Of a DNA stretch of 64,000 nucleotides, positions 1 to 64,000 are shown piece after piece. A program made the translations under genes and the position numbers. The first letter of the stretch is position 1, and the number at the start of each line of letters is the position of its first letter. The DNA comes from Streptomyces sp. SUK 48 (GTDB taxonomy: Bacteria > Actinomycetota > Actinomycetes > Streptomycetales > Streptomycetaceae), in assembly GCF_009650765.1 (NCBI RefSeq), contig NZ_CP045740.1, forward strand, positions 2,170,001-2,234,000, written 5' to 3'. The notes under the pieces are model-generated. The model saw only the letters and a program-made list of their open reading frames with translations, was not told the origin of the DNA and searched no databases.

Positions 1-557
1 GTGCCGAGGCGGTCGTCGGGCAGGGGCGCGCGGGTCACCGGCGCGGTGCCCGCGGTGTGCCAGGCGGCCTGCACGGCGCGCCGCCCCGGGTCCCGTAACG
101 CGGTCTGGAGCAGGACGGTGCCGCCCGCGCTCAGCCGCTCGCCCACGATCCGCGGCTGCGGTTCGGCCTGTACGGCGAGGTCGAGCCGTACCGGGCCCTC
201 GGCGCCGTCGGCCGTGCAGCCGATCCTGAAGCCGCGCCGGCCCTCGCCGTCGGGCCGGGCCCGGTCGGGCACGCAGGCGACGGGATCGGGGAACGCCTCC
301 CCGAGCGGCGCGCCGCCGGCGAGCCGGGCCAGCGCCTCGTAGGCCGCCAGCGCCGTCGTCTTCCCCGATCCGCTGGGGCCGGCGAACAGCGTGACCGCCC
401 CCAGCGGGAATCCCGCGCCCCGGTGCCCGGCGAACGCCGACAACCGCAGCTCGGTGACCCGGGGCCGCACATCGAGGGGCTCGCGGGACTCCGGCGGGAG
501 GGTCCCGCCGAGCCCGTCGACCACCGGCGGCTCAGCGGACGCGAAAGGCATGGCCAT
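1..557 (-). CDS. AAA-family ATP-binding protein (3' end cut by window)
   Basis: The reading frame stays open on the minus strand from an ATG at 557 to the window edge, giving 185 codons of an incomplete protein. A Walker A motif, GPSGSGKTT, lies near residue 60 after a beta-strand-rich start of the SMC/RecF-like kind (LRLSAFAGHRGAGFPLGAVTLFAG). This fits the AAA_21-type family of single-domain ATP-binding proteins. The catalytic Walker B and signature regions lie outside the window, so the role cannot be assigned. A second in-frame ATG at 551 is an alternative start. The gene runs in the same direction as the sepF-like gene upstream but is separated from it by 210 bases, so co-transcription is uncertain. 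Confidence 0.75.
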   Translation of the reverse strand, partial: MAMPFASAEPPVVDGLGGTLPPESREPLDVRPRVTELRLSAFAGHRGAGFPLGAVTLFAGPSGSGKTTALAAYEALARLAGGAPLGEAFPDPVACVPDRARPDGEGRRGFRIGCTADGAEGPVRLDLAVQAEPQPRIVGERLSAGGTVLLQTALRDPGRRAVQAAWHTAGTAPVTRAPLPDDRLG

Positions 558-767
558 GCCCGGAACGTAGGGCTCCGCCGGGCGGGCGAACCGTTTACCC
601 GGCGGATGTTCCCACGATCGGGGGCGTTCACGGCAACAACGGGGACCGGGCCTCACTCCGGGGAGCTACGGGGGCCGGGGAGAGCCATGGGACGCCGGGG
701 GCGCCATGGACGCCGTGGGTGCCATGGACGCCGCGGGTGCCGCCGGTGCCGCGGGGAGAGCCCGCGC

Positions 768-1145
768 TCACCCCGCCCCCTCCAGCAGCCCGCTGACCTC
801 CGTACCCGGCGGGGTCAGCAGGAAGACGTTGCGGTCCACCCGGTGCATCCCGCTGCCCAGGCCGAAGACGACGCCCGTGCTGAAGTCGAGGACGCGCTTG
901 GCGACATCCCCCTCGGCGCCGGAGAGGTCGAGGAGGACGGGCGCGCCCGCCATCACCGTCTCGGCGACCTCCCGGGCATCGGCGAAGACGTTGACGCGGA
1001 GGACCACGAAACGGCGCCGGGTCTCGGTCTCGTCGTCCGGTAGGGAACGGTGGTTGACCGCCGAGGGCCACGCGTCGCGGCCCCGTAGTGGCACGACCTG
1101 GGCGAGCCCTTCCCACTGTTCATCGGTGACGTCATAACGGCTCAC
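768..1145 (-). CDS. SepF-like cell-division protein
   Basis: This 125-residue protein matches the SepF/DUF552 fold from about residue 45 to the end: a RVNVFADAREVAETVMAGAP strand-helix, then DLSGAEGDVAKRVLDFSTGV and a closing VFLLTPPGTEVSG. SepF proteins polymerise under the membrane and link FtsZ to it. The N-terminal part is short and lacks an obvious amphipathic membrane helix. Streptomyces genomes usually carry several SepF paralogues, and this one is away from the ftsZ cluster, so it is more likely an accessory paralogue than the main sepF. The start is GTG at 1145, preceded by a GGGGGAG Shine-Dalgarno-like stretch very close to it. Confidence 0.8.
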   Translation of the reverse strand: MSRYDVTDEQWEGLAQVVPLRGRDAWPSAVNHRSLPDDETETRRRFVVLRVNVFADAREVAETVMAGAPVLLDLSGAEGDVAKRVLDFSTGVVFGLGSGMHRVDRNVFLLTPPGTEVSGLLEGAG

Positions 1146-1375
1146 CGGCTCCCCCGACCTTGCTCGCTTTCCATGCCTGCACCAGCCAATTCTTACGCCA
1201 AGTCACCCGTTCGGCCCAACAACGACACACAACGACACGGAGTCGATCGGTCCGGTGGCGCCCGCCCCGCCCCAACCCCGCCCCTTCTCTGGGCAGATGT
1301 GCGAATATGCCCGCTTCTTACCGCCCTCATACCGGACTCTTCACCGCTGGTCGCGCGCCGGTCACGCACCGCCGC

Positions 1376-1381
1376 TAGCGT
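1376..1381 (+). promoter_or_regulatory. -10 element (TAGCGT) of a leaderless-type promoter
   Basis: TAGCGT fits TANNNT and lies 8 bases before the GTG at 1390. This spacing is typical of Streptomyces leaderless transcripts and supports that start over the in-frame ATG at 1255. No clear -35 element was identified. Confidence 0.45.
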
Positions 1382-1389
1382 CCGGTCCC

Positions 1390-3153
1390 GTGCACTTGGC
1401 AGAAACACAGCAGGTGACGCCCGGCCGGCGGACGCAGTCGGCGGTGTCCGCCGTACCCGGACCGCGCGCGCAGGCGCCCGGCGGGCCCGCGCAGTGGCAC
1501 CGCGTCCTCACGCTCCTGGCCGACGTGAGCCTCTTCATCGGTACCCGTTCCGTCTGGACACAGGCGGCCACGCACCGTCTCGTCCTCGCCGCGGTCATCT
1601 CGCTGTGCTACGCGGCGATCCTGGTGACCGGCGTGCTCGCGCTGACGGTCCGCCGGGCCCGCTCACTGGCCCGCCTGGACCTGGTGGTGCTGGTGACCGC
1701 GGTCGTCCTCGCCCTGTGCGCGTGGGCGCTGAACCACGGCGGCGGCGACGAGGCGCTCCTGACCACACAGGCCGCGCGGGAACTCGTCCACGGTCACCAC
1801 CTGTACGAGCATCCATGGCCCTGGCTGTTCCGCATCAAGGGCGTCGCCCTGACCGCGACGACGACCGGCGGATACGACTACACGTACGGCTATCCCCCGC
1901 TCGCGCCGCTGCTCACCGTCCCGTTCCTGTGGCTGGGCCACGGCGGCGCCCCGGCGACGGCGGTGGGCACCCTCGCCCTGATCACGGGCGCGATCGCGCT
2001 GTGGCGGCTGCTCCCGGCGCAGTGGCGGTCGGCGGCCACCATGGTCTTCCTCGGCTTCGGCATGCTGTCCAGCTACGGCCGCCAGGGCTACCCGGCGATC
2101 CTCGCCCTCGCGCTGCTGGTCCCGGTGGTGGTCCGCTGGCCCCGGCTCGGCGCGCGCGGCCGGCTCGGCGCGGTCGGCGTCGCCCGGGCCGCCTGTCTCG
2201 GCGCGGCCTGCGCCGCCCAGCAACTCCCCTGGTTCGTCGCGCCGTTCCTGCTCGCCGGGATCTACGCGGTGCGCCGGGGCGAGCTGGGCGGCCGGGCCGC
2301 CGCGCGCGTGGTGCTGCGGATCACCGGGATCGCCGTCCTGGCCTTCCTGCTGCTCGACGCGTATCTGATCGTGACCGAGCCCGGCCCGTGGCTGCGCGGC
2401 ATCGTGCTGCCGCTGACCCAGGGCGCGGTGCTGCACGGCCAGGGCATCGTGGGCATCTCGCTGTACTTCACCCACGGCAGCGACCGCCTCGACTGGTACG
2501 GGCACGCGAGCATGCTGCTGGCCGCCGCCCTGCTGGCCCTGTTCGTGCTGTTCGTACGGCGCCTCGGACCGGCCGCGACCGTGCTGCCGTGGTGCGCGTT
2601 CTTCCTGGCGACACGCTCGCAGGACGGCTACTACCTGATGATGACCCCGCTGTGGCTGGCGGCGGCGGTCACCGCGCCCCTGCCGGAGTTCGCGCAGGCG
2701 TGGCAGCCCCGGCCGCGCTTCCTGGCCGGTCCCCGGCGCAGGGCCGTCCGGCTCGCGGCCGTCCCGGTGCTGCTGGCGCCCGCCCTGGTCAGCGCGGTCC
2801 TCGCGGCCACCGGGAGCCCGCCGCTGCGGATGGACATCACGGCGGTACGGCCCCTCGCGCCCGGCACGGTCTCCGGGGTGACCCTGCGGGTCGCCAACAC
2901 CGGCGACGACCCGCTCACCCCGCACTACATGCTCACCACCGGCCAGGGCATGACCCGCTACTGGCCGCTCGCGCACGGCCCGGCCACCATCCCCGCGCAC
3001 GGCACGGCGACCGTCGAACTCCGTGCCCCCTCGGGCGGTTTCACGCTCCCGAGGAAGCCAAGCGCCCGGCTGCGGCTGCGCGCCTTCACCGGCGGCCCCC
3101 AGACGCTCTCCACCCGGGATGTACCCCGGTCCACGCTGCGCGTCAAGGGCTGA
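1390..3153 (+). CDS. Polytopic membrane protein, GT-C-like
   Basis: The protein has about 587 residues, with roughly ten hydrophobic segments and a soluble C-terminal domain (about residues 490-587) resembling a beta-sandwich. Features such as the acidic loop NHGGGDEALLTTQAARELVHGHHLYEHPWP and a long loop before the third membrane segment recall DUF2029/GT87-type mannosyltransferase-like membrane proteins, but no diagnostic motif is certain. The frame is open from an ATG at 1255, but those first 45 codons read like non-coding sequence. GTG 1390 is preferred because a TAGCGT -10 element sits 8 bases before it. A strong hairpin follows the stop. The substrate is unknown. Confidence 0.7.
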   Translation: MHLAETQQVTPGRRTQSAVSAVPGPRAQAPGGPAQWHRVLTLLADVSLFIGTRSVWTQAATHRLVLAAVISLCYAAILVTGVLALTVRRARSLARLDLVVLVTAVVLALCAWALNHGGGDEALLTTQAARELVHGHHLYEHPWPWLFRIKGVALTATTTGGYDYTYGYPPLAPLLTVPFLWLGHGGAPATAVGTLALITGAIALWRLLPAQWRSAATMVFLGFGMLSSYGRQGYPAILALALLVPVVVRWPRLGARGRLGAVGVARAACLGAACAAQQLPWFVAPFLLAGIYAVRRGELGGRAAARVVLRITGIAVLAFLLLDAYLIVTEPGPWLRGIVLPLTQGAVLHGQGIVGISLYFTHGSDRLDWYGHASMLLAAALLALFVLFVRRLGPAATVLPWCAFFLATRSQDGYYLMMTPLWLAAAVTAPLPEFAQAWQPRPRFLAGPRRRAVRLAAVPVLLAPALVSAVLAATGSPPLRMDITAVRPLAPGTVSGVTLRVANTGDDPLTPHYMLTTGQGMTRYWPLAHGPATIPAHGTATVELRAPSGGFTLPRKPSARLRLRAFTGGPQTLSTRDVPRSTLRVKG

Positions 3154-3172
3154 ACGCCCCCACCCGTCCGCC

Positions 3173-3202
3173 GCGGCCCGGTCCTCGTCGAGGCCGGGCC
3201 GC
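3173..3202 (+). terminator. Hairpin terminator after the membrane protein gene
   Basis: Arms GCGGCCCGG and CCGGGCCGC pair perfectly. The space between them (CCTCG T CGAGG) extends the stem further, leaving a bulged T and a one-base loop. There is no U-tract. It separates the membrane protein gene from mutA. Confidence 0.6.
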
Positions 3203-3305
3203 GCCGTCGTACCGGGGTGATCCACTACGGGAGCGGCGCCGGTCACAGCCGCAAGGGGAGAAAACTCACAAGCGATTGCTCTGCACTCTTTTGAGCGCCC
3301 TGGCC

Positions 3306-3311
3306 TAGCAT
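3306..3311 (+). promoter_or_regulatory. -10 element (TAGCAT) of the mutA promoter
   Basis: TAGCAT ends 7 bases before the mutA ATG at 3319, the geometry of a leaderless or very short-leader transcript. No ribosome-binding site lies between the two, which supports this reading. Confidence 0.5.
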
Positions 3312-3318
3312 CCGAGCC

Positions 3319-5117
3319 ATGACGGTCCTGCCTGACGACGGGCTCCCACTGGCCGCCGAGTTCCCTGACGCGACACACGAGCAGTGGCAACGCCTGGTCG
3401 AGGGTGTGCTGCGCAAGTCGGGCAAGGAAGTCTCGGGCGCGGCAGCTGAGGACGCTCTGTCCACGACGCTGGAGGACGGGCTGCGCACCCGTCCCCTGTA
3501 CACGGCGCGCGACACCGCGCCCGACCCCGGTCTGCCGGGCTTCGCCCCGTTCGTACGGGGCGCGCGCCCCGAGGGCGGGGTCGCGGGCGGCTGGGGCGTA
3601 CGCCAGCGGCACACGACGCTCGCCGACGGCGCGGTCCTCGCCGATCTGGAGAACGGCGGCACCTCGCTGTGGCTGGCGCTGGGCGAGGGCGGCATCCCGC
3701 TCGCCGACCTGGGCCGGGCCCTGGAGGGCGTCTACCTGGACCTCGCGCCCGTCGTGCTGGACGCCGGACGGGACACCGCCGAGGCGGCCGAGGCGCTGCT
3801 GGCCCTGTACGCGGACAAGGGCGTCGAGCCCGAGGACGTACGCGGCAACCTCGGCGGCGACCCGCTCGGGTACGAGGCCCGCACCGGGACCGCGCAGGAC
3901 GTCGCGCCGTACGTCGCTCTGGCCGCGCGCTGCGCCGAGGGCTACCCGGGGCTGCGCGCGCTGACCGTGGACGCGCTGCCGTACCACGAGGCCGGCGGCT
4001 CGGCCGCGCAGGAGCTGGGCGCCTCGCTCGCCACCGGGGTGGCCTATCTGCGCGCGCTCACCGAGGCGGGCCTGAGCGTCGAACAGGCCGCCGGGCAGCT
4101 GGAGTTCCGGTACGCGGCCACCGCCGACCAGTTCCTGACCATCGCCAAGCTGCGCGCCGCGCGCCGGCTGTGGGCGCGGGTCGCGGAGGTCAGCGGGGCG
4201 CCCGGCGCCCAGACGCAGCACGTGGTGACGTCGCCGGTGATGATGTCCCGCCGCGACCCGTGGGTGAACATGCTGCGCACCACGATCGCGACGCTCGCCG
4301 CCGGGGTGGGCGGCGCCGACTCCGTGACGGTGCTGCCGTTCGACCACGCGCTCGGGCTGCCGGACGCGTTCGCCCGGCGCATCGCCCGCAACACCTCCAC
4401 GATCCTGATCGAGGAGTCGTACCTCGCGCGCGTCATCGACCCGGCGGGCGGCTCCTGGTACGTGGAGCGGCTGACCGACGAACTCGCCGAGGCCGGCTGG
4501 GAGTTCTTCCGGACCATCGAGCGCGACGGCGGCCAGGCGGCCGTGCTGCGCTCCGGACGGCTGCGCACCGACCTCGCGACGACCTGGGCGCAGCGCTCCA
4601 AGAAGCTCGCCAAGCGGCGCGAACCCATCACCGGTGTCAGCGAGTTCCCGCTGCTGGCCGAGAAGCCGGTGAAGCGCGAGCCCGCGCCGAAGGCGCCGTC
4701 CGGGGGGCTGCCCCGGGTGCGCCGGGACGAGGCGTTCGAGGAGCTGCGGGCCCGCTCCGACGCCCATCTCGCGGCGACCGGCGCCCGGCCGCGGATCTTC
4801 CTCGCCACGCTCGGCTCGCCCGCCGAGTACACCGCGCGGGCCTCCTTCGCCGCCAATCTCTTCCAGGCCGGCGGCATCGAGCCGGTCACCGGGGGAACCT
4901 TCGAGGACAGCGGCGCCACCGAGGCCGTGCTGTGCTCCGGCGACGCGACGTACGCCGCACAGGCCGAGGAGAGCGCCGCGGCGCTGCGCGCCGCGGGCGC
5001 CCGGCAGGTGTTTTTGGCGGGCCGGGGCGAGTACGCCGGCGTCGACCGTCACGTCTTCGCGGGCTGCGACGCCGTCGATGTGCTGACCGCGACTCTCGAC
5101 CGTATGGGAGTGTCCTG

Positions 5118-5118
<1 letters not shown>
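3319..5118 (+). CDS. mutA: Methylmalonyl-CoA mutase small subunit
   Basis: MutA is the non-catalytic partner of the adenosylcobalamin-dependent mutase that interconverts methylmalonyl-CoA and succinyl-CoA, supplying or using extender units for polyketides and odd-chain or branched metabolism. The 599-residue protein contains a TIM-barrel mutase domain (RPLYTARD near residue 60, [16 protein letters not shown] near 375) and a degenerate C-terminal B12-like domain (from about residue 490) lacking the DxHxxG cobalt-ligand histidine, as expected for small subunits. Its stop overlaps the mutB start (TGATG), so the two are translationally coupled. A TANNNT -10 element 7 bases upstream supports ATG 3319. 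Confidence 0.95.
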
Positions 5119-7292
<2,174 letters not shown>

Positions 7293-7299
7293 GGCCGCG

Positions 7300-8310
7300 A
7301 TGGCCCCGATCGATCTCGACACGTATGTGAAGGGTGTGCTCGACGGGAAGCGGGCCCTGGTGGCCCGCGCCATCACGCTCGTCGAGTCCACCCGGCCGCA
7401 GCACCGGGTGCTGGCGCAGGAGTTGCTGACCCGGCTGCTGCCGCACAGCGGCCGGGCCCGGCGGATCGGCATCAGCGGGGTGCCGGGGGTCGGCAAGTCG
7501 ACGTTCATCGACGCGTTCGGCACCATGCTGACCTCGCTGGGCCACCGGGTCGCCGTCCTCGCCGTCGACCCCTCCTCGACCCGTACCGGCGGCTCCATCC
7601 TCGGCGACAAGACGCGGATGGAACGGCTGTCGGTCGATCCGGCGGCCTTCGTGAGGCCCTCCCCCAGCGCGGGCACGCTGGGCGGGGTCACGAAGGCCAC
7701 CCGGGAGTCGATGGTGGTGATGGAGGCGGCGGGCTACGACGTGGTCCTGGTGGAGACCGTCGGCGTCGGGCAGTCGGAGACGGCGGTCGCCGACATGGTC
7801 GACACGTTCCTGCTGCTCACCCTGGCCCGCACCGGCGACCAGTTGCAGGGCATCAAGAAGGGCGTCCTGGAGCTGGCCGACGTGATCGCCGTCAACAAGG
7901 CGGACGGGCCGCACGAGCGGGACGCGCGGGCGGCGGCACGGGAGCTGGCGGGCGCGCTGCGGCTGATGCACGGCAAGGACGCGTTCTGGACGCCGCCGGT
8001 GCTGCATTGCAGCGCGCGTGAGTCCATGGGGCTCGACACGGTGTGGGAACGGCTGGAGCAGCATCGCACGCTGCTGGACTCCACCGGCAGGCTCACCGCC
8101 AAGCGGCGGGACCAGCAGGTCGGCTGGACCTGGGCGATGGTCCGCGACGAACTCCTCGGCCGGCTGCACGCGGACCCGGCGGTCCGGGCGGCGGCACCGG
8201 AGCTCGAACGGCAGGTCAGGGAGGGGAAGTTGACGGCGACGCTGGCGGCGGAGCGGATTCTGGGGACATTCGAGGGGGGCGGCGCGGGCCGGTCGGAGCC
8301 GGCGGGCTGA
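7300..8310 (+). CDS. meaB: MeaB/ArgK-type G-protein chaperone of methylmalonyl-CoA mutase
   Basis: This 336-residue SIMIBI-class GTPase gates cofactor loading into methylmalonyl-CoA mutase and protects or reactivates the enzyme. Visible motifs are the P-loop GVPGVGKST (about residues 61-69), the DPSSTRTGGSILGDKTRM switch region typical of MeaB, VETVGVGQSE (G3 region) and NKADG (base-specifying NKxD). The extended N- and C-terminal helices are also present. The start is 7 bases after the mutB stop, making this the third gene of the mutA-mutB-meaB operon, the normal arrangement in actinomycetes. Confidence 0.95.
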   Translation: MAPIDLDTYVKGVLDGKRALVARAITLVESTRPQHRVLAQELLTRLLPHSGRARRIGISGVPGVGKSTFIDAFGTMLTSLGHRVAVLAVDPSSTRTGGSILGDKTRMERLSVDPAAFVRPSPSAGTLGGVTKATRESMVVMEAAGYDVVLVETVGVGQSETAVADMVDTFLLLTLARTGDQLQGIKKGVLELADVIAVNKADGPHERDARAAARELAGALRLMHGKDAFWTPPVLHCSARESMGLDTVWERLEQHRTLLDSTGRLTAKRRDQQVGWTWAMVRDELLGRLHADPAVRAAAPELERQVREGKLTATLAAERILGTFEGGGAGRSEPAG

Positions 8311-8321
8311 GTCCTGGTCGG

Positions 8322-8409
8322 CGGAGTCTTGGTCGGCCGGTCGAGGTCGGCCGGGTCCAGGTCAGCGGAGTTTTGGTCGGCCGGTCGAGGTCGGCCGGGT
8401 CCTGGTCAG
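8322..8409. repeat. Imperfect 44-bp tandem duplication
   Basis: Two adjacent copies, 8322-8365 and 8366-8409, differ at only a few bases. Each contains the core GGTCGGCCGGTCGAGG. They fill the space between convergent meaB and the GAF-ANTAR gene and slightly overlap the end of the latter. No hairpin typical of a terminator was seen here. Confidence 0.7.
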
Positions 8410-9095
8410 CCGAGGCCGCCGCGCTCGCAGATCCGCCGGGCCACGTCCCGGAGCTTGATGTTCTTGTCCTGGGAGTAGCGGCGCAGCACGTCGAACGCCT
8501 GGTCCTCGGTGAGGTCGTGGCTGCCCATGAGGATGCCCATGGCCTCGCCGATGACGTGCCGGGTGGCGACGGCCTGTTCCAGCTGGGCGTGGGTGCGGGC
8601 GCTGGAGAAGGCGACGGCGGCGTGCGAGGCGAGCAGCCAGCCGGCCGTCTCGCTGGCGTCGCCGAAGGCACCCGGGCTGCGGGAGTAGATGTTCAGCGCG
8701 CCGAGGTCCTCCTCCTCGGTGTAGAGCAGGAAGCCCATCATGCTGCCGAGGCCCAGCTCGCGGCCCGCCCTCACATAGCGGGGCCAGCCCGCGTGCTCCT
8801 CGCTGAAATCGGTGATCCGGAACACCCGCTCGTCGCTCTCGGGGCGGGCGACGTCGTAGCACGGTCCTTCCTGGAGCCGCTCCTGCGCCTGGTCGCTGTC
8901 GATCACCACCTGGTCGGTCGGCGCGAGGGTGCGGACGCCCTTGGCGTGCAGGAGGAGAATCCCGGCCGCGTCACAGCCCGGGACGAGCTCGGTGGCGGAC
9001 CGGGTGATCCGCTCCAGGGTGTCGGTCACCGTCTCCTGCGCCAGCAGTTCCCGCGCCAGTGCGGCCATCCGTTCGGCGAACACGCGCCAATCCAT
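8406..9095 (-). CDS. GAF-ANTAR regulatory protein
   Basis: The 229-residue protein has an N-terminal GAF domain (about residues 20-160; a small-ligand or redox sensor fold) and a C-terminal ANTAR domain (about residues 165-225, ending HVIGEAMGILMGSHDLTEDQAFDVLRRYSQ... in two stretches). ANTAR domains bind paired RNA hairpins near terminators and act as antiterminators. This domain pair is abundant in actinobacteria, and no specific target can be named from the window. It is a single gene convergent with meaB. The start ATG at 9095 is preceded by a GGGAGG-like ribosome site. Confidence 0.88.
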   Translation of the reverse strand: MDWRVFAERMAALARELLAQETVTDTLERITRSATELVPGCDAAGILLLHAKGVRTLAPTDQVVIDSDQAQERLQEGPCYDVARPESDERVFRITDFSEEHAGWPRYVRAGRELGLGSMMGFLLYTEEEDLGALNIYSRSPGAFGDASETAGWLLASHAAVAFSSARTHAQLEQAVATRHVIGEAMGILMGSHDLTEDQAFDVLRRYSQDKNIKLRDVARRICERGGLG

Positions 9096-9194
9096 CGTTC
9101 TCCTCCCTGCCTGCCTTCACCAGACCGACCACCTGCCCTGTTTCCACCATCGCATCCCTGCCCGACCCCGGCCGACCGGGACACACGAGGGCGC

Positions 9195-9255
9195 GGGGGC
9201 GGGGGCGGAGGGGCCGCGGGGGCGGGGGCGGAAGGGCCGGGGCGGGAGGGCGGGG
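9195..9255 (+). repeat. G-tract cluster, potential G-quadruplex
   Basis: At least eight runs of 3-5 G lie within 61 bases, separated mostly by one to four bases. The tract is built from two near-identical units sharing GCGGGGGCGGGGGCGGA. The G-rich strand is the template strand for the GAF-ANTAR gene. Confidence 0.6.
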
Positions 9256-9390
9256 ACCCACCCGGGAAGGCGAGGCCGGCGGGTGCGCAAGAGTCGATCC
9301 GCACCGCTCCGGAGGGGCCCGTCGGGTGGCCGAGGGTCGGGCCGCGCGGGCACAGGGGAGCGAGCCCGGCCGGTCACCGAGGACCCGGGG

Positions 9391-9422
9391 GCGCGGGGCT
9401 CCGCGGAGCGAGGGCCCCGCGC
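9391..9422 (-). terminator. Hairpin terminator of the five-gene operon
   Basis: Arms GCGCGGGGC (9391-9399) and GCCCCGCGC (9414-9422) pair perfectly, 6 bases beyond the stop of the last operon gene. The loop contains a small palindrome, CTCCGCGGAG. There is no U-tract. Confidence 0.55.
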
Positions 9423-9428
9423 GGCCCG

Positions 9429-11873
9429 TCAGTTCTCCTGTTCCGGGAGGACCAGGCGGAAGGCCGCCCCCGTCAGGGCGCGGTTGTCGGGGTCGAGGAT
9501 CTCGATGTCGGCGGAGACGTCGTCCGTGGCCCGGGACCGGAGGAAGCGGCGGACCCGGTGCAGGCCCCGGCCCCGGCCCTCGCCCCGGGTGGTCCAGGTG
9601 GGCCCGAAGATCCGCGCGGGCCGTGACCGGGCCCGCTCCGGCAGGCCGGGGCCGCTGTCCCGCAGCACGACCAGCACCTCGGGGCTCTCCCGCTCCACCA
9701 GGATCTGGAGCACCCCGTCCTGCCCGGCGAGGGCCTCCGCGGCGTTGTCCATCACCTCGTAGAGCACCACGCGCAGCTCGGGCTCGGGGACCGCGACCCG
9801 CAGTCCGGGCGGGCAGCGCACATCCAGTCCCACATGCGGGTGCGCCTCCTCGAACTCGGGCCCCAAGGAGCCGAGCAGCGGGCCCAGTTCGGTCTCGGCC
9901 GCCGCAACCCGCCGGAGGTCTTCCAGGGACAGCTCAAGTTCGATCTCCTCGCCGAACTCGTCCAAGGCGGAGGGGCTTTCCCGCAGCCGGGGATACACCG
10001 GCAGGGTCGCGTAACGGTTGAGGCGCCATGCCCGCGGGCCGTCGCCCCGTCCCTCCCGCTCCAGGGCGAGCCGGCCGAGCAGCACGGTGAGCTGCTGCTC
10101 GGCCTCGGCCCGCAGCGCTCGTACGACACCGCCGGGCGGCACCCGCAGCTCGCCGTCGCCGTCCGGCACCGGGGTCAGCAGACCGCGGCGCACCAGCTCG
10201 TCGACGGCGCCGGACACCCGCGCCCTGACCCCGGGCCCCGCGCCGCACGCCTCCGCCATGTCCGCCGCCTCGTCCCGGCCGACCTGCCCGCCCACCGGGT
10301 CGCTCGCCGCCAGCGCCGCCCACCACGCCGCCTCCGCCGCGGGCCCGCCGCAGCGGGCCGTCAGCTCCTCGCGCAAGGCATGGGTCAGCGCCTCGTCCCG
10401 CTGCCAGCCGCCCTCGGCCGCCGCCCAGCGCCGTACGGGGCCGGCGTCGTCGGCGGGGTCCTGCGCGTACCGCAGCATCACCAGCAGCAGATGCGGGTCC
10501 ATGCCGGTGCAGTGCTCCATGGCCTGCACGGCCGCCGGTCCGCAGCCCAGCGACAGCCGGCTGATCCAGCGCAGGGTGCGCCAGGCCACGTCGGCCTCGC
10601 CGCCCAGGATCCGGCCGAGCTCGGCACCGCTGTGCCCGGCGAGCGCCGAGACCGGCCACTGCGGGGCGAGAACGCCGAGCAGCGCCGCGGCCCGGTCCGG
10701 TACCTCGGCGAGCACCACCAGGCGCAGCAGGTCCCGCAGGGTCAGTACCGCGGTGGGCCGCCGGTCGGTGTAGCCGGACGGCTCCACCTGGGGGCCGACC
10801 GCCACACAGGGCCGCTCGTCCTCGCCGGTGTCCGGCAGGCCGACCGCGCCGGGCCCGCCGACGTACAGGTCGACGCGTCCGGTGGGGTGCAGCCGGGAGA
10901 GGGCGGGGCCGCCGAACAGGCCGTCCAGGAAGGTGAGATGGAAGGCGCTGTGCTCGACCGGCGTGGCCGTCAGCGGTCCGGGCGGCACCCCGAGGAAGCA
11001 GCACAGGGCATGGGCGAACCCGGCGGCCGCCGCGGCCGACAGATCGTGCTCCAGCCTGCCGTACGCCGCCAGCAGTTCCTGTCCCTCGCGGTCGGCCGCC
11101 CGCCAGTCGACGAACGCCGGAGGCCGCAGCCGTCCGGGGTTGAGGTGATAGTCGAGGAACTGGCGCGGGTCCCACTCCGCCTTCCAGGCCGGCGGCGCGG
11201 TCATGCCCTCGGGGATCGGGGCGCCGGGCGGCTCGCGGTTCAACAGGGCGGTGGCGGCGACGAGTTCACCGGCGTCGAGCAGAGCCCTGACCCGGGCGAC
11301 CGCCTGCCCCCGCGCACCCGCGCGCTCCGTCGGGGGCAGCCGGTCGGCCAGTGCGCGGGCGGCGTCCGCGATGCGCCGTTCGAGATCGTCCGCCAGCGCG
11401 TCCAGCCGGGCCACGACCCCGGGCCGCCCCGAGCGTGCCCGCTCCACCAGCGCCTCGGTCCCGGCGGGGTCGTCCTCCCACGCCACGCCCGCGCCCTGGG
11501 CCCGCCGGGCGAGGGCGCCGAGCCGCTGCCGTACCAGCTCCGCGGCCCTCACCCGCAGGCTCTCCAGCTGCCGGGCCAGCCGCTCGGCGTCGTACGGGCG
11601 CAGGTCAGCGCAGCCGGCGAGCAGATACTCGGCGGCGTCGAACTCGCCCCGCTCCAGCAGCTCCTCGCAGACGAGGCCCACGGGGCGGCCGCCGAGCCGG
11701 GCGAGGACCGCGCGGGCCAGCTCGACGGCGTCCTCGGGGCCGTACGACGACTGCCCGCGCGTCAGCAGGGCCAGCACCTCGGGGTAGCGGAACCGGCCGG
11801 GCCAGGTGCCGAGCAGATGCCGGGCGCCGTCCAGATGGTTCCGCACCTGGCTGTCGTGGCTCGGCGCGCTCAT
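9429..11873 (-). CDS. GHKL-type ATPase protein, last gene of the five-gene operon
   Basis: The 814-residue protein has a C-terminal histidine-kinase-like ATPase (GHKL) domain. It shows an N-box EVMDNAAEAL near residue 706, a G1 box DSGPGLP near 742 and a G2-like GRGRGLHRVRRFL near 770. No phospho-acceptor histidine domain, membrane segment or sensor was recognised. The first 680 residues are helical and unassigned, with one Gly-rich stretch, VDLYVGGPGAVGLPDTG. This looks like a GHKL module on a large helical scaffold, as in MORC-, Hsp90- or conflict-system ATPases, rather than a two-component kinase. The ATG at 11873 overlaps the upstream stop by 4 bases (ATGA), so the genes are coupled. Function is unknown. 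Confidence 0.72.
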   Translation of the reverse strand: MSAPSHDSQVRNHLDGARHLLGTWPGRFRYPEVLALLTRGQSSYGPEDAVELARAVLARLGGRPVGLVCEELLERGEFDAAEYLLAGCADLRPYDAERLARQLESLRVRAAELVRQRLGALARRAQGAGVAWEDDPAGTEALVERARSGRPGVVARLDALADDLERRIADAARALADRLPPTERAGARGQAVARVRALLDAGELVAATALLNREPPGAPIPEGMTAPPAWKAEWDPRQFLDYHLNPGRLRPPAFVDWRAADREGQELLAAYGRLEHDLSAAAAAGFAHALCCFLGVPPGPLTATPVEHSAFHLTFLDGLFGGPALSRLHPTGRVDLYVGGPGAVGLPDTGEDERPCVAVGPQVEPSGYTDRRPTAVLTLRDLLRLVVLAEVPDRAAALLGVLAPQWPVSALAGHSGAELGRILGGEADVAWRTLRWISRLSLGCGPAAVQAMEHCTGMDPHLLLVMLRYAQDPADDAGPVRRWAAAEGGWQRDEALTHALREELTARCGGPAAEAAWWAALAASDPVGGQVGRDEAADMAEACGAGPGVRARVSGAVDELVRRGLLTPVPDGDGELRVPPGGVVRALRAEAEQQLTVLLGRLALEREGRGDGPRAWRLNRYATLPVYPRLRESPSALDEFGEEIELELSLEDLRRVAAAETELGPLLGSLGPEFEEAHPHVGLDVRCPPGLRVAVPEPELRVVLYEVMDNAAEALAGQDGVLQILVERESPEVLVVLRDSGPGLPERARSRPARIFGPTWTTRGEGRGRGLHRVRRFLRSRATDDVSADIEILDPDNRALTGAAFRLVLPEQEN

Positions 11874-14800
11874 GCGTTCTCCTTCCCGGCCTTCGGCAGC
11901 GCGGACAGCGCCTCCAGCAGGGCCTTGGCCGGATGGCAGGCCGGTTCGCCCAACTCGTCCGCCTCCTTGAGCAGTTGGTGCCAGGAGCCGTCCAGGTGCA
12001 GGGCGAACCGCCGTTGGGCGGCGGTCAGCCGGGGTGCGGGCGAACCCTGGAGCTGCTCCTCGGAGCCGGCGACGAGGGACCTGGCCTCGGCGACGAACTC
12101 CGCGATGTTGCGGGCGTAGGCGAAGTGGTTGCTCCACTCGATCTTGCGCAGGCCGAGGTCCGCGGACATCCGGTCGAGCTGGGTGCGGATGTCGTGCTCG
12201 CCCTGCGGCAGCTCCTCGGCCACCGGGACCCAGCGGTCGGCCGGCCGGGGGTCGCGGGCCATCTCGCGGACCCGGGCGAGGATGCCGCCCGGCCGGAACA
12301 GGGCGCGGTGCAGCTTCTGGCCGTCCGTGAAGCTGAAGTGGTTCTTGGCCTGCTCGAAGGCGGCCACCCCGGCGGCGAGCCCGGCCCAGCGCTCGTCGGA
12401 GCGCGCCGAGCGCTCCTGCCCCGCCGCCCATTCGTCGACGTCCTGCAAGGGCAGCGGGGCCGGTGCCGCCTCGAAGCAGGCGCGGGCGGCACGGGCCAGT
12501 TCCAGCCAGGCCGTCGGCAGCCCCTCGGCGGGCGCCCCCTCCGTCAGGTGCCGGCAGGCGAGCCGGCCCGTGTCGCCGCCGTGCAGCAGCATCTCCGCGA
12601 CGGCGCCCGCGAGCGCGACGGTGCGCTGCTCGGGCGGGGCCGACTCCAGCGCGAGGGCGCTGAAGAAGAGCTGCTCACCGAACGGACCGTGCTCCAACGG
12701 CAGGGCGACGGCGGCCAGTTCGACAGACAGCGCGCCGGGGCCCCCGCCGAGCAGCGGGGTGAGCAGGTACGCCTCCATGAACGCCCCGCGCCGCCAGGCG
12801 TCCTCCAGAAGCCAGCGGGACCATTTGCCGGCGTCGGGACGGTGGGTGTCAGTGTCGGGGCGGTAGGCATCGGTTTCAGGGCAGTGGGTGTCGGCACCCC
12901 GCTCCCCCGTGCCGACCGGGCCTTCCGCGTCGCCCCGGCCCATCAACAACGCCGCCGCGTACCGCCGCAGCTCCCCCGCGCCCCGGCCCGCCCGCTCCCG
13001 CTGGGCCAGTGCCGTCCACGGGTCGTCGTCCAGCGGGATGGCGGCGAACACCCCGGCCGTCGGGTGGTACTCCGGCCCCTCGGCCCCGCTGTCCCCTGCG
13101 TCCCCGAACCACTCCGGGATTCCCAGCTCCCGCGCGAAGTCCACGGTGAACGCGGTCCCCACGATGTGCAGCCCGACCTGCGCCACCGCGCCCTGCCCCG
13201 GATGCGTCGCCCCGTGCCCGACCGGGTGACGGCTGCCCACCACCAGCTCGTGATCGCTGAGCACCGCCCGCGCCCTGGCCTTGCCGACACGCAGGGTGCC
13301 GTCCGTCTTGAGGGCCTTGAGCAGGGCGTCGTACGCGGTGGCCGTGCGCCGGCCGCCGCTGAGCGAGGGATGCTGGAGGTGCACGACACCGCCGGCCTCC
13401 CGCAGCCGGCGCAGCCGCAGGGCGAGGATCTCGTCGCAGGCTTCGTGCTCGGCGCGGTCGTCGGTGACGGCGAGCCGTTCGCCCGCGCTCGCGAGGAGGC
13501 GGCCGGCCACCTCGGTGTAGGCGCCGTCCCATACGGCGCGCACCACCGGGTCGGTGCCCCGGTACACGTCGTTCACCGCGTCCACGAGTTCGCGCAGCAC
13601 CCGGCCCCAGGCCGCCGCCCAGCCGACCTGGAAGCCCACCGGGTCCTCGTCCCACCCCTCGGGCAGTTCGGGGGCTTCCCACCGCCACCAGCGCGCGGGC
13701 TCGGCCGGGAGTCCGCGTCCGGTGCGGCCGAAGTCGTCGGGCGCGATGGCGATGCTCCGCGCGGTCTCCCAGTAGGTGTAGACCCTGCGCACCCAGCTGA
13801 GCAGGTCGGCCACGCACAGCGGGGGCGTGTCGGCGTCCTCGGAGGGTTCCACGAGCACCCCGGCGCCGGTCTCGGCCGACAGGAAGCCGCGGGAGCCGAC
13901 GTAGGCGGCGCGGTTGTCGCAGATCAGCAGCGAGGCCGCGCTGGAGCTGCTGCGCTTCTCCAGCAGCACCTTGCCCAGGTAGCGGGCCTTCAGGTCGAAC
14001 AGGGCCGTCTCGACCCGGGGTTCGAGTCTGGCCGTGGGGTGGTCGCCCCACAGCAGGACGAGGGTGGCGCCCCGCTTGAGAGCCTCTTCCAGGCCGGGCA
14101 GCAGCGGGTTGAGGGCGTCGTAGGCGATGGTGGGCGCGGCCAGCACCAGTTGGTGTTCGGCGCGGTCGATCAGGTCGCCGACGACATAGCCGACCCCGGC
14201 CCCGGGCGCCACCCGGTGGGCCCCGCAACGGGCCCTGCGCGCCTCGGAGATCTGCTCCCGCAGCTGGTCCGCCCTGGACTTCAGCGCGTGGTGCCGGCCG
14301 GGCAGGTCGGGCAGTTCGGGGGCGTCGTCCAGGCCCTCGGCGAGCTGCTCCAGATCGCGGATCAGCTCCTTGAGGGTGTCGGGCCGTACGACCTCCGGGA
14401 CCTGGCGGTTCAGCAGCTTCTTGACGAAGGTGCTCTCGGACCGGGTGCGCAGCAGATGGGTGATGTGTGCCTGGAAGAGCTGGGCGCCCCTGCGTCCCCA
14501 GCCGGGCGGCGCCTCGACGGGCACCGCGGCGATCTGGCCGCTGCCGGGGTCCCGCTTCACCACGACCTCGACCGTGCTCCAGCGGACCGCCTCGGGCGGG
14601 CTGAGCACGGGGTTGGTGAACGACACGTTCAGCACCCGGCGGCGCACGCCCCGGTCGCGGCGCTCCTCGGCGACGGCCCGGCGGACGGCGCGCAGCAGTT
14701 CGGTCTGGGGCAGGTCCTCCGCGAAGACGCCCCGGGCCATCGGCATCTCCAGGGCGCCCAGCGGCACCCGGACGCTTCCGTCCCGGTACGGCAGGATCGT

Positions 14801-15145
14801 CTCGGTCACCGGGTCGAACAGGAACTTGCGTGAATCCACGCTGGTGGCGACGGCCTGCGCGCCGTCGCCGTCGCCGAGCACCGCCTCGGCCGCCGGGGTG
14901 CCCTCCAGGGTGTGCGAGGTGAAGTCGACGGCGAGGAAGCCCCGGCTCCACAGGGCGTGCACCACGTCCAGCATCAGCCGGCGGGGCAGCGAGAAGAGGT
15001 CGCCGAGGGAGTCGACGGTGGTGCGGCCGCCGGCGACCGCCGCGAGCACCAGTTCCTCCAGGGTCGAGGCGCCCGTCTCCGAACCGAGTTCCACCCTCAG
15101 GGTGATCACCCGGCAGGGCAGGGCGACCAGGGTCGTCTCACTCAC
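11870..15145 (-). CDS. PLD-fold protein with degenerate HKD motifs
   Basis: The protein has 1091 residues. The N-terminus (to about residue 90) resembles a winged helix. Two phospholipase-D-like half-sites are recognisable: SLLICDNRAAYVGSRGFL near residue 405 and RAVLSDHELVVGSRHP near 632. In both, the conserved Asp and Gly-Ser remain, but the catalytic His and Lys of HxKxxxxD appear replaced (Ala/Ser in the first, Arg/Arg in the second). The domain is therefore probably catalytically inactive or uses other residues. A helical C-terminal domain of about 350 residues is unassigned. Start GTG 15145 overlaps the helicase stop by 8 bases. By position it corresponds to the PLD partner (MkoB) of Mokosh type I systems, though it is much longer than a simple nuclease. 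Confidence 0.65.
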   Translation of the reverse strand: MSETTLVALPCRVITLRVELGSETGASTLEELVLAAVAGGRTTVDSLGDLFSLPRRLMLDVVHALWSRGFLAVDFTSHTLEGTPAAEAVLGDGDGAQAVATSVDSRKFLFDPVTETILPYRDGSVRVPLGALEMPMARGVFAEDLPQTELLRAVRRAVAEERRDRGVRRRVLNVSFTNPVLSPPEAVRWSTVEVVVKRDPGSGQIAAVPVEAPPGWGRRGAQLFQAHITHLLRTRSESTFVKKLLNRQVPEVVRPDTLKELIRDLEQLAEGLDDAPELPDLPGRHHALKSRADQLREQISEARRARCGAHRVAPGAGVGYVVGDLIDRAEHQLVLAAPTIAYDALNPLLPGLEEALKRGATLVLLWGDHPTARLEPRVETALFDLKARYLGKVLLEKRSSSSAASLLICDNRAAYVGSRGFLSAETGAGVLVEPSEDADTPPLCVADLLSWVRRVYTYWETARSIAIAPDDFGRTGRGLPAEPARWWRWEAPELPEGWDEDPVGFQVGWAAAWGRVLRELVDAVNDVYRGTDPVVRAVWDGAYTEVAGRLLASAGERLAVTDDRAEHEACDEILALRLRRLREAGGVVHLQHPSLSGGRRTATAYDALLKALKTDGTLRVGKARARAVLSDHELVVGSRHPVGHGATHPGQGAVAQVGLHIVGTAFTVDFARELGIPEWFGDAGDSGAEGPEYHPTAGVFAAIPLDDDPWTALAQRERAGRGAGELRRYAAALLMGRGDAEGPVGTGERGADTHCPETDAYRPDTDTHRPDAGKWSRWLLEDAWRRGAFMEAYLLTPLLGGGPGALSVELAAVALPLEHGPFGEQLFFSALALESAPPEQRTVALAGAVAEMLLHGGDTGRLACRHLTEGAPAEGLPTAWLELARAARACFEAAPAPLPLQDVDEWAAGQERSARSDERWAGLAAGVAAFEQAKNHFSFTDGQKLHRALFRPGGILARVREMARDPRPADRWVPVAEELPQGEHDIRTQLDRMSADLGLRKIEWSNHFAYARNIAEFVAEARSLVAGSEEQLQGSPAPRLTAAQRRFALHLDGSWHQLLKEADELGEPACHPAKALLEALSALPKAGKENA

Positions 15146-18100
15146 CGGCGTCCTCCGCTGCCATGGCTCCGGCGGCGCCCTCGGGCGTCTCGTCCCGCGG
15201 CACGGGTACGACCGCCCGCCGGCCGCCGGTGATCTCCTCGGTGACCGCGTCCACGATCACCCCGCTGTCCCGGAACGCCTCGATGACCGTCCCCCAGTCC
15301 GCTCCGCCGTACTGCTCGAAATGCGCCAGGTCCCCGACGACGACGAGCAGTTGGCGCGCCCGGGACAGCATCACGTTGACCACCTCGGGCTGCGCGGTGT
15401 GCCCGATGTTGCCCCGGGCGCCCTCGCCGCGCACGGCGCTGCGCACCAGGGAGACGATCACCACCTCGGCCTCGCCGCCCTGGAAGGAGTGCACGGTGTG
15501 CACCCGCCCCCGAAGCCCCTTGGCCTCCAGGATGCCCGCCTGTTTGCGGTAGGGGGTGATGACGACGAGTGCGCCGGGGTCCGTGCGGTGGGCGAGGCCG
15601 AGCCGGGCCACGAGGTTGTCGATCAGTTCCGCCTCGCCCTCGTTGCCCCAGTAGGGGGTGTCGCGGCAGCCGTCGTGGCGCCCGGTGTCGAGCCACACCA
15701 GCGGCGCGTTCGTCACGTACGGCGGCTCGGTGCGGCCGTGGATCTGGTCGATGAACGGGTCCGAGGTCAGGAAGGTGCCGGTCGGGCCCGCGTCGGGGTA
15801 GAAGGCCCGGGCGAAGGGCGTGGCGATGTCGGGGTGCATGCGGAACTGGGTGACCAGGACGTCGACCGGGCGTCGCGCGGAGGCGGTGCGCCGCGGGTCG
15901 TGCCCGTCGAAGAAGCGCCGGAACATGTGCAGATGGTCCAGATAGGCGTCCTGGTTGGCGTGGTGGGCCTGGACGCGGTCGTGTTCGTGGGCGGCGAGCC
16001 CTTCGAGGAAGTTCCGCATGTCCTGGGCGCGGTGCGGGCCGAGCTGCTGGTAGTCGCCGACCAGTGTCCAGCGCACGCCCCGGACGAGTGGCATGACGAC
16101 CTCGGTGGGCCATGCCTTGGCGGCCTCCTCGATGATCACCCAGTCGAACATGTCGCTCGGGTCGCGGACCTCGTCGGACAGGGTGCCCGCGATGGAGCAG
16201 GTGGCGAAGACGATGTCGGCACCGGACTTCACCCGCTCGATCAGCTCCAGCTGGGTGTCGCCCGCGAGCTCGGCCCACCGCTTCATCAGCCGCTTCTCGT
16301 CCTCGTCGCGCGCCCCCTCGCAGCCCCGCTCCACGCGGCGGACGATGTGCGCCACCAGGTCCCCGACGATGTTCTCCGCCGTGAACTTCCGCACCGAATC
16401 GGGGGCTTCCCCCCGCTCCCTGGTGCGGGACAGCTCCCGCAGGGCGAGCAGGGAGCGGTCCTCGATGCGTGGCCGCAGCTCCTTGACGATCTTCTCGGCG
16501 AGCTGGTCGAGCGCGTCGTTCGACTGGGCGCTCACCAGGACCCGGGCTCCGTGCTCCATCTCCAGGAAGTCCCGCAGAGCCTTGGCCACGACGGTGCTCT
16601 TGCCGGTGCCGGGCGGCCCCTGGAGGGCGTAGAAGGGGTGGAAGCGCAGCATGTTGGAGACGATGGCCTGGCCCTTGCCGCGCAGCTCGCTCTGGTCGCG
16701 GCTGGTGACCCCCCTGCTGCGCAGTTCGATGGCCTCCGGCGCGTCCAGGATGCGCACCAGGCCCGGCTTGTGCGCGAGGGAGTCCAGCCCACGCGCCTCG
16801 CGCCGCAGTTGGGTCTCCGCGCCGCGGTCCTCGTCGGGCCGGAGCCAGCCGCGCTCGGGCACCTGACGGCCGCCGAGCGGCTGGATCTGCACCGAGTCCG
16901 CGTCCAGCCGTACCTTCAGCCGGGCCTCCACGGCCCGGCCGCCGAAGTAGGGGTCGGTGGGGTGGCCGTCGCGGCCGGTGCGGTCCTCCACCAGGGTGAC
17001 CCGCGCCCATTCGTTCTCGGTGAGCAGCTGCCGGGCGAAGTCGCCGAGGGGCGGCCTGCGCCGGGGCTGGGCGTAGGAGGTGAGCAGCGGGTCGCCGTGC
17101 AGCCAGCGGCGGTCGCGCTCGTGGTCCTGGGTGAGCACGATCGCGTCACCCTCCTCCGAGCGCACCCTGACATAGGGGTACTGGCGGGCGCGCAGGGCGA
17201 CACCCTGGTACTCCAGCATGAACCGGTACGACCGCAGCAGTTTCTGCGAGCCCTGGTGGTCGACGGCGCGTTCGGTGACGACCGCCTTGGTCAGCTCCTC
17301 CCAGGAGGGCCGCGTCTCGCCGCCCTTGTCCAGGGTCTGGCCGACCCAGAAGGGCACGAGGTCCACCTTGCCGATGCTGCGCCGGGGCCAGGCGGTCAGC
17401 AGATCGTCCGCGTACCGCTTGTCCAGCAGGTACTTGATGACCAACGTGTCCTTGTGGATCTTCTTGCGGCGGCCGGAGATCGCCTCGTCGTAGTGGAACG
17501 CGCAGAACCACACGGCCTGGTTGCCGATGAGCGCCCACTCCGCCTCGGCCTGGGACTGCGGGGAGTCGCCGTGCACGAAGCCCTGGGCGCCGCTGGGGCT
17601 GTGCACCAGCTGGGCCTGGCGCAGCTCGTCCTCCAGGAAGGTCTGGAGTTCCCGGCAGCCCTCGGGGGTGTCGGGGCGGTGGTCGGTCCAGCCCCGGCTC
17701 TCGTACACCGTCTGCACGGACTTCTCCGGCATGAACGCCAGCAGCCGCGGCTTCTCGTCGTGTTGCTCCACCGGGGCGAAGCCGAGGGTGATCTCCGTCC
17801 AGTGGCGTTGCAGCGCGGCCGCCGCGTCGAAGGAGGAGATACGGCCGCTGGGGGACGGGTCGAGCATGTCCCCCAGCGCCTCGCGGAGCCGGCGCGGGAC
17901 CCTCGTGGCCCCGGTCAGCGCCCGGCGCATCGCGGTGTGCAGCGCGGCCAGGGTCTCGGGCAGCCGGTCCTCGGGCGACCGCTCGACGGCCGCGCACTCT
18001 CCGGGCAGCAGCTCGGTGACGGCGCCGAGGAACAACTCCCAGCCGAGCACGCCGAGTCCGAACACATCGGTGCTGCCGTGGTCGAGCCTGCGCACCCGCA

Positions 18101-18851
18101 CCCGGCCGAGGAGCGAGGGGTGTGTCTCGGGCGCGAGGTAGGCGAGATGGCGGGCCCGGGGGACGCCGGCGGGCGGGGTGAGGAACAACTCCCGTACGTC
18201 CTGCGAGCGATGGTCGTCCGGGCCCGCGACGTGGTGCAGCAGGTTCTTGAGCAGGGCGCTGAGTTCGAACCGGGTCAGGGCGAGGGCCGCGCGCTCCGGC
18301 CGGCTCGGCTCCATGGCCAGCCTGATCGCGCCCAGGGTCAGATTGCGGTGCACGATCCGGGTGCCGTGCAGCTGGCTGAGGGCGTCCACCAGCAGGCTGA
18401 ACTGCTCGAACGCCACGACGGGGTGCCCGCGGACCCACTCCTGTACGTCGCCCCAGTCCTGCTCCGCCAGGGGTCCCCCGACCTTGCGGGTCATGATGAA
18501 GGCCACGCGGTTCGTCTTGTCGAACCGCCCGTCCACGATCTCCGGCAGCGCCGGGTGCCCGAGCATCCGCAGCCGCAGCAGATTCCGGACCTCGTGGTCC
18601 CACAACTCGCCCGCGAGATCGTCCACTCCGTGGAAGAGCGACACCTCCCGGGGCGGCTCCTCCCCGTGCGGTGCCCGCAGCACGAACCGGGTCAGCCATC
18701 CGTCGATGACATGCTCGACCCCGCCGTCGAGCTCCCAGCCGCCGCCCTCCGGCGCGTAGACCGCCCGCCCGCCGGTGAAGAGGTCCTTGATCTGGAACTC
18801 CACGTCCAGCTCCGCCCACGGCTCGTCCATCGTGGTCCCCGGCTCATCCAT
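15138..18851 (-). CDS. Pseudokinase-COG1112-type helicase fusion, MkoA-like
   Basis: This 1237-residue protein joins a protein-kinase-like domain (about residues 20-370) to an Upf1/DNA2-type superfamily 1 helicase (about 700-1180). Helicase motifs look intact: GPPGTGKST near 744, VIIEEAAKA near 907 (Glu in place of the usual Walker B Asp), GDYQQLGP near 935, QFRMHP near 1000, VHSFQGGEAE near 1120 and NVMLSRAR near 1165. In the kinase part the catalytic loop reads HRNLTLGAIRL instead of HRDLKPxN, the DFG position reads TRFEL, and no VAIK lysine is evident. It is therefore predicted to be a pseudokinase. Kinase-like plus COG1112 helicase next to a PLD protein is the Mokosh type I architecture. 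The start overlaps the upstream stop by 8 bases; ATG 18830 is an alternative. Confidence 0.75.
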   Translation of the reverse strand: MDEPGTTMDEPWAELDVEFQIKDLFTGGRAVYAPEGGGWELDGGVEHVIDGWLTRFVLRAPHGEEPPREVSLFHGVDDLAGELWDHEVRNLLRLRMLGHPALPEIVDGRFDKTNRVAFIMTRKVGGPLAEQDWGDVQEWVRGHPVVAFEQFSLLVDALSQLHGTRIVHRNLTLGAIRLAMEPSRPERAALALTRFELSALLKNLLHHVAGPDDHRSQDVRELFLTPPAGVPRARHLAYLAPETHPSLLGRVRVRRLDHGSTDVFGLGVLGWELFLGAVTELLPGECAAVERSPEDRLPETLAALHTAMRRALTGATRVPRRLREALGDMLDPSPSGRISSFDAAAALQRHWTEITLGFAPVEQHDEKPRLLAFMPEKSVQTVYESRGWTDHRPDTPEGCRELQTFLEDELRQAQLVHSPSGAQGFVHGDSPQSQAEAEWALIGNQAVWFCAFHYDEAISGRRKKIHKDTLVIKYLLDKRYADDLLTAWPRRSIGKVDLVPFWVGQTLDKGGETRPSWEELTKAVVTERAVDHQGSQKLLRSYRFMLEYQGVALRARQYPYVRVRSEEGDAIVLTQDHERDRRWLHGDPLLTSYAQPRRRPPLGDFARQLLTENEWARVTLVEDRTGRDGHPTDPYFGGRAVEARLKVRLDADSVQIQPLGGRQVPERGWLRPDEDRGAETQLRREARGLDSLAHKPGLVRILDAPEAIELRSRGVTSRDQSELRGKGQAIVSNMLRFHPFYALQGPPGTGKSTVVAKALRDFLEMEHGARVLVSAQSNDALDQLAEKIVKELRPRIEDRSLLALRELSRTRERGEAPDSVRKFTAENIVGDLVAHIVRRVERGCEGARDEDEKRLMKRWAELAGDTQLELIERVKSGADIVFATCSIAGTLSDEVRDPSDMFDWVIIEEAAKAWPTEVVMPLVRGVRWTLVGDYQQLGPHRAQDMRNFLEGLAAHEHDRVQAHHANQDAYLDHLHMFRRFFDGHDPRRTASARRPVDVLVTQFRMHPDIATPFARAFYPDAGPTGTFLTSDPFIDQIHGRTEPPYVTNAPLVWLDTGRHDGCRDTPYWGNEGEAELIDNLVARLGLAHRTDPGALVVITPYRKQAGILEAKGLRGRVHTVHSFQGGEAEVVIVSLVRSAVRGEGARGNIGHTAQPEVVNVMLSRARQLLVVVGDLAHFEQYGGADWGTVIEAFRDSGVIVDAVTEEITGGRRAVVPVPRDETPEGAAGAMAAEDAGE

Positions 18852-21800
18852 CGTGGCCCCCCGTTTCGTCGTCCCTGGGACTCGAGCTCCCGGTTTCGTG
18901 GTCCCCGGGACCGGCGCTCCCGGCTTCGTCGTCCCCGGGACCGGAGTCCTCGGCCGCGCCGGTGTCCCGCTGCCGGGGCTCCGCCGCCGTCACGGACAGG
19001 ACGACCACGCCGTCCCTGAAGGCCACCGCGAGCCGCCCGCCGGACAGGGCCGACAGCCCCAGGACCGGGGAGCCGAGGCGGATGCGGTGGCCGGGGACGA
19101 GGGGCCGGGCGGCGTCCGGGCCGGTGGTCCAGAGCTGGACCTCGCCGTCGTCATCGGCGCTCGCCCGCATCCCCCGGTACGGCGCCCCGCGCAGCCGCAC
19201 CAGGCCGCTGACGTCGCCCTGGTGCGCGCGCGTCACGGCCTCGGGCCGGCGGCCTTCGGTGCCGTCCCACCCCGGGCGGCCGGCCGCCCGGACCGCCTCC
19301 CCGGTCAACTCCCGTCCGTCGGAAGCCCGCAGGACCCGTACGGCCCGCTCCGTACGCCCCGACGCCCGCACCTCATGACACAGCGCCAACGCCTCGGCCC
19401 TCTCCTCGGTGACGTACCGGTGCATCCCGATGATCCGGCCGAAGGGCACCCCGGCGCCCGGCGCCGCGCCGGTCAGGTGGGCCGAGGGGTCCCAGAAGTG
19501 GATGGCCGGACCGCGCTCCGCCGCGGCCGCCACCACCCGCCCTCCGTCAGGTCCCGCCAGCACCGCGAGCGCGCGGACCCCGGCTCCCGTTCCCCCGCCG
19601 ACCGGCCGGCGGGGCTGGTCCGCCGCCAGGGCCCACAGGCCCCGGGGGTCTCCCCACAGGACCGTCCAGCCGGAGTCCCGCGCCCGCCACCCGGCGAGGG
19701 CCGTGGCGCCCCCCGCCCTGAACGGCGGCCCCGGTACGCTCACTCGCCCGACCGCCGCATGCCCTTCGGACGACGCGTCCCACCACCACAGCGAACCGTC
19801 GTCACAGGCCACCGCCAGCTCCGCCGGCGCCATCGCGGTGAGCCCCGCGAGCTGCCGCCGCAAACTCATGGTGTGCAGCAGCCGCGGCGCCTCCCCGGCC
19901 ACCTCCCACAGCGTGAGATCCCCGGCCCGCTCGGCCACCGCCAGCCACCGCTCCCCGTCCGGCCCGGTGACCGCCGCCAGGCCCACCACCTCGCTGCCGG
20001 GCGCGCCCGGCGCGGGCGACAACCGCACCCCGCCCGGCTTCCCGTCCGGGCCCGGGTCCAGCAGTGCCACCCAGCCCGTCTCCCCGGCCACGGCGAACCG
20101 CCCGTCGGGCAGCGCCACCAGCCGCCACACCGGCTCGGGCGCCTCCACGACCCGCTCATCGGCATACGCAGCGCTCCCCGCAGCGGGGCGCCAGACGCGC
20201 AGGGTACGGTCCTCATGCGCCGATACGACCAGGCCGGGCCCAGCCCCACCCGGGGCAGCGCCTGTCGCCCCCGAACCTCCGTCGGCCGTGCCCGGGACAC
20301 CGCTCGCCGCCACCGCCGTGACCGGGCTGTCGGAGCCGCGCGTCAGCAGCACCGGGGCGTGGGTGCGCCAGGGTTCCCACAGCGTCACCGAGCCGTCGCG
20401 GGCGCCACTCACCAGCCACGGCCGGCCGGGGCACGCGGCGACGGCGGTCACCATCTGCCCGGCGTCGAGCTGGAGATGCGGTGGCGTACGACGCACCGCG
20501 CCCCAGCACACCTGCCACGCCCCGCCGTCCCCGGCCGGGTGCGGCACACCGCGGGCGCGCAGCCCGCCGAGCTGGCGCAGCCCGGGCCGGTCGGCGGCGG
20601 CCGAGCGCTCGATCAGATGGGCCGAGGCGACCGTGCCCAGGATCTCGACGGGCAGGTCGGTCGGCACGGTACCGCCACCGCTGCGCCCCGGGGCGAGCGC
20701 GAGCGCGCACAGCGCGGCAACGCGGAGCTGGTCCACCACACTTCGCCGTGCGGCGAGTCGCCGCCACCCGGGGGCGCCGCAGTCGGCCGCGTACTCGGCG
20801 AGCCGGCTCTCCAGGTGCGGGCTCGGCGGCCGGCCCCCGGCGATCTGGTCGGCGGCCAGCTCCAGCAGCGCGCCGAGCAGAGCGAGCCGCTGCTCACCGG
20901 TGACGTCGGCGGCCAGCCGCTCGGCGTAGGTGCGGTGGGCCAGCCGGTAGACACTGCGCCGGTCCTCCCCGTCCAGCAGCACATAGGCGGCGGCCTTGCC
21001 CAGGAACTCCGTCAGCGTCCGTTCGTCCGGCGCGCACCCGCTCTCTCCCGCCAGCGCGCCCGCCGCCCGCAGCCAGATCCCGTCCGCGCGCGGCAGTCCC
21101 CGGCCGTGGCCGAGCGCGAGCGCCCGCAGGAACGGCAGCGCCATCGGCAGCTCCGCCGCGATCCGCGCCACGGCCGCCCCGAACAGCCCGGAACGGTCCT
21201 TGTCCAGCAGCTTCAGGAGCGCCGGCCGCGCGCCGGGGTCCCGCGACAGCACCCCTGGATTTTCCTCGATCTCCTGCACGAGCAGCGCCACCTGGAGGAA
21301 CTGCCAGGCCCCCTCGCGCACATGCCGCTCGACGGCCGCCCGCACCGTCCCGGCCACCGCTTCCGCCCCCACGGGATCGGTCCCCGCCGACGGCGCGTCC
21401 GCCCCGTCCCGTGGCGCGTCGACGCCCTCTCCCCGTGCCCTGTCCACGAGTGCCCTGCGCACTCCGGCGGCGGCGTAGGCACCGGCGGCGACGGGGTCCG
21501 GCAGGAGTTCCAGCACCCGCGCTCCGCCGGTGTGCGAGCCGAGCACCGTCGGCAGATCGATCCGGGCGGCCTCGGGGTCCCCGTCGTCGCCGGGTGCCCG
21601 GCGGGTGCCGATGATCAGCGAGACCTGGGGATGCTCCGTCGCCGCGCGGAGCAACTGGGCCGTCGGCACGGGGTCCCGCGCCTCGTCGAGCGCGTCGGCG
21701 ATCACGAGAATCCGTTCGCCCGGCTCCGGGGAATCCGGTCCCCACTCCTCTGCGGGCGTCCGGCTCGCCCTCACCCCTTCGAGCCGTTCGCGGACCTCCG

Positions 21801-23004
21801 CCACGGTGCTCCCGGTCAGCCGCAGCACGGCCCCGACCCGGGCCCCCGCCGCCCTGAGCCGCCGCAACGCCTCCCCGAGGAACGCGGACTTGCCGACGCC
21901 GGGCGCCCCGGGCACGATCAGCACCCGCTCCGGCCCGGGCCCGGTGCCCCACCGCACCACCTCGGCCAACTCCGCCTGGCGCCCGGTGAAATGCGGTACG
22001 ACCTCCAGGAATCCGGCGCGCTCCCGCTCCTGCGGCGATTCGACCGACCGGGACCCGGTCACCGGCACGGTGTCGAACTCCCGCTGCCTGCGCCGCTGTT
22101 CGGCCACCGTGGTGACCCCCGGCAACGGCACCCGGTCCCGCACCAGCAGCTTCAGCTCCGCACAGGACTCCCCGACGAACTCGCAGTAGTGGTCCGCCTG
22201 GATGAAGAACCGGCGCAGCTCATGGAGTTCGAGGACGTCATGGCTGGTGAGCGCGTCCAGACAGTCCTCCAGCGTCTCGCGGAACGTCCCGAGGTACGCC
22301 TGCGCCGCTTCCTTCCCCGTCGCGATCAGCAGAATGGAGTGGGGTGCGTCGCCCGTCGCGGCCGAACGATCGAACCGTTCACGCACCGCCTTCGCGAAGT
22401 CCGACGACTTGCACGCCTCGATCACCACCATCGCCCAATGCCCGTCCGCCCGGAGTCGGTTGTCCGACTCGGCGTAGAGATGATGGGCGAACAGGTCGGG
22501 CGTCAGCTGCGCGCAGTCCCCGCGCTCCGCCGAGCCGGGCACGAGCAGGGCCGGCCCCATGGCGCCCCGGCGGCCGTGCCCCAGCCAGACCAGGGCCGAG
22601 GGCCGTTCCTTCTCGCGGCGCTCGCCGGGGTCGCCGTACCTCCCCGACCAGCGCGCGAGTTCGTCGTCGGCCGCGCCGAGGGAGTCGACGGTCCCGGACC
22701 CGGTGGACGGCCGTACCGGCTGCCCCCCGATCCTGCGCAGTACGTCGAGCACGGCGGCCGCCTCCGCCGCCGTGTCCGCCTTCGGATACCCGGCGACATG
22801 CCCGACGGGCACCACCAGCGCGTCGAACGCCTCCGCCACCGTCCCGTCCCGGACCGCCGCGCCCTGCCGCGGCACGACGGGCGGCACGGGTGGCGCGGGC
22901 GGCCCCGGCGACGCGGGCCCGGCGGCCCCTGCGCCGGTCACGGTTCCGTCCCCGTCCCCCACGGCCGCCGGCTCGCGCCCCGCCGCCACCAGTTCCGTCG
23001 CCAT
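18844..23004 (-). CDS. Caspase-like protease / STAND ATPase / WD40 protein
   Basis: The 1386-residue, three-part protein begins with a caspase-like peptidase (about residues 45-270). It has a candidate catalytic His in LVWLGHGRRG (near 142) and Cys in VVIEACKSSD (near 197). A STAND NTPase follows, with P-loop GAPGVGKSAFL near 366 and Walker B LVIADALDEA near 431, then a helical region. From about residue 650 come WD40-type repeats (for example GARDGSVTLWEP, SAHEDRTLRVWRP, ADDDGEVQLWTT). STAND proteins with beta-propellers typically sense a ligand, oligomerise and release an N-terminal effector, here a cysteine protease. The C-terminal tail is Asp/Gly/Ser rich. ATG 23004 lies 4 bases after the lipase stop. 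Disease-resistance-like (NLR-like) logic is inferred from architecture only. Confidence 0.82.
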   Translation of the reverse strand: MATELVAAGREPAAVGDGDGTVTGAGAAGPASPGPPAPPVPPVVPRQGAAVRDGTVAEAFDALVVPVGHVAGYPKADTAAEAAAVLDVLRRIGGQPVRPSTGSGTVDSLGAADDELARWSGRYGDPGERREKERPSALVWLGHGRRGAMGPALLVPGSAERGDCAQLTPDLFAHHLYAESDNRLRADGHWAMVVIEACKSSDFAKAVRERFDRSAATGDAPHSILLIATGKEAAQAYLGTFRETLEDCLDALTSHDVLELHELRRFFIQADHYCEFVGESCAELKLLVRDRVPLPGVTTVAEQRRRQREFDTVPVTGSRSVESPQERERAGFLEVVPHFTGRQAELAEVVRWGTGPGPERVLIVPGAPGVGKSAFLGEALRRLRAAGARVGAVLRLTGSTVAEVRERLEGVRASRTPAEEWGPDSPEPGERILVIADALDEARDPVPTAQLLRAATEHPQVSLIIGTRRAPGDDGDPEAARIDLPTVLGSHTGGARVLELLPDPVAAGAYAAAGVRRALVDRARGEGVDAPRDGADAPSAGTDPVGAEAVAGTVRAAVERHVREGAWQFLQVALLVQEIEENPGVLSRDPGARPALLKLLDKDRSGLFGAAVARIAAELPMALPFLRALALGHGRGLPRADGIWLRAAGALAGESGCAPDERTLTEFLGKAAAYVLLDGEDRRSVYRLAHRTYAERLAADVTGEQRLALLGALLELAADQIAGGRPPSPHLESRLAEYAADCGAPGWRRLAARRSVVDQLRVAALCALALAPGRSGGGTVPTDLPVEILGTVASAHLIERSAAADRPGLRQLGGLRARGVPHPAGDGGAWQVCWGAVRRTPPHLQLDAGQMVTAVAACPGRPWLVSGARDGSVTLWEPWRTHAPVLLTRGSDSPVTAVAASGVPGTADGGSGATGAAPGGAGPGLVVSAHEDRTLRVWRPAAGSAAYADERVVEAPEPVWRLVALPDGRFAVAGETGWVALLDPGPDGKPGGVRLSPAPGAPGSEVVGLAAVTGPDGERWLAVAERAGDLTLWEVAGEAPRLLHTMSLRRQLAGLTAMAPAELAVACDDGSLWWWDASSEGHAAVGRVSVPGPPFRAGGATALAGWRARDSGWTVLWGDPRGLWALAADQPRRPVGGGTGAGVRALAVLAGPDGGRVVAAAAERGPAIHFWDPSAHLTGAAPGAGVPFGRIIGMHRYVTEERAEALALCHEVRASGRTERAVRVLRASDGRELTGEAVRAAGRPGWDGTEGRRPEAVTRAHQGDVSGLVRLRGAPYRGMRASADDDGEVQLWTTGPDAARPLVPGHRIRLGSPVLGLSALSGGRLAVAFRDGVVVLSVTAAEPRQRDTGAAEDSGPGDDEAGSAGPGDHETGSSSPRDDETGGHDG

Positions 23005-23008
23005 GGCG

Positions 23009-24508
23009 TCAGCCGTCGTGCACCATGTCGAGGACCGGGACGAGGCGCCGCTTCGGCTCCTCGCCACCGGTCACCTCCACCTCGTACATCCCCGGGCGGT
23101 CGGGCGTGCAGGAGGCCGCCAGCACACCGGGCCGGCCCGGCACCGGCCGCAGGGCGGGGGTCAGCAGTTCGTCCAGGCCGTCGACCCCGCGCACCCTGCA
23201 CTCCAGGTCGGCGCCGCGGGCGACCCCGTCGACCTCGATGGCGAAGGGCTCGCCCAGGGCGGCCCACTCCGGCGCGCACAGCTCGAACTCCGCCTCGTCC
23301 CCGAGCATGGCGCCCCGCTCCTCCGGGTGCCGCAGCCCGTGCATCAGGCCGGAGGCCATGTCGAGGACACTGCGGGTACGGATGAGGGCGCCGTGCTCGT
23401 GGTAGAAGTGCACCGGCCTTTCGGTGCCCGGCAGTTGGGCCGCGTACTGGTACACCGTGCCGTCGCCGGTCCGTGGGTCGCGCTGGGGCCGGCCCTCGGC
23501 GTCCGGGAGCAGCCGGCCGTCGTGGTAGCGCTTGAAGAGGCAGCGGTCGAACAGCGCGACGCCGTCGGCGAGCCGGTAACTGGTCCAGGTGCGCTGGCCC
23601 ATGCCGACGACCGTCACATGCTCGGGCAGGGTGGTCTCCGCCCGGCTGGTACGCCAGTCCACGGCCGCCTTCGCCAGCTCGCGCCGCCCGCCGAGCGCCA
23701 CGATGTCCTCGACGCCCGGCACCCGCATGTCGCCGTCCGCCTCGAAGGCGCGGTAGCCGGGCAGCAGGTCGTACAGCCCAGGCATGGTCGCGGCGACCTG
23801 CCGCAGGACCGCCGGCGGCACGGGGAACGGCAGGCCCTTGCCGGCGTTGAGCATCAGCACGGCCTTGACCGAGCCGTTGAAGGGGGTGCCGACGGTCATC
23901 ACCGCCCGGATGTCCCCGCGCAGGGCGGGGTCCAGGTGCAGGGCCTCGCGGGTGAGCAGGCCGCCCATCGAGTGGGCCACGACGACCAGCCGGGCGGGAC
24001 CCGCCTCGGGGTTGGCCTCCAGGTACCCGCGATGCCCGGGGTGGGCGCGCCAGGCGTCCAGGTGGCGGCGGGCCGCGGCGGCGAGGAGCGCGCCGTTGTG
24101 CTCGACGGACAGCCGCCAGTCGTAGGGGAAGGGAAGGAGCGCGGCGGGGTCCACCACACTGCGCCGCATCTCCGCGACCATGGCGGTGTAGGGGTGGGCG
24201 GAGCCGAGACCCGGCAGCGGTTCGAAGCTTTCGAGGAGCCCGGTCACCTCGACGCGTCCGGTGCGGCCCTCGCGTTCGTCCTCGGTCACCGCGAGCTGCC
24301 GGAGCCGGTCGGTGTGGGCCCGCGCGGTGTAGGTGAGGAGCTTTCCGACTCCCCATAACTTCCGGCCGGTCCCGGCCTCCCTCAGCTCGCTGCCCATGAT
24401 GCCGGGCACGATCACCACGGCGTCGTGCAGTCTTCGTCCCGGATTGCTTCTGCGCATGAGCTTCGCCTCGAACACTTCGACGGCCCGCATCCCCTGGACC
24501 GATGCCAT
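23009..24508 (-). CDS. LCAT-like alpha/beta-hydrolase (lipase/acyltransferase)
   Basis: The protein is about 499 residues. It carries an oxyanion-type VIVPGIMGSEL motif near residue 30, then a lid-like region, the nucleophile elbow VVAHSMGGLL near 180 (GxSxG-like, AHSMGG) and a late HFYHEHGALI that could supply the catalytic His. This order matches lecithin:cholesterol-acyltransferase-related phospholipases and acyltransferases. No signal peptide or membrane segment is visible, so it probably acts in the cytoplasm, possibly on the inner leaflet. It is the first gene of the five-gene operon. ATG 24508 is preferred because a TAGCCT -10 element lies 14 bases before it. GTG 24532 and ATG 24490 are other in-frame starts. 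Confidence 0.78.
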   Translation of the reverse strand: MASVQGMRAVEVFEAKLMRRSNPGRRLHDAVVIVPGIMGSELREAGTGRKLWGVGKLLTYTARAHTDRLRQLAVTEDEREGRTGRVEVTGLLESFEPLPGLGSAHPYTAMVAEMRRSVVDPAALLPFPYDWRLSVEHNGALLAAAARRHLDAWRAHPGHRGYLEANPEAGPARLVVVAHSMGGLLTREALHLDPALRGDIRAVMTVGTPFNGSVKAVLMLNAGKGLPFPVPPAVLRQVAATMPGLYDLLPGYRAFEADGDMRVPGVEDIVALGGRRELAKAAVDWRTSRAETTLPEHVTVVGMGQRTWTSYRLADGVALFDRCLFKRYHDGRLLPDAEGRPQRDPRTGDGTVYQYAAQLPGTERPVHFYHEHGALIRTRSVLDMASGLMHGLRHPEERGAMLGDEAEFELCAPEWAALGEPFAIEVDGVARGADLECRVRGVDGLDELLTPALRPVPGRPGVLAASCTPDRPGMYEVEVTGGEEPKRRLVPVLDMVHDG

Positions 24509-24522
24509 GGACGGAATCCACG

Positions 24523-24528
24523 AGGCTA
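24523..24528 (-). promoter_or_regulatory. -10 element (TAGCCT) of the five-gene operon
   Basis: Read on the minus strand, TAGCCT fits TANNNT and lies 14 bases before ATG 24508, giving a leader of only a few bases. The upstream region is shared with the divergent phosphatase gene. Confidence 0.35.
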
Positions 24529-24532
24529 GCAC

Positions 24533-24804
24533 AGCGCACCACGCTCCGTGATTGCCTCAACTGACGTGTCTGACCTGCGAGTTACCCCTTCGGATGAGAC
24601 CGCGTCCGGCCGTGTCCGAGGGCCCGGGAGGTCGGGCCGGGACGGTCATCGAGCACATGGTTCGAGGTCCGCCCGCGCGTCACGGCCCCGGGCGAGCGGC
24701 GGGACGGCGCACACTGCCCTATTTTTTGATAGATGACCGAAAGGCTGGTTTCGCCGCACCTTACCCCGGCCACTGATGACTCAGGGTCACCACAGGAGGG
24801 CGCA
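24533..24804. other. Divergent intergenic region, regulatory
   Basis: This is 272 bases between the five-gene operon and the leader ORF of the phosphatase gene. It has the only clearly AT-rich patch nearby (about 24718-24733) and a short inverted repeat CGAAA-6-TTTCG at 24738-24753. The promoter for the rightward genes is probably here, but no convincing -35/-10 pair was identified. Confidence 0.4.
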
Positions 24805-24849
24805 ATGTACCGCTCCGAGACCGGACACCCGGCCGCGGGGAGCCCCTGA
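24805..24849 (+). CDS. 14-residue leader peptide ORF
   Basis: ATG 24805 follows a strong AGGAGGG Shine-Dalgarno sequence at 5-6 bases spacing and opens a 14-codon frame (MYRSETGHPAAGSP). Its TGA overlaps the phosphatase ATG in the sequence TGATG. The phosphatase has no ribosome site of its own, so ribosomes terminating here probably re-initiate on it. It contains no run of regulatory codons (no Trp, Leu or Cys runs). It may serve only as a translational coupler. Confidence 0.6.
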   Translation: MYRSETGHPAAGSP

Positions 24850-26183
24850 TGGCCGGGCCCGGGAACGGTGCGTCGCCGAGGCAGCCGGAGGAATCCGATC
24901 TGCACGCCCGCCTGCGGACCGAGCTGGGCCGCATGGACGAGCAGATGCGCGGCCTGCTGGACGCCATGGACCGGCTCCAGGGCCTGCTGGACGCGGTGGT
25001 CGCCATCACCCGCGAGAACGAGCTGCCCTCGGTCCTCTACCGCATCGTGACCACCGCCATGGACCTGGTGGGCGCCCGCTACGGAGCGCTCGGCGTGCTC
25101 GCCCCCTCCGGCGACGAGCTGGAGCAGTTCATCACCGCCGGCCTTACCGAGGAGGAGCGGGCCGCCCTCGCGGGAACCGACTTCCCCCACGGCCGAGGCG
25201 TCCTCGGGCAGCTGATCGAAAACCCTGAGCCCCTGCGGGTCGACGACATCGCCGCCCATCCGGCCTCCGTGGGCTTCCCGTCGAACCATCCGTTCATGGG
25301 CACCCTGCTCGGCGTCGCCGTCAGCGTCCGCGGCGAGATCTACGGCGACCTCTATCTCTCCGAGCGCCGGGACGGACGGCCCTTCGACGCCGAGGACGAG
25401 AGCGTGGTCATCGCCCTGGCCGGCGCCGCGGGCATCGCCATCGAGAACGTCCGCCTCTTCGAACGGGTCCGCGAGAGTGCCGAGCAGTTCCAGCGCCTGC
25501 TCCTGCCCACCCTGCCCGACCTGCACCCCTTCACCGCCGCCGCGGTCTACCGGCCCGCCGCCGAACCCAGCCAGCTCGGCGGCGACTGGTACGACGCCAT
25601 CGCGCTGCCCGGCAACGTCGTGGCGGTCGTCATCGGGGACGTGGTCGGCCACGATCTGCCGGCCGCGGCCGCGATGGCCTCCACCCGCAATATGCTGCGC
25701 GCCCTGCTGTTCGACCGGAGCAGCGCGCCCGGCACCATCCTGTCCCAACTGGATCACACCCTTCAGGCCATCACCGAGAACCCCATCACCACCACCACGC
25801 TGGCCCGTATCGAACCGGAGGGGGCCGGCTGGCGGCTGTCCTGGAGCACCGCCGGCCATGTCCCGCACCTGCTGATCGCGCCGGGCCGCCCGGCGGAGTA
25901 CCTGTTCGCCGAGCCCGGGCTGCCGCTCGGCGTCGACCCCGGGCTGCCCCGGCCCGACCACTCCTGTTCCGTGCCCTCCGGCGCCACCGTGGTCTTCTTC
26001 ACCGACGGCCTGGTCGAACACCCCGACCGCCCGATCGACCAGAGCCTCGCCGAACTGATCGAACTCGTCACCGAGTACTCCTCCCTCCCCCTGGACGACT
26101 TCGTCCAGGCCCTCGCCGACCACCACCCCAGCGACGGCCACGACGACATGGCGGTCCTGGCCCTCCGCACCCCGTCGACCTGA
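24849..26183 (+). CDS. GAF domain-PP2C (SpoIIE-type) serine phosphatase
   Basis: The 444-residue protein begins with a short coiled-coil-like stretch (residues 20-55), then a GAF domain (about 60-205, VVTTAMDLVGARYGALGVL ... EDESVVIALAGAAGIAIEN) and a PPM/SpoIIE-type phosphatase (about 235-440). Phosphatase metal-site motifs are visible: GGDWYDA, VIGDVVGHDLPAAAAMA, FFTDGLVE and HDDMAVLAL. Such enzymes dephosphorylate anti-anti-sigma factors and so tune alternative sigma factors, which Streptomyces has in large numbers. No anti-sigma kinase or STAS partner lies next to it. Translation is probably coupled to the 14-codon ORF before it. Confidence 0.9.
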   Translation: MAGPGNGASPRQPEESDLHARLRTELGRMDEQMRGLLDAMDRLQGLLDAVVAITRENELPSVLYRIVTTAMDLVGARYGALGVLAPSGDELEQFITAGLTEEERAALAGTDFPHGRGVLGQLIENPEPLRVDDIAAHPASVGFPSNHPFMGTLLGVAVSVRGEIYGDLYLSERRDGRPFDAEDESVVIALAGAAGIAIENVRLFERVRESAEQFQRLLLPTLPDLHPFTAAAVYRPAAEPSQLGGDWYDAIALPGNVVAVVIGDVVGHDLPAAAAMASTRNMLRALLFDRSSAPGTILSQLDHTLQAITENPITTTTLARIEPEGAGWRLSWSTAGHVPHLLIAPGRPAEYLFAEPGLPLGVDPGLPRPDHSCSVPSGATVVFFTDGLVEHPDRPIDQSLAELIELVTEYSSLPLDDFVQALADHHPSDGHDDMAVLALRTPST

Positions 26184-26287
26184 CCCGGCACCGGCCCGCC
26201 CCGCCCCCGCCACCCCCCTGCCGTGGAGGAACCCCGCGATACGGCGGATGATGGTGGCCGGGGCGATGTCGATGCGGAGGTCGCCCG

Positions 26288-27514
26288 ATGACGGTCGCGC
26301 GACGTGGAGGACTCCGGCGCGGCGATGTGGCCGCCCTGGAGATCTGCGCGGTCGCGGCGCTGTACTACGGCTCCGCCGAGCTGGGGCTGCTCCAGCAGCT
26401 GGTGCGCAGCCAGGTCACCCCCTTGTGGCCGCCGACCGGTATCGCCGTGGCAGCGCTGCTGCTGCGCGGTCCGCGGATCTGGCCCGGCATCACGCTCGGT
26501 GCGCTGCTGGCCAACCTCGCGCCGGGGCCGTCGTACGCCGGGCTCTTCCTGATCGTCGTGGGCAACACCCTCGCGCCCCTGTGTTCCTACGCCCTCCTTC
26601 GGCATGCGGGGTTCCGTCCCGGACTGGACCGGCTGCACGACGCGCTCGCGCTGATCTGTCTCGGCGCCTTCACCGGGACGCTGGTCAGCGCGACGGCGGG
26701 CAGCGGGACGCTGGTCCTCACCGGCGCCCTGGACACCGACCGGTTCTGGCCGACCTGGTGGGTCTGGTGGACCGGCGACGCGATGGGCGTCCTGGTGGTG
26801 ACGCCGGTCCTGCTCGTGCTGTGCCGGGCACGTCTGCCGAGACATGTGCCGCCGTCCCGCTGGGCGGAGGTGCTGCTGCTTCTCGCGGCCACCGCCTGTG
26901 TCGGGGTCATCGACACCAGCTCCACCCCGTTGCTCTTCCTCGGCTTCCCGCTGCTGATCTGGGCCGCCTTCCGCTTCCGGCTGGCCGGCGCCGCGCCCGT
27001 GGCCCTGGCCGTCTCGATCTTCGCGATCATCGCCGCCGACCACGGCTCGGGCCCGTTCGCCAGGCACGGCATGCTCACCGACATGGTCACCCTCCAGGCA
27101 TACAACGGCTCCTCCGCGTTGACCGCCCTGCTCGTCGCGGCGGCCGTCAGCGAGCGGGACCGGTCCCAGAGGGAGATCGCCCGGGCCTGCGGCCATCTCG
27201 CCGAACTGGTGTCCCGGCTCTCCGTCACCGGCCCCCAGCCGATACCGCCCGCCACCGGCTCCGGCCCCCACCCCGGCCCTCGCCGCGACTCCGGCCCGCG
27301 CACCGACTCCAGCCCGCGCCGCGACTCCAGCTCCAGCTCCAGCTCCAGCTCCAGCTCCAGCTCCAGCTCCAGCTCCAGCTCCAGCTCCAAGGCTCCTCCC
27401 CGCCCCGACTCCCGATCCACCTCTGGCAGCGGCCTCGGCGAAGAACGCCACCACTCCCGCTCGACCTACCGACCGGTGGCGCCGCCCTCGCGCCGGCCGG
27501 CCGACCCGGGCTGA
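26288..27514 (+). CDS. MASE1-domain membrane protein with poly-serine tail
   Basis: The 408-residue protein has eight or more membrane segments over residues 12-290, matching the MASE1 sensor fold (VTPLWPPTGIAVAALLL near 40-56, WWTGDAMGVLVVTPVLL near 160). MASE1 usually precedes a signalling output domain. Here only a low-complexity Ser/Pro/Arg-rich tail of about 95 residues follows, including 21 consecutive serines, so no output domain is visible. The start ATG 26288 has a good GGAGGT ribosome site 6 bases upstream. It follows the PP2C gene in the same direction by 104 bases, suggesting a shared sensing role. Confidence 0.8.
   Translation: MTVARRGGLRRGDVAALEICAVAALYYGSAELGLLQQLVRSQVTPLWPPTGIAVAALLLRGPRIWPGITLGALLANLAPGPSYAGLFLIVVGNTLAPLCSYALLRHAGFRPGLDRLHDALALICLGAFTGTLVSATAGSGTLVLTGALDTDRFWPTWWVWWTGDAMGVLVVTPVLLVLCRARLPRHVPPSRWAEVLLLLAATACVGVIDTSSTPLLFLGFPLLIWAAFRFRLAGAAPVALAVSIFAIIAADHGSGPFARHGMLTDMVTLQAYNGSSALTALLVAAAVSERDRSQREIARACGHLAELVSRLSVTGPQPIPPATGSGPHPGPRRDSGPRTDSSPRRDSSSSSSSSSSSSSSSSSSSSSKAPPRPDSRSTSGSGLGEERHHSRSTYRPVAPPSRRPADPG
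27326..27388 (+). repeat. Hexanucleotide microsatellite (TCCAGC)10.5
   Basis: 63 bases of perfect TCCAGC repeat encode 21 serines by alternating TCC and AGC codons in the tail of the MASE1 protein. Gain or loss of units keeps the frame, so length should vary between strains. Confidence 0.9.
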
Positions 27515-27572
27515 GACGGGGAGCGCGGCAGGGGCCGTACCGCCGCCGCTCCCCCGCCATCAGGACGAGCGG

Positions 27573-28514
27573 TCAGCCGGCCCCGAGCCTCGGGAAGAGG
27601 ACCTCGGCGCTGCCCCGGTTGATCGCGTCGAGCTGTTCCGGTGCGTAACCGTCGTAGCCGTCGAGCATCGAGTCGAAGACTCTGCCGTGCTCCTCCGCGG
27701 CGAAGGGCCAGTCGCTGCCGTAGAGGACATGGCCCGGAGCCGCGAAGGAGAGCAGGGAGGGCAGGGCGGACGGGCTGGCGGAGAGGGCGGTGTCGAAGTA
27801 GAAGCGCCGCAGGTCGGCCAGGATGCCTTCGGGTGTGGTGCCGGGGTTGATCTGGGCGCCGAGGGTGAACCGCCAGGCCGCGTAGGGCAGGAAGCCGCCC
27901 GCGTGGGAGAGGATCACCTTCATCCGGGTGTGCCGGCCCATCACTCCGTTGAGCGTCATGTGCAGGGCGGTGCGGGTGGTGTCGAAGGGGAAGTCGACCA
28001 CGGGGCTGGGCATGCCGTCGAGCATGGGCAGCGCCGAGCCGGTGGGGTGGATGAACACCACGGCGCCGCGGGCGTCCAGCTCTTGCCAGAGCGGGGCGAA
28101 CTCCTTGTCGCCGAGGTAGCGGCCCTGGGCGTTGGACATCAGCACCACGCCGTCGGCGTGCAGTTCGTCCAGTGCGTACGCGGCCTCGGCGAGTGCGCCG
28201 TCCACGTCCGGCAGCGGAAGGCTCGCGAAGAGTCCGAAGCGGTCGGGGCGGTCCTTGACCAGCTCCGCGCCGTACTCGTTGACACTCCTGGCCACCGCGC
28301 GGGCCTCCGCGTCGTCGCCGAAATGAGTGCCCGGGGAGCTGACCGAGAGGACGCCGGTGGCGATCGAGCGGCGGTCCATCATCGCGATCGCGCTCTCCGC
28401 GTCCCACGCGGGCGTGGGCCAGCCCCCGGCCGTGGCGCCATGCCGCTCCATCACCTCCCGATAGGCGCCCGGGATGAGGTGCTGGTGGACATCGATGCGT
28501 CGAGAAGCGGCCAT
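27573..28514 (-). CDS. Amidohydrolase-2 family metal-dependent hydrolase (ACMSD-like)
   Basis: This 313-residue TIM-barrel amidohydrolase has the metal-binding pair DVHQH (residues 8-12), HPTG near 155, a SHAGG histidine near 200 and the YGSDWPF aspartate near 260. These place it near the aminocarboxymuconate-semialdehyde decarboxylase / 2,3-dihydroxybenzoate-decarboxylase branch, which decarboxylates or hydrolyses small aromatic or dicarboxylic acids. The real substrate is unknown. ATG 28514 is preferred over ATG 28535 because AGGAGGG lies about 10 bases before it. The gene is divergent from a marR-type gene across 58 bases containing two palindromes, so it is probably controlled by that regulator. 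Confidence 0.88.
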   Translation of the reverse strand: MAASRRIDVHQHLIPGAYREVMERHGATAGGWPTPAWDAESAIAMMDRRSIATGVLSVSSPGTHFGDDAEARAVARSVNEYGAELVKDRPDRFGLFASLPLPDVDGALAEAAYALDELHADGVVLMSNAQGRYLGDKEFAPLWQELDARGAVVFIHPTGSALPMLDGMPSPVVDFPFDTTRTALHMTLNGVMGRHTRMKVILSHAGGFLPYAAWRFTLGAQINPGTTPEGILADLRRFYFDTALSASPSALPSLLSFAAPGHVLYGSDWPFAAEEHGRVFDSMLDGYDGYAPEQLDAINRGSAEVLFPRLGAG

Positions 28515-28535
28515 CTCTTCTTGCCCTCCTAACAT

Positions 28536-28564
28536 TTAGCCTGCTAACGATTGCTTTGCTAAAG
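28536..28564. promoter_or_regulatory. Putative MarR operator: two palindromes
   Basis: TTAGCCTGCTAA (28536-28547) and CTTTGCTAAAG (28554-28564) are palindromes in the divergent intergenic region. The second overlaps the TAAAGT -10 element of the marR-like gene, a position that would allow autorepression. The first lies upstream of the amidohydrolase ribosome site. Confidence 0.5.
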
Positions 28565-28565
28565 T
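28560..28565 (+). promoter_or_regulatory. -10 element (TAAAGT) of the marR-like gene
   Basis: TAAAGT fits TANNNT and ends 7 bases before the GTG start at 28573, indicating a leaderless transcript. Confidence 0.5.
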
Positions 28566-28572
28566 AGCACCC

Positions 28573-29325
28573 GTGAGTGACAGACGCAACAACCTTCGCG
28601 ACGGCGACCGGCCGACCGTGACCGGGGACGCCAGTCCCTCGTCGGCCGACGCCCCCCGGCCGACGGCGGACCGCGACCAGCCGACGGCGGACGGCGACCG
28701 GCGGACCGAGAATCTGGGCCGACGGGCTGACGGTCGGGGCCGGCGGTCGGCGATTCACGACCGAGCGGTGGACAACGACCGGCCGGCGCCTCACGACCAA
28801 TCTGCGGATGAGGACCGGTCCGCGGATCAGTACCGGTCGGCGGATGAGGACCGGTCCCCGGATCAGGACCGGTCGGCGGCGCACGGCGGCATCGGCGCGG
28901 AGGAGATCTCCCAGGCCGCCGACGCGCTCTTCTTCGCGATGCGCCGGGCCCGTACGGCCAGCGCGGAGCAGCACGGCGGCCTCTCCCTCCCCCAGGTCGC
29001 CCTCCTCGAACCGCTGGCCACGGAGCCGGATCTGCCGGTGGGCCGGCTGGCGAGCGGCGCGGACGTCAGCGTCCCGACCGCGACCCGGATGCTCCAGCAG
29101 CTGGAGTCGAAGGGGGTCGTCGTACGCCGTCGCTCCCCCGAGGACGAACGGCGTGTCCTCGTCAGCCTCACCGACGACGGCGCCGAGCGGCTCGCCGCGC
29201 TCCGGAGCCGGCTGCGCGAGCGCCAGGCCCGCGCCTACGAGGCGTTCACCCCGGCCGAGCGCGCCCTGCTGGTCACGCTGCTGCACCGCCTCACGGACCT
29301 GGTCGCCGACCCGGGCACAAGCTGA
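28573..29325 (+). CDS. MarR-family transcriptional regulator with repetitive N-terminal extension
   Basis: Residues 112-250 form a typical MarR winged-helix domain (LSLPQVALLEPLA, LASGADVSVPTATRMLQQLE recognition helix, SPEDERRVLVSLTDDG wing). The first about 110 residues are highly charged and low in complexity, with repeated DRPTADRDQ-, DEDRSADQYRSADEDRS-type units. Ordinary MarR proteins have about 140-160 residues, so this extension is unusual. The frame stays open with consistent third-position GC. The GTG start at 28573 is supported by a TANNNT element 7 bases upstream, although an internal start near the MarR domain cannot be excluded. It is divergent from the amidohydrolase, its probable target. 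Confidence 0.82.
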   Translation: MSDRRNNLRDGDRPTVTGDASPSSADAPRPTADRDQPTADGDRRTENLGRRADGRGRRSAIHDRAVDNDRPAPHDQSADEDRSADQYRSADEDRSPDQDRSAAHGGIGAEEISQAADALFFAMRRARTASAEQHGGLSLPQVALLEPLATEPDLPVGRLASGADVSVPTATRMLQQLESKGVVVRRRSPEDERRVLVSLTDDGAERLAALRSRLRERQARAYEAFTPAERALLVTLLHRLTDLVADPGTS

Positions 29326-29393
29326 GCCCCTGGGGGCGAGCCGAGTCCCCGGGCCGGTTTGACCGACCCCCCGCCCCGGTTACCCATGGCCGC

Positions 29394-30164
29394 ATGATCC
29401 CCACCGAGGTCGCCGAAACCCTGCCGGAACTCGTCCCCTTCGCCCGCGCCGTACAGGCGCGCCGGCCCGACGACGGCACCTGGTGCGAGGCGTGGACGGT
29501 ACGGGACGTGCTGATCCACCAGGCGGGGAACGCCGAGGAGCTGGCCCGGGTCCTTGAGGCGTTCCTCGCGGGCGCGCCCGTGGAGACCCGCGGATTCGAC
29601 CGCGAGGCCCCTTACCGTCTCCTGTCCGACGCCGACCTCTGGTCGGCCTTCTTGCGCAACTGCGCGCACCTGACGGACATCGCCGCGGCCGGCGCGCGGG
29701 ATCTCTCACCGGACACGGAGATCATCTGGACCGGCCGGACCGTGACGGCTCCTTTCTTCGCCGAGCACATGCGTGAGGAGTTGATCCTGCACCGCTGGGA
29801 CCTGACCGGCGACGACCGTACGGCCGTACGCGCGCTCGACGAGCCCTGGATGACGCGACACAGCGTCGTCTCCGTCGGCCGCCCCCTGCTGGCCCGGGGC
29901 CGCGCCGAGCTGGGCCTCACCCCGGGCGAGCGGCTCGAAGCCCGGCTGCGCACTCCCGGCACGGACGACATCGTGCTGACCGCCGACGCCGACACCGCCG
30001 GCATCCGCCTGGCCGCACCCGAGGGCCCCGCGACCATCGAGAGCGACGCGGCCACCCGGCTCCTCTTCCTGTGGGGCCGCCGCCCCGCCGACCCCTCCCG
30101 CTGGCACAGCGCAGCGGGCCCGGACGCCCTGCGCCGGGTACGGACCCTGCTGGGCGGCTACTGA
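29394..30164 (+). CDS. Mycothiol-dependent maleylpyruvate-isomerase-family enzyme
   Basis: The 256-residue protein has a DinB-like four-helix N-terminal domain with a metal site from VRDVLIHQAGNAEEL (near residue 43) and EHMREELILHRWDL (near 130), and a C-terminal alpha/beta domain ending SDAATRLLFLWGRRP. This is the TIGR03083-type family, which uses mycothiol, the actinobacterial thiol, for isomerisation or transfer to electrophiles. The substrate is not predictable. It stands alone in the same direction as the marR-like gene, 68 bases downstream, and could be part of that regulon. Confidence 0.82.
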   Translation: MIPTEVAETLPELVPFARAVQARRPDDGTWCEAWTVRDVLIHQAGNAEELARVLEAFLAGAPVETRGFDREAPYRLLSDADLWSAFLRNCAHLTDIAAAGARDLSPDTEIIWTGRTVTAPFFAEHMREELILHRWDLTGDDRTAVRALDEPWMTRHSVVSVGRPLLARGRAELGLTPGERLEARLRTPGTDDIVLTADADTAGIRLAAPEGPATIESDAATRLLFLWGRRPADPSRWHSAAGPDALRRVRTLLGGY

Positions 30165-30224
30165 CCGCCGTGTCTTCGGAAGTTCGATAAGCCACAGAAG
30201 CTCATGAGCCATTCCCGTACCGGG

Positions 30225-30745
30225 TTACCGCTCGGTGATGAGCGCGGGCAGCTCCCGCATGTCGCGGAACACGACGGTGCCGGGCCCCTCCAGCCGCTCG
30301 GCGGGCGTAGGTCCCCCCGCGTACCCGAACGCACGCATCCCCGCGGCGCGCGCGGCCCGTACACCGGGCAGGCGGCCGGCTCGACCCCCATGCTCCGCGC
30401 GGCGTGGAGGAACAGGTCCGGCGCGGGCTTGCCCCGGGAGACCTCGGTGGCGCTGTAGATGCGGCCCGCGAAACGGTCGTACAGTCCGGTACGGCCCAGC
30501 GTGTGCCGCATCTTGTCATGGGTCCCGCTGGAGGCCACGCACGTCGGCAGCGCGATCGCGTCGAGCGTCTCCATCAGCCCCTCCACGGGGGCGAGTTCAC
30601 TGTCGACGGCCTCACGGTGCAGCTCTTCGAAGCGCTCGGACCAGATGGCCGCGGTCACCGTGCCGAGCCGGTCGGCGACCTGTGCGCGGATCGCGGCATG
30701 CGAGCGGCCGATGAACCGGCCGACGACCTCGATCGGCTTGATCAT
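30225..30745 (-). pseudogene. Decayed HAD-superfamily (beta-phosphoglucomutase-like) hydrolase
   Basis: The minus strand encodes HAD cap and core segments: VVGRFIGRSHAAIRAQVADR, LPTCVASSGTHDKMRHTLG (motif II) and SATEVSRGKPAPDLFLHAA (motif III lysine). The nucleophile segment DxDxT(L/V) that should precede them is missing, because homology stops near 30745. Near 30360 the frame breaks just where motif IV (VVEDS...GV) should be, and homology resumes in another frame as VRAARAAGMRAFGYAGG, ending at TAA 30225. Loss of both aspartate motifs plus a frameshift indicates a pseudogene rather than a working phosphatase. A sequencing error could explain the frameshift but not the missing N-terminus. 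Confidence 0.75.
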
Positions 30746-30764
30746 CCCGGCAGCCTGGACGCTT

Positions 30765-30809
30765 GCCCGGCGTGCCGCCCCCCTCTCTTGAAGAGGTAGC
30801 ACGCCGGGC
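30765..30809. terminator. Strong nested hairpin next to the HAD remnant
   Basis: Arms GCCCGGCGTGC (30765-30775) and GCACGCCGGGC (30799-30809) pair over 11 bases. An inner stem CCTCT/AGAGG with a 5-base loop sits inside. It lies where the missing 5' part of the HAD gene should be, so it may be a terminator or a scar of rearrangement. Confidence 0.5.
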
Positions 30810-30921
30810 CTGATGTCCAGCCGTCGTGGCGCTACTTGTCCGAGTCCGGGTCCGTCCCCCGTGCGGATCTGACCTCGAACGTCCCGTGCGCCCCCCGACC
30901 GCTGGTTGTCTTCATCGGTGT

Positions 30922-31110
30922 TCAGCAGATGTGAAGCGAGAGCGAGCCGGCCGAGGCGTTACCAGCGTCTCGGACGTCCTCCTCCAGTTGATCCTCGACG
31001 CGATCCAGCAACGCCTCCCAGCTCACCGGATCAATCTCGTCCGGTGGCTGCCGAGTTGGCGCCCGGCATGCCTCCGCCGCCTGGCGGAGTAGTTCGAATG
31101 TCTGATACAT
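30922..31110 (-). CDS. Small acidic hypothetical protein, 62 residues
   Basis: This frame begins at ATG 31110, 10 bases after a GGGAGGG ribosome site. It encodes a small, acidic, mostly helical protein (MYQTFELLRQAAEACRA, then WEALLDRVEDQLEEDV) ending LSLHIC. It lies 120 bases downstream of the sigma-like gene on the same strand. A modulator of that factor is possible but unproven, and I recognise no family. Confidence 0.45.
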   Translation of the reverse strand: MYQTFELLRQAAEACRAPTRQPPDEIDPVSWEALLDRVEDQLEEDVRDAGNASAGSLSLHIC

Positions 31111-31230
31111 CCCGCGTGTTCCCTCCCGAGGTGTGCGTGTGGCCCTTGTCGTTCTCCGGGTCGCTAGGACCCAACCTGGGCTCACGGGAGGCGACTTGTG
31201 GGGCCCCTCCCGTGAGTCCGAGTAGCGGCA

Positions 31231-31875
31231 CTAGCTCGTCACGTCGCCCAGTACCTCGTCGTAGATCGTTTCCTTGTAGGGCTCCAGGGCCTTGCACACG
31301 TCCTTGAACCGGCGGCCCACCGTGTGCCGGTCGATCTCGAGGCAACGCGCGATCTCCGCCTGGCTGAGGCCCTCGACGATCGCGAGCCTCCCGACCGGGT
31401 ACAGCTTGTCCGTCAACTTCTCGGCGAGGAATCGGTCGATGGCCTTGAGGCGGACCTCCCGTGCGTGGTCGCCCTCGTCCGCCTCGACCGGCACCTCGGG
31501 GAACTCGCGCACCGGGGACGAGAGATCACGATCCCGGCCGCGCACCGCGTCCGCGATGACATCGCGCATGACCTTGCGTGCGAAGGCGCGCCCGCCGTCC
31601 CGCCGGTCCAGGGCGAAGTCCGGCCGCGACCAGGCGCGCACCAGCTGGAGCACGCAGCTCTGCACCAGGTCCTCCAGCATGTACTGCATGCGTGCCTGGC
31701 GCACCATGCCTTCGAGGAACGGCTTCAACCGCCGCAGCTCCTCGATCTGTTCGGCCGTCAGTCGCCGACGGGGTTTGGACTCCGGGGCGGTACGGGCGCC
31801 GGGGACGGGGGCCGGCGGGGTACTCGGTGGATCGTTCGGCTCCGTCGGCCCTCGAACGTCGGGGGCATTGCGCAT
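31231..31875 (-). CDS. Sigma-70-family-like RNA polymerase factor
   Basis: The 214-residue protein has a Pro-rich N-terminus, a region-2-like segment (about residues 60-110, EDLVQSCVLQLVRAWSRPDF followed by ARKVMRDVIAD) and a region-4-like helix-turn-helix (about 165-200, VEGLSQAEIARCLEIDRHTVGRR). It resembles the short ECF-like sigma factors common in actinomycetes, but region 2 is divergent and no anti-sigma gene with a zinc-binding motif is adjacent. ATG 31875 is preferred because the GGAAGG ribosome site is 9 bases before it; ATG 31884 is too close to it. DNA-binding without sigma activity is an alternative. Confidence 0.68.
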   Translation of the reverse strand: MRNAPDVRGPTEPNDPPSTPPAPVPGARTAPESKPRRRLTAEQIEELRRLKPFLEGMVRQARMQYMLEDLVQSCVLQLVRAWSRPDFALDRRDGGRAFARKVMRDVIADAVRGRDRDLSSPVREFPEVPVEADEGDHAREVRLKAIDRFLAEKLTDKLYPVGRLAIVEGLSQAEIARCLEIDRHTVGRRFKDVCKALEPYKETIYDEVLGDVTS

Positions 31876-32005
31876 AGGGACCATCCTTCCCGTCGGTCTG
31901 CCAACTCGTCTCTGTCCAGCGACAGTTCACCGCTTCATCCATCCATGCCGTCGGGCGGACCCGGTTCGGTGCGTTTTCGGGCCTTGAGTTCGAGCGCCCT
32001 CCCGC

Positions 32006-32155
32006 TCAACTCAGCACCTGGCGAACGAAATCGGCGATGCCGACGCCCACGAGCAGGGCGACTCCGAGCGGCGGGTCGAGAAAGGCCACGCAGGTGACCA
32101 GCCCCGTGACGACCAGGATCAGCAGGGCATGTCGAAGCTTCTGGACGGGGTCCAT
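32006..32155 (-). CDS. Small membrane protein, 49 residues
   Basis: ATG 32155 is preceded by GGAG at good spacing. It opens a frame encoding MDPVQKLRHALLILVVTGLV and a second hydrophobic stretch, GVALLVGVGIADFV, suggesting two short membrane helices. No family is recognised. It lies upstream of, and in the same direction as, the sigma-like gene (131 bases apart), so it could be part of that transcription unit. Confidence 0.5.
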   Translation of the reverse strand: MDPVQKLRHALLILVVTGLVTCVAFLDPPLGVALLVGVGIADFVRQVLS

Positions 32156-32478
32156 TCGTTCCGCTCCAAGGGGGAGTGACGACACCGGTCCCGAACCGGC
32201 ACGACCGGCCGACCGCCGGTCCACCAGAGCAGGCCGCACGAGCGAACCCCGGCGGGAGCGGGGCGCACGGTGACCATCGTCACCTCGCGTATCGCGCCCG
32301 GCGCACCGCCTCTTCAGAGGTGATCCGCGGCCCCGGCCGTCGGTCCGCCAGTGGTCCCACCAGGTCTCGACGTCAGGGTGTCCGCCCCGGGGCCATGGCG
32401 TGATCGAACGGCGTGGTGCATGAGTAGGCTGCGGTGCCGTTCCCCCCAGATCTGTCATGCCCATTCGAAAGGCCGCAG
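32156..32478. other. 323-base gap, promoter region only
   Basis: No coding signal is convincing on either strand. It separates a leftward small gene from a rightward membrane protein gene and should hold promoters for both. A TAGGCT -10-like element lies at about 32426-32431, and ACCGG-rich short inverted repeats lie around 32180-32220. Confidence 0.35.
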
Positions 32479-33153
32479 TTGAGCACGCCACCGTCGTACC
32501 CCGACCCCCGGCAGCTGCCGGGGCCGTATCAGCAGGCTCCAGGGCCGTATCGGCAGCCGCAGGCGCCGGGGGCGTACGCCCAGGTGCCGGGGGCGTACGC
32601 GCCCGCGCCGGGGCCCTATGCGCAGCCGGGGGTGGCGCAGTACGCGCCCGTGGCCGCTCCGGGGCCGTACCAGCAAGCCCCTGTTCCGGGCCCGTACCAG
32701 CAGCCGCAGCCGCCGCAGGCACAGCCGTACGGCGGTGGGATGCCGGTCGGCGGGGCGATGCAGGCATGCCGGCTGTGCGGGGCCGGGCCCGCGGCGCAGG
32801 TCACGGTGCGGGGGCATCAGGGCATGCTGATCGTCATGCGTTCGCTGCGCCGCCGCGCGACGATGTGCCGTCCCTGTGCGCTGGCGACCTTCCGGGAGAT
32901 GCAGGCGAACACCATGGTGCAGGGGTGGTGGGGGCCGATGTCCCTGGTCATCACGCCCATCACGCTCCTGGTCAACCTCGGTTCCCTGGCCACGATCCGC
33001 CGTATTCCGGAGCCGGTGGTGGCCGGGCACCGGCCGCCGCTGAACCCGGGCAAGTCGGTGTTCAAACGGCCGCAGGGCATCCTCGGGCTGATCCCGCTGT
33101 GTCTGGTGCTCGGTGTCGTGCTGCTCGCCGTCGTCGGTGTGGCGGCCGGGTAG
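32479..33153 (+). CDS. Membrane protein with Pro/Tyr/Gln-rich N-terminus and paired CxxC motifs
   Basis: The 224-residue protein starts with about 85 residues of repeats of the kind PGPYQQAPGPYRQ and PGAYAQVPGAYA. A zinc-ribbon-like region follows with two cysteine pairs (CRLCG and CRPCA, about 30 residues apart), then two membrane segments (WGPMSLVITPITLLVNLGSL and LIPLCLVLGVVLLAVVGVAA). Such proteins are frequent in streptomycetes and have no known function. The TTG start at 32479 is chosen because GAAAGG lies 6 bases before it and the protein then begins MSTPPSYPDPRQLPG. The codons before it look non-coding. Confidence 0.72.
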   Translation: MSTPPSYPDPRQLPGPYQQAPGPYRQPQAPGAYAQVPGAYAPAPGPYAQPGVAQYAPVAAPGPYQQAPVPGPYQQPQPPQAQPYGGGMPVGGAMQACRLCGAGPAAQVTVRGHQGMLIVMRSLRRRATMCRPCALATFREMQANTMVQGWWGPMSLVITPITLLVNLGSLATIRRIPEPVVAGHRPPLNPGKSVFKRPQGILGLIPLCLVLGVVLLAVVGVAAG

Positions 33154-33198
33154 AGCGACGACGACAGCGGTGCGGCGCCCGCTGTGAGGGCCGTGGCG

Positions 33199-33250
33199 AC
33201 GGGCCGGTGCGCGTTCCCGCACCGGCCCGCCTTCCGTAGGGACCCCTACG
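33199..33250. terminator. Two adjacent hairpins between convergent genes
   Basis: CGGGCCGGTGCG/CGCACCGGCCCG with a 6-base loop (33199-33228) is followed by CGTAGGGG/CCCCTACG (33234-33250). The pair probably terminates transcription from both sides. Confidence 0.65.
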
Positions 33251-33271
33251 AGCCCCGGGGGTTCGGACGTG

Positions 33272-35782
33272 TCAGTGGCGCCTGGTGGTACGGCGCCTAC
33301 GGCCCAGATAGACCGCTGCCGCGCCCGCGCAGAGCAGTAGGGCGACGAGGGAGAGGACCCTCCCCATGTCGGCCATGCCGGTGCTGGCGAGGGGGCCGCC
33401 GCCGCCCTGGTTCGTGCCGCCCGGGGCCGGGCCGGTGGACGCGCCGGTGGTCGGCGGCGCCGAGGGCGAGGAAACGGACGGCGACGGCGACGGGGTGGGG
33501 GCCGGCGGCTTCGCCTTGGGGATGTACACGCCGGCGTCGATGGTGTGGTCGACTCCTCCCGGCTTCGCGGGGGCGGTGACCGGCGCCTGCCCACTGCACA
33601 GCTGCCCGGTGGTCGGCGGGGTCACGTTCGAGTCATGGGCCCGGTCGGAGCCGACCCTCGGGAGGGTGAACCGCAGCCTGTCGGCGGCGGGTTGGCCCGG
33701 TACCCCGCTGGTGTCGGCCGTGCACACGTCGAACCGCACGGTGTACTTCGCGCCGGGCGTCAGCTGGTAGTCCGCGCCGACCCCGCCGAAGTAGTACTCA
33801 CCGTCGGCATCGGTCTTCGTCGTGGCGACCTGCTTGCCGTCCGCGTCCAGCAGGTTGACCGTCGCGCCCGGCAGCAGCACCTGCCCGGCGTCCTGGATGC
33901 CGTTGTGGTCGCCGTCGTACCAGACCACGTTGCCGATCTGGATCGGCGCGTTCGCCGCGGCGTACGCGATGTCGCCGAGGCCGCCGGCCTTGCCGAACCC
34001 GTTCTGGTTCGGGCCGATGAACTGGTAGGCGTTGGCGGCCGGGTCGTTGCCGGGGCCGGCGCCGGTGGTGATGTCGTAGTAGCCGGTGCCGTCGGTGATG
34101 ACGTTGCCGGTCGGGTCCATCTGCGTGCTGACGACCCACTGCTGCTGCGGGATGTAGGCGACCGAGCCCAGCGAGGACTCCTGGTGCGGTCCGGGCTGGG
34201 TCGCGGAGCCGCCGTTCGGGAAGAAGTCGCCCGGGAAGTACTCGACGACACTCGTCGCCTCGGCGCCGTCGACGGCGGGCGACGCGTGGTTCGGGCAGGC
34301 TCCGGTGCCCTCCCAGTCGTAGCCGCCGGCCGGCTTGGCGCAGGCCATGGTGATGTCGCCGCCGGACATGCCGTTCTCGGCCTCGTCGTTCGCCGGCCTC
34401 GGGTCGAGGCCGCCCCAGCTGACCAGGTCCATGAACCGGTCGCGGAAGCCGAGGACCATCGAGCCGTCACGGGCGAAGGCCATGGAGGCCAGTTCCGGCT
34501 GCGGGTCGATCATCGTGTTGTTCAGCTTGAAGCTGTCCCAGTCCTTCAGGCTGCCGTTCCACGGGTTCCAGAAGTGGGCCTGCGGGAAGGCGGCGTCACC
34601 GCTGAGCACATTGCCGCGTTCGGCGGTCAGCGCGTGGGTCAGCACCGGGGTGAACCGCTTGCCGTCGTAGGCGTATACGACGGCCTTCAGATCGTCGCGC
34701 TTCTGCGTGCTCTCCGCGTCGCACACCCCGCCGACGTACAGGGTGTTGTCGTGGGTGGTCAGTCCGAAGGGCCGCCAGTCGCCGGCCGCCGCGCAGCCCG
34801 GGTCCGGGATCGGCACGGTCGCCCGGGGTGCCGAGGAGGAGGCTCCGGCCGCGTCGAAGCTCACCAGCGACCGGGTGCGCAGGTTCACCGCGTACAGCGT
34901 GGAGCCGTCCTCGGACAGGGCCAGCCCGCCGATGCTCTCCTTGCCGGGCGCGTCGGTGAAGCCCCCGTCCTTGATCAGCCGGGCGGTGTCGTGCGGGGTG
35001 ACCGTGGCGCCCGGCACCTTCGCGAACAGCTTCGGGGCGCCCCCGCCGGCGGCCGGCACGGTGTAGATCGCGTCGCCGCCGTCCGGCCCGTACTTGGTGT
35101 ACCGCCGGGCGAACTCCGCCTGGAACAGCCGCTGTCGGTCCTTGTCGTAGGCGAGCCCGAAGGTGGTGCCCACCTGGTCCTGCGTGTCGAGTACGTCCGG
35201 ACACGCCGTCTTGTCGGGGCAGTTGGCGCGGGCGCCCGTGCCGAAGGCCACCAGGGCCCGGGTGTCCGTCCCGCTGCCGCCGTTCTGGACCGGCACGAAG
35301 TACCGGGAGTCCGGCAGGGCGTAGTCGGCCGCGTCCCAGACGCCGGTGATCACCGAGGCGTCCTTGCCGCCCGAGACGTCCACGAACGAGGTGAAGCTGT
35401 CGAAGTGGTTCGCCGCCGTCGAGGCCGGCGCCGCCCGCAGATAGCCGCTGTAGGGCGCGGGGACGGTGACGTCGACGCGGTAGCGGCCGCCGGACAGCCC
35501 CTTGTCCGAGGGTCGGACGGCGACCTTCCCGGTGGCGTCCGTGACGCCGCCGACGTGGTGTCCGGCGGGGTCGGTGACGTCGACCTTCATGCCCCGTTGC
35601 GGGACGTCCATGGTCGTGTTGACGACACCGGTGCCGAAGAAGTCCCGCAGTGTCTCGACGGTCAGTGTGCCGTCGGAGGTCGAGGCGCCGGCCTGCCCGG
35701 CGCTTGTCGCGATCGTACCGGTGGCGCCGCCCATCAATAACAGACCGGACAGTCCCACCCGCAGCAGCCTACGTAATGGCAT
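33272..35782 (-). CDS. LAXTG-anchored surface protein with SdrD B-like domain
   Basis: The 836-residue secreted protein has a signal peptide (residues 1-33, basic start MPLRRLLRV, then a hydrophobic core). A large beta-rich region follows (about 130-600, possibly a propeller, with LALSEDGSTLYAVN- and GLTTHDNTLYVGGV-type units). An SdrD B-like domain lies near 620-700 (IGNVVWYDGDHNGIQDAGQ, DADGEYYFGG), then a Pro/Ser spacer and a C-terminal sorting signal: LASTG, hydrophobic helix, RRRR tail. The LAXTG motif is recognised by class E sortases, which anchor chaplins and similar proteins to the streptomycete wall. No sortase gene is adjacent. Function of the large central domain is unknown. Confidence 0.85.
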   Translation of the reverse strand: MPLRRLLRVGLSGLLLMGGATGTIATSAGQAGASTSDGTLTVETLRDFFGTGVVNTTMDVPQRGMKVDVTDPAGHHVGGVTDATGKVAVRPSDKGLSGGRYRVDVTVPAPYSGYLRAAPASTAANHFDSFTSFVDVSGGKDASVITGVWDAADYALPDSRYFVPVQNGGSGTDTRALVAFGTGARANCPDKTACPDVLDTQDQVGTTFGLAYDKDRQRLFQAEFARRYTKYGPDGGDAIYTVPAAGGGAPKLFAKVPGATVTPHDTARLIKDGGFTDAPGKESIGGLALSEDGSTLYAVNLRTRSLVSFDAAGASSSAPRATVPIPDPGCAAAGDWRPFGLTTHDNTLYVGGVCDAESTQKRDDLKAVVYAYDGKRFTPVLTHALTAERGNVLSGDAAFPQAHFWNPWNGSLKDWDSFKLNNTMIDPQPELASMAFARDGSMVLGFRDRFMDLVSWGGLDPRPANDEAENGMSGGDITMACAKPAGGYDWEGTGACPNHASPAVDGAEATSVVEYFPGDFFPNGGSATQPGPHQESSLGSVAYIPQQQWVVSTQMDPTGNVITDGTGYYDITTGAGPGNDPAANAYQFIGPNQNGFGKAGGLGDIAYAAANAPIQIGNVVWYDGDHNGIQDAGQVLLPGATVNLLDADGKQVATTKTDADGEYYFGGVGADYQLTPGAKYTVRFDVCTADTSGVPGQPAADRLRFTLPRVGSDRAHDSNVTPPTTGQLCSGQAPVTAPAKPGGVDHTIDAGVYIPKAKPPAPTPSPSPSVSSPSAPPTTGASTGPAPGGTNQGGGGPLASTGMADMGRVLSLVALLLCAGAAAVYLGRRRRTTRRH

Positions 35783-35912
35783 CGCATTCCTTCGCGTTGT
35801 CTACGTCATCGCCGACTCGGCAAATTGACGGCAACCCCGCTCGGAGAGTACAAGTTGAGGGACCGTCATATGACCGGAACGGCAAAAGCGAAGACACCTT
35901 CGCGGTAGCTGT

Positions 35913-35918
35913 TAGCAT
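35913..35918 (+). promoter_or_regulatory. -10 element (TAGCAT), leaderless type
   Basis: TAGCAT lies 8 bases before the GTG start at 35927 with no ribosome site between. Confidence 0.5.
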
Positions 35919-35926
35919 CGCGCCGC

Positions 35927-36739
35927 GTGCGGACCAAGAGAATCAAGCGAGGTCTCCGGCGGGGTGCGGCGGGCAGACGGCGCCGTTGGCCGCGGGCCGT
36001 CTGGGTCGCGGGCGCGCTCGTCCTCGCGGCGGCCATCGCCGCGTTCGCCGTCCACGGCAACGGCGGTGACTCGACCGGTCGGCGCGCGCTGACGCCGGAC
36101 GAGGCGAACCGGCTCGCCGTCACCCGCTTCCTCAACTACCAGGCGGGCGGCCGCGCGGTGACGATCACCGTGCCGAGCACCGCCGGGGGCCTGGTCGTCA
36201 CCGGGTCCATCGACTACCGGGCCGGGATCGGGTACGGGGTGGTGCGGGGCGCCGGGCGCGACGCGTCCGGCGACGGGCTGATCCAGTGGACGGCCGGCAC
36301 CGTGCTCGTCCACCCCATGTCCGCCGTCCCGGCCACGGCGCCGCCCTCGCCGCCCGCGTCCGGCTGGTTCCGCCGCCCGCTCCAGAAGTCCGGCAGCGCG
36401 CTGGACAGTTCGCTGGCCATCGCACTCGGGCTTGGCAGCGACCGGCCGGACAACGCGGAGCTGCTTCCGCAGAATGGCGCGGCGATGGTCGGAAAGGACG
36501 AGCTGCGCGGCCATTCCGTGGACGTCGTGACTGGTCCGAACTCCTATGCGAAAAACGGTAGTTCGAATGCCGCCTTATCCAATACCGAGGACGCCGTACG
36601 GTATTGGATCGGCGCGGACGGGACCATGTATCGGGTGCGGGCGCGTATGGCTTCCGAGTCGCGGCCGGTGGTCATCGATTTCGACGACCGGAAATACGTC
36701 CCCGTGCGACCCGCGCCCGAGGTCACACCGGCCGGGTAG
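35927..36739 (+). CDS. Membrane-anchored extracytoplasmic protein, unknown function
   Basis: The 270-residue protein has a very basic N-terminus and one membrane anchor (WVAGALVLAAAIAAFAVHG, about residues 26-44). The extracytoplasmic domain has a beta-rich pattern of the LolA/LppX or LpqG-like kind (VTITVPSTAGGLVVTGSIDYRAGIGYGVVRG, DAVRYWIGADGTMYRVRARM), but I cannot name a family with confidence. GTG 35927 is supported by a TANNNT element 8 bases upstream. The gene is divergent from the LASTG surface protein and convergent with the beta-helix lipoprotein. Confidence 0.65.
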   Translation: MRTKRIKRGLRRGAAGRRRRWPRAVWVAGALVLAAAIAAFAVHGNGGDSTGRRALTPDEANRLAVTRFLNYQAGGRAVTITVPSTAGGLVVTGSIDYRAGIGYGVVRGAGRDASGDGLIQWTAGTVLVHPMSAVPATAPPSPPASGWFRRPLQKSGSALDSSLAIALGLGSDRPDNAELLPQNGAAMVGKDELRGHSVDVVTGPNSYAKNGSSNAALSNTEDAVRYWIGADGTMYRVRARMASESRPVVIDFDDRKYVPVRPAPEVTPAG

Positions 36740-36793
36740 CGGGCGGCGGGGGCCGAGGGGAGGGTGGCCGAGCGGCCGGGTCCGGCCTGGGGT

Positions 36794-38149
36794 TCAGGAG
36801 GTCCGCACGCGGGCCCCGGTGGCGAGCAGCGTGGTCGGCGGCAGGGCGATGCCCGCGAGGTCCGGGAGTACCGGAACGGCCGGCACCTCGGTGGCGCCGG
36901 TGGTCGTGGCGTCCGGGAACTGCGGCTGCGGGGCGGGCTCGGCCACCTCGGTGAACGGGATACCTCTGGGCCCCGGCGGCGCTGCCCAAGTGCCCGAAGG
37001 CGAGGGCGCGTCGGCGGCCGACGGACACCTCGCCGTCGTGGCGAGCCGCGCGGGCACGGTCGTACGAAGCACGTTGCCGTGCAGGCAATTGCCCTTACCG
37101 TGCGTGGCGGTGGGGAACGTCCAGCCGACGTCGACGCCGTTGGCGCCGAAGGTGTTGTCCGTGATCCGGTTGCCGTCGGGCGGGACGTCGGCGGTCGCGG
37201 TGATCACGAACCCGGCGTTCGCGTTGCCGGTGATCCGGTTGCGCAGGAACCGGTTGTCGCTGCCGCCGTCGACGCCGACGCCGATCCCCCAGCCGCCGTC
37301 GGCCTGTTCGGGGGTCCGGGTCTGCTGGTTGTCCGCGATCAGGTTCCCGGCGACGACGGCACCGCGCTGCGGGAGGAGCTTCTCCTGGTGGTCGGAGTCG
37401 GTGGTGAGGCCGACGCGGTTGCCGACGAGACGGTTGCCGACGACGTACATGTCGCCGCTCGCGTTGGTGCCCTCGTACCCCACCGCGTTGAGCTCGGCGA
37501 TGTTGTCCCGCACCACGACGCGGCACGGCTTGCACTGTCCGACATAGATCCCCGAGTCGGCGCCGCCCGAGGCGTAGGAGTGCTCGATGACACCGTTCTG
37601 CGCGGAGAACGCGTAGATGCCGTACAGCCCGTTACGGGTCGCGGTCACGTAGGAGACCAGGAACGACTTGAGGAAGGTGACCGGCTCATCTCCCGTGTCG
37701 TAGCCACCGTTTCGTCCCGGCAGCCCGGCCACCGCGGCGGCCGAGCCGGTCACCAGCACTCCGTTCTGCGTGTTGTTCTCCACGGTCAGGTTCTCCACGG
37801 CCACCCCGGGCGCCGCCACGACGACGCCGTTCGGCTGCCGCAGCCGCCCGTCGATGACGACCTTGTCCCGGGACGCGCCGCGCAGGGTGACGCGGGGCGT
37901 CTTGATCCGTACCGACTCGTGGTAGACGCCGGGAGCGACCAGCACCAGGTCACCGGGGTGGGCCAGGGACACCGCCGCCGAGATGGTCGGGGCGTCGGCG
38001 GGCACCTGGATCGTCACCCGCGCGCCGTCCGGTCGTCGGCCCTTGCCCGATCCGCCGTCGCCACCGTCCTCGCCACCACCGCAACCGGTCACGAGCGCCA
38101 GCGCGCCGAGTACTGCCGCCGCCATCAGGCGAAGAGCTAATCGAGGCAT
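36794..38149 (-). CDS. Right-handed beta-helix (NosD-like) lipoprotein
   Basis: The 451-residue protein has a lipoprotein signal (MPRLALRLMAAAVLGALALVTGC; the Cys would be lipidated) followed by repeated parallel-beta-helix coils over about residues 60-350. Typical units are GVYHESVRIKTPRVTLRGAS, NGVVVAAPGVAVENLTVEN and ADSGIYVGQCKPCRVVVRDN. This is the NosD/PbH1 fold of periplasmic copper-related proteins and of pectate-lyase-like enzymes. No catalytic site was recognised. A Pro/Thr/Ala-rich tail follows. ATG 38149 was chosen because it gives a clean lipobox. The gene is divergent from a DyP-type peroxidase gene, suggesting a shared extracytoplasmic role. Confidence 0.8.
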   Translation of the reverse strand: MPRLALRLMAAAVLGALALVTGCGGGEDGGDGGSGKGRRPDGARVTIQVPADAPTISAAVSLAHPGDLVLVAPGVYHESVRIKTPRVTLRGASRDKVVIDGRLRQPNGVVVAAPGVAVENLTVENNTQNGVLVTGSAAAVAGLPGRNGGYDTGDEPVTFLKSFLVSYVTATRNGLYGIYAFSAQNGVIEHSYASGGADSGIYVGQCKPCRVVVRDNIAELNAVGYEGTNASGDMYVVGNRLVGNRVGLTTDSDHQEKLLPQRGAVVAGNLIADNQQTRTPEQADGGWGIGVGVDGGSDNRFLRNRITGNANAGFVITATADVPPDGNRITDNTFGANGVDVGWTFPTATHGKGNCLHGNVLRTTVPARLATTARCPSAADAPSPSGTWAAPPGPRGIPFTEVAEPAPQPQFPDATTTGATEVPAVPVLPDLAGIALPPTTLLATGARVRTS

Positions 38150-38173
38150 GATCCCAGTCTGGCACGATGGCGA

Positions 38174-38188
38174 ATTCCGCACCGGAAT
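38174..38188. promoter_or_regulatory. Palindrome in the divergent lipoprotein/peroxidase promoter region
   Basis: ATTCCG-CAC-CGGAAT lies in the 87-base gap between the two divergent genes, a plausible operator for a shared regulator. Confidence 0.35.
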
Positions 38189-38236
38189 AAGGAACTTGAG
38201 CATCATGGGCGTTTCGGGTGTGGCACCCTGCACCCC

Positions 38237-39403
38237 ATGCACCGAGCCGATCACCGCCCGTCACGCCGCGCGTTCCTCGATGTCACCGGCGCTATGATGG
38301 CCGCCGGTCTCGCGGCCGGGTGCACGACGGACGCCACCGGGCCGGGACGGCACGGCGCTTCCGCCGGAACGGCAAGGACCGGGGTTCCGGCGCTGGGCCC
38401 GCATCAGGCGGGGGTCACGCTCCCCCGGCCGGCCCAGGGCAACCTGCTGGTCGTGGTGGCCGACGTCGGTACGACGGTCTCCCCAGGCTTGCTGCTGGCC
38501 GAACTCGGTGATTCCATCCGTGCGTTGGCGGCCGGGACCGACTCCCGGCTGCTGGGCCTCTCCCCCGGCGACCTCACCGTGACCGTCGGCGTGGGCCCCC
38601 GGCTGGTGCGGGCGGCCGGTGCCACGCTGCCCGGCGCGACCGACCTGCCCCGTTTCTCCCGCGAGCGGATCGCCCCCGGGGCGCGCGGCGGTGACCTGCT
38701 GATCCAGATCTGCGCGAGCGACCCGCTCATCGTCCCGGTCGCCGCCGCGGCCCTCCTGGACCGGGCCGGCGACCGCGTCCGCGAACGCTGGCGGCAGTCC
38801 GGCCGCCGGGGTACGAACGTGCCCGTCGGCGAGGATCTCTCCGCGCCGCGGAACCTGCTGGGCTTCATCGACGGCGTCGTGGGCCCGCACACGGCCGCCG
38901 AACAGCGCCGCGACCTGTGGCTGACCGGGCCGCCCCCGGTCGCCGGGGGCACCCTGGCCGTCGTACGGCGCATGGAGCTGGACCTGCCGCGGTTCGCCGC
39001 CCTGTCGGTCGCCGGGCAGGAGGCGGTCTTCGGACGACGCCGGGCGAGCGGGGTTCCGCTCTCCGGCGGCACCGTCGCCTCGGGTCCGGATCTCGGCGCC
39101 AAGACGCCCGACGGCCGCTACCTGGTCCCCGCGAACGCCCATGTCCGCAGGGCGCACGCCAACGTGGTCGGCACCGGCCTCATGCTCCGCCGCTCCTACA
39201 GCGTCGACGAGCCCGCCCCCGGGCTGCTCTTCATCAGTTTCCAGAACGACCTGCGGACGTTCACCGCCACGCTCACGCACATGGACGCCGCCGACGCGCT
39301 GCTGGAGTTCACGACGACGACGGCCAGCGGGACGTTTCTGATCCTGCCCGGGTTCGATCGCCAACGCCCGCTGGGCGCGGGGTTGTTCGGCGCCGACGGG
39401 TGA
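38237..39403 (+). CDS. DyP-type heme peroxidase, Tat-exported
   Basis: The 388-residue protein has a twin-arginine signal (RPSRRAFLDV) whose hydrophobic part ends in LAAGC, a lipobox, so it may be a Tat-exported lipoprotein. The DyP fold is shown by GFIDG near residue 210 (the GxxDG distal Asp), the proximal-His region HVRRAHA near 304, and LFISFQNDLRTF near 340. DyP peroxidases oxidise dyes, lignin-like phenolics or copper-linked substrates outside the cell. No copper chaperone or GlxA gene sits beside it, unlike the known streptomycete dtpA locus. ATG 38237 is the first start that gives the full signal. Confidence 0.88.
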   Translation: MHRADHRPSRRAFLDVTGAMMAAGLAAGCTTDATGPGRHGASAGTARTGVPALGPHQAGVTLPRPAQGNLLVVVADVGTTVSPGLLLAELGDSIRALAAGTDSRLLGLSPGDLTVTVGVGPRLVRAAGATLPGATDLPRFSRERIAPGARGGDLLIQICASDPLIVPVAAAALLDRAGDRVRERWRQSGRRGTNVPVGEDLSAPRNLLGFIDGVVGPHTAAEQRRDLWLTGPPPVAGGTLAVVRRMELDLPRFAALSVAGQEAVFGRRRASGVPLSGGTVASGPDLGAKTPDGRYLVPANAHVRRAHANVVGTGLMLRRSYSVDEPAPGLLFISFQNDLRTFTATLTHMDAADALLEFTTTTASGTFLILPGFDRQRPLGAGLFGADG

Positions 39404-39422
39404 CACCGTGCCGTGCCGGGGT

Positions 39423-39449
39423 GCGTGGCGGGCCCCGGGCCCGCCACGC
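39423..39449. terminator. Bidirectional terminator hairpin
   Basis: GCGTGGCGGGCCC and GGGCCCGCCACGC pair perfectly around a single central C. It lies between the convergent peroxidase and DUF4232 lipoprotein genes. Confidence 0.65.
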
Positions 39450-39457
39450 GGCTCAGC

Positions 39458-40201
39458 TCAGAAGTCGTCCGCGCCGTTGCGGAGTTCGGGAGTCCAGTAG
39501 CCGGTCAGGGCCTTCGCCGGGTCGACGGCGATGCCCTCGCTGCCGGGCGCGGTGACGGCGATGACCGTCGGGTCGCCCGCGAGCATGACGGAGAATGCCG
39601 TCACGGGCTCGTTGTCCTCCTCGCGCCCGCCGTCCGACAGCTTGACCAGGGCGTAGGCGGGGTCGCCCGCCGCGAGCACCACCGGCGCCTCCGGCTTGCT
39701 CTTGGCGACGGCCGGCACGTCCTGCTTGTGGCTCTCCAGGAACTGGATGTGCGGGAAGCCCGTCAGCCGGCAGGAGTGGCGGGAGGTGTTCTTCGCCGTG
39801 AGGACGATGTGGGTGTACGGCGGCCCGTCCTGCGTGGCGGCGGTGATGTGGACGTCCTTGGCGGCGCAGACCGGGGTGGAGGCGGACGCCTGCTCACTGG
39901 AGGAGCCGGAGGAACCGGACGAGCCGGACGTCCCGGTGGAGCCGCCGCTGCCGCTGGAACCGGCCGCACCCGAGGAACCGTTCGCGCCCGCCTTGTCCGA
40001 AGAGCCGCCCGAACCGGCGGAGTTGCCAGAGCCCGCCGTACCGGACCCGTCGGTCGCCTTGCCGCTCGGCGACTGGACGGTCATCGAAGAGCCGGACCGG
40101 GGTGCCGAGTCGGCGTCGCCGTCGCCCTGGCAGGCGGTGAGGGACAGGGCGAGGGCCGTGCCCGTGGCGGCGAGCAGGGCGGTGCGGTGGAGCGTGTTCA
40201 T
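39458..40201 (-). CDS. DUF4232-type lipoprotein
   Basis: The 247-residue protein has a lipoprotein signal (MNTLHRTALLAATGTALALSLTAC) and a Ser/Gly-rich linker of about 60 residues. The C-terminal domain resembles DUF4232, with CRLTGFPHIQFL-type features and two cysteines (CAAKDV, CRLTGF) probably forming a disulphide. Such proteins are abundant and uncharacterised in Streptomyces. ATG 40201 has a GGGGGAA ribosome site. The linker is codon-diverse, so it is not a simple microsatellite. Confidence 0.82.
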   Translation of the reverse strand: MNTLHRTALLAATGTALALSLTACQGDGDADSAPRSGSSMTVQSPSGKATDGSGTAGSGNSAGSGGSSDKAGANGSSGAAGSSGSGGSTGTSGSSGSSGSSSEQASASTPVCAAKDVHITAATQDGPPYTHIVLTAKNTSRHSCRLTGFPHIQFLESHKQDVPAVAKSKPEAPVVLAAGDPAYALVKLSDGGREEDNEPVTAFSVMLAGDPTVIAVTAPGSEGIAVDPAKALTGYWTPELRNGADDF

Positions 40202-40544
40202 GGAGATTCCCCCGATGAGTGGTGAGGGGCCGGGGCGCGGTGGCCTCGGCCGAGGTCGTGCCGGTCGTGTTCCGTGGTTCTCCTCGCCCCGGCCGGCCGT
40301 CGGTCGGGCGGCGGGTCGCGCGCGAGGTCGTACGGCGGCTCGTGCGAGCCGGGAAGCGGTGTGCACGCGGACTCGCCACGACCGGCATGCGCTCGGCCGG
40401 GCAACTCGGCGTTCCGTGCCCTGCGTTGAGTTCACCACCCGCGACCTGCCCGGCCCATGCGGTTCCACCGGCAGAAATGCCGTCCGCCATACTTCTGCCG
40501 GGCGCTCGCATCCGGGCGAGCCGGACGATCAGGGGACTTCGACG
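40202..40544. other. 343-base intergenic region with one palindrome
   Basis: This is the divergent region between the DUF4232 lipoprotein and the XRE-STAND regulator. It contains a perfect inverted repeat, CGGCTCG-TG-CGAGCCG (40336-40351), and a CATACT -10-like element around 40486. No gene is supported here, although frames stay open because of the high GC. Confidence 0.4.
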
Positions 40545-42863
40545 GTGGGCGACGGCACGCCTCGCACGGAAGACTTCGGGCAGCGGCTGCGCCGGCTGCG
40601 GACCCGCGCCGGACTGAGTCAGGAGGCTCTCTCGCACACCGCCGGGGTGAGCGTGCGGGCCCTGGCCGACATGGAGCGCGGACGCACCCGGGGACCTCAG
40701 CGTCGTACGGTCCGGATGCTGGCCGGGGCCCTCGGCCTGGACGACGCCGAGGCGGCCGGCCTGGAGAGTTCCGCCGCCGTGGGCCGTCCGCGCCCCCGCA
40801 CCGGCAACGGCCCGGCCGCTAACGGCGGCTTGGCGCTGCCCCGCGACATCCAGGACTTCACCGCCCGCGGCCCGGCCCTCGCCCGGCTGCTGGAACTGGC
40901 GCGGGACACCGGTCCGGACCGGCCGGCGGTCGCCGTGGTCGCCGGCCAACCCGGCCTGGGGAAAACCGCGTTCGCGGTGCACGCCGCGCACCGCCTCGCC
41001 CCGCACTTCCCGGACGGGCAGTTCGCGCTGGACCTGCACGGCATGGATCCCGAGCCGACCACACCCCGGGACGCGCTCGCCCGGCTGCTGGGCGCGACGG
41101 GCGTCGCCGACGCCGCGATACCGGCCGGCACCGACGACCGCGCGGGCCTGTGGCGATCCCTGGCCGGCGACCGGCGCTTCCTCCTGCTGCTGGACAACGC
41201 CGTCGACGAAGCCCAGGTCGGCCCGCTGCTGCCCGGCACCGGACCGGCACTGGCCATCGTCACCAGCCGGCACTCCCTGGCGGGCCTCGCATCCGTCCAC
41301 CGCACCGATCTGGCCCTGCTGCGGCGCGAGGAGGCGGTCGAACTCCTGACCCGCATCATCGGTCCGGAACGGGTACGCGCGGAGGCCCAGGCCGCACGCG
41401 ACCTCGCCGACCTGTGCGGCCAGTTGCCGCTGGCCGTGCGGATCGCCGGGCAACGGCTCCTCAGCCGCCCGCACGAGCGCCTGAGCAAGCTCGTCGCCCG
41501 CCTCGCCGCCGAGGGCCGCCGACTGGACGGACTCCAGGCCGGAAGCCTTCGGGTGCGGGCCGCGTTCGCCCTGTCGTACCGCCAACTTGCGCCCGATTCG
41601 CGGACGTTCCTACGCCGCGCCGCATTGTCCGCCGGACCGGACTTCAGCCCGGAGACCGGCGCGCTGCTGGCCGGCCTCTCCTACGACGACGCCGTCGCCT
41701 GCGCCGAGGAACTGACCGACGCCGGGCTGCTCCAGAGCGATCCCACCGCCGAGCGGTACCGCTTCCACGACCTGCTCAGGCTCTACGCCGCCGAGCAGGT
41801 CGCCCTCGAGGACGGCCCCGAACTGCGCGACGCCGCCCTCGACCGGACCACGCGATGGATGCTGCGCCGGGCCACCGCCGCGGCCCTGCACTTCGACGTG
41901 GAGCACGAGGGGAGCCTCCCGGACGGCACGTACGCCGGCGACCCCGACCCGGACAGCGCCCCCGTCGGCCGGGAGGAGGCCCGAGCGTGGCTGGAGTCCG
42001 AGCGCACCCAGTGGCTCGCCGCGCTGCGCCGGGCCCACGACACCGGCCGTCACCAGCAGGTTCTCGACGCCGCGCAGGCGATGCACTGGTTCTCCGACCT
42101 CAACCAGCACTGGGAACAGTGGGTGGAGGTGTTCCAGCGCTCCGCCGACTCCGCGCGCCTGCTGGGCAGCAGACGGGACGAGGCGATCCACCTCAACTAC
42201 CTGGCCTGGTCCTACAACATGTGCGCCTATGACCCGCACAACGCGCTGACCACCGCCGATGCCGCGCTCGTGGCGGCCCGCGACTGCGGGGACGGCCTTC
42301 AGGAGGGCTGGGCGCTCGGCTACGGCGCGGGCGCGCTGCACCGGCAGGGCCTGGTCCCGCAGGCACAGGCGCGGCTGCGCGCGGGGGCCGACTGCCTGGC
42401 CTCGCAGGATTCCGCGCAGGCCCGGCTGGCCGAGCTGACGATCCTCAACTCCCTGGGCACACTGCTCCGTCAGGCCGGTCAGCCGGTGGAGGCCCTGGAG
42501 GCCCACCGCCGCAGCGAGCGGATCTGCCGCGCGGGTGTCCCGGGCCGTACGGACGAGCTGATCGCGCTGTACCACGCGGTCGCCCGCCAGCAGATCGGCA
42601 ACGACCTGGCCGCCCTGGAACGCTGGGCCGAGGCCGAACCGCCGCTCCGCCAGGCCCTCTCCGCCTTCGACACCGCCCAGATGCCCGCGTGGGCCGGCCC
42701 CGCCCGCCTCGACCTGGGCCACGTCCTCAGCGCCCTGGGCCACCCGGACGCCCGGGCCACCCTCCTCGCCGCGCGGGACGACCTCACGGACCTGCGCAGC
42801 CCGCGCCGGGCGGAGGCCGCCGCGGCACTGTCGGCTCTGGAGGAGACCACCCCCACGAGGTGA
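40545..42863 (+). CDS. XRE-STAND-TPR transcriptional regulator
   Basis: The 772-residue protein has an N-terminal XRE helix-turn-helix (about residues 12-62, LRTRAGLSQEALSHTAGVSVRALADMERG). It continues with an NB-ARC/STAND ATPase with P-loop GQPGLGKTA near 134-142 and Walker B FLLLLDNAVDEAQ near 210, and C-terminal TPR-like helical repeats (about 480-765). The order HTH-NTPase-TPR is that of AfsR/DnrI-like and LuxR-family large regulators, although the DNA-binding domain here is XRE rather than SARP or LuxR. The GTG at 40545 follows AGGGGA by 8 bases. The regulon and ligand are unknown. It stands alone between divergent and downstream genes. Confidence 0.85.
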   Translation: MGDGTPRTEDFGQRLRRLRTRAGLSQEALSHTAGVSVRALADMERGRTRGPQRRTVRMLAGALGLDDAEAAGLESSAAVGRPRPRTGNGPAANGGLALPRDIQDFTARGPALARLLELARDTGPDRPAVAVVAGQPGLGKTAFAVHAAHRLAPHFPDGQFALDLHGMDPEPTTPRDALARLLGATGVADAAIPAGTDDRAGLWRSLAGDRRFLLLLDNAVDEAQVGPLLPGTGPALAIVTSRHSLAGLASVHRTDLALLRREEAVELLTRIIGPERVRAEAQAARDLADLCGQLPLAVRIAGQRLLSRPHERLSKLVARLAAEGRRLDGLQAGSLRVRAAFALSYRQLAPDSRTFLRRAALSAGPDFSPETGALLAGLSYDDAVACAEELTDAGLLQSDPTAERYRFHDLLRLYAAEQVALEDGPELRDAALDRTTRWMLRRATAAALHFDVEHEGSLPDGTYAGDPDPDSAPVGREEARAWLESERTQWLAALRRAHDTGRHQQVLDAAQAMHWFSDLNQHWEQWVEVFQRSADSARLLGSRRDEAIHLNYLAWSYNMCAYDPHNALTTADAALVAARDCGDGLQEGWALGYGAGALHRQGLVPQAQARLRAGADCLASQDSAQARLAELTILNSLGTLLRQAGQPVEALEAHRRSERICRAGVPGRTDELIALYHAVARQQIGNDLAALERWAEAEPPLRQALSAFDTAQMPAWAGPARLDLGHVLSALGHPDARATLLAARDDLTDLRSPRRAEAAAALSALEETTPTR

Positions 42864-43053
42864 GCCACGGTCGGCGGGTGATGCGGCCGGGTGCGCCGGC
42901 GAGGGATGCCCAAACGTTTGATCCAATGGTAAGAAATTCATTAAGGTCAGGCTCCAACCCCCGTTCCAGTGCGCACTCAGACGGAGTGACGGCGGCGGGC
43001 CCCGCCCACCGCCGTGCTGGCAGGCGGCTGAAGGAAGCAAGGAGTTCGCCCCT
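42864..43053 (+). promoter_or_regulatory. Leader/promoter region of the NlpC/P60 gene
   Basis: An AT-rich patch (about 42910-42945) suggests the promoter. A GGCGG-CGGGC/GCCC-CCGCC hairpin with one mismatch follows around 42989-43011. Because NlpC/P60 genes in streptomycetes are often under a c-di-AMP riboswitch, I looked for its conserved motifs and did not find a convincing match. Confidence 0.35.
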
Positions 43054-44091
43054 GTGGCCTCCCATCGACGACCCAAGCAGCCCAGCCGGACGCGTGTCAC
43101 CGTACTGACCACCGCCGCCGCGGCCGCCGTGGCCCTGAGCGCGCAGGCCGCCAACGCCGCGCCGGGCCACAAGCCCGGCAAGGACGAGGTCAAGGCGAAG
43201 GTCGACAAGCTCTACGAGCAGGCGGAACAGGCGACCGAGAAGTACAACGGGGCCAAGGAGAAGCAGCAGAAGCTCCAGAAGGAGATCACCGCGATCCAGG
43301 ACGGTGTCGCCCGTGGCCAGCAGGAGCTGAACAAGCTGCGGGACGGCCTGGGCTCGATGGCCAGCGCGCAGTACCGCTCCGGTGGCCTCGACGCCTCGGT
43401 CCAGCTCTTCCTGTCCGCCGACCCGGACGACTTCCTGGACAAGGCGTCCACACTCGACCAGCTGAGTGGCCAGCAGGTCTCCGCGCTGAAGAAGATCCAG
43501 GCCAAGCAGCGCGCACTGGCGCAGCAGCGCGCCGAGGCGACCGAGAAGCTCAAGGACCTCGCCACCACCCGCACCGAGCTGGGCCACAAGAAGCAGGAGA
43601 TGCAGGGCAAGCTCGCCGAGGCGCAGAAACTGCTCAACACCCTGACGGCCAAGGAGAAGTCGGCCCTCGCCGAGGAACAGCAGCGGGCCAGCCGCTCCTC
43701 CACCGAGCGGGTGCGGCTCGGCGACGAGAACTCCGCCTCCGGCCGGGCCGGCGCCGCGTTCGCCGCCGCCCAGGGCCAGCTCGGCAAGCCGTACTTCCGC
43801 GGCGCCACCGGCACCGCCTCCTACGACTGCTCGGGCCTGACCTCCTGGGCGTACGCGCAGGCCGGCGTGCACATACCGCGCACCTCCGAGGAACAGGCGG
43901 GCATCGGCACCCGCCTCACCCGGAGCCAGCTCCAGGTCGGCGACCTGGTCTTCTTCTTCAACGACCTGCACCACGTCGGCCTCTACGCCGGCAACGGCCA
44001 GATCCTGCACGCCCCGCGCACCGGCACGGTCGTGCGCTACGAGTCGATGGACACCATCGGCGGACCCTTCATGTTCGGCGTCCGGGTCTGA
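43054..44091 (+). CDS. Secreted NlpC/P60 peptidoglycan endopeptidase
   Basis: The 345-residue protein has a Sec signal (residues 1-36, ending ANAAPG) and a long coiled-coil region (about 45-225, with many EKQQKLQKEI-type heptads). The NlpC/P60 domain at about 230-345 has the catalytic Cys in YDCSGLTSWAY (near 258) and a His in HHVGLYAG (near 307). Such enzymes cleave D-Glu-meso-DAP-type stem-peptide bonds during growth or sporulation, with the coiled coil acting as an autoinhibitory or partner-binding arm. GTG 43054 has a strong AAGGAG site. A terminator follows. Confidence 0.93.
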   Translation: MASHRRPKQPSRTRVTVLTTAAAAAVALSAQAANAAPGHKPGKDEVKAKVDKLYEQAEQATEKYNGAKEKQQKLQKEITAIQDGVARGQQELNKLRDGLGSMASAQYRSGGLDASVQLFLSADPDDFLDKASTLDQLSGQQVSALKKIQAKQRALAQQRAEATEKLKDLATTRTELGHKKQEMQGKLAEAQKLLNTLTAKEKSALAEEQQRASRSSTERVRLGDENSASGRAGAAFAAAQGQLGKPYFRGATGTASYDCSGLTSWAYAQAGVHIPRTSEEQAGIGTRLTRSQLQVGDLVFFFNDLHHVGLYAGNGQILHAPRTGTVVRYESMDTIGGPFMFGVRV

Positions 44092-44443
44092 CCCACGTCC
44101 CGGCCGACGCGGACCGCCCGCGCCTTCGGGGGAAGGCGCGGGCGGAACGGTCGTACGTCGGTATCAAAACCCTGCCGCGCGCCCGCGCGGTCCGGGCGGA
44201 CGTGGTGGCCTGCTCGGCGGCCGCCGCATCGCGCAGCCAGTTTTCCGGCGCCTCCGCGGGACGCGACTCGGCGAACTGCGGGAAGACCGAGCGGATGCGC
44301 ACACAAGCCGCGGGTCAGGAGACCTTCACCCGGAGCGGGTGATGCGTGGCCTTCGGCCGACGTCACATCCGCCGGCACCCTGGAGCGTGAAACGAACATC
44401 ATGGCCGACATCGCCCCCTTATGACCGCTGTCCGTCCGGCCCG
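44092..44443. other. 352-base gap with one terminator, otherwise featureless
   Basis: This gap between convergent genes contains the hairpin at 44114-44145. No other structure or coding sequence is convincing. Confidence 0.4.
44114..44145 (+). terminator. Perfect 14-bp hairpin after the NlpC/P60 gene
   Basis: CCGCCCGCGCCTTC and GAAGGCGCGGGCGG pair completely around a GGGG loop, 22 bases after the stop. Confidence 0.8.
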
Positions 44444-45223
44444 TCAGTCCTGCCGGCCGAGAACCGCCTCACCGAGGTGCGTCAGCCGATGCTTGGTCAG
44501 GTTGTCGCGGCGCTCGGCGGCGACCAGCCCGGACCGGCGCAGGATGCCCAGGTGCCTGCTGACGGAAGGGTGCGAGAGGTCGAGACGGCGCGCTATCTCG
44601 CCGATGGACACGGGAGCCTGCAAAGTCTCCAGGACGTTCGCACGGGTCTGTCCGAGGAGCTCGCTCAGAGCTGCGGCCCGGTCCTCTTCCTCCTGCTGCC
44701 AGAGCCCGGCCGCCGATTCGGTGGTGGGCGTGACGTTGTAGACAAGGACGGGAGCATCGTGTCCCCCGGTCTCCGCGTCCAGGACCACGGGCCCGGGCGC
44801 GAACAGCGACGGGGCGATGACCAGGCCCTGCCCGCACAGCTCGATGCCATGCCCTTGCCGCTCGTTGTCCACGCGAAGCAGCGGGGCGCGCCAACTGATG
44901 CCCGGATGCAGTTCGTTGAGGACACCCTCGACGCCGCCGGAGAGGACGGCGCGTCCACGTGTCTCACCCTCCAGCCGCAGGTAGTTCCGTATGCGCCCCC
45001 AGAAGGGCACGACGGCCACCGAGCGGAAGCGGCGGATGTCGGCGTGAGGTGCCGACCCCGGCCCCCGCAGCCTTCTCCGTACTTTCATGCGCCACTCCGC
45101 GAACTCGTCCGGTCGCACCTCGGCGTACCTGAGTTCGGCGAAGCGGGCTTCGATGTCCGGCCCGAGGGAGTCGACGAAGCGAATACGGGAAAGATCTTCC
45201 ACCGTGAGACGCAGGCAGACCAC
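44444..45223 (-). CDS. ArsR-like winged-helix regulator with DUF5937-type N-terminus
   Basis: The 259-residue protein has a C-terminal ArsR-type winged helix (about residues 190-250, SIGEIARRLDLSHPSVSRHLGILRRSGLV) after an N-terminal domain of the kind annotated DUF5937 in actinomycetes (LTVEDLSRIRFV at the start, LFAPGPVVLDAE in the middle). There is no metal-binding cysteine pair typical of classical ArsR proteins, so the effector is probably not a metal. GTG 45223 is preceded by AGGAG at good spacing. It is not in an obvious operon, and its target is unknown. Confidence 0.78.
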   Translation of the reverse strand: MVCLRLTVEDLSRIRFVDSLGPDIEARFAELRYAEVRPDEFAEWRMKVRRRLRGPGSAPHADIRRFRSVAVVPFWGRIRNYLRLEGETRGRAVLSGGVEGVLNELHPGISWRAPLLRVDNERQGHGIELCGQGLVIAPSLFAPGPVVLDAETGGHDAPVLVYNVTPTTESAAGLWQQEEEDRAAALSELLGQTRANVLETLQAPVSIGEIARRLDLSHPSVSRHLGILRRSGLVAAERRDNLTKHRLTHLGEAVLGRQD

Positions 45224-45624
45224 TGCGCTATCTCCTCAACTCGACACGTGCGATTCGTGGGTCATGTGGTCGCAGTTCGTCTGGCTGTGGAGCGGATGTC
45301 ATGCCTGCTGTTCCCCCTGTGCTGTTCCCTCTCGACACCACCGCGGCGCCGGACGTGCCGACGAAGAATGCGTGGCGGGTCACCGGGTCGTCAGGCGTTC
45401 CCCATACGCATAGGCCGACACAAGCACTCGGGAACCGTACTCAGCGGATGAAAGGGTGTCAACTGATCCGCTGGGGCCCTCATTTCCTGCGTCAGGGCGG
45501 TCACGGGACGCGGACCGGCTCCGCGCTCAGGGCTGGACGGCCTTTGGAAATGGTCGTGCCCACGCCGAGTGCCATATCTTGTTGGCGGGACACAGGAGCG
45601 GCGTGGCACACAGGAGTTGGAGAA
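45224..45624. other. 401-base gap with inverted repeat and probable promoters
   Basis: The gap lies upstream of the divergent ArsR-like and XRE genes. It contains the inverted repeat at 45442-45473 and a TATCTT -10-like element near 45575. A frame in line with the XRE gene stays open from 45301, but the protein only becomes family-like from TTG 45625. Confidence 0.4.
45442..45473. promoter_or_regulatory. Inverted repeat, possible operator
   Basis: CAGCGGAT (45442-45449) and ATCCGCTG (45466-45473) are perfect inverted copies 16 bases apart, in the upstream region of the XRE/ImmA module. Confidence 0.4.
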
Positions 45625-46188
45625 TTGGCCAGTATCAGCAGCGATGACAAGGGCACCACAGGTCCGGCGTCCCTGGCTCGGCGGCTTGAGGACATCATCA
45701 ACGCGTACTACCGGGGCAACCGGCCCCCTTACAGCAAAATCGCCGAAGAAATCCACGAAAGCACAGGGCGTACATTTTCGGCCACCTACCTCTGGGAGTT
45801 GGCGACGGGGCGGAAACGGAACGTCACCCGCGACCATCTCCGCGTCCTAGCCGAGCACTTCGGCGTCACACCGGACTACTTCACCGACGAGGAGGTCTCG
45901 GAGAGGGTGAGGCGCCAGATGGAGTTCGCCGTCGCCCTGGGGAACAACAAGGTCCGCACGCTGGCCTTTCGTGCCGATGGCCTGTCGGAGGCAGGACTCG
46001 ACGCTCTGCTCGCGCTCGTGAACGCGATGTCCGACGAGTCCGGGGCGGGGGACGTCACAACCGATAGGAATCATTCAGAGCGCCGGCGCGTTAACGACCA
46101 ACGAGAGCAGAAGCAACGATGCCCGCTCACGCACCCACTCAGGCGCCCTGTGACGTTTCCGTGGTTGCGTCTGCCGGGACGGGGGTGA
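45625..46188 (+). CDS. XRE-family helix-turn-helix protein
   Basis: The 187-residue protein has an XRE helix-turn-helix at about residues 15-85 (YSKIAEEIHESTGRTFSATYLWELATGRKRNVTRDHLRVLAEHFGV in parts) and a helical C-terminus (FRADGLSEAGLDALLALVNAM). A TTG start at 45625 is chosen because AGGAG lies 8 bases before it. It stands 6 bases upstream of an ImmA/IrrE peptidase gene, the usual pairing in which the peptidase cleaves or regulates the XRE repressor. The last 35 residues are basic and low in family similarity. The frame could really end earlier, but no stop occurs before 46186. Confidence 0.75.
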   Translation: MASISSDDKGTTGPASLARRLEDIINAYYRGNRPPYSKIAEEIHESTGRTFSATYLWELATGRKRNVTRDHLRVLAEHFGVTPDYFTDEEVSERVRRQMEFAVALGNNKVRTLAFRADGLSEAGLDALLALVNAMSDESGAGDVTTDRNHSERRRVNDQREQKQRCPLTHPLRRPVTFPWLRLPGRG

Positions 46189-46194
46189 CAGCAG

Positions 46195-46716
46195 GTGAGA
46201 AGGACGGGCCACTACGCCGAGTTGCAGCGGAAGTGTACGGCTATCCTGCGCGATCTCGGGATGCACGGGTCATTGTCCCTCGACGCGATTCTTGTGCGGG
46301 TGGAGGAGCTCAGGGGCCGCCCGCTCGTTCTGAAAGAGCTGCCGGAGCAGGCGGCGATCGCCGGAGCCTGCGGTCTCTGGCTGGGCACCGATGACGCCGA
46401 TTACGTCTTCTACGAGGCGCGTACGGCGCCCCTGCATCGCGAACACATCATTCTGCACGAGATCGGCCATGTGCTGTGCGACCACCACCGGGGGACGACG
46501 GCCCACGGCGATGAACTGGCGGGTCAGATCCTCAGCGGCCTGCAGCCCCACCTCGTCAAGCGATTGATGGCACGCACCAGTTACACGACCACCGAGGAAC
46601 AAGAAGCCGAGATGATTGCCAGCCTCATACAGAGCGCCGGAAAGACGGGCCCCATGGCCGGCCCGCTGGGACGGCTCGGCGCCTTCCTGGGAGTGACGGT
46701 CGATGTCGGCGAGTGA
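46195..46716 (+). CDS. ImmA/IrrE-family zinc metallopeptidase
   Basis: The 173-residue protein carries the zinc motif HEIGHVLCDH (HExxH, near residues 87-91). The N-terminal region (SLDAILVRVEELRGRPLVLKELPE) is typical of actinobacterial ImmA/IrrE-type (M78-like) proteins. These peptidases cut partner XRE repressors in response to damage or other signals. The GTG at 46195 lies 6 bases after the XRE stop, and its end overlaps the next gene by 14 bases, so all three genes are probably co-expressed. Confidence 0.85.
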   Translation: MRRTGHYAELQRKCTAILRDLGMHGSLSLDAILVRVEELRGRPLVLKELPEQAAIAGACGLWLGTDDADYVFYEARTAPLHREHIILHEIGHVLCDHHRGTTAHGDELAGQILSGLQPHLVKRLMARTSYTTTEEQEAEMIASLIQSAGKTGPMAGPLGRLGAFLGVTVDVGE

Positions 46717-47866
46717 GCTGGCGACTCAGGTGGGGCTCGGCAGCGTTCTCATCATGTGGTTCGCCGTCGCATGCCGCGCCCGGCCTGCGTTGCGTCAGGC
46801 CCAGCAACGGGGACTGTGGATCAGCGTCCTGGCCGCAACCGTCGCCATCACCCTCTTCCAGCCCAGGATCGTCGAACTGCTCACGGACGCCGGCACGGAC
46901 GTCCGCACCATCGCTCTGGTCCGCAACCTGATCGGTGTCCTCAGCGCCGGGCTGGTCCTTCTCTTCATGGTCGACTCCACCCGCGCTCGCCGCCTGCACC
47001 TCTCCGTCGTGGTGGGGCTCGCGGCAGCCATGGGCGCGTTGCTCGTCCTGAGCCTGTTGCAGGCGGTTCACTCCGGCGAGAGCACACCCTCCGTTCAGGG
47101 ACCCGCCGATGCGGGGTCCGCCTACTGGCTGATCCTCGTCGTGGCCCATCTGGTCGGTGACGCCGTCGCCCTCACGGTGTGCTGGTCGTACAGCCTGCGT
47201 ACCGCAGATCGCGATCTCGTCTGGTCGCTGCGGCTGTTCGCGGTGGGAAGCGTCTTCGCGGTCGCCTTCTGGGGCGGCTATCTCTGGTACCTCTTCGGCG
47301 GCACCCCCGCCATCCTTCCCTACCTGTCGCTGGTCATCGGCGTTCACGGCATCATCCGGGCGGTATCACTGCTGGTCCCCACGGCGACGGCCGCGGCCCG
47401 AACCTGGACCGCTCTGCGGGTCACCTGGCGGCTGTGGCCGCTGTGGCGCGATCTCGTCGTGGCAGTGCCCCAAGTGGCGCTTGCCAGTCCACAGCAGACC
47501 AGGATCCAGGAGGTGCTGCGCCCGCGTTCCCCGCTGGCGCTGCAGGCGCACAGACAGACCATCGAGACCTATGACGCGCTCCTGGTGCTCCAGCAGTACT
47601 CCCGGCCCGGCGCCTACGAGGACGCGCGCCGACACGCCCAGCGGGCAGGAGTGCGGGACGACCGACTCGCCGCCGCCGCACTCGCCGGCGCGCTGGGACA
47701 GGCGAGGCGAGCCAAACTCGTCGGTGCGTCACCGTCCGCCGCCCGCCCCCTCCCCGGCGTGGAGCACGGAAGCGCGGCGACCTTGCTGACGATCGCCCGG
47801 ATGTGGCCGTCGATGACGGACGCGCTGCCGTGCGACAGCGAAACCGTCGCGGCCCGGCGGCCCTGA
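46703..47866 (+). CDS. MAB_1171c-type multi-pass membrane protein
   Basis: The 387-residue protein has about seven membrane segments in residues 1-235, followed by a cytoplasmic region of about 150 residues (RTWTALRVTWRLWPLWRDLVVAVP is a recognisable stretch). This is the family annotated as MAB_1171c putative transporter (DUF6545-like C-terminus), regularly encoded beside an XRE regulator and an ImmA/IrrE peptidase in actinomycetes. Transport has not been demonstrated for the family as far as I know, and a sensing role fits equally well. It overlaps the peptidase gene by 14 bases, supporting one transcript. Confidence 0.75.
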   Translation: MSASELATQVGLGSVLIMWFAVACRARPALRQAQQRGLWISVLAATVAITLFQPRIVELLTDAGTDVRTIALVRNLIGVLSAGLVLLFMVDSTRARRLHLSVVVGLAAAMGALLVLSLLQAVHSGESTPSVQGPADAGSAYWLILVVAHLVGDAVALTVCWSYSLRTADRDLVWSLRLFAVGSVFAVAFWGGYLWYLFGGTPAILPYLSLVIGVHGIIRAVSLLVPTATAAARTWTALRVTWRLWPLWRDLVVAVPQVALASPQQTRIQEVLRPRSPLALQAHRQTIETYDALLVLQQYSRPGAYEDARRHAQRAGVRDDRLAAAALAGALGQARRAKLVGASPSAARPLPGVEHGSAATLLTIARMWPSMTDALPCDSETVAARRP

Positions 47867-47921
47867 CCCCACCCCCTCGCGAGCGACAGAGGACGGGCCG
47901 GGAGCCGCGGGACCGGCGGTA

Positions 47922-48752
47922 CTACCGACGAGTTCCCGCCTCGTCGTCGCGCGGCACCACACGGAAGTCGAAGCCGAGCGTCCCGGGGTCCAGGGCCGTC
48001 GCCCCGCCGTCCACGGTGAGCACGGCGCCATTCACATACGACGCCGCGGGGGACAGCAGCCAGGCAACGGCCTCCGCGATCTCCCTCGGCTCACCCGGAC
48101 GACCCAGCGGAAGGAATCCGGTCACCTCCTCGTAGGCGGTGTCCACGCCGTCTCCCGGCAGGTCCGCTTCGGCGGCGAAGCGCGCCATGCGGCGGTCGGC
48201 CATCTCGCTCCGCACCCAGCTCGGGCACACGACGTTGGCTCGCACCCCCTGGCCGCCGTAGTCGACGGCGACGGAACGGCACAGTTGGAGCAGGGCTGCC
48301 TTGGACGTGGCGTACGGCGCGTTGCTCGTGCCGTTGCGCAGCGCGGACACCGAAGCGACGGCGACCACCGCGCCGCTCGCCTCCAGCAGGTGCGGGATCG
48401 CCGCGCGCAGGAGCAGCAGTGGGCCGGTGACATTGGTGCGCATCACCTCGTCCCAGTCTTCCAACGACAGGTCGCCCACGGCCCCTCCGCGCCCGATGCC
48501 CGCGTTGAGCACCACTCCGTCGATCCGTCCGTACGCGTCCAACGCTGCCGCGACGAGACTGTCGGCGGCCTCGGGGTCCCGCACGTCGGACGGATGCGCG
48601 AGCACCCCGGTCTCTTGTTCGAGGCGTCGCAACGGCTCGCTGCGCCGGCCGGAGACGACCACATGGTGCTCTCCCTCGCGCAGCAGCCGGGCGGTGGCCT
48701 CCCCGATGCCCGTACCTCCGCCGGTCACGATGACAACTCGCTTCTTCTTCAC
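47922..48752 (-). CDS. Short-chain dehydrogenase/reductase
   Basis: The 276-residue classical SDR has a TGGGTGIG cofactor-binding glycine motif at residues 9-16, NAG near 88, a catalytic Ser in VASVSALRNG near 139 and YATSK (YxxxK) near 152. It also has a C-terminal NGAVLTVDGG. These are NAD(P)-dependent oxidoreductases of unknown substrate here. The start GTG 48752 (VKKKRVVIVTGG) has GAAGGAG upstream. The frame stays open farther upstream to 48950, but that part lacks family similarity. It is divergent from the glycosyltransferase cassette, with a palindrome between them. Confidence 0.9.
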   Translation of the reverse strand: MKKKRVVIVTGGGTGIGEATARLLREGEHHVVVSGRRSEPLRRLEQETGVLAHPSDVRDPEAADSLVAAALDAYGRIDGVVLNAGIGRGGAVGDLSLEDWDEVMRTNVTGPLLLLRAAIPHLLEASGAVVAVASVSALRNGTSNAPYATSKAALLQLCRSVAVDYGGQGVRANVVCPSWVRSEMADRRMARFAAEADLPGDGVDTAYEEVTGFLPLGRPGEPREIAEAVAWLLSPAASYVNGAVLTVDGGATALDPGTLGFDFRVVPRDDEAGTRR

Positions 48753-48881
48753 TGCTGTTCTTGCTCCTTCAAGATCGCAGGGCGCCACCGAGCGTAGATC
48801 TTGCTGATCCCTTGCTGACGACTTTGAGACAAGCTGACCTGCCCTGTTGCCGAGACCCCCTGCGGTACACATCGGTTCCAT

Positions 48882-48899
48882 GGTCGGGTAAACCCGACC
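48882..48899. promoter_or_regulatory. 18-bp palindrome in a divergent promoter region
   Basis: GGTCGGGT-AA-ACCCGACC is a perfect palindrome between the divergent SDR and glycosyltransferase genes, consistent with the operator of a dimeric repressor such as a TetR-family protein. Confidence 0.5.
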
Positions 48900-48921
48900 T
48901 TGAGGTCTCGACCTGGCTGTC

Positions 48922-50229
48922 ATGCCCCGGCAAGGCGCTCCCCGGTGCAATGGACGGGTGCTGACTCATAGGCATCAACTTCCCTCGGAAAACCGCGCAT
49001 TGTGGTGTTGCGGCTGGCTCGCGGCCGCCGTGTGGGCCGCCGTCTTCCCGCTGATCACGGCACCCGAGCCGCACCGTGTGTGGGGCATGAGCGCCTGCGC
49101 GGGCTACCTCTGCGCGGCGGTCGCCGCGTTGTCGCCGCGCCGGCGCGGACATGCCGTATCGGTCTGGCTCGCCGTCGGCGGTGCCGTCGTCGTGCCCCTC
49201 GCACTGCTGGTACTGACCGGCTCGGCGCAGAGCGAGGTCGGCGTGATCGAGCGCGCCGGGCTGCTGACGGTGCACCAGTCCACACCGTACCTGGCGCATC
49301 CCCGCACTGTGGCCGAGGTCACCCCGTACCTGCCGGGCATGGCGGTGTTCGGGCTGCCGCGTGCCGTGCTGGGCGACAGCGGCGCACTGCCCAGGGTGCT
49401 GGGTGACGCCCGGCTCTGGTGTGCGGCGGCGTTCCTCGGCTGCCTGTGGACGGCTCGGCGTGCGGCCCGGCGCCCTGCCCGCGGTCCGGGGGCGGCTGCC
49501 GGAAACACGATGAGCATGTACGGTGTCGGCGCGTTCGTCGCCTCACCGGCCGTGGCCCTGCCGCTGTGCGTCAGCGGCGTGGACCTGCCGCTGATCGGGC
49601 TGCTGGTTCTCGCGCTGGCGTACGCGGCGCGGGGGCGGTCGGCGGCCAGCGGTCTCGCGCTCGTCGCCGCCTGCTCCCTCAAATGGACGGCCTGGCCCGC
49701 CGTCGCGGTCGCCGTGGCGCTGCTCGCCCGCCGGGGCGGCCCCCGCCCAGCTGTGCGCGGGGCGGCCGTGGCAGTGGCGGGCACGGCCCTGCTCGTCCTG
49801 CCGAGCGCGCTGTCGTCACCCGGGCCCCTGGTGCAGCAGGTGTTCGCCTTTCCGATCGGGCGGGGGCCATGGGAGACTCCGGCGGCCAGCCCGCTGCCGG
49901 GCAGACTGCTCGCCGACGGCGGGCCGGCCGGCTGGTACGCGGCGGTCGCCCTGCTACTGGCCGCCGGACTGGCCGTCGCCCTGTCCCTTCTGGTACGGCC
50001 GCCGCACGATCTCGTGTCGGCCGCCGACCGGCTCGCCGTCGGCCTGTCCGCGGCGTTCCTCCTCGCGCCGGCCGGGCGCTTCGGGTACCTCGCCCTGCCG
50101 GTCGCCCTGGTCGTGTTCGCCCGGCTGTTGGGCGGCACCGGGCGCAAGGAGCCCGCGCACGGCCTCGTCGTACGGGACTCCCGGCCTGCGCGTCCCACCC
50201 CCGTCGCGGCCCCGGGGGGCACCCGGTGA
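48922..50229 (+). CDS. GT87-like polytopic membrane glycosyltransferase
   Basis: The 435-residue protein has about ten membrane segments and the long loop typical of polyprenyl-phosphate-sugar-dependent mannosyltransferases (YLAHPRTVAEVTPYLPGMAVFGLP near residue 105). It is related to the GT87/DUF2029 membrane family, although the catalytic Asp is not certain. GTG 48958 is an alternative start. The gene overlaps the FkbM gene by 4 bases (GTGA), and a GT4-type glycosyltransferase follows, so the cassette may build a glycan or glycolipid on the membrane. The acceptor is unknown. Confidence 0.7.
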   Translation: MPRQGAPRCNGRVLTHRHQLPSENRALWCCGWLAAAVWAAVFPLITAPEPHRVWGMSACAGYLCAAVAALSPRRRGHAVSVWLAVGGAVVVPLALLVLTGSAQSEVGVIERAGLLTVHQSTPYLAHPRTVAEVTPYLPGMAVFGLPRAVLGDSGALPRVLGDARLWCAAAFLGCLWTARRAARRPARGPGAAAGNTMSMYGVGAFVASPAVALPLCVSGVDLPLIGLLVLALAYAARGRSAASGLALVAACSLKWTAWPAVAVAVALLARRGGPRPAVRGAAVAVAGTALLVLPSALSSPGPLVQQVFAFPIGRGPWETPAASPLPGRLLADGGPAGWYAAVALLLAAGLAVALSLLVRPPHDLVSAADRLAVGLSAAFLLAPAGRFGYLALPVALVVFARLLGGTGRKEPAHGLVVRDSRPARPTPVAAPGGTR

Positions 50230-50957
50230 GGGCCCGTCGTATCGCGGCGGTGGCGGCCACCCTGCGGTGGGGCGCCCACCGGTTCCCGTTCGTCGAGGAC
50301 GAGGTGGCGGGTCTACGGGCGTTCGTACCGGCGGGATCGGTGTGCGTGGACGCGGGCGCGGAGTACGGGCTGTACACCTGGGTGCTGGCCGCCCTGGCCG
50401 GGCCGTCCGGCCGGGTGCACAGCGTCGAGCCGCTGCCCGGTCCCTACCGCCTGCTCCGCAGCACCGCGCGGCTCCTGGGCGCCCGCAACGTGACCGTGCA
50501 CCGCGCCGCCCTCGGTGACTGGTGCGGGTCCGGAACGCTCAGCCTGCCGGTACGGCGAGGTCTGCCGGTGCACGGGCGGGCCTATCTCACCGCGGGCGCG
50601 GACGGGCCCGGCCCCAATACCGAGTTCCGCGACTCCCGCACCGTGCCGGCCCCGGTCCGGACCCTCGACCAGCTGGCCCAGGAGATCGCCCTGGAGCGGC
50701 TGACGTTCGTCAAGGCCGATGTCGAGGGCACTGAACTCGCCCTGCTGAAGGGAGGCTCGGCCACTCTGCTCCGCCACCGGCCCACGCTGCTGCTGGAGAT
50801 CGAGCGGCGCCACCTGGCGAAGTACGGCGCGGATCCGGCCGATGTCCTCACCCACCTGCGGGACTTGGGTTACCGGGCCCACTGCTGGCGCCGTGGCCGC
50901 TGGGATCCCGTCACCCGCATCACCGACGACCGCCGCAACTACCTCTTCACCACCTGA
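50226..50957 (+). CDS. FkbM-family SAM-dependent methyltransferase
   Basis: The 243-residue protein has a SAM-binding VCVDAGAEYGLYTWVLA motif (residues 39-55), VHSVEPLPGPYRLL and FVKADVEGTELALLKG, matching the FkbM family that O-methylates polyketides, sugars and glycans. The start GTG overlaps the preceding stop (GTGA), indicating translational coupling. In the company of two glycosyltransferases it most likely methylates a sugar in the same glycan. Confidence 0.87.
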   Translation: MRARRIAAVAATLRWGAHRFPFVEDEVAGLRAFVPAGSVCVDAGAEYGLYTWVLAALAGPSGRVHSVEPLPGPYRLLRSTARLLGARNVTVHRAALGDWCGSGTLSLPVRRGLPVHGRAYLTAGADGPGPNTEFRDSRTVPAPVRTLDQLAQEIALERLTFVKADVEGTELALLKGGSATLLRHRPTLLLEIERRHLAKYGADPADVLTHLRDLGYRAHCWRRGRWDPVTRITDDRRNYLFTT

Positions 50958-50987
50958 CCGTCCCCGTCCCGAAGGCAGCGACCGACC

Positions 50988-52157
50988 ATGGGCACCACTC
51001 TCATCGTCACCAACGACTTCCCGCCTCGCCAAGGGGGCATCGAAACGTTCGTCCACGCCATGGCCACGCGCATACCCGGCAACGACGTGGTCGTCTACAC
51101 GTCCAGTGAGCCGGGCGCCGCCGAGTACGACGCCACGTTGCCGTTCCCGGTGGTCCGGGATCCCAGCGGCAAGCTGCTGCCCACCCCCAAGGTGACCCGC
51201 CGCGCTCTGGAGATCGCCCGGCGGTACGGCTGCGACCGGGTCTGGTTCGGCGCCGCCGCTCCCCTCGCGGCGATGGCGCCGGCACTGCGGCGCGGCGGGA
51301 TCCAGCGGATGGTGGCCACCACGCACGGTCACGAGATCTGGTGGGCACGCACACCGGGCGCCAGGCAGGTGCTACGACGCATCGGCGACCATGTGGACGC
51401 GGTCACCTACCTCGGCGAGTACACCCGGCGTCGTATCGCGCCGGCGCTGGGGCCGCGGGCCGAACTCGCGCGGCTGGTTCCCGGCGTGGACACCGCGGCG
51501 TTCCTGCCGGAGCCCGGCCGGGCCCGGCAGATCCGGGAGCGGCACGGCATCGTGGACCGCAAAGTCGTCCTGTGCGTCTCACGGCTGGTCCGGCGCAAGG
51601 GCCAGGACATGCTGATCCGGGCGATGCCCCGCATACGGCAGGCCGTGCCGGAAGCGGTGCTGGTGATCGTGGGCCGCGGCCCGGACGAGCACCGGTTGCG
51701 CCGGCTCGCACGGCTGCACGCCGACGGCCACGTGGTGTTCGCCGGCGGGCTGGATCACGCGTCGACGGCTGCGTACTACTCGGCGGCGGACGTGTTCGCC
51801 ATGCCGTGCCGGACCCGCAAGGCCGGGCTGGAGGCGGAAGGGCTGGGCATCGTGTTCCTGGAGGCTGCCGCCAGCGGGCTGCCCGTGGTCGCCGGAGACT
51901 CGGGGGGCGCGCCGGACGCGGTCGTCGACGGGGTGACGGGGACCGTCGTTGACGGCACGGACGAAGGGGCCGTGGCCCGTGCTGTGACGGAGATCCTGCG
52001 CGACCCGGACAAGGCCGCGGCGATGGGCGAGTCCGGCCGGGCCTGGGTGGCTTCGCAGTGGTCCTGGGACGTGTCGGCACAGCGGCTGGCCCAGCTGCTC
52101 TCCCCCGGTGCGGATCTCAGCGCGGCGGTGTCCGGGCGGAGTGACGGGGAAAGCTGA
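50988..52157 (+). CDS. GT4-family glycosyltransferase (PimB'-like)
   Basis: The 389-residue GT-B enzyme has N-terminal LIVTNDFPPRQGGIETFV (typical of phosphatidylinositol-mannoside mannosyltransferases), GHEIWWARTPG near residue 110, and the nucleotide-sugar site CRTRKAGLEAEGLGIVFLEA near 270-290. PimB' adds a mannose to phosphatidylinositol mannoside in related actinobacteria. In this cassette the real acceptor may differ. It starts 30 bases after the FkbM gene on the same strand. Confidence 0.83.
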   Translation: MGTTLIVTNDFPPRQGGIETFVHAMATRIPGNDVVVYTSSEPGAAEYDATLPFPVVRDPSGKLLPTPKVTRRALEIARRYGCDRVWFGAAAPLAAMAPALRRGGIQRMVATTHGHEIWWARTPGARQVLRRIGDHVDAVTYLGEYTRRRIAPALGPRAELARLVPGVDTAAFLPEPGRARQIRERHGIVDRKVVLCVSRLVRRKGQDMLIRAMPRIRQAVPEAVLVIVGRGPDEHRLRRLARLHADGHVVFAGGLDHASTAAYYSAADVFAMPCRTRKAGLEAEGLGIVFLEAAASGLPVVAGDSGGAPDAVVDGVTGTVVDGTDEGAVARAVTEILRDPDKAAAMGESGRAWVASQWSWDVSAQRLAQLLSPGADLSAAVSGRSDGES

Positions 52158-52180
52158 CGGAGCTGCGGCCTCCTGAGGGT

Positions 52181-52204
52181 GCCCCCGCTCAGACTCGCGG
52201 GGGC
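52181..52204. terminator. Hairpin between convergent GT4 and response-regulator genes
   Basis: GCCCCCGC (52181-52188) and GCGGGGGC (52197-52204) pair around an 8-base loop. It overlaps the last codons of the response-regulator gene. Confidence 0.55.
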
Positions 52205-52857
52205 TGCCCGCGCAGGTGGGCGAGGACGGCCAGGACTCGGCGGTTGCCCTCTGCCGGGTCGAGATCCAGCTTCATGAAGATGTTGCTCGAGTGCTTGACC
52301 ACCGACGCCTCCGTGATGGTGAGCCGCTGCGCGATGGCCTGGTTGTTGAGTCCTTCCGCCATGAGAGCCAGTACCTCCCGCTCGCGGGGCGTCAGGCGCT
52401 GCAGCGGCTCGTCGGCGGCACGCTGCTGCAGCAGCACGCGAACCACTTCCGGATCGATCACCGTCTGCCCGTCGGCGATGCGGTCCAGCGCGTCGAGGAA
52501 GTCGGCGACCTCTCCGACCCGGTCCTTGAGCAGATACCCGAGTCCCCCCTCGGCCGGCGAACTGCCGCTGAACAACTGTGTCGCGTAGGCCGTGGCGATG
52601 TACTGCGACAGCACGAGCACCGGCAGGCCGGGGTGCCGACCGCGCAGTTCCAAAGCCGCCTTCAGCCCTTCGTCGCGGAAGCCGGGCGGCATCCGGACAT
52701 CGGTGATGACCACGTCCGGCCGGTCGGCGTCCACGGCGCGCGCCAGTTCACCGGCATCCCCGACAGCGGCTGTCACCTCGTGTCCGACCTGGGACAGCAG
52801 CTCCACCAGGCCGGCGCGGAGCAGGACGGCGTCCTCGGCGAGCACTATGCGGAGCAC
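52189..52857 (-). CDS. NarL-family response regulator (first two-component system)
   Basis: The 222-residue protein has a receiver domain (phospho-acceptor Asp53 in VVITDVRMPP, acidic ED pair near residue 9, Lys in YLLKDR) and a C-terminal LuxR/NarL helix-turn-helix (LTPREREVLALMAEGLNNQAIAQRL). The start GTG at 52857 lies 13 bases inside the end of the kinase gene, so the pair is translated together. It resembles the second response regulator in this window (57156-57818) closely enough to suggest a duplicated system. Target genes are probably the adjacent ABC transporter. Confidence 0.9.
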   Translation of the reverse strand: MLRIVLAEDAVLLRAGLVELLSQVGHEVTAAVGDAGELARAVDADRPDVVITDVRMPPGFRDEGLKAALELRGRHPGLPVLVLSQYIATAYATQLFSGSSPAEGGLGYLLKDRVGEVADFLDALDRIADGQTVIDPEVVRVLLQQRAADEPLQRLTPREREVLALMAEGLNNQAIAQRLTITEASVVKHSSNIFMKLDLDPAEGNRRVLAVLAHLRGQPPRV

Positions 52858-54122
52858 GGCACCTCCGCCCGCAGTTGCGTGGGTCCGCCGACGGGACTTG
52901 TCACGACGAGTCTCCCTTTCAGAATGGCCACGCGGTCCGCCAGTCCTTGCAGACCGGCACCGGCGGCCGGATCGGCGCCGCCGTGCCCATTGTCGGTGAT
53001 CAGCAGGACCAGCTTGTCGTCGCGCAGCCGTCCGACGACGGTGACCTGGTCGGCACCGCTGTGCTTGGAGGCGTTGGTCAGCGCCTCGGTGACGGTGAAG
53101 TACGCCGTCGTCTCGATGGCCGGTGGCAACCGGTGCGGCAGATCGATGTCGACGGTCACCGGGATCGGGTTGCGCAGGGCGAGTTCGGCGAGAGCGGCGG
53201 GCAGGCCGTGGTCGGTGAGGACCTGGGGATGGATGCCGCGGACCAGGGAACGCAACTGGCCCAGGGCCTCGCGGGCCTCGCCGCGGGCTCGGGCGATGAG
53301 CGCGACAGCCGGCGAGTCCTGGCCTCGCAGCTCCATCTCGGCCAGTCCCAAGGTCATGCTGAGTGCCACGAGTTGCTGCTGGGCACCGTCGTGCAGATCG
53401 CGTTCGATGCGTCGCCTCTCGGCTTCGAACGCGTCGATCAACCGAGCGCGGGAGCGGGTCAGTTCGATGACCCGGGAGCTCAGGTCCTCGTCCCGCGCCG
53501 ACAGCAGGAACTGGGCGACCCATACGTGCGCGCCGGTGAGCAGCCCGCCCACGTAGGCCGAGACGAACAGCCCGAACAGGCCGATGGCGCTGCCCGGCAG
53601 GGCTGCCACGGGGTCGGAGATGGACCTGCCGGGCACCAGCATCACCGTGTCGGGCGCAATCGCCCACACGATGGCCGGTGTCAGCGTGAGGATCACCGAC
53701 AGGCCGAACAAGGCGGCGAAGCCGAACCCCGTGGTGGTGGAGACGACTCCCAGGACGAGCGTGTACCCCAGTTCCCGCCATGTGGCCCGTTCACGCAGCC
53801 GGGTGCGCAGCCACGGCCAGGCTCCCGTACCGGGCAGGGAGCCGTGCGGGTCGAGGAGGGGCTCCGGTTCCACAAGCCGTAACCGGCGCCGCTCCAGGGC
53901 GGCGACGGGGATGCCGGAGACGGCGACCGCCATGAGGACGAGCAGGCCGACTCCGACCACGGACAGGCCGACACCGACGAAGAGGAGGGCGGTCACAAGG
54001 AACAGCACGGCGAAGCCGAGGACGGTTCCGCTCAGCAGGAAAGCCCAGCACCGCAGCGGCCATGTGGAGAAGGCGAACCGCAGGGGGTTCCGCCGTAAGG
54101 ACTCCCAGACGGCGACGGTCAT
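52845..54122 (-). CDS. NarL-type sensor histidine kinase (first two-component system)
   Basis: The 425-residue kinase has membrane segments in residues 20-75 and about 110-200, then a HisKA_3 dimerisation region with the phospho-acceptor in RRIERDLHDGAQQQLVALS (His near 245). A HATPase domain follows (TEALTNASKHSG N-box, ITDNGHGG, GLQGLADRV). It lacks a large extracellular sensor domain, like cell-envelope-stress kinases of the LiaS type. ATG 54122 is the only good start. The gene is divergent from an ABC transporter operon by 147 bases, a regulatory arrangement common for antibiotic-sensing systems. Confidence 0.88.
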   Translation of the reverse strand: MTVAVWESLRRNPLRFAFSTWPLRCWAFLLSGTVLGFAVLFLVTALLFVGVGLSVVGVGLLVLMAVAVSGIPVAALERRRLRLVEPEPLLDPHGSLPGTGAWPWLRTRLRERATWRELGYTLVLGVVSTTTGFGFAALFGLSVILTLTPAIVWAIAPDTVMLVPGRSISDPVAALPGSAIGLFGLFVSAYVGGLLTGAHVWVAQFLLSARDEDLSSRVIELTRSRARLIDAFEAERRRIERDLHDGAQQQLVALSMTLGLAEMELRGQDSPAVALIARARGEAREALGQLRSLVRGIHPQVLTDHGLPAALAELALRNPIPVTVDIDLPHRLPPAIETTAYFTVTEALTNASKHSGADQVTVVGRLRDDKLVLLITDNGHGGADPAAGAGLQGLADRVAILKGRLVVTSPVGGPTQLRAEVPCSA

Positions 54123-54269
54123 GGTGCGTGTCCCTCCGGGGCGGACGCGTGCGGGGCCACCGGCTACTCTATCCGGCCGGCGCGCCCGGCGGATGGTAGG
54201 GAAAACCCGCCCCCCAGGACTCTGCGAAGGTCCACTGACCTGGGCGGCCCGCTCTGCTGGACTGGGAGC

Positions 54270-55016
54270 ATGTCATTGCTCACCGATGTCCAGCTTCCCG
54301 CTGTCCAGCTGGCCGCCGTCTCCAAGAGTTACGCGGGCGCCGCGAGCCCGGTCCCGGTGCTGCGCGAGGTCAGTCTGGGCTTTTCGCAGCGCGCGATGAC
54401 CGCTGTGATGGGCCCGTCCGGCTCCGGCAAGACGACACTGCTGAACTGCGCGGCCGGTCTGGACAAGCCCGACAGCGGCAGGGTCCTGCTCGGCGACACG
54501 GATCTCGCCGCCTGCGACGAGAGGGAACTCACCGCGGTCCGCAGGAGCCGGATCGGCTTCGTCTTCCAGCAGTTCAATCTGCTGCCGATGCTGAGCGCGT
54601 ACGAGAACGTGGCGCTGCCGCTGCGGCTGCAGGGCCGGCGGGTGAAGCGGGACCGGGTCGTGGATGCCTTGCGCGAGGTGGGCCTGGAGGACAAGTCGGA
54701 CCGACGGCCCGCGCAGCTGTCCGGCGGCCAGCAGCAGCGGGTGGCGATCGCGCGCACGCTGGTCGCCGAGCCCGAGATCGTCTTCGCCGACGAGCCGACC
54801 GGGTCTCTGGACCGGTCCAGCGGGCGGCAGGTCATGGAACTGCTGCGGACCGTGGTGGACCGGGCGGGGCGCACGGTCGTCATGGTGACGCACGATCCGG
54901 CGGTGGCGGCCTGCGCGGACCGGGTCGTGTTCCTCTCGGACGGTCAGGTCGTCGGGCGGCTCGACCACCCTACGGCCGACGCGGTCGCCCAGCGGCTGAG
55001 CATGTGGGAGCGGTGA
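54270..55016 (+). CDS. MacB/LolD-type ABC transporter ATP-binding protein
   Basis: The 248-residue protein has Walker A GPSGSGKTT near residue 49, Q-loop FVFQQFNLLP, signature LSGGQQQR near 150, Walker B IVFADEPT near 170 and H-loop VTHD. This places it with the MacB/LolD family, which pairs with FtsX-like permeases. It overlaps the permease gene by one base (TGATG). Its neighbours include two-component systems on both sides, typical for peptide-antibiotic export or resistance modules. Confidence 0.93.
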   Translation: MSLLTDVQLPAVQLAAVSKSYAGAASPVPVLREVSLGFSQRAMTAVMGPSGSGKTTLLNCAAGLDKPDSGRVLLGDTDLAACDERELTAVRRSRIGFVFQQFNLLPMLSAYENVALPLRLQGRRVKRDRVVDALREVGLEDKSDRRPAQLSGGQQQRVAIARTLVAEPEIVFADEPTGSLDRSSGRQVMELLRTVVDRAGRTVVMVTHDPAVAACADRVVFLSDGQVVGRLDHPTADAVAQRLSMWER

Positions 55017-57001
55017 TGTGGCGGATCTCCGTGCGCTCGGTGCGGCACTACTGGGCCCTGTTCACCGGTACCTTCGTGGCCCTCACGCTCGGCGTGGCGC
55101 TGATCGGCGTGTCCGCCTCGGCGCTGGCCGCGACCTGGGCGGTGCCGACCTCGACGGATGCCGGCCGCCCTTCGGTGACGCTCACGGACGGCACCGGCGC
55201 GGCGCACACCCTGTCCGGCGGTGACGTGGACATGGGCGGGGTGCAGAGCGTGCTGGCGATGGCGGGGGTGGTGTCCGCCTTCGTGACGATCGTCGTCGTC
55301 ACCGGTACCTGCGCGTTCGGCATCGCCCTGCGCCGACGCGACATGGGGCTGCTGCGCCTGGTGGGCGCGGGCGGGCCGCAGGTGCGCCGGATGGTGCTGG
55401 GCGAGGCGCTGGCGGTGGCGGTGCCCGCCGCGCTCGTGGGGTGCGCGGTCGCCGCTGTGACCGCGCCGGTCGCTGTCGGGGCACTCAACGGCACCGGCCT
55501 GTCCCCGGTCGATTTGCGGCAGGGACCGTTGCTCTGGCCGCTCGTGTTCGCGGCGGGCAGTGGCCTGTTCATGGCCGTGCTGGGGACCCTTGCCGCGTCG
55601 AGGCGCGCCGCCCGGGTCCGCCCGACGGAGGCGCTGCGCGAGGCGGACCTGGACGCCCGGACCATGACGGCGGGGCGCGGGGTGACGGGCGGGCTGGCGC
55701 TGGTGAGCGGTGCGGTGATGCTGGCTCTGGCGCCCGGCGCCGGGGCGGAGGCGGCGACTCCGCTCGCGTTGTTCGGCACCATGGCGCTGGCGGTCGCCGC
55801 CACACTGCTGGGACCGGTGTACCTGCCGCCGCTGCTGAGGCTGATGGCGCTGCCGCTGCGCTGGCTGGACCCGGTGGCCGGGCGCCTGGCCGCGGAGTCG
55901 GTGCGCACGTCGCGGCGGCGCACGGCGTCCCTGGTTGGGCCGGTACTGGCGATCCTCACGGTCGTCGGCGCCTTCACCACGGTGCTGTCCACCACGGGCG
56001 CGGCGACGCAGGCGGACGACCGCGCGCGCACGGTCGCACAGCTCGTCGTGGAACCCGCTCGGGGTGGCGCGCTGAGCGCGGCCGACATCAAGGCGCTCCG
56101 TGCCGACCCGGCGGTGGCGGCCGTCTCCGCCCCCGCCGAGCTGGAGGTGGCGGTGGCGGGCCCGTACTCGGTGTGGAAGGAACAGGCGGCGATCGCGGAC
56201 CCGCCGGCCCTGGCCCGCACGCACCGGATCTCCGTGGTCGGCGGAACGCTCGGACCGCTCCGGCCGGGGACGGTCGCCGTGTCACGAGAGTTCGCCGACT
56301 GGTACGGGAAACGTGCGGGATCGACCGTGACCTACGGGTTGTTCGGCGGTCGGCCTGTCAAGGCCCGCGTGGTGGCGGTGCTGGACGGCGGCTCGGCCGT
56401 GCCCTCACTGCTGCTGCCGGACGGGGCGCGGGGTACGACCCCGGCCCCGTCGCGTGCCACCGTGCTGCTCCACAAGGAGGCCGCGGGCTCGGCACGGGCG
56501 ACGGCCGCCGAGCTGACCGCGCGTCTGGGGGGCGACCGGGTCAGGGTCGTGCCGTCGGCGCAGTGGCTCGGCAAGACGGCGACCGACCAGGACCGGCTCA
56601 ACCGGCTGGTGCTGGGAGTGCTGACGGTGCCCGCGTCCCTGTACGCGCTGATCGCCGTGGCGGGCACGCTGGTGATGTCGTACAGCCGGCGCGGCGGGGA
56701 GGTCTCGGGTATGCGGATGCTCGGCGTCAGCGCGGGGCAGGTACGCCGCATGGCTCTGTGGGAGACGCTGTCCACCTCCGCGCTGGGTGTGCTGATCGCG
56801 GCGGGAGTGGTCGCGCTGGGTGCGCGGGCCTACCGGGGAGCACTCACCGTGTTCGGTGGCGAGGCGCCGCTGAGCGTGGAGTGGGGGATGCTCTCGGCAC
56901 TTACGGCGGCATGCGTGCTCGCGGGGGTGGTGGTGAGTCTGGCGGCGTCGGGGCGTTTGCTGCGGCAAGCCGGCGTCTCGATGGTCGCTTCCCGCCGGTA
57001 G
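55016..57001 (+). CDS. FtsX-like ABC transporter permease
   Basis: The 661-residue protein has N-terminal and C-terminal FtsX-type permease halves, with a large extracytoplasmic loop after the first membrane segment and between the halves. Segments such as RRRDMGLLRLVGAGGPQVRRMVLGEAL and the C-terminal RRGGEVSGMRMLGVSAGQVRRM are typical FtsX coupling regions. ATG 55016 overlaps the ATPase stop (TGATG). The likely substrate is a peptide or lipid. Resistance to, or export of, the nearby NRPS product is an inference from position. Confidence 0.9.
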   Translation: MWRISVRSVRHYWALFTGTFVALTLGVALIGVSASALAATWAVPTSTDAGRPSVTLTDGTGAAHTLSGGDVDMGGVQSVLAMAGVVSAFVTIVVVTGTCAFGIALRRRDMGLLRLVGAGGPQVRRMVLGEALAVAVPAALVGCAVAAVTAPVAVGALNGTGLSPVDLRQGPLLWPLVFAAGSGLFMAVLGTLAASRRAARVRPTEALREADLDARTMTAGRGVTGGLALVSGAVMLALAPGAGAEAATPLALFGTMALAVAATLLGPVYLPPLLRLMALPLRWLDPVAGRLAAESVRTSRRRTASLVGPVLAILTVVGAFTTVLSTTGAATQADDRARTVAQLVVEPARGGALSAADIKALRADPAVAAVSAPAELEVAVAGPYSVWKEQAAIADPPALARTHRISVVGGTLGPLRPGTVAVSREFADWYGKRAGSTVTYGLFGGRPVKARVVAVLDGGSAVPSLLLPDGARGTTPAPSRATVLLHKEAAGSARATAAELTARLGGDRVRVVPSAQWLGKTATDQDRLNRLVLGVLTVPASLYALIAVAGTLVMSYSRRGGEVSGMRMLGVSAGQVRRMALWETLSTSALGVLIAAGVVALGARAYRGALTVFGGEAPLSVEWGMLSALTAACVLAGVVVSLAASGRLLRQAGVSMVASRR

Positions 57002-57155
57002 GCCCTTCGGGCCCCTGGCCGCGCCTTGCCGGGCGTGGCGTCGTCCATCGTGCCGCCCTATGCTGATGCCCCCCACACAACTTCACTTCTTTCAGCCACC
57101 GGGTGGCATCATGCCCGGCTATTGGTTGGCACGATCCTAACGAGCGGGAGTCTCC

Positions 57156-57818
57156 ATGCGCGTCGCGATCGCCGAGGATTCCGCGCTCCTGCGAGCCGGG
57201 ATGGCGAGGCTGCTGGCGGACGAAGGAATTGAAGTGGTCGCCTCGCTGAGCGACGCGACGGGGATTCTGGAAGTCGTCCGTACCGCTCGCCCGCATGTGG
57301 TCATCATGGACGTCCGCATGCCGCCCACATTCACGGACGAGGGCATACGCGCCGCTCTGGACATACAACAGCTCCGCACGGACACGGCCGTGTTGCTTCT
57401 TTCCCAGTACGTGGAGCCCACCTATGCCGAGGAGTTGGTGCGGAACGCGTCGGCAGGGGCGGGTTATCTGCTGAAGCAACGCGTCGGAGATTTCGAGGAG
57501 TTCCTCTCGGCCCTGCACCGGGTGCAGCACGGGGAGACCGTCCTTGACTCCGACGTCTTCAAGCAGTTCGTCGGCAGTCCGCGCGAGAAGCGTGCCACCG
57601 AGTTGCTGACGCCGCGCGAACGCCAGGTACTCGAACTCATGGCGACGGGGCTGACCAACAGTGGAATCATGAATCGGCTCGGTATTTCCGAACGCGCGGT
57701 GGAAAAGCATGTCACGTCGATCCTGGGCAAGTTGCAGATTCCCAACTCGGGCGAGAACCATCGCCGGGTGCTGGCGGTGCTGGATTATCTACGGGGCCTG
57801 GACAGGCTGAAGGACTGA
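57156..57818 (+). CDS. NarL-family response regulator (second two-component system)
   Basis: The 220-residue protein has a receiver domain with Asp52 (VVIMDVRMPP), ED7-8 and Lys in YLLKQR, and a LuxR-type helix-turn-helix (LTPRERQVLELMATGLTNSGIMNRLG). It shares the same design and several identical stretches with the first response regulator. ATG 57156 has GGGAG upstream. The kinase gene follows 30 bases later on the same strand. It lies downstream of the ABC permease and could belong to the same transcript. Confidence 0.9.
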   Translation: MRVAIAEDSALLRAGMARLLADEGIEVVASLSDATGILEVVRTARPHVVIMDVRMPPTFTDEGIRAALDIQQLRTDTAVLLLSQYVEPTYAEELVRNASAGAGYLLKQRVGDFEEFLSALHRVQHGETVLDSDVFKQFVGSPREKRATELLTPRERQVLELMATGLTNSGIMNRLGISERAVEKHVTSILGKLQIPNSGENHRRVLAVLDYLRGLDRLKD

Positions 57819-57848
57819 GCCGGCTGACGTATCGCAATTCGTAGCCCC

Positions 57849-59231
57849 ATGACTTTTCCGACCCCCTACCGTGTGGCCGCGGGCCTGATCTACCTCTCCG
57901 TGGGCAGTCTGGTCGGCCTGCTGCTGGTCCCCCTTCTGGCGGCCTCCCTGGCGCTGCGCGCCGTCTCGTGGCTCCTGCTCGTCGGCCTGCCGACGGTGGT
58001 CGTCACCCTCGTGCACGGTACGGCGGCGGTGGTTCGGCGGGCCGTGGCCGCGTCGCGGCGGCGACCGCCGAGAGCCGACCAGGCCGTGGGCGAGGTTCCG
58101 CGGCAGGTAGCAGCCCGGATGGCGGCCCTGCACGACGGCATGTCATTCAGCCTGCCGCTGCTGCGGGCCGTCGCCGACCTGGAACGCCTGCTCGCCCACT
58201 CGGTCGTCGGCGACCCCGGGGACCCCTCGCACCGGTCGGCGGAGGCGAACCGGGAGGTGGAGCGGGAGCGCCGCTCCACCGAGCCGCGCTGGGACGACAT
58301 CGGCTACCTCGGACTGCTGCTGCTGGGCTCGGTCTGGCTGTTGCCGCTCGCGGCACTCGCGCTCCCTGTGGTCCTGTTCGCCGTGGCCCTGCCGGTCGGG
58401 CCGCCCGAGCAACTCGCGTTCGGACCCGGCGTGACCCTGCTGGTGACCGGGGCGTTCACGCGCGTGTCGGTGGCTGCCGCGGCCGTGGCGCTCTTCTCGG
58501 TGCTCGTGGTGCTGCTGTTCTGGATGGGCAAGCTCCGGGCCCGGCTGGTGCGGCGCGTCCTCAGCCGTATCGACGAGGCCGAGGCGCAACTGCGGGAGCA
58601 GGCGGCCGAACGCCAGCGCATCGCGGCGCTGCGGGTCAACGACGCGGATTTCCGCCGCCTGGAAAGGGATCTGCACGACGGGGCACAGGCGCGCCTGGCG
58701 GCCCTGCTCATGCGCCTGTCGTACGCGAAACACCGCCGGAGCGACAATGCGGAATACCTGTCCGCGCTCGTCGAAGAAGCCCACCAGGAGATCGGCAGGG
58801 CGCTCGACGACATCCGGGACCTGGTGCGCGGCATTCAGCCGCCCATTCTGAGCGACCGCGGTCTCGAAGCGGCCATCACGGCATTGACCGAACGTTTTCA
58901 CGTGCCCGTGACCGTGTGCGGCGCGCTCGCTCGGCGCCCGGATGTGAGCGTGGAGTCGACCGCGTACTACATCGTCGCGGAATGCCTCGCGAACACGGTC
59001 AAGCACGCGTCCGCCACGTGCATTCGGGTCCGCCTGGACGAACACGACAACCAGCTCGTCGTCGCGGTGACGGACGACGGCACGGGCGGCGCCTCACCGG
59101 CGGCCGGGACGGGCCTGCGGGGGCTGGAGGACCGGGCGGCCGCCCTCAACGGGCAGCTGGAGGTCAGCAGTCCGCCGGGTGGGCCGACCACGGTGACCGC
59201 CACTCTCCCTTGGTCGATTCACCCTGTCTGA
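57849..59231 (+). CDS. NarL-type sensor histidine kinase (second two-component system)
   Basis: The 460-residue kinase has two pairs of membrane segments (about residues 10-55 and 150-220), a HisKA_3 region with RRLERDLHDGAQARLAALL (His near 277), and a HATPase domain (AECLANTVKHASATCIRV, VTDDGTGGASPAAGTGLRGLEDR). The architecture is close to the first kinase (52845-54122), but the N-terminal membrane part is different in sequence. It probably senses an envelope signal. No large periplasmic domain is visible. Confidence 0.88.
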   Translation: MTFPTPYRVAAGLIYLSVGSLVGLLLVPLLAASLALRAVSWLLLVGLPTVVVTLVHGTAAVVRRAVAASRRRPPRADQAVGEVPRQVAARMAALHDGMSFSLPLLRAVADLERLLAHSVVGDPGDPSHRSAEANREVERERRSTEPRWDDIGYLGLLLLGSVWLLPLAALALPVVLFAVALPVGPPEQLAFGPGVTLLVTGAFTRVSVAAAAVALFSVLVVLLFWMGKLRARLVRRVLSRIDEAEAQLREQAAERQRIAALRVNDADFRRLERDLHDGAQARLAALLMRLSYAKHRRSDNAEYLSALVEEAHQEIGRALDDIRDLVRGIQPPILSDRGLEAAITALTERFHVPVTVCGALARRPDVSVESTAYYIVAECLANTVKHASATCIRVRLDEHDNQLVVAVTDDGTGGASPAAGTGLRGLEDRAAALNGQLEVSSPPGGPTTVTATLPWSIHPV

Positions 59232-59295
59232 CCTGCATCTTTTCTCTAAATCGAAAGCCCTTGCCGTTCATTGAACGTGTGATCGAGGATGAAGG

Positions 59296-59336
59296 GGTAC
59301 GGCTACCCGCACCTCCGTGGTGCGGGTAGCCGTACC
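59296..59336 (+). terminator. Perfect 18-bp hairpin before the serine hydrolase gene
   Basis: GGTACGGCTACCCGCACC and GGTGCGGGTAGCCGTACC pair completely with a TCCGT loop. It is 64 bases after the kinase stop and 24 bases before the next start, so it is probably a terminator but could also act as a leader attenuator. Confidence 0.65.
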
Positions 59337-59360
59337 GATGACATCCATCAAGGGGGAGAT

Positions 59361-60704
59361 GTGGAAGCGCCTTTCACGGCGGATCGGTTGCGAGGACTCA
59401 CGCACGACCACTCTGTTCCCGGCGCCCAGCTGACCATCCGCCGGGCCGGCAAAAGGGTATCGGTGGCCACGGGTGTGACACGCGTCGGGACCGCCCGGCC
59501 GGTGACTGTGGACACCGCCTTCGCCCTGGGCTCGGTGACCAAGGCGTTCACGGCCACCGTAGTCGCCCAACTCGTCGCGCAGGGCGAACTGGAATGGGAC
59601 GACCCGGTCTGTGAATACCTGGCGGAGTTCGACGGGGCGGTGGACGGGAGAATGTCCGCCGTCACCCTGAGGCACCTGCTTTCTCACACCGCGGGGCTGG
59701 TCGCCGACCATGAACTCGACAGCAGCCGGGAATCGTCCCTGGCGCGTTACACGGCAAGTGCCGTGCTCACCTCTCCCCTGCACGAACCCGGTCGATACTT
59801 CTCCTACTCGAACACCGGCTACAACATCGCCGGACACGTCATCGAGACGGTCGGTGACATGAAATGGCAGGCGGTCGTCGAAAATTCCCTCTTACGACCG
59901 CTCGGTATCGACCCGGTGTTCCTGAGCGGCGGCCCGGCGGAAGGCCTTCGCACCGTCGCCGACGGCCACACCGTACGGCCGGGCCGCGAGCGCAGTGTGC
60001 ACCCCGTCGGCGTGTACGTGCCGGACGGCTGGGCACCGGCGAGCGGGCTGGCCGGCAGCGCCGACGACCTGGTCGCGCTCGCCGCCCTGCACCTGGGCGA
60101 CCACCCCGACGCCGACGCCCTGCTCCCCGCCGCGGACCGTGCCGAGATGGCGGCCCGGGATCCCCGCGCGAACGCCTTCGGTATGGCCGACGGATGGGGC
60201 CTCGGCCTCGCCCACTACGCCTCGTCCGACGGCCCCTGGCTCGGACACGACGGCACGGCCGACGGCGGCACCGCGCACCTGCGGTTCCATCCGCGCACCG
60301 GCACCGCCGTCGCACTGACCACCAACGCGACCACCGGCACCCTGCTGTGGGCCGACCTCGTCGACATCCTGCGGGAGCACGGTATACCGGTGGGCGACCA
60401 CCGCCCCACGACCTCCACCGCATCTGCCGTGCAGACGGGTCTCAACCGTTTCACCGGCGACTACCGCAACGGCGACACGCGCTTCATCGTCCGCACCCAC
60501 CAGGACGGCACCACCCTGCACCTGACGGACGCCACCGGTCTCACCGCCGGCCTCGCGCTCCGCGGCGACCTGACCTTCGACGCCCGGCGCACGGACGCCG
60601 AGACCGCCCCCTTCTCCGGCCGGTTCGTCACCGAAACCGCCACGGGCGATGTGGTCCTCATGCAACTCGGCGGACGCTCCGCCCGGCGGACGTCGGCCGC
60701 GTAG
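59361..60704 (+). CDS. Penicillin-binding-protein-like serine hydrolase (possible NRPS cyclase)
   Basis: The 447-residue class-C beta-lactamase-fold protein has SVTK (SxxK, Ser58/Lys61), YSN at 149-151 and LGHDGT in the third active-site position. The last about 100 residues form a separate beta-rich domain ([17 protein letters not shown]..., lipocalin-like). No signal peptide is visible. Free-standing cytoplasmic proteins of this design next to an NRPS include the SurE-type trans-acting cyclases that release peptides as macrocycles. It directly precedes an NRPS gene, so this role is likely but not proven. D-aminopeptidase or beta-lactamase activity remains possible. GTG 59361 is close after a GGGGGAG site. 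Confidence 0.75.
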
Positions 60705-60871
60705 CCCCTCGCCGACCGCGGACGCGCGCCGAGCCCCGCCATCACGCTCCGGCCGGCACCGCCCTCCCCGCTCCACCTTTCCAGCATTCCAACTTTCCGG
60801 CTCTCTCCGGTTTCCGTGCCTCGCCATGCCCACCAGTGGCCGGAAGCCGCCCCGTTTCTGGAGGTACCCAC

Positions 60872-64000
<3,129 letters not shown>

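Follow-up and report, generated by a model that had tools for sequence, protein, structure and literature searches.

A conserved Streptomyces operon with a caspase-lipase pair and motif-depleted Mokosh relatives suggests an immune system that exchanged its weapon

A conserved five-gene operon was found in the window, the whole stretch of 64,000 nucleotides from Streptomyces sp. SUK 48 that was analysed. It combines a caspase-lipase pair with relatives of the proteins of Mokosh, a known antiviral helicase system, that have lost their kinase and PLD motifs, which suggests an immune system that has exchanged its weapon. An effector-swapped Mokosh immune operon is the best explanation of the observations and on balance a probable one: a defence system loses its catalytic motifs and has a complete protease-effector pair at hand in its own operon. 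Predicted catalytic residues are present in the helicase, the caspase, the lipase and the GHKL protein. Candidate catalytic positions include Lys751 of the helicase, Lys372 of the STAND NTPase and Asn710 of the GHKL protein.

The sequence-only reading had described five large, coupled genes on the minus strand. Coordinates (Table 1) and spacings of +4, -8, -8 and -4 bases in the order LIP, CASP, MkoA, MkoB, GHKL agreed with this description, and its domain calls (lipase, caspase, WD40, MkoA/MkoB and GHKL) were all upheld. The single likely promoter it had named was not recovered, as a consensus scan gave no promoter of the sigma-70 type. Of the terminator it had placed behind the GHKL gene, the hairpin is present, but it has no T-tract and was absent from the terminator scan; 14 of 200 shuffled sequences folded equally well or better (z = -1.64). 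Chance open reading frames were rejected, every frame having profile or homologue support and a dN/dS below 1. The longest GHKL frame (1000 aa, 9429-12431) was considered over-long; the ATG at 11873 yields the shorter protein of Table 1 and an ATGA overlap with MkoB.

Table 1. Features of the five-gene operon in window coordinates
Feature	Positions	Strand	Description
LIP, lipase	23009..24508	minus	LCAT/group XV phospholipase-like a/b hydrolase, 499 aa
CASP, caspase-STAND NTPase-WD40 protein	18844..23004	minus	1386 aa
Caspase domain of CASP	22135..22842	minus	aa 55-290, predicted His143/Cys198 dyad
MkoA	15138..18851	minus	Pseudokinase fused to SF1-type (AAA_11/AAA_12) helicase, 1237 aa
MkoB	11870..15145	minus	PLD-like, both HKD motifs lost, 1091 aa
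GHKL	9429..11873	minus	N-terminal part of ~650 aa and C-terminal histidine-kinase-type ATP-binding domain, 814 aa
GC-rich hairpin after GHKL	9391..9422	minus	Possible terminator without T-tract

Co-conservation of the five genes had been set beforehand as one point on which the reading could fail, and it held: the order is kept in 13 distinct loci. It was present in 5 of 199 genomes of the genus, where two to seven first-look candidates were scored per genome and distant matches may be missed (the query for CASP was its N-terminal 500 aa), and in 11 of 12 loci from a wider contig database, the twelfth being a 5.2-kb contig. The 8-base overlap of CASP and MkoA recurred in seven of ten tabulated loci. 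Protein distances of the five proteins were correlated with r = 0.97-0.99 (36 pairs, nine loci), a divergence in step. Compared with three relatives, the five genes had a dN/dS of 0.15-0.50 and the pseudokinase region one of 0.14-0.22. Two loci were cut by contig ends (L025, L007), three had broken frames (L028, L030, L032) and in L033 CASP was split. L028 and L030 were excluded from motif, tree and distance work; L032 contributed MkoB to the motif count and the open N-terminus of CASP to one alignment, while L033 entered the motif, tree and spacing comparisons and was left out of the distances. Two complete defence systems, a lipase with a caspase-STAND protein and a degenerate Mokosh pair with GHKL, could also travel together and be co-transcribed with no signalling between them. 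Each half also occurs alone, lipase with STAND in L008-L010, L012-L021 and L044 and MkoA-MkoB-GHKL in L006, and thus the two halves may work independently; moreover, defence systems often cluster in islands. The one order across all thirteen loci, the recurrent overlap and the correlated distances, in which partner exchange was not seen, speak against such independence and make it unlikely.

Profile comparison bore out the proposed kinship to Mokosh. MkoA matched the PADLOC model MkoA (2e-263) and Pfam AAA_11 and AAA_12, MkoB matched PADLOC MkoB (1.1e-148, aa 2-710) and DrmC (7.7e-6), and the PADLOC models of MkoA and MkoB were covered over most of their length. The two genes adjoin with an 8-base overlap, the side-by-side arrangement of Mokosh type I. 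Motifs were read by their textbook definitions (kinase, HKD, Walker, GHKL), and the terms pseudokinase and degenerate PLD given to the two proteins earlier proved appropriate. In MkoA, HRD is changed to HRN and DFG to RFE and the Lys of VAIK is absent, while the helicase Walker A motif GPPGTGKS is kept; in MkoB both HKD motifs are lost, with A403xS405 and R624xR626 in place of HxK, and the C-terminus extends ~350 aa past the end of the PADLOC model. The Ser/Thr kinase catalytic motifs of MkoA, which we take to be a defining feature of Mokosh type I, were intact together with the PLD motifs in eight of ten loci read that hold MkoA and MkoB only. The PLD motif HxKxxxxD was found in these eight loci, in none of 11 MkoB proteins of five-gene loci and in none of 41 database homologues, which, having been collected with this branch's own profile, do not count as independent (one, P0041, matches in part only, and its first motif falls in a gap). 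The ten loci were the newly found ones with MkoB at E <= 1e-37, the weaker matches lying at E >= 2.5e-15 among the matches listed; PADLOC MkoB matched in 115 of the 199 genomes, mostly weakly. Absence of GHKL, caspase and lipase from these ten loci is defined by the lack of a BLASTP match to the reference set at E <= 1e-4. In the MkoA tree a branch with support 100/100 separates the eight motif-complete MkoA from the other 14, and a single group of the five-gene loci had a support of just 69/89. A search of PDB sequences with the MkoB profile gave no match at E <= 0.1.

A PLD-like domain is listed for Mokosh I and II and a NERD domain for type I in the available part of PMC10952713. No NERD domain was detected by Pfam in MkoA or MkoB (E <= 0.001), nor in the proteins of the motif-complete locus L035 (E <= 0.01), thus NERD may not define Mokosh type I. 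Since the kinase motifs are lost here, though intact in eight of the ten loci above, the operon is placed as a derived Mokosh branch. The earlier assignment to Mokosh type I therefore stands in its profile matches and not as an ordinary member; motifs and tree indicate a catalytically altered branch. Strong PADLOC matches to MkoA and MkoB may thus cover proteins without kinase and PLD motifs. In L034 and L043 the motifs of MkoA and MkoB are lost and relatives of the other three genes do not adjoin the pair, and L006 holds MkoA-MkoB-GHKL with lost motifs and neither caspase nor lipase. Motif loss is thus not tied to the caspase-lipase pair, an observation that counts against an effector swap. 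Apparent intermediates persist in one genus, from motif-complete MkoA-MkoB over degenerate MkoA-MkoB and the degenerate pair with GHKL to the five-gene operon, so that effector exchange is directly testable between natural loci.

Full-length matches of the GHKL protein (E <= 2.1e-72) were confined to the five genomes of the genus with the five-gene operon. Its C-terminus has the CA ATP-binding domain of histidine kinases, HATPase_c, as the only Pfam match. As to a dimerisation/phosphoacceptor domain of the HisKA type, the conserved columns, invariant and near-invariant, hold no His directly before the ATPase domain. The N-terminal part is mostly helical; the fold matches listed were taken up by the ATPase domain and none resolved this part.

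The lipase matched Pfam LCAT (6.7e-11) and PGAP1 (2e-6), and its nearest solved relative is Group XV phospholipase A2 (E = 0.0014). Its sequence has the predicted Ser-Asp-His triad of the LCAT/group XV phospholipase family, Ser180 (HSMGG), Asp349 (GDGTV) and His372, invariant in 15 of 15 aligned lipases; the assignment follows by analogy with that family. In CASP, an alignment gave the STAND region with the P-loop GAPGVGKSA and the motif DALDEA, Pfam a WD40 match (4e-10), and a structure model the caspase fold with its His-Cys dyad. The caspase domain of the window's own protein had no match in Pfam or NCBIfam. L012, a stand-alone relative of CASP, matches NCBIfam NF047832 'caspase, EACC1-associated type' at 7.2e-8, below the curated cut-off. 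A gene product with a WD40 match only was rejected on the dyad and the fold. PADLOC models, which presumably include those of Avs, gave no match for this protein at E <= 0.01, thus it was not assigned to AVAST/Avs.

A lipase match was obtained in 31 genomes, and the loci of 21 of them were read (the window included), second matches being left out in some. Of the 16 lipase loci read without Mokosh genes next to them, 14 have a STAND gene related to CASP beside the lipase. Several of these 14 neighbours match CASP weakly and in the STAND region only, with E values up to 6e-4 in L019. A His and a Cys as in caspases were seen in the N-termini of 11; among the remaining ones L018 and L019 had miscalled starts and L009 ended before the Cys. 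One further locus of the 16, L045, has a STAND-lipase fusion in which both parts are clear and a TPR match lies below the cut-off. Paired in loci without Mokosh and fused in L045, lipase and STAND protein look like functional partners. This argues against a caspase that targets MkoA, MkoB or phage or host proteins beside a lipase acting as an independent effector or regulator; this alternative, with which the failure to identify a cleavage site, gating loop or insertion in the lipase agrees, is doubtful. The same failure counts against the effector swap.

The surroundings of the operon differ between lineages, as compared over a few kilobases. The window copy adjoins a gene for a SpoIIE-type phosphatase, another locus adjoins the Wadjet genes JetD/JetC. 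Named homologues were all from filamentous actinomycetes and a phylum genome sample, likewise scored on a few candidates per genome, gave no further genome with the operon. The ANTAR gene had close matches in 6 of 41 relatives, the SpoIIE gene in 3 of 25. Five ANTAR loci that were read held no other gene from the window's neighbourhood, and in six genomes read over ~12 kb downstream of meaB neither the operon nor the ANTAR and SpoIIE genes had a homologue, so that no clean empty site was found. MkoB had no match on plasmids and GHKL none in phages at E <= 1e-10. The origin of the named homologues in filamentous actinomycetes, the phylum sample and the SpoIIE-type neighbour would suit a programmed-death or lipid-remodelling system of Streptomyces development that reuses Mokosh parts and is not antiviral. 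However, the operon is patchy in the genus, its neighbours vary by lineage, one copy lies beside Wadjet genes and its parts match defence profiles; a more uniform pattern would be expected of developmental genes, and this role is quite improbable. The composite defence or programmed-death system first proposed gains support from the order in 13 loci, the correlated distances and the Wadjet neighbour; we infer its function to be antiviral defence.

As an effector-swapped Mokosh operon, the system would operate as follows. MkoA, with pseudokinase and Walker A helicase, and MkoB, a non-catalytic PLD-like protein with its C-terminal extension, may form a Mokosh-derived sensor that responds to foreign nucleic acid or to a disturbance of nucleic-acid processing. 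GHKL would serve as a switch driven by ATP and would probably dock on MkoB, and the signal would activate the STAND NTPase of CASP. The caspase might then act on the co-encoded lipase or lift an inhibition of it, and the lipase would break down membrane lipid, so that the infected hyphal compartment is killed or arrested. A Mokosh branch would thus have lost kinase and PLD activity and gained a GHKL switch and a caspase-activated phospholipase, a death pathway from helicase to caspase to lipase that we propose tentatively as quite possible. No description of such a pathway was present in the titles and abstracts from a literature search.

With Mokosh type I, a helicase-kinase MkoA and a PLD protein MkoB, the operon shares the profile matches of MkoA and MkoB and the helicase Walker A motif; it differs by the lost kinase and PLD motifs, the MkoB extension and three additional genes. 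A caspase paired with a neighbouring a/b-hydrolase gene has a precedent in other conflict systems, VMAP and GAP1-N1 of multicellular bacteria, described in the available part of Kaur et al. 2020 (PMC7159879), whereas the other genes are Mokosh-derived here. MoxR, vWA and GTPase components, as in the MoxR-vWA arrangement of VMAP/iSTAND, were not detected by Pfam in the five proteins. The two-gene EACC1-caspase systems are linked by the match of L012 to NF047832, although CASP itself has no NCBIfam match; in the same part of PMC7159879 the gene before the caspase encodes a single-TM EACC1 protein, here it is a lipase. The accessible text of PMC12799240, in which the word Mokosh is absent, describes unrelated immune systems that recruit protease-pronuclease pairs, as well as a caspase-activated nuclease (Canu). 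These modules and the operon have in common that a protease and its partner enzyme were recruited to defence systems, with a caspase as activating protease, a role that is proposed for the operon. In the operon, however, a lipase takes the place of the partner and the caspase forms one protein with STAND-WD40, and no MBL-fold nuclease was detected by Pfam in the five proteins. The proposed bacterial pathway of helicase, caspase and lipase would run parallel to the signalling from helicase sensors to caspases in animals.

The window positions 9429-24508 are filled by five minus-strand genes spaced, in transcription order, by +4, -8, -8 and -4 bases, which bears out the coupled five-gene operon of the sequence-only reading. 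The GHKL gene was started at the ATG overlapping the MkoB stop codon (ATGA), because full-length homologues measure about 800-870 aa; its longest open reading frame starts further upstream. Elsewhere in the window, a tRNA-Ala predicted by ARAGORN (55693-55792) lies inside a predicted gene (55004-57001) and is probably false.

Genes of the operon in transcription order
Gene	Position	Strand	Protein length
Lipase	23009-24508	-	499 aa
Caspase-STAND-WD40 protein	18844-23004	-	1386 aa
MkoA	15138-18851	-	1237 aa
MkoB	11870-15145	-	1091 aa
GHKL protein	9429-11873	-	814 aa

MkoB matches were present in seven of 199 genomes of the genus, five of which carry the complete set of genes, adjacent and in a single order (the window and L002-L005; L numbers denote loci in other genomes, with local coordinates). 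Full-length GHKL matches (E <= 2.1e-72) occurred in exactly these five of the 199; the next-best, from 3.2e-10, covered mainly the ATPase domain alone. L006 has MkoA, MkoB and a diverged GHKL gene without lipase or caspase; in L007 MkoB is truncated by the contig end, and upstream of MkoA lies no lipase or caspase. GTDB contigs scanned with the MkoB alignment yielded 12 loci, all Streptomyces, 11 with five genes, the twelfth (L025) being a 5.2-kb contig. L023, L029 and L031 duplicate L002, L003 and L005, respectively. Co-conservation, the check set by the sequence-only reading, was found as one order in 13 distinct loci, the window counted in. Frames are broken in L028, L030 and L032, and the caspase gene is split in L033. 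S. griseofuscus DSM 40191, a complete genome, has MkoA in two frames (L030:6316-10008), interrupted just before the helicase Walker A; the other four genes appear full-length. In a phylum-wide sample the window's genome was the sole match at E <= 1e-8 (1 of 396). Database homologues numbered 41 for MkoB and 39 for GHKL; the named ones belong to Streptomyces, Kitasatospora, Lentzea and Amycolatopsis. Comparing the two sets by longest contig, 18 lengths recur in both.

The proposed Mokosh type I architecture held for the PADLOC profiles (MkoA 2e-263, MkoB 1.1e-148) and failed for the kinase and PLD motifs, as pseudokinase and degenerate PLD had rightly been recognized. Kinase motifs were lost in all ten five-gene MkoA examined (HRN and RFE in the window), PLD motifs in all eleven MkoB (A403xS405 and R624xR626 in the window); L006 likewise lost both, and L007 the kinase motifs. 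HxKxxxxD was found in none of the 41 database MkoB homologues, a set gathered with a profile of this altered branch. The PADLOC MkoB model matched 115 of the 199 genus genomes, mostly weakly, and ten further loci at E <= 1e-37 (L034-L043) were read for neighbours and motifs. MkoA adjoins MkoB in all ten, and BLASTP comparison with GHKL, caspase-STAND and lipase found no relatives within the stretch examined. Eight retain VAVK-like, HRDxKPxN and DFG kinase motifs together with MkoB HxKxxxxD; both sets are gone in L034 (8987-14265) and L043 (5549-11007), motif-lost pairs without a recognisable partner of these kinds. Walker A was kept in 22 of 22 MkoA. The MkoA tree, which carries a long-branch warning, has a branch with 100/100 support between the eight motif-complete loci and 14 others, among which L034 and L043 diverged first after midpoint rooting; the five-gene loci formed one group with modest support (69/89).

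The lipase family is commoner than MkoB (31 of 199 genus genomes). At 14 of 16 lipase loci read without adjacent Mokosh, a STAND gene related to the caspase-STAND gene stood beside the lipase, several of these matches spanning the STAND region only, and caspase-like His and Cys were visible in 11 of the 14 N-termini. In L045 the two are fused; L011 showed neither STAND neighbour nor fusion. The caspase-lipase pair is a module in its own right. The L045 protein (3081-7484, 1467 aa) contains a STAND NTPase (AAA_16) and an LCAT-type lipase, between which lies a weak TPR match; it is a naturally occurring fusion of two partners that have a gene each elsewhere. A second, divergently oriented family of lipase-STAND pairs (L008-L010, L013-L017) has a different caspase-like N-terminus, with TGHG/SSHG and a Cys after Asn-x.

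Most likely, to judge from family chemistry, MkoA-MkoB would act as sensor and the lipase as killer. The most likely order of the signal would run from MkoA-MkoB over GHKL as switch to the STAND protein as relay, whose caspase would then act, and finally to the lipase. The strongest counter-evidence is that the motifs are also lost in L034 and L043, where none of these partners was seen, and in L006, where GHKL is the sole partner. Because these three show no caspase-lipase pair, the Mokosh enzyme loss preceded, or happened without, that pair. Alternatively, two systems might merely travel together; against this speak the constant gene order and the in-step divergence, with the protein distances of the five genes, taken pair by pair over 9 loci (36 pairs), correlating at 0.97-0.99.

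Across the five genes, dN/dS was 0.15-0.50 (window versus L002, L022 and L024). In the same comparisons, the pseudokinase region (0.14-0.22) was under much the same constraint as the helicase (0.16-0.26), thus it is retained rather than decaying. The window, L002, L022 and L030 lie at the same chromosomal location. The remaining compared loci had no flanking gene in common at E <= 1e-20 over the few kilobases examined, and the block therefore seems to travel as one unit. Among nine flanking proteins compared with PADLOC, two matched, Wadjet JetD and JetC directly downstream of the operon in S. omiyaensis (L026:16307-21681); one L024 protein matched helix-turn-helix profiles only, and six had no match. 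The stretch 3' of the conserved meaB (window 7300-9429; L051-L056) differs among six genomes read, and by this comparison the region downstream of meaB may be an insertion-prone site.

The combination of MkoA-MkoB, caspase-lipase and GHKL was not found in the titles and abstracts searched, a partial coverage with subscription journals mostly outside. On that coverage, the operon is an undescribed Mokosh variant, joined to an effector pair of known kind. It differs from Mokosh in that MkoA and MkoB match the profiles but have lost the kinase and PLD motifs. In VMAP systems, according to Kaur et al. 2020 (PMC7159879), the caspase-superfamily domain always has an a/b-hydrolase gene as neighbour; here a caspase-STAND gene stands beside a lipase. 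PMC12799240 describes partner pronucleases activated by proteases in Hachiman and AVAST, repeated acquisition of protease-pronuclease pairs, and a caspase-nuclease system guarding E. coli against phage T4; in those systems the protease partner is a nuclease or pronuclease, here it is a lipase.
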